The position numbers were made by a program, and so were the translations under genes. The notes under the pieces were generated by a model that was not told where the DNA came from, ran no database searches, and worked only from the letters and a program-made list of their open reading frames with translations. From the NCBI GenBank assembly GCA_021154885.1, contig JAJKHS010000110.1, positions 1 to 34,138 on the forward strand: a stretch of 34,138 nt of DNA. The letters run 5' to 3'. Positions 1 to 34,138 of this stretch are shown here, one piece after another; the stretch's first letter is position 1; the number at the start of each line of letters is the position of its first letter. The stretch is from Thermoanaerobaculum sp. (GTDB lineage: Bacteria; Acidobacteriota; Thermoanaerobaculia; Multivoradales; UBA5704).

Positions 1-50
1 CCCGTCTCTGAGGGGAAGAGCTTAGGGGACAAGCGTTTACGAGGACCGGA

Positions 51-96
51 ACCCCGCAATTCTAATTGTCGTCACCCCGCAGTTCTAATTGTCGCC
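51..96. repeat. Two tandem 23-bp repeats
   Basis: Two adjacent 23-bp units (51-73 and 74-96) differ at only two bases and share the core TTCTAATTGTCG. They lie just beyond the 3' ends of two minus-strand gene remnants. Multiple short repeats at an end are known from some insertion sequences, so this may be the edge of a decayed mobile element. No transposase is recognisable, so that is inference. Confidence 0.6.
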
Positions 97-128
97 CAAC
101 AGGCGAGGATCGGTTTGGGCGCTCGGGT

Positions 129-344
129 CTAACGGGCGTCCAGTGCAAGCACCACGGTTCGGCCACTCTTGTGAAAGACAAAGATCTCGTGAGGCTGGAA
201 GCCCTTGGCCTTCCTTACCTCGTTCCGGAGCTTGTCCAGGTCCGCGCCGTTGCGGTGTTGGACAGCCGCCGGGCAGCCCTCCAACTCGCTCGCCAGCTCC
301 AGGGCGGTGAAGGCCTCCCCCTCCCTGACTCGGTGCCGGTCCAT
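129..344 (-). CDS. Small protein of unknown function, possible remnant
   Basis: A 71-residue minus-strand reading frame with natural-looking composition: an acidic helix (TALELASELEG), a basic stretch (KLRNEVRKAKGF) and a beta-like end (EIFVFHKSGRTVVLALDAR). I do not recognise the family. The start codon has no good ribosome binding site; AAGGG lies almost against the ATG. It follows another truncated minus-strand frame by 26 bp and precedes the tandem repeats. It may be the tail of a two-gene mobile element or simply a remnant. The competing frames here are Gly/Pro/Arg-rich and look like shadows. Confidence 0.35.
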   Translation of the reverse strand: MDRHRVREGEAFTALELASELEGCPAAVQHRNGADLDKLRNEVRKAKGFQPHEIFVFHKSGRTVVLALDAR

Positions 345-370
345 GACCCTTGCCCAGCTTCATCAGGAGT

Positions 371-537
371 TCATGTCGACTGCGCGAGACCCGCGGCGAT
401 GTCGGCATAGTCTTGAGGGTCCTCCGCTGTCTCCAGGCGCTCGGCGCTGAACAGTTTCCCTGGACGGGCCCTCGGCAGGACGGGGGGTTGCTCCTGCTCC
501 CGCCGAGGGTCCGAATTTTGCCAGGTAAGCTTCGAGA
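371..537 (-). pseudogene. 5'-truncated gene remnant
   Basis: A minus-strand frame with no start codon ends at a TGA at 371-373. Its C-terminal residues read KLFSAERLETAEDPQDYADI followed by AAGLAQST, which is protein-like rather than shadow-like. The frame runs only a few codons into the end of the secreted crystallin-domain gene before a stop at 587-589. Sense sequence therefore appears to begin where that gene ends. Function unknown. Truncation by an old rearrangement is the simplest reading. Confidence 0.35.
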
Positions 538-2010
538 TCAGAAATTCAGCCAGCGCGAGGACGAGGTCTTGTCGCCAAAGCCGGCGCTACCAAGGTTGAT
601 CGAGCCGGTTCCGACCAGGTCTCTGAAGCTCCCACTGTAATTTTTATCCTGGTAGAGCCGGTAGCGCCAGCCTGGCGGGATGCAGAAGCGGACCGCGGAG
701 GCTTTGTCCTCGAAGCCCTCGGTTTGATCGTAATTGGCATAGTTCTCGAGGCTCTGATCCGGAAAATCGATCATCAGCCCCCGATCACTGAAATTGGAGT
801 CGTCGTAGAGCTCCACGAACGCCTCGTTGATGTCCACGCTGCAGTTGGGATTCGGGAAGGTCGAGCGAAACTCCATGAAGCGGGTCGTCCCGGAAGGGCC
901 GTTATGACCGTGCTCCGTACCATACAGGATCAAATTGCGAGATGGATCGACGTAAACGCCCCCGGCCGCGTCAAAGTTGCAGTGATTGTCTTGGGATGAG
1001 GATGCTCCCGGCGACGGATAGGAGCAATAGAGGTGCTTCTTGGCCACCTTGGTGATCCGGACGTCGTTGCCCAGACCGTTCTCGACCTGAAAGAGATCGG
1101 CGAAGTCGCTGCCAATGCCGATCGAGGAGTTTTCGTGTGTGCCGATCAGGAACAGCGCGCCGTCACATTGATGCACGAAGTTCAGGTTCTGATAGGCTCC
1201 GAAGGTCGCATCCCCGATGGTTGTCAGGGTCTCGCTCCGGCTCCAGGAATCGAAGGGAGTGAAGGTCGTCGCAGCCAGGTTCGTCGAGGTCGAGACATAG
1301 AAGTCCAGCGTCGCGGCGTCAGCCTGGCCGATCGCGAGCAGGAAGCGGCCGTCGGCCAGCTTGGCCAGAGATGCCGTACCCGCCTCGGAGGACTCCGTAT
1401 GCGGTACGTCATAGAGCCGGGTGAAGCTGGCCATATCGAACATGATCACCTTGGACGAGCTCGCTTCGACCGGCACGGCGAGGTAGTTGCCGAGCTGCTG
1501 CATACCGCCGGCATGGGAGAAGCCCGGATCGTTGGACCAGGCTCCCACGATGCGATCTGTGCTCGGCGGCGCGGTCTGATGGAAGAAAAGACTCGGGTTC
1601 AGGCGGTTGGATCGGAACCGTGCGCCGGTGGCATTGCGTGATCCCATCAGCACCGTATTGAACATGGAGGAGCCCGACCGTGAGATCACCAGGGTCTGCC
1701 CCGATCCGGACGGGATCCGCTGGATCCCTTGCCAGTGCGAGCAAGTCAGGCCGAAGCAGACGTCGGTGCTGACCCCGTTGAGCCAAAACCCCAGGATGTC
1801 TCCATGATCACGCAGGCTGTTGAAGGAAGACGTCACGTTGGAGAGGCAGAGATTGCAATCCGCTCCACCCGCAGCACAGGAGGTGAACGCCGTCAGGCTC
1901 GGGGCCTGTGCTGCGGCGGGTAACGGCCAGAGCCATTGGATAGCCGCGCAGACCAGCAGGGCGATCCAGCAGGCTCCAAACGAGAACGGGTGAGAAGGTC
2001 GACTGCGCAT
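538..2010 (-). CDS. Secreted protein with C-terminal beta/gamma-crystallin domain
   Basis: A 490-residue exported protein. Residues 1 to about 35 are a signal peptide with a hydrophobic core and an AAAQA-type cleavage site. Residues about 40-390 form an unrecognised, Ser/Thr-rich, beta-rich region with paired cysteines (CAAGGADCNLC, DVCFGLTCSHW), perhaps a propeller. The last 100 residues carry two Greek-key repeats: VELYDDSNFSDRG...IDFP and YRLYQDKNYSGSF...DL. This is the beta/gamma-crystallin pattern. Each repeat has a degenerate form (EDKASA, GDKTSS) of the Ca-binding (N/D)(N/D)xx(S/T)S motif, so calcium binding may be weak. The ATG has GGAGGA seven bases upstream. An out-of-frame GTG with its own AGGAGG lies about 65 bp farther upstream and is probably left over from the small gene above. 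The role of the large central region is unknown. Confidence 0.75.
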   Translation of the reverse strand: MRSRPSHPFSFGACWIALLVCAAIQWLWPLPAAAQAPSLTAFTSCAAGGADCNLCLSNVTSSFNSLRDHGDILGFWLNGVSTDVCFGLTCSHWQGIQRIPSGSGQTLVISRSGSSMFNTVLMGSRNATGARFRSNRLNPSLFFHQTAPPSTDRIVGAWSNDPGFSHAGGMQQLGNYLAVPVEASSSKVIMFDMASFTRLYDVPHTESSEAGTASLAKLADGRFLLAIGQADAATLDFYVSTSTNLAATTFTPFDSWSRSETLTTIGDATFGAYQNLNFVHQCDGALFLIGTHENSSIGIGSDFADLFQVENGLGNDVRITKVAKKHLYCSYPSPGASSSQDNHCNFDAAGGVYVDPSRNLILYGTEHGHNGPSGTTRFMEFRSTFPNPNCSVDINEAFVELYDDSNFSDRGLMIDFPDQSLENYANYDQTEGFEDKASAVRFCIPPGWRYRLYQDKNYSGSFRDLVGTGSINLGSAGFGDKTSSSRWLNF

Positions 2011-2070
2011 CGTGAATTCCTCCAGCGCACCGCGAAGCTCGCCAAACGCAGGCGGCTAGGATGGCAAGTT

Positions 2071-2342
2071 TCACGGTAACCTCCTGCAATGACCGTGCCT
2101 CGGTGATGACGGCGACTTCCGGCTGTCACCGCGCACATCGCGCTCGCGGATACTCTCCACCTCTTCCGTCATCTCCTCCAAGAGGACCTCAAGCTCGTCC
2201 GAAGAGATCGGTGGCAGAGCCTCCTTGAGCCTTGCGGTGAGGATTTCAAGCTTTTTTTGCTCACCCGGAGAGAGCTTCTCTCTCCCCTGTATTTACGGGC
2301 CAGAAGCTCCGAACGCTCGGCTGCAAGCTGCCGCACGACCAC
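2071..2342 (-). pseudogene. Small charged helical protein gene, frameshifted at a GA repeat
   Basis: Read on the minus strand, a GTG (2342 or 2336) opens a helical sequence (RQLAAERSELLARKYRG). It then leaves frame inside a (GA)4 run at 2277-2284. Two bases away in frame it continues as EKLSPGEQKKLEILTARLKE, then ALPPISSDELEVLLEEMTEE, and ends at a TGA at 2071-2073. Removing one GA dinucleotide would give a continuous protein of about 90 residues. The first fragment starts 9 bp after the stop of the upstream secreted helical protein, so the pair was probably an operon. A sequencing error is possible. Function unknown. Confidence 0.5.
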
Positions 2343-2351
2343 TCCGCTAGT

Positions 2352-3893
2352 TCAGACCGGCCCGCGGCCCGCCGGGCCGTTGCTGTGGCTGCCGATCGGC
2401 AAGGCCAGGATCGCCTCCCGCACGCGCTCGAAGAGGCGGCTGGCCATGGCTTTCTCCTCCGCGTCGCCGTCTCGGCGCAGGTAGAAAAAGTCTGTCTTGA
2501 GCTTCGACAAGAAGCTCGCATTGCGGGACTGCACCCGGAGGATGTCTTCCAGGCGGTCCCAGCGCCGCGGGTTCATGCGAGCGAATCGGTCGGTGTAGCC
2601 CAGGAGGAGCCACTCGGTCTTCTCCACGTTCCCGGAGTCGATGATCTTCCGTGCCGCCTCGTCCGCCGCCGCGAGCGGCGAATAGGCGAGGGCTCTGGCG
2701 GTTTCCCAGCGGTCCTCGACCTCGGAACCGCTCCAGATCCGCTCCTCGGCCCAGGCGATCACCGGCGCGTCGCCCAGGATCGCCAGGGCGTCTTGATACC
2801 GGGAAAAGTCGCCGGGGCTGTCGCGGAGACGGTCGTGCAGGATGGCGAGGGCCGGCCGCGGGTCCTTCCCAGGGGAGGCGAACCAGAGGGCCAGGATGGC
2901 CGCCTGATCGCCGTTCGTCGCCTCGCGCAGGAGCTCGGTCATGCGCGGCGCGTCCTGCGGCCCGGCGGCCGTCGACAGCGCCCGGAGTATTTCGCTCCGG
3001 CTCCAACTTCCCGGCGGCAGGTGGGCCAAGGCCTGCGACAACGGGCCGAAGGCGTCGTGGTCCTGCACCTTCGAGAAGTACTCGGCGAGCGGCTGCAGCC
3101 AGCTCTCGCGGATCTCCTTCAGGAGCAGCCCGCGCAGCAGGTCCCTGGCCGCGGGCGGAGCGGTCGCGGCGAGCCCCCGCAGAGCTTCCTGGCGCACTGC
3201 GTCCGACTCGGCATGCTGGTAGAGGTCGATCAGGTCGGCGGGTGATTTGGCAACGGAGGGGGTGCGGAAATGGCTGTCGAGATCGGCCACCAGGGCTTTG
3301 GGGAACGTCTTCGGAGCCTTTCCCGCCGCTGCCTTGGCCCGCAGCTCATGGAGCGCCGCCTTCTCCTTGTAGCCACGCAGGGCGGCCACCCGCGCATACT
3401 GCCTTACCGCTTGAACCCACGGCGAATCCGGAACGCCGACCTCCTCGTTCAAGCGGGTCATCGCCGGGCCGCCGAGCGACCACCGTTCGTTGAGGTCGTC
3501 CCGCCGCAGGAAGAGGAGGTAGTGATGATCGAGGCGGTAGTCGTAGGCTTGGCAGGAGCCCGAGTAGGTCCCCGGCCGCGCCCGGCTGAAATTGTCCTCG
3601 GGGCCACGGCCGGCAAACTCGAGATTGCCGTCGAGCGTCACGGTGGAAGGGCGGAAGTCGCCTTTCAGCACCTCCTCGACTTCGAACCGTACCGACCCCC
3701 ACGGCGCGCGCTCCGCGTCGGCGGAGGGCTGCCAGTGGACGGACCGCGCCAGAACGATCGCCTCGGCCTCGCGGACGATCTCGTAGTTGGTCGGGGGCGA
3801 GGCGCCGGCGATCACGGAGCAGCCCCACGCCGGAGAGCCGGCGGCGGCCAGGGCGGTGAGGACAGCGGCCGAGAGGAGACGCTCGCTTCTCAT
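2352..3893 (-). CDS. Secreted helical-repeat (HEAT-like) protein
   Basis: A 513-residue exported protein. Residues 1 to about 24 are a signal peptide; the mature part begins near CSVIAG. A lipoprotein box is not clear (AWG before Cys). Residues about 25-165 contain paired Cys and the pattern AEAIVLARSV...VRFEVEEVLKGDF. That resembles secreted N-terminal domains of the TIMP/NTR-like kind, a tentative match only. Residues about 170-500 are Ala/Leu-rich helices with alternating charges, consistent with HEAT-like repeats (for example SDAVRQEALRGLAATAPPAARDLL, split here by eye). There is no catalytic motif. AGGA lies eight bases before the ATG. The stop codon is followed within 9 bp by the frameshifted small gene. 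Confidence 0.6.
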   Translation of the reverse strand: MRSERLLSAAVLTALAAAGSPAWGCSVIAGASPPTNYEIVREAEAIVLARSVHWQPSADAERAPWGSVRFEVEEVLKGDFRPSTVTLDGNLEFAGRGPEDNFSRARPGTYSGSCQAYDYRLDHHYLLFLRRDDLNERWSLGGPAMTRLNEEVGVPDSPWVQAVRQYARVAALRGYKEKAALHELRAKAAAGKAPKTFPKALVADLDSHFRTPSVAKSPADLIDLYQHAESDAVRQEALRGLAATAPPAARDLLRGLLLKEIRESWLQPLAEYFSKVQDHDAFGPLSQALAHLPPGSWSRSEILRALSTAAGPQDAPRMTELLREATNGDQAAILALWFASPGKDPRPALAILHDRLRDSPGDFSRYQDALAILGDAPVIAWAEERIWSGSEVEDRWETARALAYSPLAAADEAARKIIDSGNVEKTEWLLLGYTDRFARMNPRRWDRLEDILRVQSRNASFLSKLKTDFFYLRRDGDAEEKAMASRLFERVREAILALPIGSHSNGPAGRGPV

Positions 3894-3983
3894 CTACGCG
3901 ATCCTACACGAATCACGCCTTCCTTCGTCGCAGACTCCGAGGTACTATTCACGAGAATCACGCCCCAATGAACTGGAGTCGGA

Positions 3984-4484
3984 TTGACACCCACGATCCT
4001 GCAATTCGGTGAAGCCGTCACTGGCATTGAATATGCTCTGCGGCCCGGCGGCTATTCGATCGTCAAAGGGCCGGGTGGCACGATCGCGGTCGCTTCGACT
4101 TCGCGCGGTTACTTCCTGCCCGGCGGCGGACAGAATGGAGACGAATCGCCGGAAGCGGCTGCGGTTCGCGAGGCCACTGAGGAGTGTGGGTTGCGAATTC
4201 GCATCCTGCGCTGCCTCGGCGTCGCCGACGAGCTCGTGTATGCCCTCGACGAGGAGACCTACTTCCGCAAGCGATGCACGTTCTTCACGGCCGAGCTGGT
4301 GCGACAGGAGGGATGCGGCGAAGCGGATCACCACCTGGTTTGGATCACCGCAGACGTCGCCCGGGCTCAGCTCGAGCACGGAAGCCAGCGATGGGCCGTC
4401 GCCGAAGCGTTCGCTGATCTTCCGTTGTCTGGCACGGGAGGGGCAAAATCGTCAATGCATGTTGAAAACGGTAGCTCCTCTTGA
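3984..4484 (+). CDS. Nudix hydrolase
   Basis: A 166-residue soluble enzyme with a complete Nudix box at about residues 50-72: GGQNGDESPEAAAV followed by REATEECGL, fitting Gx5Ex7REUXEEXGU. The Glu residues of REATEE bind the divalent metal. Nudix enzymes hydrolyse nucleoside diphosphates linked to another group X; the substrate cannot be told from sequence. The start is a TTG with GGAG five bases upstream. The nearby ATG at 3968 is in another frame and stops after 14 codons. A TACTAT -10-like element at 3943-3948 could serve it. The stop codon overlaps the -35 box of the next gene, so the two are probably transcribed separately. Confidence 0.85.
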   Translation: MTPTILQFGEAVTGIEYALRPGGYSIVKGPGGTIAVASTSRGYFLPGGGQNGDESPEAAAVREATEECGLRIRILRCLGVADELVYALDEETYFRKRCTFFTAELVRQEGCGEADHHLVWITADVARAQLEHGSQRWAVAEAFADLPLSGTGGAKSSMHVENGSSS

Positions 4485-4510
4485 CGCTTGCCTGCCGGTT
4501 CAAGTAGACT
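4481..4510 (+). promoter_or_regulatory. Sigma70-type promoter, near-leaderless transcript
   Basis: TTGACG (4481-4486), an 18-base spacer and TAGACT (4505-4510). The ATG of the XRE gene is only ten bases past the -10 box, so the transcript should carry a leader of about 0-3 bases. No Shine-Dalgarno sequence precedes the ATG, in agreement. Confidence 0.6.
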
Positions 4511-4519
4511 CACTCTATC

Positions 4520-5026
4520 ATGGCAGCCGAATCGAAGAACATGTCACCCGAAGTGAAGCACATGCTCAGCGTGCTCCGGTCTGTGATCCGGGGGCTGGGT
4601 TACAACTACCAGGACGTGGCCAACAAGCTGGGCTTGAGCAACGGCTACATGAGCCGGCTCTTCTCTGGCAAGATTGAGCTCAAGTTCCAACACATCTTGG
4701 ACATCTCCCGCGTCCTGGGGTTCGAGCCGGAGGAGATCTTCCACCTTGCGTATCCACGGCAGAAGGAGCCCACGAGCCCGGCCGCCCAGCGCTATCACAT
4801 GCTGACGCAGATCGACGCGGGCACTCCGTCGTCCCGGTTCCTTGCACCCAGGCCGGCTGTGAGCGAGGACGACGAGATGGAGCGCCGGGTGGCGAGCGCG
4901 CTCCGGAACCTCCTGACCACCCCTCCGCCTCCGCCGCAGCCCGCCGTGCCGAGCCATGAGGAGATGGAGAGGGCGATGGAGCGAATGCTGCGGAAGCTCC
5001 TCGGCGGCCTGACCCAGCAGGGATAG
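4520..5026 (+). CDS. XRE-family helix-turn-helix regulator
   Basis: A 168-residue protein. Residues about 13-75 form a Cro/CI-type helix-turn-helix: IRGLGYNYQDVANKLGLSNG, then YMSRLFSGKIELKFQHILDI, then SRVLGFEPEEIFHLAY. The C-terminal 90 residues have no known domain. They contain two related short helices (MERRVASALRNLL and MERAMERMLRKLL) separated by a poly-Pro stretch, perhaps for oligomerisation. It is expressed from its own promoter directly in front of the ATG. It converges with the zinc-finger/TPR gene across a shared hairpin. Target unknown. An alternative start at 4541 would leave the DNA-binding domain intact. Confidence 0.8.
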   Translation: MAAESKNMSPEVKHMLSVLRSVIRGLGYNYQDVANKLGLSNGYMSRLFSGKIELKFQHILDISRVLGFEPEEIFHLAYPRQKEPTSPAAQRYHMLTQIDAGTPSSRFLAPRPAVSEDDEMERRVASALRNLLTTPPPPPQPAVPSHEEMERAMERMLRKLLGGLTQQG

Positions 5027-5028
5027 CT

Positions 5029-5065
5029 CGGAAGCCGGCCGCCCAGGGGAAGGGCGGCCGTTCCG
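5029..5065. terminator. Bidirectional hairpin between convergent genes
   Basis: CGGAA + CGGCCGCCC (5029-5044, two-base bulge) pairs with GGGCGGCCG + TTCCG (5052-5065) around a seven-base loop. It lies between the convergent ends of the XRE gene and the TPR gene. There is no long T tract, so efficiency is uncertain. Confidence 0.55.
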
Positions 5066-5074
5066 ATCTGGGTC

Positions 5075-6427
5075 CTACAGAAGCGGCCCGTCGAACCGCG
5101 GGTTGGGATCGTTCTCGAGCCGCCGGAAGAAGGCTGCCACGTTCTGCAGCAACTCCACCGTCGCCTGGCCCATCTTGAAGGCCGCGCGAAGCACCGTGAG
5201 CGCCATCAGTCCCTCCCGATGAATGCGGAGCCGGCGGAAGACCTCGGACGCCGCCAGTGTGACCTGCTCGGCTTCGGCCGGCCGGCCTTGCGCCAGGAGG
5301 GCAACGGCAAGTTCGAGGGAGGCGACGGCCGCCACGTACGAGCGCCCAACCTCTTCCATCTCCTGCTTGACCTCACGAAGAGTCATCTCTGCGCGGGCGT
5401 AATTCCGCATCCCGAGATCCATGCGACCTTCGAGCCAGCGGAGCCGGGCCTGATTGATCCGTCCGCCGCTGTTCTTCAGGAGATGGCTATTTTCGAAGCG
5501 GAACCTCCGGGCGTTCTGGTAGAGACCGCTGTCGATAAGAAAGAGGAACTGGTTGTGAACGGCGGAGTAGACGAGATTCGGGTCGCGTTCTCTGTCCACC
5601 AGAGACAGCCCTTCCCGGAGGAGGCCGATCGCTCTCTCGGGTTCGCCCGCATAGCCGGTGTAGAGGCCCCTCAGGATCAGGATTCGGCCGACGAGATGCT
5701 CGTCGCTGTTCCGCTGGTGGAGGGTCTGCACCTCGAGGAGAAGGTTGCTGGCGTTTCCGAACTGGCGGCGATCGGCGGCCAGGGAGGCCTCCAACTCGCG
5801 AACACGAGCTTGGAGCGCTTCGTCGCCGGTTCCTTGTTCCACAAATTCCCGGGCCTTGTTCTGAGCGATCGCTGCGAGATCGAGCTGGTCCATCACCCGG
5901 TAGGCGTTGCCGAGCTCTGCCCAGGTCCGGCCCTGGAAATCGAAGACCTGCTGGATGCCGTAGCGGCGGACGTCGAGTTGCTTGGCCTGATGGACGGCGA
6001 GCTGAGCGAGTTGCACCATCAAGGCGGGATTGTCGTGGCGTACCGACCAGCTCCGGTCGAGGAATGCCTTGACGCGGTCGAGACTCCCCATGCGGCGGGG
6101 AAGCCTGGTCAAGGCCTCGAGGCCATCTGCGGTGACGGAGTCGACCTTGCGGGCGCGAGGCTCCTGCCGGTCGAGGTTCCTGGCCTGCATCACGGCGGCC
6201 TGGAGAGCCCGCGCCATCGCGGCGTCGTAGGCGGCATCCTCCTCCCGCGTCAGCTCCACAGGCGGCGAAGGGCGGCCGAAGCGGAGGCGGGTCCGGGCCG
6301 GCATGCTCGCCAGGCAGTGCTGGCACGCGCCCAGCACCACGTGGCGGGCAACGGCCCGGGCTCGGGCCGGTGAAAGCTGGCCATGGCAGAAGGCCGACAG
6401 CTCGTCGCTGCTTGGATGGTCGGTCAC
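5075..6427 (-). CDS. Zinc-finger (anti-sigma-like) and TPR-repeat protein
   Basis: A 450-residue protein. I use the GTG start at 6427, which has AGGAG five bases upstream; the longer ATG start at 6454 has no ribosome binding site. The N-terminus resembles the small zinc-binding domain of anti-sigma factors: DELSAFCHGQLSP, then H29, C35 and C38 (HVVLGACQHC). From about residue 90 on it is all helices in TPR-like pairs (for example WAELGNAYRVMDQLDLAAIA, then RAIGLLREGLSLVDRERDPN). No membrane segment is seen, so it is probably cytoplasmic. It lies 93 bp downstream of a small exported peptide gene on the same strand and converges with an XRE gene. Such proteins may bind a regulator, a sigma factor or a peptide. 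The partner is not shown by the sequence. Confidence 0.7.
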   Translation of the reverse strand: MTDHPSSDELSAFCHGQLSPARARAVARHVVLGACQHCLASMPARTRLRFGRPSPPVELTREEDAAYDAAMARALQAAVMQARNLDRQEPRARKVDSVTADGLEALTRLPRRMGSLDRVKAFLDRSWSVRHDNPALMVQLAQLAVHQAKQLDVRRYGIQQVFDFQGRTWAELGNAYRVMDQLDLAAIAQNKAREFVEQGTGDEALQARVRELEASLAADRRQFGNASNLLLEVQTLHQRNSDEHLVGRILILRGLYTGYAGEPERAIGLLREGLSLVDRERDPNLVYSAVHNQFLFLIDSGLYQNARRFRFENSHLLKNSGGRINQARLRWLEGRMDLGMRNYARAEMTLREVKQEMEEVGRSYVAAVASLELAVALLAQGRPAEAEQVTLAASEVFRRLRIHREGLMALTVLRAAFKMGQATVELLQNVAAFFRRLENDPNPRFDGPLL

Positions 6428-6478
6428 ACTTTCTCCTCGTTTGATCCACGACATTGTCTCACATGACGAGAGAAAGGT

Positions 6479-6507
6479 GGTAGGGGCGCTGAATTCACGC
6501 CCCTACC
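6479..6507 (-). terminator. Hairpin between exported-peptide gene and TPR gene
   Basis: GGTAGGGGCG (6479-6488) and CGCCCCTACC (6498-6507) form a perfect ten-base stem with a nine-base loop, 14 bases past the stop of the exported peptide gene. No T run follows on the minus strand. It may partly terminate or stabilise the transcript, giving more peptide than TPR mRNA. Confidence 0.5.
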
Positions 6508-6520
6508 CAGGAGCCTAAAG

Positions 6521-6841
6521 CTACCCGTTGGGATCGACTCCTGCCCCGCCCTCACAGTTGGTGTGGCAGATCGGAGATGTAGCGGTGGGATTGACTACGC
6601 CATTGGGGTCCGCACCGGCCCCCGAGTTTTCATGGAAGGACCTGGGTCCTGGTATGACAGAAGGCGTTTCCGCTCGCACCCCTCCAGGCAGCAAGCTGTC
6701 GAGCCACTGCCAGGCGCTGTGGAGCAGTGTGGGGGCGTCCGCCCAGCCCGGCAGGCCGGCGGCGTGGGCCGGGGCGGCCAAGGCGAGCGCCAAGGCGAGA
6801 ACGACGACGGCAAACCCCCTCTTCTGAAGCTTTCTAGACAT
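6521..6841 (-). CDS. Small exported protein with repeated GAGxDPNG motif
   Basis: A 106-residue protein with a clear signal peptide (basic start MSRKLQKRG, hydrophobic core, APAHA-A cleavage near residue 28). The mature part is about 78 residues. Its C-terminal third contains GAGADPNG and ends with GAGVDPNG, separated by a stretch with two Cys (ICHTNC). I do not recognise the family. AAGGAGG lies six bases before the ATG. It is codirectional with the TPR gene 93 bp downstream and divergent from the second XRE operon. The repeat and terminal position could mean a processed peptide or a sorting/binding motif; neither can be shown here. Confidence 0.65.
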   Translation of the reverse strand: MSRKLQKRGFAVVVLALALALAAPAHAAGLPGWADAPTLLHSAWQWLDSLLPGGVRAETPSVIPGPRSFHENSGAGADPNGVVNPTATSPICHTNCEGGAGVDPNG

Positions 6842-7119
6842 CTGCAGCCTCCTTGGTCATCGCGGTTCGGCCGGGGCCGGCATGGCTCCGTCGCCCGCGG
6901 ACGTAACTTCACCTCAAAGCATCGCCTCCAGTCTGCCAGAAGCGGAAGGATCTCTTACCGGGGGAGGAAGCAATCCTTCCGCCGTCCCGTACTGCCGGTA
7001 TTTCCGACCCCGGCCAAGTTCCCGGTTGAGGACCCAAGTTCTGGGGGATAGTAACATAACCCACGGAATGCATGTAGGTCGATCGAAGAGCTGAACAGGA
7101 AGAATTGGCAAAAATGGGC
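6842..7119. other. Divergent intergenic region
   Basis: Separates the exported-peptide gene (minus) from the XRE operon (plus). It holds the AAGGAGG of the minus gene at its left end. On the minus strand near 7050 there is an AT-rich TTACTAT stretch that could be a -10 box, but no matching -35 was found. No protein-like frame and no large repeat were seen. Confidence 0.4.
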
Positions 7120-7148
7120 TTGACAAATCTGGATCGGCCTTCTACTAT
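7120..7148 (+). promoter_or_regulatory. Near-consensus sigma70 promoter of XRE operon
   Basis: TTGACA (7120-7125), an exact 17-base spacer and TACTAT (7143-7148). It lies within the longest possible open frame of the XRE gene. The true translation start must therefore be downstream, after about 7155. Confidence 0.75.
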
Positions 7149-7177
7149 CTCGACATCGTCAATTGAGGCGAGGCCGA

Positions 7178-7222
7178 ATGGAGAAAAAGAAAGGATGGCA
7201 GTTCAAATGGAAACCAAGCTGA
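7178..7222 (+). CDS. Possible 14-codon leader ORF
   Basis: ATG with GAGG/AGG 4-9 bases upstream opens a 14-residue basic peptide, MEKKKGWQFKWKPS. It overlaps the start of the XRE gene in another frame. It is the first ATG after the strong promoter and has a better ribosome site than the XRE gene itself. It may set XRE translation by coupling, or may not be translated at all. Confidence 0.25.
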   Translation: MEKKKGWQFKWKPS

Positions 7223-7542
7223 CCGTTGCGTCAGAAAAAGAGAAGGCTATGGATCTTATGGGCATGCGGATAATTCGCTTTCGGAAGGAGAGGAGGTGGG
7301 ACCGGTTGGCCCTGGCGCAGTGCCTGGGTGTCTCGAGAGAGCGGCTGGGTCACTGGGAGAGGGGAGAGCACGCGCCGCCGCTGGAGGTTTTGGTGAAGCT
7401 GGTGCAGACGTTTCAGATCTCGCTGGACGAATTGGTGATGGGCGAGTGCTTGACGGATGACGAGACGAGAGAGGCCCGGTGGCACGTCACCGCCCTCAAT
7501 CGGTTGCTGATGGGGGAGCTGGCGTCGAGAGCTGCGGTATGA
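7195..7542 (+). CDS. XRE-family helix-turn-helix regulator
   Basis: A protein of about 115 residues. A Cro/CI-type helix-turn-helix spans about residues 19-82: MRIIRFRKERRWDRLALAQC, then LGVSRERLGHWERGEHAPPL, then EVLVKLVQTFQISLDELVMG. The start is uncertain. ATG 7195 is the first in-frame ATG after the promoter, with 7207 and 7249 as alternatives, and none has an ideal ribosome site. It heads a unit with two unknown genes (59 and 66 bp gaps, each with AAAGGAG), closed by a strong terminator at 8498. It may autoregulate this operon or act on the divergent exported-peptide gene. This is inferred from position. Confidence 0.8.
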   Translation: MAVQMETKLTVASEKEKAMDLMGMRIIRFRKERRWDRLALAQCLGVSRERLGHWERGEHAPPLEVLVKLVQTFQISLDELVMGECLTDDETREARWHVTALNRLLMGELASRAAV

Positions 7543-7558
7543 ACCCGGATTAACGCTT

Positions 7559-7579
7559 CCGGTGTCATGAAGGCACCGG
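7559..7579 (+). repeat. Small hairpin in XRE operon
   Basis: CCGGTG (7559-7564) pairs with CACCGG (7574-7579) in the gap after the XRE gene, ten bases before the next ribosome site. There is no T tract. It could affect mRNA stability or translation of the next gene. Confidence 0.35.
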
Positions 7580-7601
7580 AATTTCTGAAAGGAGAAGTTG
7601 T

Positions 7602-7988
7602 ATGGAGAACACGACGCAGAAGGTGGAGAGTCCGGGGGCGGTGACGCTCTCGGAGGAACGAAGCAGCATTCCCCTGCCTGATCCGGCTCTCAAGCCGGAA
7701 CGGGTACAGAAGGAGCTGAGGGAGGCGGTGGCGGCGGAGCGAGCCCGCCGGGTGGGAGGTTGGGGGTGGAGCGCGCTTCCGGATCTCGGGGGATTCGTGA
7801 GGGTGAAGAGGTTCGGTTCGCCACGGGTGGCGGCGATGTACGCGATGTTCGCGACCGAGCACGCGCAGTTCACGGGTCAGCACGTGTCCGTGAGCATCGA
7901 CAGCCTGGGACAGGTCGCCATCCTGCTCCAGGCTCCGGACCCTGGTCTCACGGAGATGGGTTGTCAGTTCGCACGGGATCTCGGCTAA
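7602..7988 (+). CDS. Hypothetical protein in XRE operon
   Basis: A 128-residue soluble protein with AAAGGAG seven bases before the ATG. The N-terminal third is charged and likely helical (PERVQKELREAVAAERARR). The second half is more globular, with alternating beta/alpha character (VAAMYAMFATEHAQFTGQHV, then SVSIDSLGQVAILLQAPDPG). No signal peptide, membrane segment or known motif is visible. It is cotranscribed, by spacing and promoter/terminator layout, with the XRE regulator and the following unknown gene. Family not recognised. Confidence 0.6.
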   Translation: MENTTQKVESPGAVTLSEERSSIPLPDPALKPERVQKELREAVAAERARRVGGWGWSALPDLGGFVRVKRFGSPRVAAMYAMFATEHAQFTGQHVSVSIDSLGQVAILLQAPDPGLTEMGCQFARDLG

Positions 7989-8054
7989 CGTTAGCCGGGG
8001 ACCAAAACAAACAACGGTTTCACAAACGAAAGAACGAAAGAAAGGAGAACGAAA

Positions 8055-8465
8055 ATGGCTGGCATCAACACGCACGACAGAGTTATTCGCGACTGGGAGG
8101 GTCTCCTCAGCGCGAACAAGGACAAGGCTTCGCTCCTGCCCGCGGCCGAGCCGCTGCGGGCGGACCTGGAGGGGATCCTGGTGGAGGGTAAGCTCCTCAA
8201 GGATCGCCGGGATTCCCTGACGGGCGACAAGCAGCGGACCACGCAGGAGCTGCAGGCGGTGATCGTACGGGGCAAGGAAACCGCGCGGCGCCTGCGGGCC
8301 ATCGTCAAGGGCAGCCTGGGGACGGACAACGAGCAGCTCGTGCAGTTCAACATGGCGCCCCGCCGCAAGCGGGGGCCCCGCAAGACGAAGACGCCCACGG
8401 TCAATCCGCCGTCCGTGACGCCGGTACCCGACACTCCCACTACGCCGCCGAAGACGACCGCGTAG
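8055..8465 (+). CDS. Hypothetical protein with basic, Pro/Thr-rich tail
   Basis: A 136-residue protein with AAAGGAG seven bases before the ATG. Residues 1 to about 100 are predicted helical and highly charged (DLEGILVEGKLLKDRRDSLT, then KQRTTQELQAVIVRGKETAR), suggesting a helical bundle or coiled coil. The tail is basic (PRRKRGPRKTK), then Pro/Thr-rich and probably disordered. A basic tail could bind nucleic acid or a surface. It is the last gene of the XRE operon. Family not recognised. Confidence 0.6.
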   Translation: MAGINTHDRVIRDWEGLLSANKDKASLLPAAEPLRADLEGILVEGKLLKDRRDSLTGDKQRTTQELQAVIVRGKETARRLRAIVKGSLGTDNEQLVQFNMAPRRKRGPRKTKTPTVNPPSVTPVPDTPTTPPKTTA

Positions 8466-8497
8466 ACCTGCTTTTCCCTAATCTTCCCTCACACCCC

Positions 8498-8527
8498 AGG
8501 GCGCCGGGCCACCCCGGCGCCCTTTTT
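8498..8527 (+). terminator. Strong intrinsic terminator
   Basis: Perfect 11-base stem AGGGCGCCGGG / CCCGGCGCCCT (8498-8508 and 8513-8523), four-base loop CCAC, then TTTTT (8523-8527). It closes the XRE operon 33 bases after its last stop codon. Confidence 0.9.
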
Positions 8528-8548
8528 CGCTCCTGATAAGCTGGCTGA

Positions 8549-9139
8549 ATGGCAAGCTCGACGCTCTGGTCGTGGACCCTCGCCGAATTCCGCGATCGCA
8601 CCGCGGCCGGCACTCCGACGCCGGGCGGCGGGTCGGTGGCATCGGTGTGCGCCACTCTCGGCGCCGGGCTGATCGTCATGGGCCTGGAGGTCACGCGCAA
8701 GGGAGCCGAGGCTGAGCTGGTGGCCGTCCTCGACCCGCTGCTGCGCTCCGGCCGCGAGTTGCTCGAGCGTCTCAGCGCGCACGCGGACCGCGATGTCGCG
8801 GCGTTCAACGAGTACTTGCGCGCCCGGTCCCTGTCGCAGGGGAGCGACGACGAGAAGGCCGTCCGGCGCGAGCGGATGCAGCAGGCGCTCGCCGCGGCCA
8901 CCGAGGCGCCGCTGGCGGCCGGGCGCGACATCGCCGCGGCCCTCGACCTCGCCCGCCAGGTGATGGCGATCTGCAAGTCGCCGGTCCTCGGCGACGCCGC
9001 GGCGGGGATCGACCTCCTGTCCGGAAGCCTCAAGGCCGTCCTGCGCAGCGTCGATGCCAACCTGCCCGGGATCGAGGACCTCGCATTGCGGGCGCGCCTT
9101 GAGGAGGAGCGGGCGGCGCTGGGCGCGATTTCAAGTTGA
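8549..9139 (+). CDS. Cyclodeaminase/cyclohydrolase family protein (FTCD C-terminal-like)
   Basis: A 196-residue, all-helical protein. The N-terminus carries the family pattern LAEFRDRTAAGTPTPGGGSV, found in the formiminotetrahydrofolate cyclodeaminase domain and in bacterial methenyl-THF cyclohydrolases of this fold. The Gly-rich loop after the first helix is the most conserved part. Family members act on folate-bound one-carbon groups; the exact reaction here cannot be assigned. No strong ribosome site precedes the ATG. The gene converges with the DinB-like gene, with only 9 bp between the stops. Confidence 0.8.
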   Translation: MASSTLWSWTLAEFRDRTAAGTPTPGGGSVASVCATLGAGLIVMGLEVTRKGAEAELVAVLDPLLRSGRELLERLSAHADRDVAAFNEYLRARSLSQGSDDEKAVRRERMQQALAAATEAPLAAGRDIAAALDLARQVMAICKSPVLGDAAAGIDLLSGSLKAVLRSVDANLPGIEDLALRARLEEERAALGAISS

Positions 9140-9148
9140 CGCTGCCCT

Positions 9149-9664
9149 TCAGGCCTGGGCGAGGCGGGCCAGCTCGGTCATGCGGGCGAGGTGGTGATCG
9201 TCGTGCTCGGCGATGAAGAGGGCCATGTCGATCACCCGCATGGGCTGTTGCAGGCGCGGGTGGAGGGCGGTCAGGGAGATGAGGCCGGGATCCCAGGCGT
9301 CGAGGCGGGCGACGAAGCTCTCGCGCTCGCGGCGGAGGGCGCGCAGCAGATCGGCGATGGGCCGCCGGTTGTAGTCCGCCTCGTGGGTCCTGCGATTGGT
9401 GATGTCGGCGGCGCGCAGCACGGAAGCGCCGGCCAGGAAGTCGTCCAGCCGGCCGGCGTGCAGCTCGTCGAGATCCAGGAGATGGCCGATGTGCTCCTGG
9501 ATCGACCACGCCTCGCCGTCGCGCCGGGTGAGGACCTCGGGGGAGAGCGACCGGACCTTGTCCTCGACGCGGGCCGGCAGGCCCCGGAGACGCTCGACCA
9601 CGACGGGAAAGAGCTCCTCCGGGAGATCGAAGGTGAAGCGGCGATCGGTCCAGCGGAGGGGCAT
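9149..9664 (-). CDS. DinB/YfiT-like metal-dependent protein
   Basis: A 171-residue four-helix protein of the DinB-like superfamily. Likely metal ligands are in SIQEHIGHLLDLDELHAG (H58, H61) and in AEHDDHHLARM near the C-terminus. Full-length for the family. Some family members are thiol-dependent S-transferases and others have unknown function; the substrate here is not evident. The ATG has only a distant GAGG upstream. Its upstream region contains a large palindromic repeat shared with the divergent secreted-protein gene. Confidence 0.8.
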   Translation of the reverse strand: MPLRWTDRRFTFDLPEELFPVVVERLRGLPARVEDKVRSLSPEVLTRRDGEAWSIQEHIGHLLDLDELHAGRLDDFLAGASVLRAADITNRRTHEADYNRRPIADLLRALRRERESFVARLDAWDPGLISLTALHPRLQQPMRVIDMALFIAEHDDHHLARMTELARLAQA

Positions 9665-9677
9665 GGGGGGATTGTAA

Positions 9678-9812
9678 CCTCACCCCTGTCCCCTCTCCCA
9701 CCGCACTCCCCCCCGACCGGGAGAGGGGGACCCGGTTGGAGCGCTCTTACTGTTCTCCCTCTTCTCCCGGTTGGGGGGAGTGCGGTGGGAGAAGAGGGCC
9801 GGGGTGATGAGG
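9678..9812. repeat. Palindromic intergenic element, copy 1
   Basis: Left arm 9678-9730 and right arm 9757-9812 are imperfect inverted repeats. Their first 19 core bases are identical (CTCCCACCGCACTCCCCCC at 9695), followed by ACCGGGAGA in both. The outer arms read CCTCA..ACCCC....CCCTCT. The layout and several blocks match the element at 15641-15797, so this is a dispersed family. It lies between divergent genes, so it is not simply a terminator. Confidence 0.75.
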
Positions 9813-9845
9813 GGCCGGGAGGGGAAGACAGGGGCGGGCGATGAA

Positions 9846-9874
9846 GGCACATCTTATGCAAAGACGTCTATATT
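9846..9874 (+). promoter_or_regulatory. Candidate promoter of secreted Ig-like protein gene
   Basis: TATATT (9869-9874, 5 of 6 to the -10 consensus) is preceded 17 bases upstream by a poor -35 (GGCACA). A start site near 9881 would give a leader of about 78 bases. It is weak without the -35. Confidence 0.3.
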
Positions 9875-9958
9875 GCTGCCGCCGCTGTGAAGTCGGGCGG
9901 GGAGCCTGGCGCCGGCAGCAGGGTTCTTTGCGGCTCGTCGCCCGAATCGGAGGTCTTC

Positions 9959-11011
9959 ATGCGCAGGTACACCACGGTCATCCTCCCGGTCCTCGTCCTT
10001 GCTTTCTGCCTGCTGGCGCCGGCTACGGCGTGGGCGAGCTGCGTCAGCGGCGTCTGCGTCACGGTGACATCGCCGAGCGCGGGCTCGACGGTGCCCTCGC
10101 CCGTCCGCTTCACGGCGAGCGCTGTCAGCGCCTCGGGCCATCCCATCACCGGCTTCGTGGTCTATGCGGACAATACCAACGTCTACCGCAACTACATCGG
10201 CTCGCTGGACGCCTGGGTCGTCCTGCCGTTCGGCAATCACAGCATCTACATCCGCGCCTGGGATTCGACGGGCGCCTACGGCACCTCGCTGACTTTCACC
10301 ATCACCGCCTCGGGGACCGTGATTCCGACGCCGCTCGCCGGCAACGTGGTCTTCGACAACCTCGACGATGCGACAGGTTGGGGGAGCTGCGGCGACACCG
10401 GCTGCGCGGGCGGCGGCGCCAACGCCACTTCCTGGCCGCTGACTCAGAACGTCGCCTCACCCTCTCACGACGGGGCCAGCGCGCACATCCAGATCACCGG
10501 TCCGGCCTACGCCGACGCGCTGTGGTGGAAGAAGGTCGGCGCCTACAACGACAAGGAGAACTTCCTGTGGGAGTGGTGGTTCTATCTCCCCGCCTCGTCC
10601 ACCACGGCGCAGAACCTCGAGTTCGACGCCTTCCAGTTCGCGCCGGTGAACGGCACGATGACGAAGTTCATGTTCGGCACCGAGTGCAACTACAACCTCG
10701 GCGTCTGGGACGGTTGGAACGAGCAGACGGGGCATTGGGTGCACACCAGCTTCTCCTGCCCGAAGTTCTCGACCAGCACCTGGCACCACGCCATCCTCTT
10801 CGTCCAGAAGGTGGGCGACAACCGTGATCAGATCCGCTACGGCAACCTCACCATCGACGGCGTGACGACGCAGTGGAACCTGACGGAGCCCACCGGTCCC
10901 ACCCCCGCCGGCTGGAGCGCCACCGTGGGCGTCCAGTACCAGCTCGACATCGGCCCCAACGGCACGTCGCTGGAGGAGTGGTTCGACGGGGTGAAGTTGA
11001 CGATCTGGTGA
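9959..11011 (+). CDS. Secreted Ig-like domain protein with C-terminal lectin-like region
   Basis: A 350-residue exported protein. I use the ATG at 9959, with GGAGG five bases upstream and a signal peptide starting at once (MRRYTTVILPVLVLAFCLLA, cleavage near AWA-S). Residues about 28-120 look like a bacterial Ig-like domain (VTVTSPSAGSTVPSPVRFTA, then IRAWDSTGAYGTSLTFTIT). Residues about 130-350 are beta-rich and aromatic (NFLWEWWFYLP, STWHHAILFVQKVGDNRD, EWFDGVKLTIW). They resemble a concanavalin A-like jelly roll as in carbohydrate-binding or lyase-like secreted proteins. No catalytic residues can be assigned. Likely extracellular, perhaps carbohydrate-binding. Confidence 0.65.
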   Translation: MRRYTTVILPVLVLAFCLLAPATAWASCVSGVCVTVTSPSAGSTVPSPVRFTASAVSASGHPITGFVVYADNTNVYRNYIGSLDAWVVLPFGNHSIYIRAWDSTGAYGTSLTFTITASGTVIPTPLAGNVVFDNLDDATGWGSCGDTGCAGGGANATSWPLTQNVASPSHDGASAHIQITGPAYADALWWKKVGAYNDKENFLWEWWFYLPASSTTAQNLEFDAFQFAPVNGTMTKFMFGTECNYNLGVWDGWNEQTGHWVHTSFSCPKFSTSTWHHAILFVQKVGDNRDQIRYGNLTIDGVTTQWNLTEPTGPTPAGWSATVGVQYQLDIGPNGTSLEEWFDGVKLTIW

Positions 11012-11037
11012 GCTGATCGCATCGGCTTCGATTCAGG

Positions 11038-11056
11038 GGCGGGGCTGGTCCCCGCC
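11038..11056 (+). terminator. Hairpin after secreted protein gene
   Basis: GGCGGGG / CCCCGCC, a seven-base perfect stem with a five-base loop, 26 bases after the stop codon. It is followed by TTCGTTCTC, a weak T-rich tail. Confidence 0.55.
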
Positions 11057-11070
11057 TTCGTTCTCAAAGC

Positions 11071-11079
11071 TGGTAGAAT
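11071..11079 (+). promoter_or_regulatory. Extended -10 promoter of DoxX-like gene
   Basis: TGG followed by TAGAAT fits the extended -10 form (TGn-TATAAT, 5 of 6), which does not need a -35. The predicted start site near 11086 lies 32 bases before the ATG. Confidence 0.5.
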
Positions 11080-11117
11080 GAGCATGCAGTTTGATCGGAT
11101 GGTCGGAGGAATTCGCA

Positions 11118-11522
11118 ATGGAATTGGGCGCGCAAACTGTTCCTGTCTCGAAGAAGATGCTCTGGACCGGGCGAATCACGAGCGCCCTGCCGGCACTGTT
11201 CCTGCTCTTTGACGCTGTCGCGAAATTGGTAAAACCGGCGCCTGTCGTGGAGGCGACTGTCCGGCTGGGATATCCCGAGAGCGTTATTCTCGGCCTTGGG
11301 ATCGTCCTGCTCGCCAGTACGGTCCTCTATTTGATTCCGCGTACCGCCGTTCTTGGCGCGATCTTGCTGACTGGCTATCTTGGCGGCGCAGTCGCCACCC
11401 ACGTGCGCGTCGGTGCCGGCCTGTTTTCAGTGCTGTTCCCGGTCTTTTTCGGCGTGCTGGTCTGGGGCGGGCTCTTCTTGCGCGATGACCGGCTGCGCGC
11501 GCTTATTCCTCTGCGAAGTTAG
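11118..11522 (+). CDS. DoxX-like integral membrane protein
   Basis: A 134-residue protein with four predicted membrane segments: around ITSALPALFLLFDAVAKLV, ILGLGIVLLASTVLYLI, AVLGAILLTGYLGGAVATHV and LFSVLFPVFFGVLVWGGLFL. The VKPAPVVEATVRLGYPE segment after the first helix and the TGYLGGAVATHVR motif in the third are typical of the DoxX-like family. The role of these proteins is mostly unknown. The ATG at 11118 is chosen because GGAGGA lies seven bases upstream; an upstream TTG would add nine residues without a ribosome site. Confidence 0.8.
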   Translation: MELGAQTVPVSKKMLWTGRITSALPALFLLFDAVAKLVKPAPVVEATVRLGYPESVILGLGIVLLASTVLYLIPRTAVLGAILLTGYLGGAVATHVRVGAGLFSVLFPVFFGVLVWGGLFLRDDRLRALIPLRS

Positions 11523-11588
11523 CCTGTGCCTGCGGGCAGGCTCGCAGCGACGCCATCGGTTTAAACGATCAAAACGAAAGGAGATTTG

Positions 11589-11837
11589 ATGAGATCCATC
11601 TTCAGAGTTCTGGGACTGACCTTCGCCTTGGCGCTGGCCACCCTTTCCTACGCCAGCGGGTCCCCGTCCCCCTACGGAGGATGTTACGTGTCCTGCCCTG
11701 ACGATCAGGTTTACCATATCTACACTACCTACGGGTGCTGCGGCCCGATTTCAACCTATGACTTCACATGCCCCGGAGGCGGCGTAGCTTACGGCTACGC
11801 CTATGACGGCTCGGGGGGCCCGGAATTTTGCACGTGA
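11589..11837 (+). CDS. Small Cys-rich exported protein
   Basis: An 82-residue protein with a signal peptide of about 22 residues (MRSIFRVLGLTFALALATLS). The mature part of about 58 residues is rich in Gly, Tyr and Cys, with six Cys (GGC, VSC, GCC, FTC, FC), enough for three disulfides. AAAGGAG lies 6-7 bases before the ATG. No family recognised; it could be a small disulfide-stabilised secreted protein or a bacteriocin-like peptide. It sits alone between the DoxX-like gene and a palindrome. Confidence 0.6.
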   Translation: MRSIFRVLGLTFALALATLSYASGSPSPYGGCYVSCPDDQVYHIYTTYGCCGPISTYDFTCPGGGVAYGYAYDGSGGPEFCT

Positions 11838-11856
11838 TTTGAGGGAGGAAAAGATT

Positions 11857-11969
11857 AGTTAGTAGGCCGGCGGGACGCCGGCGGTCCCAGGGGGCCCGTG
11901 GTCACGCCTATCGTGAAAAGTGCGTGGCTTTTTTCCTGGGACCGCCGGCGTCCCGCCGGCCTGCTAACT
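11857..11969. repeat. Near-perfect 35-bp inverted repeat between convergent genes
   Basis: Arms 11857-11891 and 11935-11969 pair over 35 bases with a single mismatch. Each arm itself contains the smaller palindrome GCCGGCGGGACGCCGGC. The 43-base spacer is unrelated sequence with a T6 run. It lies between the Cys-rich peptide gene and the end of smc, where it could act as a terminator in both directions. The near identity of the arms also fits a recently inserted miniature palindromic element. Confidence 0.8.
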
Positions 11970-11978
11970 TTGCTTTCT

Positions 11979-14900
11979 CTACGCCGTCCGCCGTTGCTCC
12001 GGCTGCACCTCTTCGAGCTCGACCGACACCAGTTTCGACACGCCCTTCTCTTCCATGGTGACGCCGTAAAGGCGGGAGGCGACTTCCATGGTGAGCTTGT
12101 TGTGGGTGATGACGATGAACTGGGTTCCTCCCGCCATCTCGGAGAGCAGGTCGACGAAGCGGGTGGTGTTGACGTCGTCGAGCGGCGCATCCACCTCGTC
12201 GAGGATGCAGAGGGGCGAGGGCTTGGTGCGGAAGAGGGCGAAGAGCAGGGCGATGGCGGTGAGCGCCTTCTCGCCGCCCGACATCAGCATCAGGTTCTGG
12301 AGGCGCTTGCCGGGCGGACGGGCGAGGATCTCGATGCCGCTCTCCAGGACGTCCTCCTCGTCCAGCAGGCGCATCTCGGCCTCGCCGCCACGGAAGAGGC
12401 GGGCGAAGATCTCGCCGAAGTTCTTGTTGACCTCCTGGAAGGTGGCGTTGAAGCGCTCGCCCGAGGCCTCGTTGATCTCGCGGATGGTGCGCTTCAGGCT
12501 CTCGACCGATGCGGCCACGTCGGCGCGCTGGGTGGTGAGGAACTCGTAGCGCTGCTCCTGCTCGTCGTGCTCCTGGACGGCGAGGATGTTCACCGGTCCC
12601 AGGCGCTCCAGGGCGGCCTTGGTGCGGGCCAGCTCGCCCTCCAGCTCGGCGAGGTCGGCGCGCGGCTCGCCGGGGACCTCGGGCAGTGGAGCCTGGAAGT
12701 CGTCGCGGAAGGTGAGGGCGAGGTGCTCGGCGTCCTGCTTCAGGCTCGCCTGCTGGACGCGCAGCTCCTCGATCTCGCCGCGCACGGCGTCGCGCCGCTC
12801 GCGGTGGCCGGCGATGTTCTCTTCCAGCAGCCGGATCTCCTGGCGGTGCAGGTCGAGACGCTCCTGCTCTTCGAGCACGCCCTCCTCGGCCGCGGCCTTG
12901 TGCTCCAGGGCGGCCTGCAATTCGTCCTGGGCCCGCGCCAGGGCGCTCTCCAGGTCGCCGCGCCGGCCAATGAGCTTCTCGGCCTCTTGGCGCCAGGCGG
13001 CGATCTGGGCGCGCGCGCTCTCGACCTCGGCGCGCAGGCGGCTCATCTCGCGGTCGTGGGATTCGAGGCGCTCGTCGAGCAGCTCCAGCCGGCCGCGGCG
13101 GCCGGCGCTGGCGGTGCGCAGCCCTTCGCGGTGGGCCTTGGCGGCTTCCAGCTCTCCTTGAGCGCGGTCGACATCCTCTTGCAGGCCCAGGCTGCGGGCT
13201 TCGGCGGCGGCGAGCTCTTCCGCGACGAGGCGGCGCTTCTCGGCCACGCGTTCGATCTCGCGGGCGATCTCCTGCTGCTCGGTGGTGAGCGTTTCGCCCT
13301 CGGTCGCGAGGCGGCGGTGGCGGGCGGCGGCGTCCTCCATGCGGGCCTTGCCCACGGCCAGCTCCTGGCGGAGCTGGGCCACCTCGCCCTGAAGCCGGTT
13401 GGACTCGCGGGCCAGCGCGGCGCGCTCGGCCACCAAGCGGTCGAGGAGGGCAGAGGCGTCGCGGAGCTGGTTTTCGAGGTCGGGGACCTGCCGGCCCAGG
13501 GCCGCCAGCTCGCTCTCCCGCTCCAGCACGCCGGGGGTCGCCACCTCGCCTTCGATGTGGAAGGTGCCGGCCTCCACCCAGACGCCGTCGCGGGAGAGGA
13601 AGGCGAGGCCGGGATGGAGCCGGGCCAGCCGCTCGGCGTCGGCGTCGCCGCGCACCAGGAAGGCGGGGGGAAGGGCGGTGGCGAGGTCTTCGGAGAGGCC
13701 GAGGGCCTCGCCCAGGGAGAGGACCACCGCGGGATCGTCCACCACCGGCCAGGTTTCCGGGGTGGTGGACTGGCGCTCGACGAGCACGGCGGCGGAGCGG
13801 CCGGCGAGGGTCCTGGCGAGGTCGCGGGCGCTCTCGCCGGGGTCGAGCACCACGGCGTCGGCGAGGCTCCCGAGGTAAACGTCCAGAGCCCGCTCCCAGC
13901 CTTCGACGGCCTTGGCCTGGCTCGCCAGGTAGACGGGGGAGTCGAGGCCGGTGGCGGCCAGCGCCTTGGCCAGGGCGGCCCGGCGCTGGGCATGGGCGCG
14001 GGAGAGCTCGGCGAGGATGCGCTGGCGCTGGCGGGCGCCCGTGAGCTGATCTTCCAGGGCGCGCTTCTTCTCCGAGGCCTCGGCCTCGCGGCGCATCGTC
14101 TGCTCCAGGGTGGCGGCGACCTTCTCCTGCTCGTCGCTCTTGGCGTCCAGGGCGGCCTCGGTGCCGGCCACCTTGCTGCGCGACATCTCCAGGACCTCGG
14201 CCGCCTGCTTCACCTCGACGGCGTGCTCGGCGATCTCCTGGTCGATGCGGTGGCGGCGGAAGTTCCCCCGCTCCTGCTCGATCTGGGCCTGCTGGAGACG
14301 GTTGCGGGCGGCGTCGATGCCGGCGGCGGCAGCGGCTGTCTGGGCGCGGAAGCCCTCCACCCGCGCCGCCACCTGCTTCAGGTCGCGCTCGGCGGCGGCG
14401 ATCTGGCGCTCGTCCTCGTCCACGGCGGCGGCGGCCTGCCCGCGCTCGGCGGCGAGCTCCCGGCGTTTCTCCTCCAGGCCGTCCAGGGCCTCGGCGTGGG
14501 CCGCGACCTCCGCCTCCCGCCGCTCGGCCAGGGCGCGGTCCTGCGCCGCCCGCTCGCCGATCTCCTGCACCGTCTGGCGATTGGCCTTGAGGAACTCCTG
14601 GCGTCCCTCGATCACGGTCGCCAGCTCCGAGACCTGGCTGTGCCGCGCGGCCATGCGGCGGGCCAAGTCGTCCAGCCGCTCGCGGCCAGCGGCGAGCGAC
14701 GCCTCGTCGCGGTGCAGGTCGGCGGTCAGCGCCGCTTCGCGGGAAGTGGCGTCTTCGAGCGACGAGCGGAGGTGGGCCAGGCGCGCGGCGAGGGCGGCCC
14801 AGCGGCCGAGGAGCACCAGCTCCAGCAGCTCGCGATACTCCTTCTCTTTCTCCTGGTAGCGACGGGCGGCGCTCGCCTGGCGCTTGAGTGAGCGCAGGGC

Positions 14901-15503
14901 GCGCTCCACTTCGGAAATGACGTCGTCGAGGCGCAGCAGGTTCGAGGTCGCCTCCTGGAGCTTGACCTCGGCGATCCCCTTGCGCGCCTTGTAGCGGGTG
15001 ATGCCGGCGGCCTCCTCGATCAGCCGGCGCCGCTCCTGCGGTTTGCCGGAGAGGATCATGCCGATCTTCCCCTGCTCGATGACGGAGTAGGCCCGGATGC
15101 CGAGGCCGGTGTCCATCAGCAGGTCCTTGACGTCCTTGAGGCGGGTGAGCCGGCCGTTGAGCCGGTACTGGCTCTCGCCGCCGCGGAACACCCGGCGGCC
15201 GACGGTGATGCGGCCATCATCCGCGCCCGGCAGGTCGAGGTCGGTGCGCAGGGTGAGGAGGCACTCGGCCATGCCCAGCGGCTTGCGGGAGTCCGAGCCG
15301 TTGAAGATGACGTCCTCCATGGTGCCGCCGCGCAGCGACTTGGCGCTCTGCTCGCCCAGCACCCAGGTGATGGCTTCCGAGAGATTGCTCTTGCCGCAGC
15401 CGTTGGGCCCGACGATGGCGGTGACGCCGCCGGCGAAGTGGACTTCCACGGGATCGACGAAGGATTTGAAACCGGAGATCTCGAGGCGTTCGACCTTTAG
15501 CAT
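11979..15503 (-). CDS. smc: Chromosome segregation ATPase SMC
   Basis: An 1174-residue, full-length SMC protein that forms the ring-shaped condensin that compacts and separates chromosomes. Walker A is GPNGCGKSN (about residues 32-40). A long coiled coil runs to about 500. The hinge lies at about 510-660 (SPVYLASQAKAVEGWERALD, then VYLGSLADAVVL). A second coiled coil follows. The ABC signature MSGGEKAL is at about 1074 and Walker B PLCILDEVDAPLDD at about 1097-1110. The start ATG has AGGGAG just upstream. No scpA or scpB lies beside it. It is flanked on both sides by large palindromes, so it is probably its own transcription unit. Confidence 0.96.
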   Translation of the reverse strand: MLKVERLEISGFKSFVDPVEVHFAGGVTAIVGPNGCGKSNLSEAITWVLGEQSAKSLRGGTMEDVIFNGSDSRKPLGMAECLLTLRTDLDLPGADDGRITVGRRVFRGGESQYRLNGRLTRLKDVKDLLMDTGLGIRAYSVIEQGKIGMILSGKPQERRRLIEEAAGITRYKARKGIAEVKLQEATSNLLRLDDVISEVERALRSLKRQASAARRYQEKEKEYRELLELVLLGRWAALAARLAHLRSSLEDATSREAALTADLHRDEASLAAGRERLDDLARRMAARHSQVSELATVIEGRQEFLKANRQTVQEIGERAAQDRALAERREAEVAAHAEALDGLEEKRRELAAERGQAAAAVDEDERQIAAAERDLKQVAARVEGFRAQTAAAAAGIDAARNRLQQAQIEQERGNFRRHRIDQEIAEHAVEVKQAAEVLEMSRSKVAGTEAALDAKSDEQEKVAATLEQTMRREAEASEKKRALEDQLTGARQRQRILAELSRAHAQRRAALAKALAATGLDSPVYLASQAKAVEGWERALDVYLGSLADAVVLDPGESARDLARTLAGRSAAVLVERQSTTPETWPVVDDPAVVLSLGEALGLSEDLATALPPAFLVRGDADAERLARLHPGLAFLSRDGVWVEAGTFHIEGEVATPGVLERESELAALGRQVPDLENQLRDASALLDRLVAERAALARESNRLQGEVAQLRQELAVGKARMEDAAARHRRLATEGETLTTEQQEIAREIERVAEKRRLVAEELAAAEARSLGLQEDVDRAQGELEAAKAHREGLRTASAGRRGRLELLDERLESHDREMSRLRAEVESARAQIAAWRQEAEKLIGRRGDLESALARAQDELQAALEHKAAAEEGVLEEQERLDLHRQEIRLLEENIAGHRERRDAVRGEIEELRVQQASLKQDAEHLALTFRDDFQAPLPEVPGEPRADLAELEGELARTKAALERLGPVNILAVQEHDEQEQRYEFLTTQRADVAASVESLKRTIREINEASGERFNATFQEVNKNFGEIFARLFRGGEAEMRLLDEEDVLESGIEILARPPGKRLQNLMLMSGGEKALTAIALLFALFRTKPSPLCILDEVDAPLDDVNTTRFVDLLSEMAGGTQFIVITHNKLTMEVASRLYGVTMEEKGVSKLVSVELEEVQPEQRRTA

Positions 15504-15640
15504 GGGCTCCCTTCGATGTGACCGGGGCAGCTTAGCAGAGGGGGTGGCGAGACCACAAGTAGATGGGGGTGGGGGAGGGAAGGGATACTAGATGTGGGAC
15601 GCCGGCGCCGACCTGGCGCTGACCTTTCCCCCTCCCAGGA

Positions 15641-15797
15641 CCCTCATTACCCCGGCCCTCTTCTCCCGCCCCCTCCCACCCCCCTCACCGGGAGAAGAGG
15701 GAGAAAGACCGATCCGTACCTGGGTCTTCGCTTCTTCTTTCCCCCTCTCCCGGTGAGGGGGGTGGGAGGGGGCGGGAGAGGGGGTAGGGAGTGAGGG
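15641..15797. repeat. Palindromic intergenic element, copy 2
   Basis: A large inverted repeat with a 12-base loop (15711-15722). A 33-base block at 15663-15695 is perfectly complementary to 15746-15778. The outer arms continue as CCCTCA..ACCCC...CCTCT and the inner ends pair as GACC/GGTC. The design and several blocks are the same as at 9678-9812. It occupies most of the gap between the start of smc and the end of the P450 fusion gene. The rest of that gap has no protein-like frame. Confidence 0.85.
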
Positions 15798-15798
15798 C

Positions 15799-15815
15799 CC
15801 GCCCCGAAGGGGCGG
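15799..15815 (-). terminator. Hairpin after P450-AMP ligase gene
   Basis: CCGCCCC / GGGGCGG, a seven-base stem with a three-base loop, directly after the stop codon of the P450 fusion on the minus strand. There is no T run, but the larger palindrome follows at once. Confidence 0.4.
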
Positions 15816-15817
15816 AG

Positions 15818-18800
15818 CTACTTTGCGCACAACCGCTCGATCTCCTCCTTGTACTTCGCCATCACCACTGTCCGCCGCAGCGTTCCGGCCGGGGTGAGCT
15901 CGCCGGCGGCGGCGGTCAGCTCGCCGGGGAACAGGTCCCAGACCTGGATCTTGTCGTGGGGGCTGAGCGTATCGTTGAAGCTCTGGAAGTCGTTCTCGAA
16001 GGGCCTGCGCACCCGCTCGTCGCGCAGCAGCTCTGCGATTGAGGAGTAGTCGATGCCACGGCGCCTGGCCAGCCGGCGCACGGCCGTGAGGTCGGGGAAG
16101 ACGAGGGCGGCGTTGCCCGGGCGGCCCGCTCCCACCACCAGCGCGTGGGCGACGAAGTGGCTGGAGCGCAGGAGGGTCTCGAGAGCGGCTGGCGAGACCG
16201 GCTGGCCCGCCAGGTTGGCGTACAGGTCGCCCGTGCGGCCCTGCACTTTGAGCATCCCCGAGTCGTCGAACGCGCCGGCGTCACCGGTGTGCAGCCAGCC
16301 CTCGCCGTCGACGGCCGGCGGCGGGGTGCCCCGCCGGGCCACGGTCTCGCCTCGCACCAGGATCTCGCCGTCGGGGGCGATGCGGATCTCGACGCCGGGC
16401 AGCGGCGCGCCGGAGGTGCCCGGGCGGACGGCCTGCGGGGTGTTGACGGTTGCGACACCGCAGACCTCGGCCAAGCCGTAGCTCTCATAGACGGGCAGGC
16501 CGGCGGCCCACAGGAAGGTGATCCAGCCGAAGGGGATGCGGTCGCCGCCCGAAAGGGCGAAGCGGAGCCGTCCGCCCAGTTGCTGGCGCACGGTGGAGAA
16601 GATGAAGCGGTCGGCCAGGGCGAGCTTCCAGCCCAGCCGTCCCGGCGGGCGCCGGAGCTGGAGGCGGAACGGCAGCGAGGCGCGGCCGGCCCGGACGGCC
16701 ATCTGAAAGAGTTGGCGCCGGCGGGGAGAGTTCGCCTGCACGAGGTTGAAGAGCCAGTTGAGCAGCCACTTCCAGAGCTCCGGCGTCGAGTTGAAGAGGT
16801 GCGGCCGCACCCGCCGGAGGTCCTCGTAGACCGTGTCGGGCGAGCCGGCGAAGGCGATGGTGGCGCCCCGGTGGAGGCAGACGTAGAGGAGGGAGCGCTC
16901 GGCCGGCCGGGAGAGGGGGAGATAGGAGAAGGCGGTCTCGCCCGGGCGCACCGGCAGGGCCTCGGCGAGGCCGTGGACGGCGGCCGCGAGGTTGCCATGG
17001 GTGAGCTCCACGGCCTTGGGCTCGCCGGCTGTGCCCGGGGTGTAGAGCAGGGTGGCCGGGTCCTCGGGGCGGCGCTGGCGCACCAGCGCGGCGAGGTCCG
17101 GGGAACTGACCGCGCCGCCGGATTCGAGGATGGAGCGCAGGGTGGTCACCCCTTCGCCGGCCGCGTCGCGGCCGTCGAGCTGGAGCCACAGGCGGACGTC
17201 CGGCAGGTCGCCGCGGCGGGGGAGCAGGTCCGCCATGCGGCCGGCGCTCGCCAGGAGGCAGCGGGCGCCGCTGTCGCGTACGAAGCGGATGGCATCATCG
17301 ATGGCGAGGTCGTCCTGGAGGGGGACGGTCACCGCGCCCGCGGCCAGGGCCGCGAGGTCGGCGATCAGCCAATCGGGGCCGTTGCGGGTCAGCAGGGCGG
17401 CCCGCTCGCCGGGGGCGACGCCCAGCGCCGCCAGAGCGGCGGCGAGCCGTCGCGTCCGGCTGAACAGCTCGGCGCGGGAGGCGGCCACGTACTCGCCGTC
17501 CACCTTGAGCAGGCAGGCCGGAGCGGCGGCGGGCCGCTCGTCGAGGAGCAGCTCGGGGAGGGTGGCGAAGGCGCGCGGCGGCGCGGCCGGGCGGGCCGCG
17601 GCGGTGGCTGCGGCAGCTGCGGCGGCGTCCTCCAGGGTCATCGGCAGCCCGTCCTGCGGCTCCAGGGTGATCCCCCGGACGGGCACCACGGCGTGGCCGG
17701 CCACCGCCCGCAGCCGGTAGCGCCGGGCGACGGTGGCGAGGATCAGGGGGAGCTCCATGAGGGCCAGGTCGCGGGCGATGCAGACGCGGGGGCCGCTGCC
17801 GAAGGGGTAGTAGGCGAAACGCGGCCGCTCGCCGCCGCTGCCGGGGGCGAAGCGCTCGGGATCGAAGCGCTCCGGCTGCGGCCAGAGCTCCGGGCGCCGC
17901 TGGGTGACCCAGGGCGAGAGCGTCACCACCGAGCCGGCGGGGATGCGCCAGCCGCCGATCTCGTCGTCCGCCAGCGCGATGCGGCTGATGCCCCAGCTCG
18001 GCGGGTAGAGGCGCAGGGTCTCCTCGATCACCATGCGGGTGTAGACGAGGCTCTGCACGTCCTTGAACTCGGCCGGGCGGTCGCCCACCACGGCGGCGAT
18101 CTCGGCGCGCATCCGCGCGTCGGCTTCGGGGTGGCGGGAGAGCATGTACCAGGTCCAGGTGGCGGCCATGGCCGTGGTCATGTGGCCCATGACGAGCAGC
18201 ATCATGATCTCGTCCAGGAGCTGCTCCGGATTCATCACCTCGCCGGTCTGCTCGTCTTTGGCGGCGAGCATCGCCGACAGCAGGTCGCCGGCCGGCTCGC
18301 CGCTCTGCCGGCGCTCGTCGACGCTGCGCTGCACGGCCCGGCGCAGGTCGCGCAGCGCCTTGAGCAGCCGCAGGTTGCGCGGCGTGGGGACGGCGACGGG
18401 GAGGGTGCGCGGGTCGCGGGCGCGGGCATTGAAGTAGTCGAAGGCCGTGGTCACCGCCCGCCGCAGGCCGTCGCGATCGGCACCCGCGCCGAGCAGGCTC
18501 TCGATCAGCAGCTCGAGGGTGAGGTCGGTCATCTCCCGGGCCACGTCCAGCGGCTCGCCCCGCCGGGCCGGCTCCTGCCAGCGCGCAAGCAGGCGTTCGG
18601 TGCCCGCGACCATGCGGGGGGCGAAGACGGCGAGGCGCTGTTGATTGAACAGCGGCTGCATCACCCGCCGGCGGCGGCGCCAGGCCTCGCCGGACGAGAG
18701 CGCCAGGCTCTTGCCGCCCATGAGGATCTTCTTGCGGACGATCGGCGGATAGCTCGCCTGGTGGTCCAGCAGCACGTGCTTGACGTGATCGGGGTGGCTG

Positions 18801-18991
18801 ATCAGGAACGCCCGGCTGTCCGCGGTCTCGTTGACGCAGAAGATCTCGCCGTGGCGGTGGATGGCGCCGAGGTAGGCGGCGATGAGGTCGGTGCCCGGCG
18901 GCACCGCCAAGCCGCCGCGGGGGCCGGGCACGGTCCCCGTGGACGGGGCCGGGGCTGGAGCGGCTGGATCGGTCAGGGTCTGCGGGCTCAA
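15818..18991 (-). CDS. Cytochrome P450 fused to acyl-adenylating (AMP-ligase-like) domain
   Basis: A 1057-residue fusion. The TTG start has AAGGAG six bases upstream. Residues about 25-455 are a cytochrome P450, with EETLR (ExxR), PERF, and the heme loop PFGSGPRVCIARD with ligand Cys404. The I-helix reads MGHMTTA: Met271 stands where the oxygen-activating Asp/Glu of (A/G)Gx(D/E)TT is expected. After an Ala/Pro linker, residues about 480-1057 resemble long-chain acyl-CoA/AMP ligases (YTPGTAGEPKAVELTHGN, ESYGLAEVCG, GWLHTGD). Here the P-loop Ser is Pro, and the C-terminal catalytic Lys is replaced (LTPAGTLRR, Thr near 1037). Adenylation activity is therefore doubtful. It is cotranscribed with the permease 30 bp upstream and divergent from the NRPS. 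It probably modifies or carries the lipid part, which is inference. Confidence 0.85.
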   Translation of the reverse strand: MSPQTLTDPAAPAPAPSTGTVPGPRGGLAVPPGTDLIAAYLGAIHRHGEIFCVNETADSRAFLISHPDHVKHVLLDHQASYPPIVRKKILMGGKSLALSSGEAWRRRRRVMQPLFNQQRLAVFAPRMVAGTERLLARWQEPARRGEPLDVAREMTDLTLELLIESLLGAGADRDGLRRAVTTAFDYFNARARDPRTLPVAVPTPRNLRLLKALRDLRRAVQRSVDERRQSGEPAGDLLSAMLAAKDEQTGEVMNPEQLLDEIMMLLVMGHMTTAMAATWTWYMLSRHPEADARMRAEIAAVVGDRPAEFKDVQSLVYTRMVIEETLRLYPPSWGISRIALADDEIGGWRIPAGSVVTLSPWVTQRRPELWPQPERFDPERFAPGSGGERPRFAYYPFGSGPRVCIARDLALMELPLILATVARRYRLRAVAGHAVVPVRGITLEPQDGLPMTLEDAAAAAAATAAARPAAPPRAFATLPELLLDERPAAAPACLLKVDGEYVAASRAELFSRTRRLAAALAALGVAPGERAALLTRNGPDWLIADLAALAAGAVTVPLQDDLAIDDAIRFVRDSGARCLLASAGRMADLLPRRGDLPDVRLWLQLDGRDAAGEGVTTLRSILESGGAVSSPDLAALVRQRRPEDPATLLYTPGTAGEPKAVELTHGNLAAAVHGLAEALPVRPGETAFSYLPLSRPAERSLLYVCLHRGATIAFAGSPDTVYEDLRRVRPHLFNSTPELWKWLLNWLFNLVQANSPRRRQLFQMAVRAGRASLPFRLQLRRPPGRLGWKLALADRFIFSTVRQQLGGRLRFALSGGDRIPFGWITFLWAAGLPVYESYGLAEVCGVATVNTPQAVRPGTSGAPLPGVEIRIAPDGEILVRGETVARRGTPPPAVDGEGWLHTGDAGAFDDSGMLKVQGRTGDLYANLAGQPVSPAALETLLRSSHFVAHALVVGAGRPGNAALVFPDLTAVRRLARRRGIDYSSIAELLRDERVRRPFENDFQSFNDTLSPHDKIQVWDLFPGELTAAAGELTPAGTLRRTVVMAKYKEEIERLCAK

Positions 18992-19021
18992 GGCGTTCTC
19001 CTTGCGGTCTTCCGACGGGGC

Positions 19022-21484
19022 TCAGCCCTCGCGCAGGGCCGTCACCGGATCGAGCACGGCGGCGCGACGAGCGGGAAAGTAGACGGCGGCCAGGGCGACG
19101 AGGGCCAGCAGCAGAGCGGCGCCCGCGAAGGAGAGAGGGTCGGCCGCGCCGATGCCGAACAGCAGGCTGGCGATGAGGCGGGCGAGCACCAGGGCGCCGG
19201 CGATGCCGGCGACGATGCCGATCACCACCGGCCGCATCCCCTGCCGCAGGACGAGGCCGACGACGTCCCGGCGCGCCGCGCCGATGGCCATGCGGATGGC
19301 GATCTCGCGCCGCCGCTGGCCCACCGAGTAGGCCACGACGCCGTAGACGCCGAGGGCCGCGAGGGCCAGGGCGAGCAGGCCGAAGAGGGTGAGGAGCCCC
19401 GCTCCCATGCGCGGCCCCCACAGCGAGTTGCTGCGGACCTGGCCGATGGTGCGGGGCTCGAGCAGCGGCAGGGCGGGGTCCATCGCCTGCACCTCCCGCC
19501 GCACCCGCTCCAGCAGCGGCTCCGGGTCCGCCGCGGTGCGGACGTGCACCATCATCACCGGCGAGTAGCTCTGAAGCACCGGCCGGTAGGCGTTGGGCTC
19601 GGGGGGCTCGTTCAGGCCGTTGGTGCGGGCGTCCGCCACCACGCCCACCACCTGGAGCCAGCCCTCGGCGGGGTTGAGGCGGAGGCGTTTACCGAGGGCC
19701 GGCTGGCCCGGCCAGAGGCGGCGGGCGAGGCTGCCGTTGATCACCACCACGGGCAGCGTCCCCTCGCGGTCGTTGGCGGTGAAGTCGTGCCCGGAGCGCA
19801 GCGGCATGCCGACGGTGGAGAAATACCCGGTCCCCACGGTGGTGACCGCGGTGGTGATCTGCTCGTTGCCCGTTCGCGCCTCCTCCCCCTCGGCCTGAAC
19901 GGGCGTCAGCGCGCCGCCCGGGACCAGCAGAAAGCGGTTGGCGACGGCGGCCTGGCGCACGCCCGGCAGTGCCGAGACCCGCTCCACGACCTGGCGGTAG
20001 AGCTCCTGCGCCCGCGCCGGCGCATAGCCGCGGGCTCCGAGGTCGACGGGGATGACGAACAGCTTCCGGGTCTCGAAGCCCGGATCGACCTTCTCGACGG
20101 CGAGCAGGCTGCGGACGAACAGCCCGGCGCCGGCCAGCACGACGATGGACAGCCCCACCTGGACGGCGATGAGCACCTCCCGCAGCCGGCCGCCGGAGCC
20201 GTCGCCGCGGCCGGCGCCGGACCGCGACTGGCGGGTGAGGATCGAGGAGAGGTTGAGCCGGAACGACTGCAGGGCGGGGGCCAGACTGAAGATCACGCCG
20301 GTGGCGAGGGCGACGACGAAGGTGAAGACCAGAACCCGGACGTCCAGGCCGAGGTCCAGCGAGTCGGGAAAGAAGGGCGGGCGCAGCGCCCAGAGGAGCC
20401 GGCGCCCCACCACCGCCACCACCAGTCCGGCCGCGCCGCCCAGCAGGCCGAGCAGGGCGCCCTCGGTGAGGAGCTGGCGCAGCAGCCGGCCACGGCCGGC
20501 CCCGAGCGACAGGCGGACGGCGATCTCGCCACTGCGCGCCAGGGCCCGCGCCAGCAGCAGGTTCGCCACGTTGGCGCCGGCGATCAGCAGCAGCAGGCCG
20601 ACCACGGCCGCGAGCAGCCCTCCCGAGAGGACGAACTGGCCGCGCGCCCCCGGGGGGAGGGTCGCCCGGCCGAGGGGGATGGCCTCGAGGCCGAGGTTCT
20701 GGTTGGCGTTCGGGTACTCGCGCTCCAGCCGGCTCGCGAACGTCTTCAGGAACGAACGGGCGGTCTCGATCGGCGCTCCGGGCTTGAGGCGGGCGATGGC
20801 GGAGAAGGTCATGCTGCCCCGCCTCTCGATCCACCGCTTCTGCGGCCCGCTCGTCAGGTCGCGATACATGGCGAGGGGGACCCAGATCTGGGGCGGTGTG
20901 TCGAGGACGCTCAGGCCCTTGAACTCCGGCGGCGCGACCCCCACGACGGTGAAGCCCTGCTGGTTGACGTGGAGGACCCGGTCGACGATCTTCGGATCGG
21001 AGCCGAAACGGCTCTGCCACAGGCCGTAGGAGAGGACGGCGACGGGGTGGGCGCCCGGCGTCCCGTCCTCCTCGGGGAGGAAGAAGCGGCCGCGCGCGGG
21101 CTTGACGCCCAGCACGTCGAAGTAGCTGCCGGAGACGATCTCGCCCTGCAGCCACGCCGGCTCGCCTTCGCCCGTCAGGCTGAGCGAGAGGTTCTGGTAG
21201 GCGGCGAGGCCGGAGAAGACCGTGCTCTCCCGCCGCAGGTCCTCGAAGTTGGGATAGGAGGTGGGCAGCAGGTCCTGCCTGTCGAGGTCGACGCCATAGA
21301 TCGCTACCAGCCGCTCGGGATCGGCGACCGGCAGGCCCTTGAAGAAGAAGGCGTTGAGGAAGATGAAGATCAGGGTGTTGGCGCCGATCCCCAGCGCCAG
21401 CGAGGCGATGGCGGCGGCGGTGAACGCCGGACTGCGGCGGAGGGCGCGAAGAGAAAGGCCAAGATCTTTCCAGAGAGATTCCAT
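19022..21484 (-). CDS. MacB/FtsX-type ABC transporter permease (ADOP family)
   Basis: An 820-residue permease of the acidobacterial duplicated-orphan-permease type. It starts with the FtsX-like segment RALRRSPAFTAAAIASLALG IGANTLIF. A periplasmic MacB-like core follows (about 50-270), then an FtsX domain with several membrane helices (about 280-430). A second periplasmic core and a second FtsX domain (about 695-815) come next, with RRREIAIRMAIGAARRDVVG and the closing VLDPVTALREG. No ATPase is fused or adjacent, so it would need a partner from elsewhere. Family members handle macrolide or peptide export or lipoprotein-like cargo. Beside an NRPS, export of the product or self-protection is likely, but not shown. 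First gene of an operon with the P450 fusion. Confidence 0.85.
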   Translation of the reverse strand: MESLWKDLGLSLRALRRSPAFTAAAIASLALGIGANTLIFIFLNAFFFKGLPVADPERLVAIYGVDLDRQDLLPTSYPNFEDLRRESTVFSGLAAYQNLSLSLTGEGEPAWLQGEIVSGSYFDVLGVKPARGRFFLPEEDGTPGAHPVAVLSYGLWQSRFGSDPKIVDRVLHVNQQGFTVVGVAPPEFKGLSVLDTPPQIWVPLAMYRDLTSGPQKRWIERRGSMTFSAIARLKPGAPIETARSFLKTFASRLEREYPNANQNLGLEAIPLGRATLPPGARGQFVLSGGLLAAVVGLLLLIAGANVANLLLARALARSGEIAVRLSLGAGRGRLLRQLLTEGALLGLLGGAAGLVVAVVGRRLLWALRPPFFPDSLDLGLDVRVLVFTFVVALATGVIFSLAPALQSFRLNLSSILTRQSRSGAGRGDGSGGRLREVLIAVQVGLSIVVLAGAGLFVRSLLAVEKVDPGFETRKLFVIPVDLGARGYAPARAQELYRQVVERVSALPGVRQAAVANRFLLVPGGALTPVQAEGEEARTGNEQITTAVTTVGTGYFSTVGMPLRSGHDFTANDREGTLPVVVINGSLARRLWPGQPALGKRLRLNPAEGWLQVVGVVADARTNGLNEPPEPNAYRPVLQSYSPVMMVHVRTAADPEPLLERVRREVQAMDPALPLLEPRTIGQVRSNSLWGPRMGAGLLTLFGLLALALAALGVYGVVAYSVGQRRREIAIRMAIGAARRDVVGLVLRQGMRPVVIGIVAGIAGALVLARLIASLLFGIGAADPLSFAGAALLLALVALAAVYFPARRAAVLDPVTALREG

Positions 21485-21529
21485 ATGCGCTTAAACCTCG
21501 AATCCATGCGATTTCGGCAGCCGGGTTTT

Positions 21530-21535
21530 ACTATA
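21530..21535 (-). promoter_or_regulatory. Candidate -10 box of permease operon
   Basis: TATAGT on the minus strand (5 of 6 to consensus), 45 bases before the permease ATG. No good -35 was found at 16-18 bases. The region overlaps that of the NRPS promoter, about 50 bp away, so shared control is possible. Confidence 0.35.
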
Positions 21536-21580
21536 GCCGAAACTCTCTCTCCTTGCTCCCGGCCGCGGGTTGCGCAGCGG

Positions 21581-21609
21581 TTGACTTAGCCGGTCCTTCG
21601 CAGTAAATT
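21581..21609 (+). promoter_or_regulatory. Sigma70-type promoter of NRPS gene
   Basis: TTGACT (21581-21586), exact 17-base spacer, TAAATT (21604-21609). A start near 21616 leaves a leader of about 240 bases before the NRPS ATG, which contains a 23-codon ORF at its end. The rest of the leader has no clear protein-like frame. No known riboswitch was recognised. Confidence 0.55.
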
Positions 21610-21785
21610 GTGTGCCCTGGTTCCGCATCAAAGCTCAGCCCACGCGGAGTAATGAGGCCCAGGTTTTCTCAATTCGCTGAGTTGCCGGTCGAGCCGGCCC
21701 ACTTCATATCCGAGGGAAGATAGAGGAGAGATCGGGCCGCCTGAAAGCCGCGGCGCGCTGGGCCTCCGTATCTGGAGGAAGGGAC

Positions 21786-21857
21786 ATGTCGATCGACGGT
21801 CGAGAAGGATCGCTGGACGAGCCTGGGCAGCCCGCCACCGGGAAGGGGGAGGCATGA
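21786..21857 (+). CDS. 23-codon ORF overlapping NRPS start (ATGA)
   Basis: ATG with GGAGGAAGGG in front (GGAGG seven bases away) opens a 23-residue polar peptide (MSIDGREG ... TGKGEA). Its TGA overlaps the NRPS start codon as ATGA. The frame has no other start between its upstream stop (21678) and this ATG. The excellent ribosome site and the overlap suggest translational coupling to the NRPS. It is too short to be an MbtH-like protein. Without homologues it may also be chance. Confidence 0.4.
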   Translation: MSIDGREGSLDEPGQPATGKGEA

Positions 21858-23960
21858 GCAGCGCGTTGCGCGAGCCGGTGCCCGATCCCTCCCTGATCCG
21901 GGGGATGCGTGAGCGGGCGCTCGAGCATCCCGAGCGGCCGGCCTACACCTTCCTCGCCGACGGCGAGGTCGAGGACGAGCGGCTGACCTTCGGCGAGCTG
22001 GACCGCCGCGCCCGCGCCCTGGGCGCCCTGCTGCAGCAGATGGGCCTGGCGGGGGAGCGGGCGCTGCTGCTCTACCCGCCGGGGCTCGAATTCGTCTCCG
22101 CCTTCCTCGGCTGCCTCTATGGCGGCGTGGTGGCGGTGCCCGCGTACCCACCGCGGTCGCCGCGCATGCTGCCGCGCCTGCGCGCCATCGCCGGCGATGC
22201 CCGTCCCGCCATCACCCTGACCTCGGGAGAGCTGCTCGGCCAGGTCGAGGCGCTCGCCGGCCGGCTGCCGGAGCTCCAGGGCAGCCGCTGGCTGGCGACC
22301 GACTCTCTCGACGTCCCCGGCCGCGACCACCTCGCCGAGCAGTGGCGAGACCCGGAGGCCGACGCCGACACCCTCGCCTTCCTCCAGTACACCTCGGGCT
22401 CGACCGCCAGCCCCAAGGGGGTGATGGTCAGCCACGGCAACCTGCTGCACAACGAGGAGATGATCCGGCAGGCCTTCGGGCAGTCGGAGCGCTCGGTGAT
22501 CGTGAGCTGGCTGCCGCTCTACCACGACATGGGGCTGATCGGCACCGTGCTGCAGCCGCTCTACGTCGGCGCCTCCTGCGTGCTGATGTCGCCGGTCGCC
22601 TTCCTGCAGCGGCCGTCGCGCTGGCTGCGGGCGATCTCGCGCTACCGGGCGACCACCAGCGGCGGGCCGAACTTCGCCTACGAGCTGTGCGCGCGCAAGG
22701 TGCCGGCGGCGGAGCGCCACGGCCTCGACCTCTCCTGCTGGGAGGTGGCCTTCAACGGCGCCGAGCCGGTGCGGCCCGAGACCCTGGACCGCTTCGCCGA
22801 GGCCTTCGCCCCCCACGGTTTCCGCCGCGAGGCCCTCTTTCCGTGCTATGGCCTGGCCGAGGCCACGCTGTTCGTGGCCGGTGGGACGGCCGGCGCGCCG
22901 CCGGTGGTGAGCGCCTTCCGGACGGCCGACCTGGAGGCGGGCCGGGCGTCGGCGGTGGCGGCGTTCGATCCCGCCGGCCGCCGGCTGGTGGGGTGTGGCG
23001 GCGCGTGGGCCGGGCAGCGGCTCGCCATCGTCGACCCCGAGACCGGCCGCCGCTGTCCGCCGGACCGGGTGGGCGAGATCTGGGTCGAGGGCCCGAGTGT
23101 GGCTCAAGGGTACTGGGAACGCCCGGAGGCGACGGCGGAGACGTTCCGCGCCCGCGTTCAGGACGAGCAGGGGGAGGACGAGGATTCCGGCCCCTGGCTG
23201 CGCACCGGCGACCTCGGGTTCCTGCGCCACGATGGAAATCGTGAGGACGGCGAGCTGTTCATCGCCGGCCGCCTCAAAGACCTGATCATCCTGCGCGGCC
23301 GCAACCACTACCCCCAGGACGTCGAGCGCACGGCGGAGGAGAGTCACCCTGCCCTGCGCGTCGACAGCGGCGCGGCCTTTGCCGTGGACATCGCCGGCGA
23401 GGAACGGCTGGTGGTGGTCCAGGAGATGGAGCGCCGGCGCGAGGGGGAGGCGGCGGCCGCCGCCGAGGCGGTGCGCCGGGCGGTGGCCGAGGTCCACGAG
23501 GTGCAGGTCCACGAGGTGGTCCTGGTGCGCATGGGCTCGATCCCCAAGACCTCCAGCGGCAAGATCCAGCGCCACGCCAGCCGGGCCGCCTACCTGGCCG
23601 GCGAGCTGACCGTGGTGGGCCGCAGCGCTCTGGGTGGCGAAACGGAAGAGACGGGCGAAGAGGTCGCCGTCGCGCCCGGGTTGGACCGCGAGGCCGTGCT
23701 GGCCCTGCCGGCGGCGGAGCGGCGGGCGGCCCTGGAGTCGTGGCTGCGGGTGGAGGCCGCGCGCTCCCTGGGCGTCCCGCCCGCGCGGCTGGCGCTCGAC
23801 CGGCCGCTCACCGCCGCGGGCCTCGATTCACTCTCGGCGGTGGAGATCCGGGCGCGGGCCGAGACCGTGCTGGGCGTTTCGCCGTCGCTCGGCGCCCTGC
23901 TGGAAGGAGCCACGCCGGCCGACCTCGTGGCCGAGCTCCTGGCGCAGTTCGCGGCGCCCG
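21854..23960 (+). other. NRPS loading module: FAAL + ACP
   Basis: Residues 1 to about 702. The adenylating domain has QYTSGSTASPKG and SWLPLYHDMGLIG, the forms seen in fatty acyl-AMP ligases that start lipopeptides rather than in amino acid A domains. It ends with KTSSGKIQRHASR (Lys570). The carrier motif is GLDSLSAVEI, Ser659 bearing phosphopantetheine. This form of carrier is ACP-like, not the GGHSL form of the later modules. Confidence 0.9.
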
Positions 23961-26900
23961 CCCTGACATGGCTCCCCGGCGGCGCGGGCGAGCCCGTGGC
24001 GCTGGGTGAGGAGACGGGGGTCTTCTCGCTCTCCCACGGCCAGCGAGCGCTCTGGTTCCTCCACCGCCTGGCTCCCGACAGCCTCGCCTATCACCTGGCC
24101 GGGGCCGCCCGGGTGCATGGCGCGGTCGATGCCGCCGCCCTGGGGCGCGCCGTGGCCGCGCTCGCCGCGCGCCACCCGGCCCTGCGGACCACCTTCGAGG
24201 AGGGGCCGGAGGGACCGGTGCAGCGGGTGCACGCGCGGCTGGCGGTTGATTTCAAGGACAGGAGAGACAGCAGGGACAACAGGGACTTCAGGGACAGCAG
24301 CGGGGAGGTCTGGGGGTCTTTCGACCTCGAAACGGGGCCGCTGATGCGGGTGGGGCTGGTGCAGGATGCTGCGGGCGAGGGGGTGCTGTTCCTGGCGGTC
24401 CACCACATCGTCGCCGACTTCGCGTCGCTAGGGGTGATGGCGCGCGACCTGGGGGCGCTCTATGCCCATGAGGTCGGCCGCCCGGCGCCCGTCCTGCCGC
24501 CGCTTGGCCTGCGCTACACCGACTGGGCGCGCTGGCAGGCGGAGCGGCTGGCCGGCCCCTGGGGCGAGGCGCTCTGGCAGTGGTGGTGGCGGGAGCTGGC
24601 GCCTGCCGGCGGCGAGCCGGCGCGGCTGGACCTGCCCACCGACCGGCCGTGGCCGGCCGTCCAGACCTGGAACGGCGACGCCCGCTCCTGCCGCCTGGAC
24701 GCCGCCGTCGTCGCCGACCTCAACGCCCTCGCCCAGCGCCAGGGGGCGACGCTCTTCATGGCGCTGCTCGCCGCCTTCGAGGCTGTGCTCGCCCGCTACA
24801 CGGGCCAGGACGAGCTGCTGATCGGCTCGCCCACCGCCGGCCGCTCAGCGGCCACCGCCGATCTGGTGGGCTACTTCGTCAATGCCGTGGCGCTGCGCAC
24901 CGACCTCGGCGGCGACCCGGCCTTCACCGCCGTCCTGGCCGAGGTGCGGCGAGCTGTGCTGGGCGCCTTCGAGCACCAGGACCTGCCGTTCGCCCTGTTG
25001 GCCGAACGGCTGCAGCCGCGGCGCGACCCCGGCCGGCCGCCGCTCTTCGACGTCGCCTTCGCCTTCGAGAAGGCCCGCGGCGCAGGCGCCGAGCTGGGCG
25101 GCTTCGCGCTCGGCACGGCCGGCTCGCGGCTGGGGCTGGGCGGCCTGGAGCTCGAGTCGGTCGACCTGCCGCCGGCGGGCTCGCCGTTCGCTCTGGCGCT
25201 GGTCATCGCCGAGGTTGAAAATGGGCTCGGGGCGTCGCTGCGCTTCAATCCGGACCTGTTCGACGCCGCCACCGTCGAGCGGCTGGCAGGCCACTTCACG
25301 ACGCTGCTGACGGCGGCGGTGGCCGCTCCCGGCCGTCGCCTCTCCGCACTGCCGCTGCTCACCGCCGCCGAAGAGCGCGAGGTGCTGGGGGCCTGGAACC
25401 AGACCTCGGCTCCCTACGCCTGGAAGATCCCCGTCCACCGCCTGGTGGAGGAGCGGACGGCGGCGGCACCGGACGACCCGGCCGTGGCCGGCCTGGAGCA
25501 GCGGCTCACCTACCGCGAGCTCGACGAGCGGGCGAACCGGCTGGCGGCCTGGCTGCTGGCCAACGGCCTGACGCCGGAGTGCCGGGTGGGCGTGGTCATG
25601 GAGCGCTCGCCGGAGATGGTGGTGTCGCTGCTCGCCGTGCTCAAGGCCGGGGGCGCCTACGTGCCCCTCGATCCGTCGCACCCGGCGGAGCGGCTGGGCT
25701 GGCAGCTCGCGGACGCCTGGGGAACCGGCCCTGTCCGCCTCCTCCTCACCCAGTCGCGGCTGGCCCCGTCGCTCCCCGAATCGCTCCCCGAGATGGGAGC
25801 GCGGGTGCTGAGCGTGGACCTGGACCCCGGTACGGAAGGCCGCAATCCTGGGATTCCGGTGCTGCCCGAGCAGGCCGCCTATGTCGTCTACACCTCCGGC
25901 TCGACCGGCCGGCCCAAGGGGGTCGTGATCTCCCACGGCGCGCTGGCGAACCTCGTGGCCTGGCACCGGCGCACCTATGCCGTGACGCCGTCCGACCGCG
26001 CCTCGGTGGTGGCGGGGCCCGGCTTCGACGCCTCGGTGTGGGAGATCTGGCCGTACCTGGCGGCGGGCGCGAGCCTGCACGTCCCGCCGGAGGAGGTCCG
26101 CGCCGCGCCGTCCCGCCTCGTGGCCTGGATCGTGGAGCAGGGGATCTCCCTCGCCTTCCTGCCGACGCCGCTGGCCGAGGCTGCCCTGGCCGAGGAGTGG
26201 CCGGCGGGCGCGGACGCAGACATCGCCCTGAGAGCCCTGCTGACGGGCGGCGACCGCCTGCACCGGGGGCCGCGTCCGGGCCTGCCGTTCACGCTCTACA
26301 ACCACTACGGGCCGACCGAGAACACCGTCGTCGCGACCTTTGCCGCGATTGCCCCGGGCGACCCGTCGCCGCCGATCGGCCGGCCCATCGCCAACACCCG
26401 GGCCTACGTCCTCGACCGCCATCTGCGTCCGCTGCCAGTGGGGATTCCGGGCGAGCTGGCGATCGGCGGCGAGAGCCTCGCCCGCGGCTACCTGAACCGG
26501 CCCGAGCTGACGGCCGAGCGGTTCGTCCCCGATCCCTTCGCGGAGGCCCCCGATGCCCGGCTCTATCGGACGGGCGACCTCGTCCGCTGGTCGCCGGCGG
26601 GGGACCTGGAGTTCCTCGGGCGCATCGACCAGCAGGTCAAGGTGCGGGGCGTGCGCATCGAGCTGGGGGAGGTCGAGGCCGTGCTCGGCGAGCATCCGGG
26701 CGTGCGCGAGGTGGTCGTGGTGGCTCGCCAGGAAGCGGGGGAGGCGCGCCTGGCGGCCTACGTCGTCCCTCACGCAGACGCCGATGCGGACCTCCCGGGC
26801 GAGCTGCGCGCGCATCTGCGCGGCCGGCTCCCCGAGGCCATGATCCCCGCGGCCTGGGTGCTCCTGGCGGCCCTGCCGCTGACGGCCAACGGCAAGGTGG

Positions 26901-29900
26901 ACCGGCGGGCGTTGACCGTCTCGGCCGCTCCTGAATTCGCTCCCGCCGAGGAGCGGGTCGCGCCGCGCACGCCCGTCGAGGCGCTGCTGGCGGGGATCTG
27001 GGAAGAGGTGCTGGGCGCGGACGGGATCGGTGTCCACGACGACTTCTTCGCCGCCGGCGGCCACTCGCTGCTGGCGGCCCGCGCCGCGTCGCGGGCGAGC
27101 GCGGCCTTCGGCGTCGAGATCCCCGTCTCCCTGGTCTTCGAGGCTCCGACTCCCGCGGCCCTGGCGGCCGAGGTCGAGGCGCGAACGGCCGCGCCGGTCC
27201 ATCCGGCCGCGCCGCCGCCGCTCGGGCCCGCGCCGGCCGCCGCCTGCGAGCGGGGGCTCCCCCTCTCTTTCGCCCAGGAGCGGCTGTGGTTCCTCGATCA
27301 GCTCGAGCCGGGCGCGGCCACCTACAACATCGCCGGCGGCCTGCGGCTCACGGGGAGCCTCGACGTCCCCGCCCTGGCCCGGGCCCTGGCCGAGGTGGCG
27401 CGCCGGCACGAGGCGCTGCGCTCGCGCTTCGCCGCCGGCGAGGAGGGCCCCGTCCAGTGGGCCCTGCCGGCCGCCGCGCCGGCTCTCCCGGTGGTCGACC
27501 TGCGGCAGGTCGCCGATCTGGAGGACAATCTGGAGGCCGATCTGGAGGACGAGGTGGAGCGGCTGGCCGCCGCCGAGGCGCGGCGCCCGTTCGACCTCGC
27601 GCGCGGACCGCTGCTGCGCACCGTCCTGTTGCGGCTGGGAGCGGCGGAGCACGTCCTGCTCGCCGCCATGCACCACATCGCCTCCGACGGCGGGTCGATG
27701 GCGGTCTTCCTGCGCGAGCTGGCGGCCCTCTACGGGGCCTTCGCGGCGGGGCGGCCGTCGCCCCTGCCGGACCCGCCCCTCCAGTACGGCGACTTCGCCG
27801 CCTGGGAGCGGGGGTGGCTCCAGGGCGAGGCGCTGGAGGCGCGGCTCGCCGCGGCCAGGCGGCGGCTCGCCGGGGCGCCCAGCAGCCTGGAGCTGCCCAC
27901 CGACCGGCCGCGCCCGGCGGTGCTGTCGGCGCGCGGCGCGCGGCAGCCCATCGCCCTGCCGGCCGGTCTGTCCGCGGCCGTGGCCGCCCTCGGCCGGCGG
28001 GAGGGAGCGACGCCGTTCATGGTCCTGCTCGCCGCCCTGGAGACGCTCCTCGGCCGCTACACGGGCGCCGAGGACCTGCTGGTCGGCTCGCCGGTGGCCA
28101 ACCGCGGGCGGGTGGAGCTCGAAGGGCTGATCGGCTGCTTCGTCAACACCCTGGTGCTGCGCGGCGACCTGGCCGGCGACCCGCCGTTCCGCGAGCTGCT
28201 GGCACGGACGCGAGCGGCGGCGCTCGCCGCCTATCCCCACCAGGACCTGCCATTCGAGAAGCTGGTCGAGGCGCTGGTGCCGGAGCGGAGCCTGGCGCGC
28301 CACCCGCTCGTCCAGGTGCTGTTCGTCTTCCAGGGGGCGCCGGCCCGGCCCGCGCTGCCGGGCCTGGCCGCGAGCCGGCTGGAGGTGCACACCGGCACCG
28401 CCAAGCTCGAGCTGACCCTGGAGCTGGAGGAGAGGCCCGCGGGCTTCGCCGGCTGGATCGAGCACAGCCGCGACCTCTTCGAGGCCGCCACCATCCGCCG
28501 CCTGGCCGGCCACTTCGCGACCCTGCTCGCCGGCGCCGTGGCCAACCCCGGCCTGCCCCTCTCCAGCCTCCCCCTGCTCACCGCCGGCGAGCGCGAGCAG
28601 GTGCTGGGCGAGTGGAGCCGGCGGCTGGCGGACTGGCCAGAGGACGGCCTGCTGCACGAGATGGTGGCGGCCCAGGCCCGCCGCACCCCCGGCGCCGTCG
28701 CCCTGATCCACGGCGCGGAGCGGCTGACCTACGGCGAGCTGGCGAACCGCGCGGCGCGCCTCGCCGGCAGGCTGCGGCGCCTCGGGGTGGGGCCCGACGT
28801 GCCGGTGGGGATCTTCCTGCGCCGCACGCCCGGCATGGTGGCGGCGATGCTCGCCGTGCTCCAGGCCGGCGGCGCCTACGTGCCGCTCGATCCCGCCTAC
28901 CCGCAGGAGCGGCTGAGCGCGATCCTGGAGGACTCGGCGGCGCCGGTCCTGGTGAGCGAGCAGAGCCTCGCCGAGCTGCTCCCCCGGGATGCCGCGCAGG
29001 TGCTGCTGGTGGACGCCGAGGACGACGAGGAGGCAGAGGACGGCAAGGACGACAACGCCGCCGGGGAGCCTCCCACGCCCGCGCCGGCGTCGCTCGCCTA
29101 CCTCATCTACACCTCGGGCTCCACGGGGCGGCCCAAGGGGGTCGCCATCGCGCACCGCAGCGCCACCGCCATGGTCCACTGGGCGCGGGAGACCTTCCGG
29201 CCGGAGGAGCTGGCCGGGGTGATGGCCGCCACCTCGATCTGCTTCGACCTCTCGGTGTTCGAGCTCTTCGTCCCTCTCGCCGTGGGCGGCGCCGTCATCC
29301 TGGCGGAGAACGCCCTGGAGCTGCCCCGGCTGCCGGCCGCCGCGGAGGTGACGCTGGTCAACACCGTGCCCTCGGCCATGGCCGAGCTGGTGCGGCAGGG
29401 CGCGGTGCCCGCCTCGGTGCGCACGATCAACCTCGCCGGCGAGCCGCTGCGCGGCGTTCTCGCCCGGCGCATCCACGGCCTCGGCACCGTCCGGCGCCTG
29501 CTCAACCTCTACGGCCCGTCGGAGGACACGACCTACTCGACGGTCGCCGAGGTGGGGACGGCGGGCGAGCCGACCATCGGCCGGCCGCTCCCCAACACCC
29601 GGGCCTACGTGGTGGACGCCCATCTCGAGCCCCTGCCGGTGGGCGTCCCCGGCGAGCTGCTGCTGGCCGGGCGGGGACTCGCCCGCGGTTATCTCGGCCG
29701 GCCGGAGCTGACGGCCGAGCGCTTCGTCCCCGATCCGTTTGCCGGCGAGCCGGAGCCGGGGGCGCGCCTCTACCGCACGGGCGATCTCGCCCGCTGGACG
29801 CCGGATGGGGAGCTGGAATTCCTGGGCCGCCTCGATCACCAGGTCAAGGTGCGGGGCTTCCGCGTCGAGCTGGGGGAGATCGAGGCGGCGCTGCACGCCC

Positions 29901-32900
29901 ATCCGGCGGTGCGCGAGACGGTGGTGGTGGCGCGGGAGAACGAGGAGGCGGCAGCCGAGGCCCGCGACCTGCGGCTGGTGGCCTACGTGGTGGCGCGCGA
30001 GCCGGAGGCCTTCCCCGCCTTCCCGGCCGAGCTGCGCCGGCATCTGCGGGCGAAGCTCCCCGACCACATGGTGCCCGCCGCCTGGGTCGCCCTGCCCTTC
30101 CTGCCGCTGACGCCCAACGGCAAGGTGGACCGCAGGGCGCTGCCGGTGCCGGCGGAGCTGGCGACGCCGGCGACGGCGGACGGCCGGACGGCGCCGCGTA
30201 CCCCCGAGGAGGAGCTGCTGGCCGGCATCTGGCAGACCCTGCTGGGCGTCGGCGAGGTCGGCGCCTTCGACAACTTCTTCGAGCTCGGCGGCCACTCTCT
30301 GCTGGCCACCCAGGTGGTGTCGCGGGCGGGCCGCGCCTTCGGCGTCGAGCTGCCGTTGCGCGCCCTGTTCGAGGCGCCCACCCTGGCCGGGCTGGCGGCC
30401 CGGCTGGCGGCGGCCCGCGGCGAGGGTCTCCTGCGCAGCGCGCCGCCAACGCCGCGCCCCCCGGGTGGGGAAGGGGATGCCGGGTTGCCCCTCTCCTTCG
30501 CCCAGGAGCGGCTCTGGTTCCTCGACCGTCTGGAGCCGGGGAGCACCGCCTACAACGTCCCGGCCGCGGTGCGGATCGAGGCCGGACCGGCGGGGCGGCT
30601 CGATCCGGCGGCCCTGGCCGCGGCCTTGGGCGAGGTCGTCCGCCGGCACGAGGCCCTGCGCACCGTCTTCCCCGAGCGGAGCAGCCGGCCGGTGCAGCGG
30701 ATCGATGCCCCGGCCGCGGTGCCGCTGCCGCTCGTCGACCTCGAGGGCCTGCCGCGGCTGGAGCGCGAGGCGGAGGCTCGCAGGCTGGCCGACGAGGAGG
30801 CTTCGAGCCCGTTCGACCTGGTGCGCGGACCGCTGCTGCGCGCCCGGCTGCTGCGCCTCGAGGCGTCGCGCCACCACCTGCTGCTCAACCTCCACCACAT
30901 CGTCTTCGACGGCGGCTCGATCGACATCTTCCTCGACGAGCTGTCGCAGCTCTACCGCGCCTTCGCGGCGGGCGAGCCCTCGCCGCTGCCGGCGCCCTCG
31001 CTGCAGTACGCCGACGTGGCGCTCTGGCAGCGGGCGAGCTTCCAGGGCCAGCTTCTGGCGCAGCAGCTCTCCTACTGGCGGCAGCGGCTGGGCGACAACC
31101 CCCCGCCGATCGACCTTCCCACCGATCACCCCCGGCCTCTCCAGCAGAGCTTCCGCGGCGCCGTCGAGCGCCTGAGCGTCCCTGCCGCCCTCGCCGCGAG
31201 GCTGAAGCGGCTGGGCCGGGAGGAGGGTGCCACCTTCTTCATGACCCTCCTTGCGGCCTGGAGCGTCCTGCTCGCCCGGCTCGCGGGACAGCAGGAGGTG
31301 CTGGTGGGGACGCCGGTCTCCAGCCGCTCCCTGCCGGAGCTGGAGGGGGTGATCGGGTTCCTGGTCAACACCCTGGTGCTGCGGGCCGACCTCTCCGCCG
31401 ACCCCACCTTCCGCGAAGCCCTCGGACGGCTGCGCGACCGGTCCCTCGAGGCCTACGCCCATCAGGACCTCCCCTATGAGCAGTTGGTCAAGGAGCTGGC
31501 GCCCGCGCGCGACCTCGCTCGCAATCCGCTCTTCCAGGTCTTCTTCAGCTTCCAGGGAGTCTTCCGGCGTGAGCTGGCCCTGGGGCCGGACCTGAGCGCC
31601 CGGGTGGCGCCGGTGTTCCCCGCCACGGGCAAGTTCGACCTCTCCCTGGCGCTGGAGGCGGCCGCCGATGGCGGCCTGGAGGGCTATCTCGTCTACCGCT
31701 CCGACCTCTTCGACGCGGCGACGGTCCAGCGCTGGGGGCGGCACCTCGGCGTGCTGCTCGCGGCCATCGCGGAGCGTCCCGAGGCGCGGGTCGCCGGCCT
31801 GCCGCTGGCCACCGCCGCCGAGCGGCACCAGTTGCAGCACGAATGGAGTGGGGGCTGGCGCGAGGCCCATCCGGCCCAGGACGGGCCCCGCCTGCACGAG
31901 CTCGTGGCGGCGCGGGCCGCGGCGGCGCCGGACGCGCCGGCCGTGGTCTGCGACGGCGAGGAGCTGACCTACGGCCGCCTCGACCGGCGCGCCAACGGCC
32001 TGGCGCTGCGGCTGCGGGCCCTGGGCGTCGGCCCCGAGGTGAGGGTCGCCCTGCTGCTCGACCGTTCGCTCGCGGCGGTGGTGGCGATGCTGGGTGTGCT
32101 CAAGGCGGGAGGCGCCTGGGTGTCCGTCGATCCCGCCCTGCCGGCGGAGCGGGTGGCCTGGCTGCTGGCGGATTCGGGGGCGCCCGTGGCGGTGACCTCC
32201 GCGGCCCTCGCCGGCGGCCTGCCGGCCGGGGTGCGCACCGTGCTCGTCGAGGAGGCCGGGGAGAGCGTGGCGCGCCCGAAGGGCGGCGTCGGGCCGGACC
32301 ACCCGGCCTACGTCCTCTACACCTCGGGCTCCACGGGCCAGCCCAAGGGGGTGGTGGTGCGCCACGGCGCGGTGACGAACCTGGCCGGCGCCCTGCGGGC
32401 GGCGGTCTACGGCGCCGCAGCGGGGCCGCTACGGGTGGGGGTCAACGCCTCGTTCTCCTTCGACGGCGCGGTCAAGCAGGTCGTGCAGCTCGCCTGGGGG
32501 CACTGTCTCCACGTCCTCACCACCGAGGTCCGGCAGGATCCCCGGGCCCTGGTCGACTACGTCCGCCGCCATCGCCTCGACGTGCTCGACTGCACGCCCT
32601 CGCAGCTCCGGCTGCTGCTCGCGGACGGCCTGGGCGAGGGGGACGCCGCGCCGGCGCTGGTGCTGGTGGGCGGCGAAGCCGTGGACGCCGCGCTGCGCGA
32701 CGCGGCGCTGGCGCGGCCGCGGACCCGCTTCTGGAACGTCTATGGACCCACCGAGTGCACCGTGGACGCCACGGCCGCGCCGCTGGTCGCCGGCGTGCCG
32801 GCGGCGCGCATCGGCGGGCCGCTGGCCGGGGTCGCGCTCTACGTCACCGATTCCGAGGGGGGCCTCGTGCCGCTCGGCGTCCCGGGTGAGCTGTGCATCG

Positions 32901-34138
32901 GCGGTGCGGGCCTCGCCCGCGGCTATCTCGGCCGGCCGGACCTGACCGCGGAGCGGTTCGTCCCCGATCCGTTCGGCGCCACCGCCGGCGCCCGCCTGTA
33001 CCGCACGGGCGACCTCGTCCGCTGGCTGGCCGACGTCTCCCTCGACTTCCTGGGCCGCATCGACCAGCAGGTCAAGGTGCGGGGCTTCCGCATCGAGATC
33101 GGCGAGGTCGAGGCGGCCCTGGCTCTCCACCCGGGGGTGCGCGAGTGCGCGGTGGTGGTGTCCGGAGAGGGGCTGGCCGCCTTCTGGACGCCGGCGGACG
33201 GCGATGCTCCCGGCAGCTCCGAGCTGCGGGACCACCTCAGGGCCAGGCTCCCCGCCCACATGGTGCCGGGCTCCTTCTCCCGGCTGGAGCGACTGCCGAA
33301 GACGCCCAGCGGCAAGGTGGACCGCCGGGCTCTCGGGGCGCTGACGCTCGAGGCCGGGCCCCAGGGGGACGGGACGGCCGCGCCCCGGGGACCGGTCGAG
33401 GAGCTGCTCGCCGGGATCTGGTGCGAGGTCCTGGGCCGCGACCGGGTGGACGTCCACGACGACTTCTTCGAGTTGGGCGGCCACTCCCTGATGGGGGCCC
33501 AGGTGGCGGCGCGGGTGCGCGATGCGTTCGGCGTCGACCTCCCTCTGCGGCGGCTGTTCGAGCACCCCACGGTGGCGGCCCTGGCCGAGGTCGTGGCGGC
33601 GGCCCGTGGCGAGGACCGGCCGGCGCCGCGGCGCTTCGCCATCGCCACCGGCGAGGAGCTGCTGCCGCTCTCCCTGGCGCAGGAGCGGCTCTGGTTCCTC
33701 GACCGGCTGGAGGGCGGCCCGGCGTACAACATTCCCGCCGCCGTGCGTTTCTCGGGAGCGCTCCAGCCGGCGGCCCTGGCCGCGGCGTTCCGCGAGATCG
33801 TGCGCCGTCACCAGGTGCTGCGCACCCGCTTCCTGCAGGATGGGGGCCGGCCGGTGCAGGTGTTGGGGCCGAGCTCCGGCGTGCCGCTGTGGGAGGTCGA
33901 CCTGCGCGCCCTGCCGGTGCCGGAGAGCGAGGCCTTGGCGTTGGTCGCGGCGGAGGCCCGCCGGCCGTTCGACCTGGCGGCCGGACCGCTGCTGCGCACC
34001 ACCCTGCTGCGGCTGGGCGAGGCCGAGCACGTCCTGGTGCTGGTCGTCCATCACATCGCCTTCGACGCCTGGTCGACCGCGGTGCTGGTGCGCGAGCTGG
34101 CAGCCCTCTACCCGGCGGCCGTGAGCGGCCGGCCGTCG
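21854..34138 (+). CDS. Lipopeptide-type NRPS, FAAL-ACP-(C-A-T)x3-C..., partial
   Basis: One uninterrupted frame of 4095 codons from an ATG with GGGGAGG, running off the window. Key motifs stay in the same frame throughout, so no frameshift is seen. The order is fatty acyl-AMP ligase (1 to about 590, catalytic Lys570), acyl carrier protein (Ser659), then three full C-A-T modules with carrier Ser1738, Ser2815 and Ser3878, and the start of a fourth C domain (HH at 4066). All C domains keep HHxxxD; all A domains keep the final catalytic Lys (1681, 2757, 3821). No epimerase, methyltransferase or thioesterase is in the visible part. By the known logic of such enzymes, a free fatty acid is activated as acyl-AMP, loaded on the ACP and condensed with amino acids. 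The predicted order is acyl-Leu-Ala-Glu/Gln-(more). The release domain must lie to the right. Confidence 0.95.
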   Translation, partial: MSSALREPVPDPSLIRGMRERALEHPERPAYTFLADGEVEDERLTFGELDRRARALGALLQQMGLAGERALLLYPPGLEFVSAFLGCLYGGVVAVPAYPPRSPRMLPRLRAIAGDARPAITLTSGELLGQVEALAGRLPELQGSRWLATDSLDVPGRDHLAEQWRDPEADADTLAFLQYTSGSTASPKGVMVSHGNLLHNEEMIRQAFGQSERSVIVSWLPLYHDMGLIGTVLQPLYVGASCVLMSPVAFLQRPSRWLRAISRYRATTSGGPNFAYELCARKVPAAERHGLDLSCWEVAFNGAEPVRPETLDRFAEAFAPHGFRREALFPCYGLAEATLFVAGGTAGAPPVVSAFRTADLEAGRASAVAAFDPAGRRLVGCGGAWAGQRLAIVDPETGRRCPPDRVGEIWVEGPSVAQGYWERPEATAETFRARVQDEQGEDEDSGPWLRTGDLGFLRHDGNREDGELFIAGRLKDLIILRGRNHYPQDVERTAEESHPALRVDSGAAFAVDIAGEERLVVVQEMERRREGEAAAAAEAVRRAVAEVHEVQVHEVVLVRMGSIPKTSSGKIQRHASRAAYLAGELTVVGRSALGGETEETGEEVAVAPGLDREAVLALPAAERRAALESWLRVEAARSLGVPPARLALDRPLTAAGLDSLSAVEIRARAETVLGVSPSLGALLEGATPADLVAELLAQFAAPALTWLPGGAGEPVALGEETGVFSLSHGQRALWFLHRLAPDSLAYHLAGAARVHGAVDAAALGRAVAALAARHPALRTTFEEGPEGPVQRVHARLAVDFKDRRDSRDNRDFRDSSGEVWGSFDLETGPLMRVGLVQDAAGEGVLFLAVHHIVADFASLGVMARDLGALYAHEVGRPAPVLPPLGLRYTDWARWQAERLAGPWGEALWQWWWRELAPAGGEPARLDLPTDRPWPAVQTWNGDARSCRLDAAVVADLNALAQRQGATLFMALLAAFEAVLARYTGQDELLIGSPTAGRSAATADLVGYFVNAVALRTDLGGDPAFTAVLAEVRRAVLGAFEHQDLPFALLAERLQPRRDPGRPPLFDVAFAFEKARGAGAELGGFALGTAGSRLGLGGLELESVDLPPAGSPFALALVIAEVENGLGASLRFNPDLFDAATVERLAGHFTTLLTAAVAAPGRRLSALPLLTAAEEREVLGAWNQTSAPYAWKIPVHRLVEERTAAAPDDPAVAGLEQRLTYRELDERANRLAAWLLANGLTPECRVGVVMERSPEMVVSLLAVLKAGGAYVPLDPSHPAERLGWQLADAWGTGPVRLLLTQSRLAPSLPESLPEMGARVLSVDLDPGTEGRNPGIPVLPEQAAYVVYTSGSTGRPKGVVISHGALANLVAWHRRTYAVTPSDRASVVAGPGFDASVWEIWPYLAAGASLHVPPEEVRAAPSRLVAWIVEQGISLAFLPTPLAEAALAEEWPAGADADIALRALLTGGDRLHRGPRPGLPFTLYNHYGPTENTVVATFAAIAPGDPSPPIGRPIANTRAYVLDRHLRPLPVGIPGELAIGGESLARGYLNRPELTAERFVPDPFAEAPDARLYRTGDLVRWSPAGDLEFLGRIDQQVKVRGVRIELGEVEAVLGEHPGVREVVVVARQEAGEARLAAYVVPHADADADLPGELRAHLRGRLPEAMIPAAWVLLAALPLTANGKVDRRALTVSAAPEFAPAEERVAPRTPVEALLAGIWEEVLGADGIGVHDDFFAAGGHSLLAARAASRASAAFGVEIPVSLVFEAPTPAALAAEVEARTAAPVHPAAPPPLGPAPAAACERGLPLSFAQERLWFLDQLEPGAATYNIAGGLRLTGSLDVPALARALAEVARRHEALRSRFAAGEEGPVQWALPAAAPALPVVDLRQVADLEDNLEADLEDEVERLAAAEARRPFDLARGPLLRTVLLRLGAAEHVLLAAMHHIASDGGSMAVFLRELAALYGAFAAGRPSPLPDPPLQYGDFAAWERGWLQGEALEARLAAARRRLAGAPSSLELPTDRPRPAVLSARGARQPIALPAGLSAAVAALGRREGATPFMVLLAALETLLGRYTGAEDLLVGSPVANRGRVELEGLIGCFVNTLVLRGDLAGDPPFRELLARTRAAALAAYPHQDLPFEKLVEALVPERSLARHPLVQVLFVFQGAPARPALPGLAASRLEVHTGTAKLELTLELEERPAGFAGWIEHSRDLFEAATIRRLAGHFATLLAGAVANPGLPLSSLPLLTAGEREQVLGEWSRRLADWPEDGLLHEMVAAQARRTPGAVALIHGAERLTYGELANRAARLAGRLRRLGVGPDVPVGIFLRRTPGMVAAMLAVLQAGGAYVPLDPAYPQERLSAILEDSAAPVLVSEQSLAELLPRDAAQVLLVDAEDDEEAEDGKDDNAAGEPPTPAPASLAYLIYTSGSTGRPKGVAIAHRSATAMVHWARETFRPEELAGVMAATSICFDLSVFELFVPLAVGGAVILAENALELPRLPAAAEVTLVNTVPSAMAELVRQGAVPASVRTINLAGEPLRGVLARRIHGLGTVRRLLNLYGPSEDTTYSTVAEVGTAGEPTIGRPLPNTRAYVVDAHLEPLPVGVPGELLLAGRGLARGYLGRPELTAERFVPDPFAGEPEPGARLYRTGDLARWTPDGELEFLGRLDHQVKVRGFRVELGEIEAALHAHPAVRETVVVARENEEAAAEARDLRLVAYVVAREPEAFPAFPAELRRHLRAKLPDHMVPAAWVALPFLPLTPNGKVDRRALPVPAELATPATADGRTAPRTPEEELLAGIWQTLLGVGEVGAFDNFFELGGHSLLATQVVSRAGRAFGVELPLRALFEAPTLAGLAARLAAARGEGLLRSAPPTPRPPGGEGDAGLPLSFAQERLWFLDRLEPGSTAYNVPAAVRIEAGPAGRLDPAALAAALGEVVRRHEALRTVFPERSSRPVQRIDAPAAVPLPLVDLEGLPRLEREAEARRLADEEASSPFDLVRGPLLRARLLRLEASRHHLLLNLHHIVFDGGSIDIFLDELSQLYRAFAAGEPSPLPAPSLQYADVALWQRASFQGQLLAQQLSYWRQRLGDNPPPIDLPTDHPRPLQQSFRGAVERLSVPAALAARLKRLGREEGATFFMTLLAAWSVLLARLAGQQEVLVGTPVSSRSLPELEGVIGFLVNTLVLRADLSADPTFREALGRLRDRSLEAYAHQDLPYEQLVKELAPARDLARNPLFQVFFSFQGVFRRELALGPDLSARVAPVFPATGKFDLSLALEAAADGGLEGYLVYRSDLFDAATVQRWGRHLGVLLAAIAERPEARVAGLPLATAAERHQLQHEWSGGWREAHPAQDGPRLHELVAARAAAAPDAPAVVCDGEELTYGRLDRRANGLALRLRALGVGPEVRVALLLDRSLAAVVAMLGVLKAGGAWVSVDPALPAERVAWLLADSGAPVAVTSAALAGGLPAGVRTVLVEEAGESVARPKGGVGPDHPAYVLYTSGSTGQPKGVVVRHGAVTNLAGALRAAVYGAAAGPLRVGVNASFSFDGAVKQVVQLAWGHCLHVLTTEVRQDPRALVDYVRRHRLDVLDCTPSQLRLLLADGLGEGDAAPALVLVGGEAVDAALRDAALARPRTRFWNVYGPTECTVDATAAPLVAGVPAARIGGPLAGVALYVTDSEGGLVPLGVPGELCIGGAGLARGYLGRPDLTAERFVPDPFGATAGARLYRTGDLVRWLADVSLDFLGRIDQQVKVRGFRIEIGEVEAALALHPGVRECAVVVSGEGLAAFWTPADGDAPGSSELRDHLRARLPAHMVPGSFSRLERLPKTPSGKVDRRALGALTLEAGPQGDGTAAPRGPVEELLAGIWCEVLGRDRVDVHDDFFELGGHSLMGAQVAARVRDAFGVDLPLRRLFEHPTVAALAEVVAAARGEDRPAPRRFAIATGEELLPLSLAQERLWFLDRLEGGPAYNIPAAVRFSGALQPAALAAAFREIVRRHQVLRTRFLQDGGRPVQVLGPSSGVPLWEVDLRALPVPESEALALVAAEARRPFDLAAGPLLRTTLLRLGEAEHVLVLVVHHIAFDAWSTAVLVRELAALYPAAVSGRPS
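24010..27180 (+). other. NRPS module 1: C-A(Leu)-T
   Basis: Residues about 720-1775. The C domain has HHIVADFAS (His850-851) and should be of starter type since it accepts the acyl chain. A-domain pocket residues read by eye are D-A-W-F-L-G-H-V-V-K, one change from a known leucine code (DAWFLGNVVK). The carrier is DDFFAAGGHSLLAAR with Ser1738. The region before the SFDLETGP motif of the C domain is replaced by a 9-bp repeat expansion (24254-24298). Confidence 0.85.
24254..24298 (+). repeat. In-frame 9-bp tandem repeats in C1 domain
   Basis: Four 9-bp units (AGRGACNNC) at 24263-24298 encode RDS-RDN-RDF-RDS, with one degenerate unit before them (KDR). The purine-rich stretch differs strongly from the surrounding GC-rich codons and takes the place of the helix that precedes the FDLxxGP motif in the other C domains. 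Confidence 0.85.
27250..30420 (+). other. NRPS module 2: C-A(Ala)-T
   Basis: Residues about 1800-2855. The C domain has HHIASDGGS (His1940-1941). A-domain pocket residues read D-L-F-N-N-A-L-T-Y-K, a code I associate with alanine. The loop before the A3 motif has an acidic insert (about 29014-29060, DAEDDEEAEDGKDDN). The carrier is DNFFELGGHSLLATQ with Ser2815. No epimerase follows. Confidence 0.8.
27515..27550 (+). repeat. In-frame 12-bp tandem repeats in C2 domain
   Basis: Three 12-bp units (RATCTGGAGGMC) encode DLED-NLEA-DLED. They sit at the equivalent position to the 9-bp repeats of the first C domain, just before RRPFDLARGP. Confidence 0.85.
30480..33610 (+). other. NRPS module 3: C-A(Glu/Gln)-T
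   Basis: Residues about 2876-3918. The C domain has HHIVFDGGS (His3014-3015). A-domain pocket residues read D-G-K-D-L-G-V-V-D-K, one change from DAKDLGVVDK (glutamate) and two from DAQDLGVVDK (glutamine). The carrier is DDFFELGGHSLMGAQ with Ser3878. Confidence 0.8.
33655..34138 (+). other. NRPS module 4: C domain, cut by window end
   Basis: Residues about 3933-4095. It starts with LSLAQERLWFLDRL, includes RRPFDLAAGPLLR and HHIAFDAWS (His4066-4067), and breaks off soon after. No epimerase precedes it, so an L-residue acceptor/donor pair is expected. Confidence 0.85.

Follow-up and report, generated by a model that had tools for sequence, protein, structure and literature searches.

A cytochrome P450 fused to a degenerate acyl-CoA-synthetase-type domain near a FAAL-started NRPS, with a possible docking role

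Why should a cytochrome P450 be joined to a domain of the acyl-ligase family close to a FAAL-started NRPS, and what could the second domain contribute? The preliminary description of the window (the whole stretch of DNA analysed, 34,138 nucleotides) had read one 1057-residue frame as joining a P450 (heme Cys404) to an acyl-ligase-family domain, and we confirmed this from the open reading frame, Pfam matches and codon GC (Table 1). The stop-to-stop frame exceeds the 1057-codon frame by 10 codons only; GC by codon position is 0.745/0.527/0.946, in line with the SMC, permease and NRPS genes nearby; and GC at third positions (GC3) is 0.92-0.98 in ten 100-codon blocks (codons 1-1000), the P450/ligase junction included. 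Overlapping frames of 1814 aa (forward strand) and 708 aa (reverse strand) have the rotated codon-position GC typical of shadow frames, and Pfam finds nothing in the 1814-aa frame. Because codon-position GC fits the neighbouring genes in this frame and is rotated in the overlapping ones, the fusion gene is a true gene and not a shadow frame, and its uniform GC3 and intact 1057-codon frame argue for maintenance of the fusion. Both the fusion and its coding integrity are directly established. Split genes or an assembly error were judged unlikely given the even GC3 over the junction, the single frame and the ribosome site, and an in-frame assembly chimera with so uniform a codon signal would likewise be unlikely.

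Table 1. Features at and around the P450-ligase fusion gene (positions in the window).
Feature	Position	Strand	Basis and remarks
SMC chromosome-segregation gene	11979..15503	-	Downstream of fusion gene; housekeeping boundary
52-nt inverted repeat, 87% complementary	15657..15784	.	Between fusion gene and SMC
P450-ligase fusion gene	15818..18991	-	1057 aa, TTG start; open reading frame, Pfam and codon GC
AMP-binding_C_3 domain (PF23562), residues 928-1054	15830..16210	-	Pfam E 2.1e-9, 38.2 bits, above cut-off; Thr1037 at the A10 lysine position
AMP-binding (acyl-CoA-synthetase-type) domain, residues 497-886	16334..17503	-	Pfam PF00501, E 6.2e-60, 203.4 bits, above cut-off; degenerate P-loop YTPGTAGEPKAV at 650
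Ala/Pro-rich linker, about residues 455-496	17504..17629	-	Sequence; model confidence mostly low
Cytochrome P450 domain, residues 47-430	17702..18853	-	Pfam PF00067, E 2.9e-73, 247.7 bits, above cut-off
Shine-Dalgarno-like AAGGAG	18998..19003	-	6 nt ahead of the TTG of the fusion gene; read in sequence
ADOP-family duplicated permease, 820 aa	19022..21484	-	30 nt upstream of fusion gene, same strand; Pfam/NCBIfam and sequence
FAAL-started NRPS	21854..34138	+	Divergent from permease; FAAL-PCP-C-A-PCP-C-A-PCP-C-A-PCP-C, open at contig end; order from sequence and motif positions

The P450 half carries its heme-ligating Cys404 in FGSGPRVCIA, a match to the FxxGxxxC motif, and the K-helix ExxR as E324-T-L-R327. 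The common P450 profile and both motifs are shared with its best PDB sequence matches, the bacterial P450s 3dbg (which we take to be CYP170A1) and 7wzl, and with standalone P450s such as that at L038 (48% identity). The nearest P450 relatives examined have no ligase domain alongside, whereas the fusion protein adds one, together with Met271. This residue stands at the acid position of the I-helix acid-alcohol pair, which lacks its acid here (GHMTT, with Thr272 kept); 17/18 P450 homologues have Glu or Asp there. Such a pair is usual in P450 oxygenases, though not strictly defining. Thirteen of the 14 columns invariant among homologues are retained, Ala406 replacing an invariant Gly. With both the I-helix acid and this Gly replaced, the P450 half may be impaired as well. 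Pfam gives P450 and ANL domains only in the fusion protein, with no fused flavin or iron-sulphur reductase domain; electrons for the P450 would come from separate redox proteins.

Since the P450 half keeps all but one of its invariant columns, it is mainly the ligase half that has suffered losses. Overall (residues 497-1054) this half is of long-chain acyl-CoA-synthetase type. It is not classed as FAAL: the best NCBIfam match is a FadD11 CoA ligase, and no FAAL model occurs among the best 25 of 102 matches. The FadD11/FadD15-type model NF038343 matches with E 1e-77, below that model's cut-off, and a paralogue of this type in the same genome (L002) is about 40% identical and shares the AMP-binding_C_3 end. 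From FadD11/FadD15-type enzymes the ligase half differs in its missing A10 lysine, its degenerate P-loop and its attachment to a P450. Of 44 columns that do not vary among 28 homologues, it has lost 11, three P-loop residues among them, and kept 33; the next worst homologue lost 5/49, and three homologues about as divergent (mean identity 0.35-0.36, against 0.36 for the ligase half) nevertheless show fewer invariant losses. These counts left out ligase matches shorter than 520 aa, P450 matches shorter than 350 aa, the window itself (L001), a second occurrence of L002 (L071) and identical sequences. In the ligase tree, no branch is longer than that of the ligase half (1.35).

In the P-loop (A3), YTPGTAGEPKA replaces the YTSGTTGxPKG found in 28/28 aligned homologues (S652P, T655A, G660A); H695R and K921G occur elsewhere, the GYxxxP region has a 5-residue gap, and the losses, which are directly observed, fall in P-loop, A4-, A5-, A6-, A8- and A10-type motifs. 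The A10 position is Lys in 25/28 homologues, with a Lys two positions upstream in 3/28; the fusion protein has Thr1037 and Ala1035 there, and no Lys at all in residues 1015-1045. Conserved Glu842 (A5), Asp904 (A7), Arg919 (A8) and P-loop Lys659 are retained and, by motif position, would be nucleotide- or Mg-site residues. The A10 lysine is described as fully conserved, with Asp, Arg and Glu invariant and the P-loop tied to adenylation (PMC6122825), and its acetylation is reported to block adenylylation (PMC4053389). Acyl-adenylate formation by the ligase half is unlikely, because the A10 lysine, the three P-loop residues and other invariant columns have been lost. The mechanism put forward in the preliminary description, with the substrate held as an acyl-adenylate during oxidation, is thereby not supported. 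A true fusion of a P450 and an acyl-ligase-family domain near a FAAL-NRPS is supported, and so is its place beside a permease type that recurs by FAAL-type genes.

Could the ligase half still be catalytic in an altered way, performing only the thioester half-reaction on a partner's acyl-AMP (the nearby FAAL being one candidate) or relying on a different residue, with the P450 then oxidising the activated acyl group, as the preliminary description had proposed? We consider this improbable: the acyl-AMP of a FAAL is normally passed on to the FAAL's own carrier protein, and the five substitutions, the gap in the GYxxxP region and the stretch devoid of Lys all speak against it. It would be easier to reconcile with the four retained residues, with the FAAL gene close by, and with descriptions of the A10 lysine as working in the adenylation conformation and swinging out in the thioester conformation (PMC6122825, PMC4053389).

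The reading that we tentatively prefer is that the gene encodes a tailoring P450, and that the ligase joined to it, once a long-chain acyl-CoA synthetase and now probably unable to form acyl-adenylates, became a non-catalytic docking domain for an acyl substrate or carrier. Substrate binding without the A10 lysine is plausible, because PDB entry 6ijb, by its title, is a crystal structure of an ANL-family ligase that carries the K523A mutation and is in complex with acid and AMP. The ligase domain would present to the heme domain what it binds, whether an acyl chain or an acyl-carrier/lipopeptide partner, and the likeliest substrate would be the product of the neighbouring FAAL-NRPS, most simply its fatty tail. 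Put most specifically, a built-in pseudo-ligase, in which a non-catalytic acyl-CoA-synthetase fold passes a captured lipid tail or acyl-carrier intermediate on to the attached P450, strikes us as rather unlikely, if conceivable; the titles and excerpts of the literature searched held no precedent for such P450 recruitment in lipopeptide biosynthesis. P450s on assembly lines must pick one carrier- or lipid-bound substrate among many, a problem known to be solved by carrier-protein contacts and by the X-domain; a P450-fused ligase fold without adenylation chemistry would, if the docking role is real, be another solution and a design part for lipid-tail oxidation. The X-domain of glycopeptide NRPSs, a condensation-type domain without catalytic activity by which P450s are recruited to a carrier-bound substrate (PMC5238595), is a loose, working analogy only: it is a condensation fold on the NRPS, whereas the fusion protein has an ANL fold attached to its P450.

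An AlphaFold model of the fusion protein, made on a 10-row alignment, is of moderate quality only (pLDDT 70.3, pTM 0.52) and silent on an interdomain channel. It is similar to ligase structures (MenE, 5bus: TMt 0.77), all of the 50 PDB matches listed being ANL-type enzymes by title, and P450s are among its matches in a viral structure library. The ligase fold thus appears, from the model, to have been kept.

Gene order, which is read directly, modifies one further element of the preliminary description: the NRPS is real and near, but the fusion gene is not its immediate neighbour, the ADOP permease lying between. The fusion gene and the permease form an apparent operon. The cluster edge sits at the fusion gene, because the housekeeping SMC gene adjoins it, and its inclusion in the cluster depends on the 30-nt gap to the permease. 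Within the docking interpretation the permease would be the likeliest exporter for the pathway; a comparison with 12 relatives gave no close orthologue of it, 47% being the highest identity. Of 20 other FAAL-type loci of this order, 5 have an ADOP-like permease no more than 400 bp from the FAAL gene, as here; at one of the five, L121 in the same genome, what starts 35 nt after the permease is a flavin oxidoreductase and not a P450. Unlike here, the upstream flanks of these 20 loci contain neither a P450 match (E <= 1e-10) nor a P450-ligase fusion (0/20). This last count would also suit a lipid-metabolism enzyme unrelated to the NRPS and close to it by chance, with a free fatty acid or some other lipid as the substrate of the P450. 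The genome has 9 FAAL-type matches, making such proximity not rare, and the nearest intact paralogue (L002, 40% identity) adjoins a gene whose product has 3-hydroxyacyl-CoA dehydrogenase and enoyl-CoA hydratase domains, which suggests a beta-oxidation setting. With only 30 nt separating the fusion gene from a permease of a kind that adjoins FAAL-type genes, however, we give this explanation little credence.

The preliminary description had looked to the same fusion beside FAAL-NRPS genes in several genomes for support. Within the searched data that support did not materialise: roughly 1,040 other genomes, scored shallowly per genome, yielded neither a second P450-ligase fusion nor any orthologue of the fusion protein; 484 PLSDB plasmid records match, with none covering 80% of the fusion query in one place; and one scan of IMG/VR returned no relatives of the query. 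Candidates with open frames longer than 900 aa, or with a query range past the domain boundary, were checked at L026, L063-L069 and L070-L072, and both domains occurred together at no locus; others, including G053:C33, G085:C19 and G037:C222, were left out of this locus-level check. At L033 and L038-L043 the P450 match stands alone in each roughly 4-kb locus (at L039 and L040 the open reading frames stop after the P450 domain), and at L009, where a match seemed to span the junction, a P450 is followed by an aminotransferase-like gene on the opposite strand, as read from the sequence.

Two outcomes that would have told against the preliminary description also did not occur. The searches turned up no such fusion far from an NRPS, and separate genes did not appear in relatives: the stretches upstream of SMC in seven of them (about 5-11 kb each; the same-genus G002, and G003, G007, G009, G011, G005 and G004) hold no P450-ligase gene, split or whole, and nothing that matches the fusion, the ADOP permease or FAAL. 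For G001, the contig available to this comparison has 3372 bases only.

A serious rival to the docking reading is that a duplicated acyl-CoA synthetase joined a P450 by a decaying or neutral fusion and its active site has been drifting, leaving the ligase half, and perhaps the whole protein, without a selected role. We regard this as somewhat unlikely. It accounts for the same losses across the ligase motifs, and the long branch, the replacement of the P450 acid by Met271, the lack of a second fusion or orthologue and the empty stretches upstream of SMC in G002 and six further relatives are all in keeping with it. The intact frame, good ribosome site and high GC3 count against it, as do the 13/14 and 33/44 invariant columns and the predicted fold that are kept, although recent decay would show the same. 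Were the fusion decaying, it would be a useful caution, as Pfam still names the domain an AMP-binding enzyme despite the loss of the catalytic lysine and much of the P-loop.

P450-acyl-CoA dehydrogenase fusions (CYP221) exist. Among the literature matches listed, no title or abstract opening describes a P450-acyl-ligase fusion. Natural P450 fusions include CYP102/BM3 with a reductase, and PpoA/CYP6001-type and CYP5619 proteins with a dioxygenase/peroxidase (PMC5919972); in these the second domain is covalently joined to the P450, as here, and lipid oxidisers are among them, whereas the partner in our fusion protein is of the acyl-ligase family and neither a reductase nor a peroxidase.

The preliminary description had read a single frame joining a P450 to an acyl-ligase-type domain, and this is confirmed by a minus-strand gene with its own start and ribosome-binding site, by codon-position GC and by Pfam domains above cut-off for both halves (see table). 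On frame reading the gene comprises 1057 codons from a TTG start at 18991, with AAGGAG six bases ahead of it; because the stop-to-stop frame is 1067 codons, the start cannot sit much further upstream. GC at the three codon positions (0.745/0.527/0.946) resembles that of the neighbouring SMC (0.776/0.444/0.936), permease (0.745/0.492/0.944) and NRPS (0.802/0.525/0.943) genes, its third-position GC is 0.92-0.98 throughout ten 100-codon blocks (codons 1-1000), and two long frames overlapping the gene show the rotated codon-position GC of shadow frames.

Features of the fusion gene, its surroundings and comparable loci
Feature	Position	Remarks
Fusion gene	15818-18991, minus strand	P450 and ligase halves
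p450	residues 47-430 of fusion protein	Pfam, above cut-off
AMP-binding	residues 497-886 of fusion protein	Pfam, above cut-off
AMP-binding_C_3	residues 928-1054 of fusion protein	Pfam, above cut-off
SMC		downstream of fusion gene
Inverted repeat	15657-15784	52 nt, 87% complementary, C/G-run-rich, between fusion gene and SMC
ADOP-family permease	30 nt upstream of fusion gene, same strand	904 bits, cut-off 622
NRPS opening with fatty-acyl-AMP ligase (FAAL)	divergent from permease	meets contig end after 4095 residues
Formiminotransferase-cyclodeaminase-type gene	8549-9139	PF04961
Tandem proteins in same-genus genome G002	L056, 1177-5119	upstream of SMC, at fusion-gene site
FAAL-type gene and divergent ADOP-like permease	L121, 872-7005	own genome, contig C31

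The best partial NCBIfam matches, albaflavenone monooxygenase for the first half and the CoA ligase FadD11 for the second, fall well under the models' own cut-offs, and the solved P450 nearest in sequence to the P450 half is 3dbg. An AlphaFold model of moderate quality (pLDDT 70.3, pTM 0.52, ten-row alignment) resembles ANL enzymes in the PDB, such as MenE (5bus, TMt 0.77); the titles of its best 50 PDB structure matches all denote ANL-type enzymes, and structure matches in a viral library pick up the P450 half.

We compared the ligase half with 28 homologues. Its own order supplies 19 of these (two of them encoded in the same genome), the class two more through a single further genome, a Pseudomonadota set four, and the genomes carrying retrieved loci L011-L013 the remaining three. 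The ligase half retains 33 of the 44 columns invariant among them, the substitutions being Y559Q, S652P, T655A, G660A, H695R, V736T, R738E, V860S, G887R, Y888G and K921G (homologue residue first). Leave-one-out counts give zero to five missing columns per homologue, the worst (L030, 5/49) having a mean identity of 0.36, equal to that of the window's ligase domain. The A5 Ser/Thr, present in 28/28 homologues, is Ala841 here. The A10 lysine stands outside the 44-column count, as 3/28 homologues carry it two positions upstream, and it is absent from the fusion at both alternative positions. In class I adenylating enzymes, according to passages of PMC6122825, this lysine is fully conserved and the P-loop is tied to the adenylation step; passages of PMC8150014 deal with the same residue in NRPS domains. 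Within the same window the A10 motif is intact at all four sites of the FAAL and NRPS A domains, and the YTSGSTGxPKG P-loop is intact in the three NRPS A domains, the FAAL having YTSGSTASPKG, outside that pattern. A natural A10 variant, LTPKxS versus LTPTxK, places the lysine two positions upstream in acyl-CoA synthetases (L006, L064, L068).

With the A10 lysine gone, the P-loop altered and 33/44 invariant columns left, the proposal that substrate is held as an acyl-adenylate during oxidation is unlikely. In the best-supported reading, which we hold tentatively, the P450 carries a ligase-derived domain that has no catalytic role and would serve binding or docking. Decay of the fusion is its main rival and seems to us only somewhat less likely.

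The P450 half keeps 13 of the 14 columns invariant in 18 homologues, lacking one (G406A). Its I-helix reads MGHMTTAM, with Met271 in place of the acid usually paired with threonine; 17/18 homologues have Glu or Asp there. P450s with an altered acid-threonine pair can stay active, as do CYP152 peroxygenases with a different replacement, so Met271 does not prove the P450 inactive.

Among ligases, the nearest share about 40% identity with the ligase half; an intact own-genome paralogue (L002) adjoins a gene whose product combines 3-hydroxyacyl-CoA dehydrogenase and enoyl-CoA hydratase domains. Searches centred on L009 (Parafrankia), which gave L038-L043, and on L010 (a proteobacterial record), which gave L033, yielded the nearest P450s, 41-48% identical; own-genome P450 paralogues are 37-41% identical. 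The ligase-half branch is the longest in its tree (1.35), with poor placement (support 0.745). Such distances point to two separate families having been joined, the ligase half diverging fast, before or after joining.

The expectation that the same fusion would recur in several genomes was not borne out. Among the matches listed in E-value order, the full-protein query covered both halves in 0/97 other relatives (8 candidates scored per genome); likewise in 0/395 further genomes of the phylum (2), 0/147 of the class (5), and 0/5, 0/297 (2) and 0/296 (2) in three more sets, counts that leave out a few matches overhanging the domain boundary. These sets overlap and amount by our reckoning to some 1,040 distinct genomes, shallowly scored. 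Of 484 PLSDB plasmid records matching the query, none covers 80% of it in one place; one genome-contig scan gave five loci, all matching on the P450 side, and one viral-contig scan no match. A second instance is thus "not found" in the sets searched, rather than the fusion being "unique".

A link between the fusion protein and the lipid tail, also proposed earlier, has gene order as its sole basis, and the window is an entire contig (C110) of an 8.2 Mb genome in 161 contigs. ADOP permeases are typical of Acidobacteria; 7 of 13 genomes, the own one included, have a permease match at 1e-150, and the closest among 12 relatives is 47% identical, with no close orthologue. Of the 38 FAAL matches besides the window's, we examined the upstream flanks (about 4 to 17 kb) of 20, taking every one of the 8 in the own genome, 7/11 in G003, 2/3 in G009, 3/6 in G007 and none in G001, G002 and G010. 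An open frame of at least 1,800 residues surrounds the match in 18/20. Permease matches (34-42% identity) occur in seven flanks, and in five of these (L120, L121, L126, L129, L135) the FAAL gene is less than 400 bp away; there is no P450 match in any of the 20 (tblastn, E <= 1e-10, 19 P450 queries). The layout of L121 is window-like, and 35 nt after its permease comes a gene for a flavin oxidoreductase, whereas at L120, also in the own genome, the next Pfam-matching gene on the permease strand is an ABC transporter some 1.7 kb on. The permease link to FAAL-type genes is therefore recurrent; for a tailoring-type oxidoreductase following the permease, L121 is a parallel and L120 is not; and P450s do not regularly accompany FAAL-type genes.

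The inverted repeat is possibly a terminator or small repeat element. In G002, the fusion-gene site holds at least three tandem proteins of about 410 residues, apparently secreted and alike by eye. At E <= 1e-100 the own genome has 9 FAAL-type matches and G003 has 11, many of them lying in frames thousands of residues long; this lineage is apparently lipopeptide-rich.
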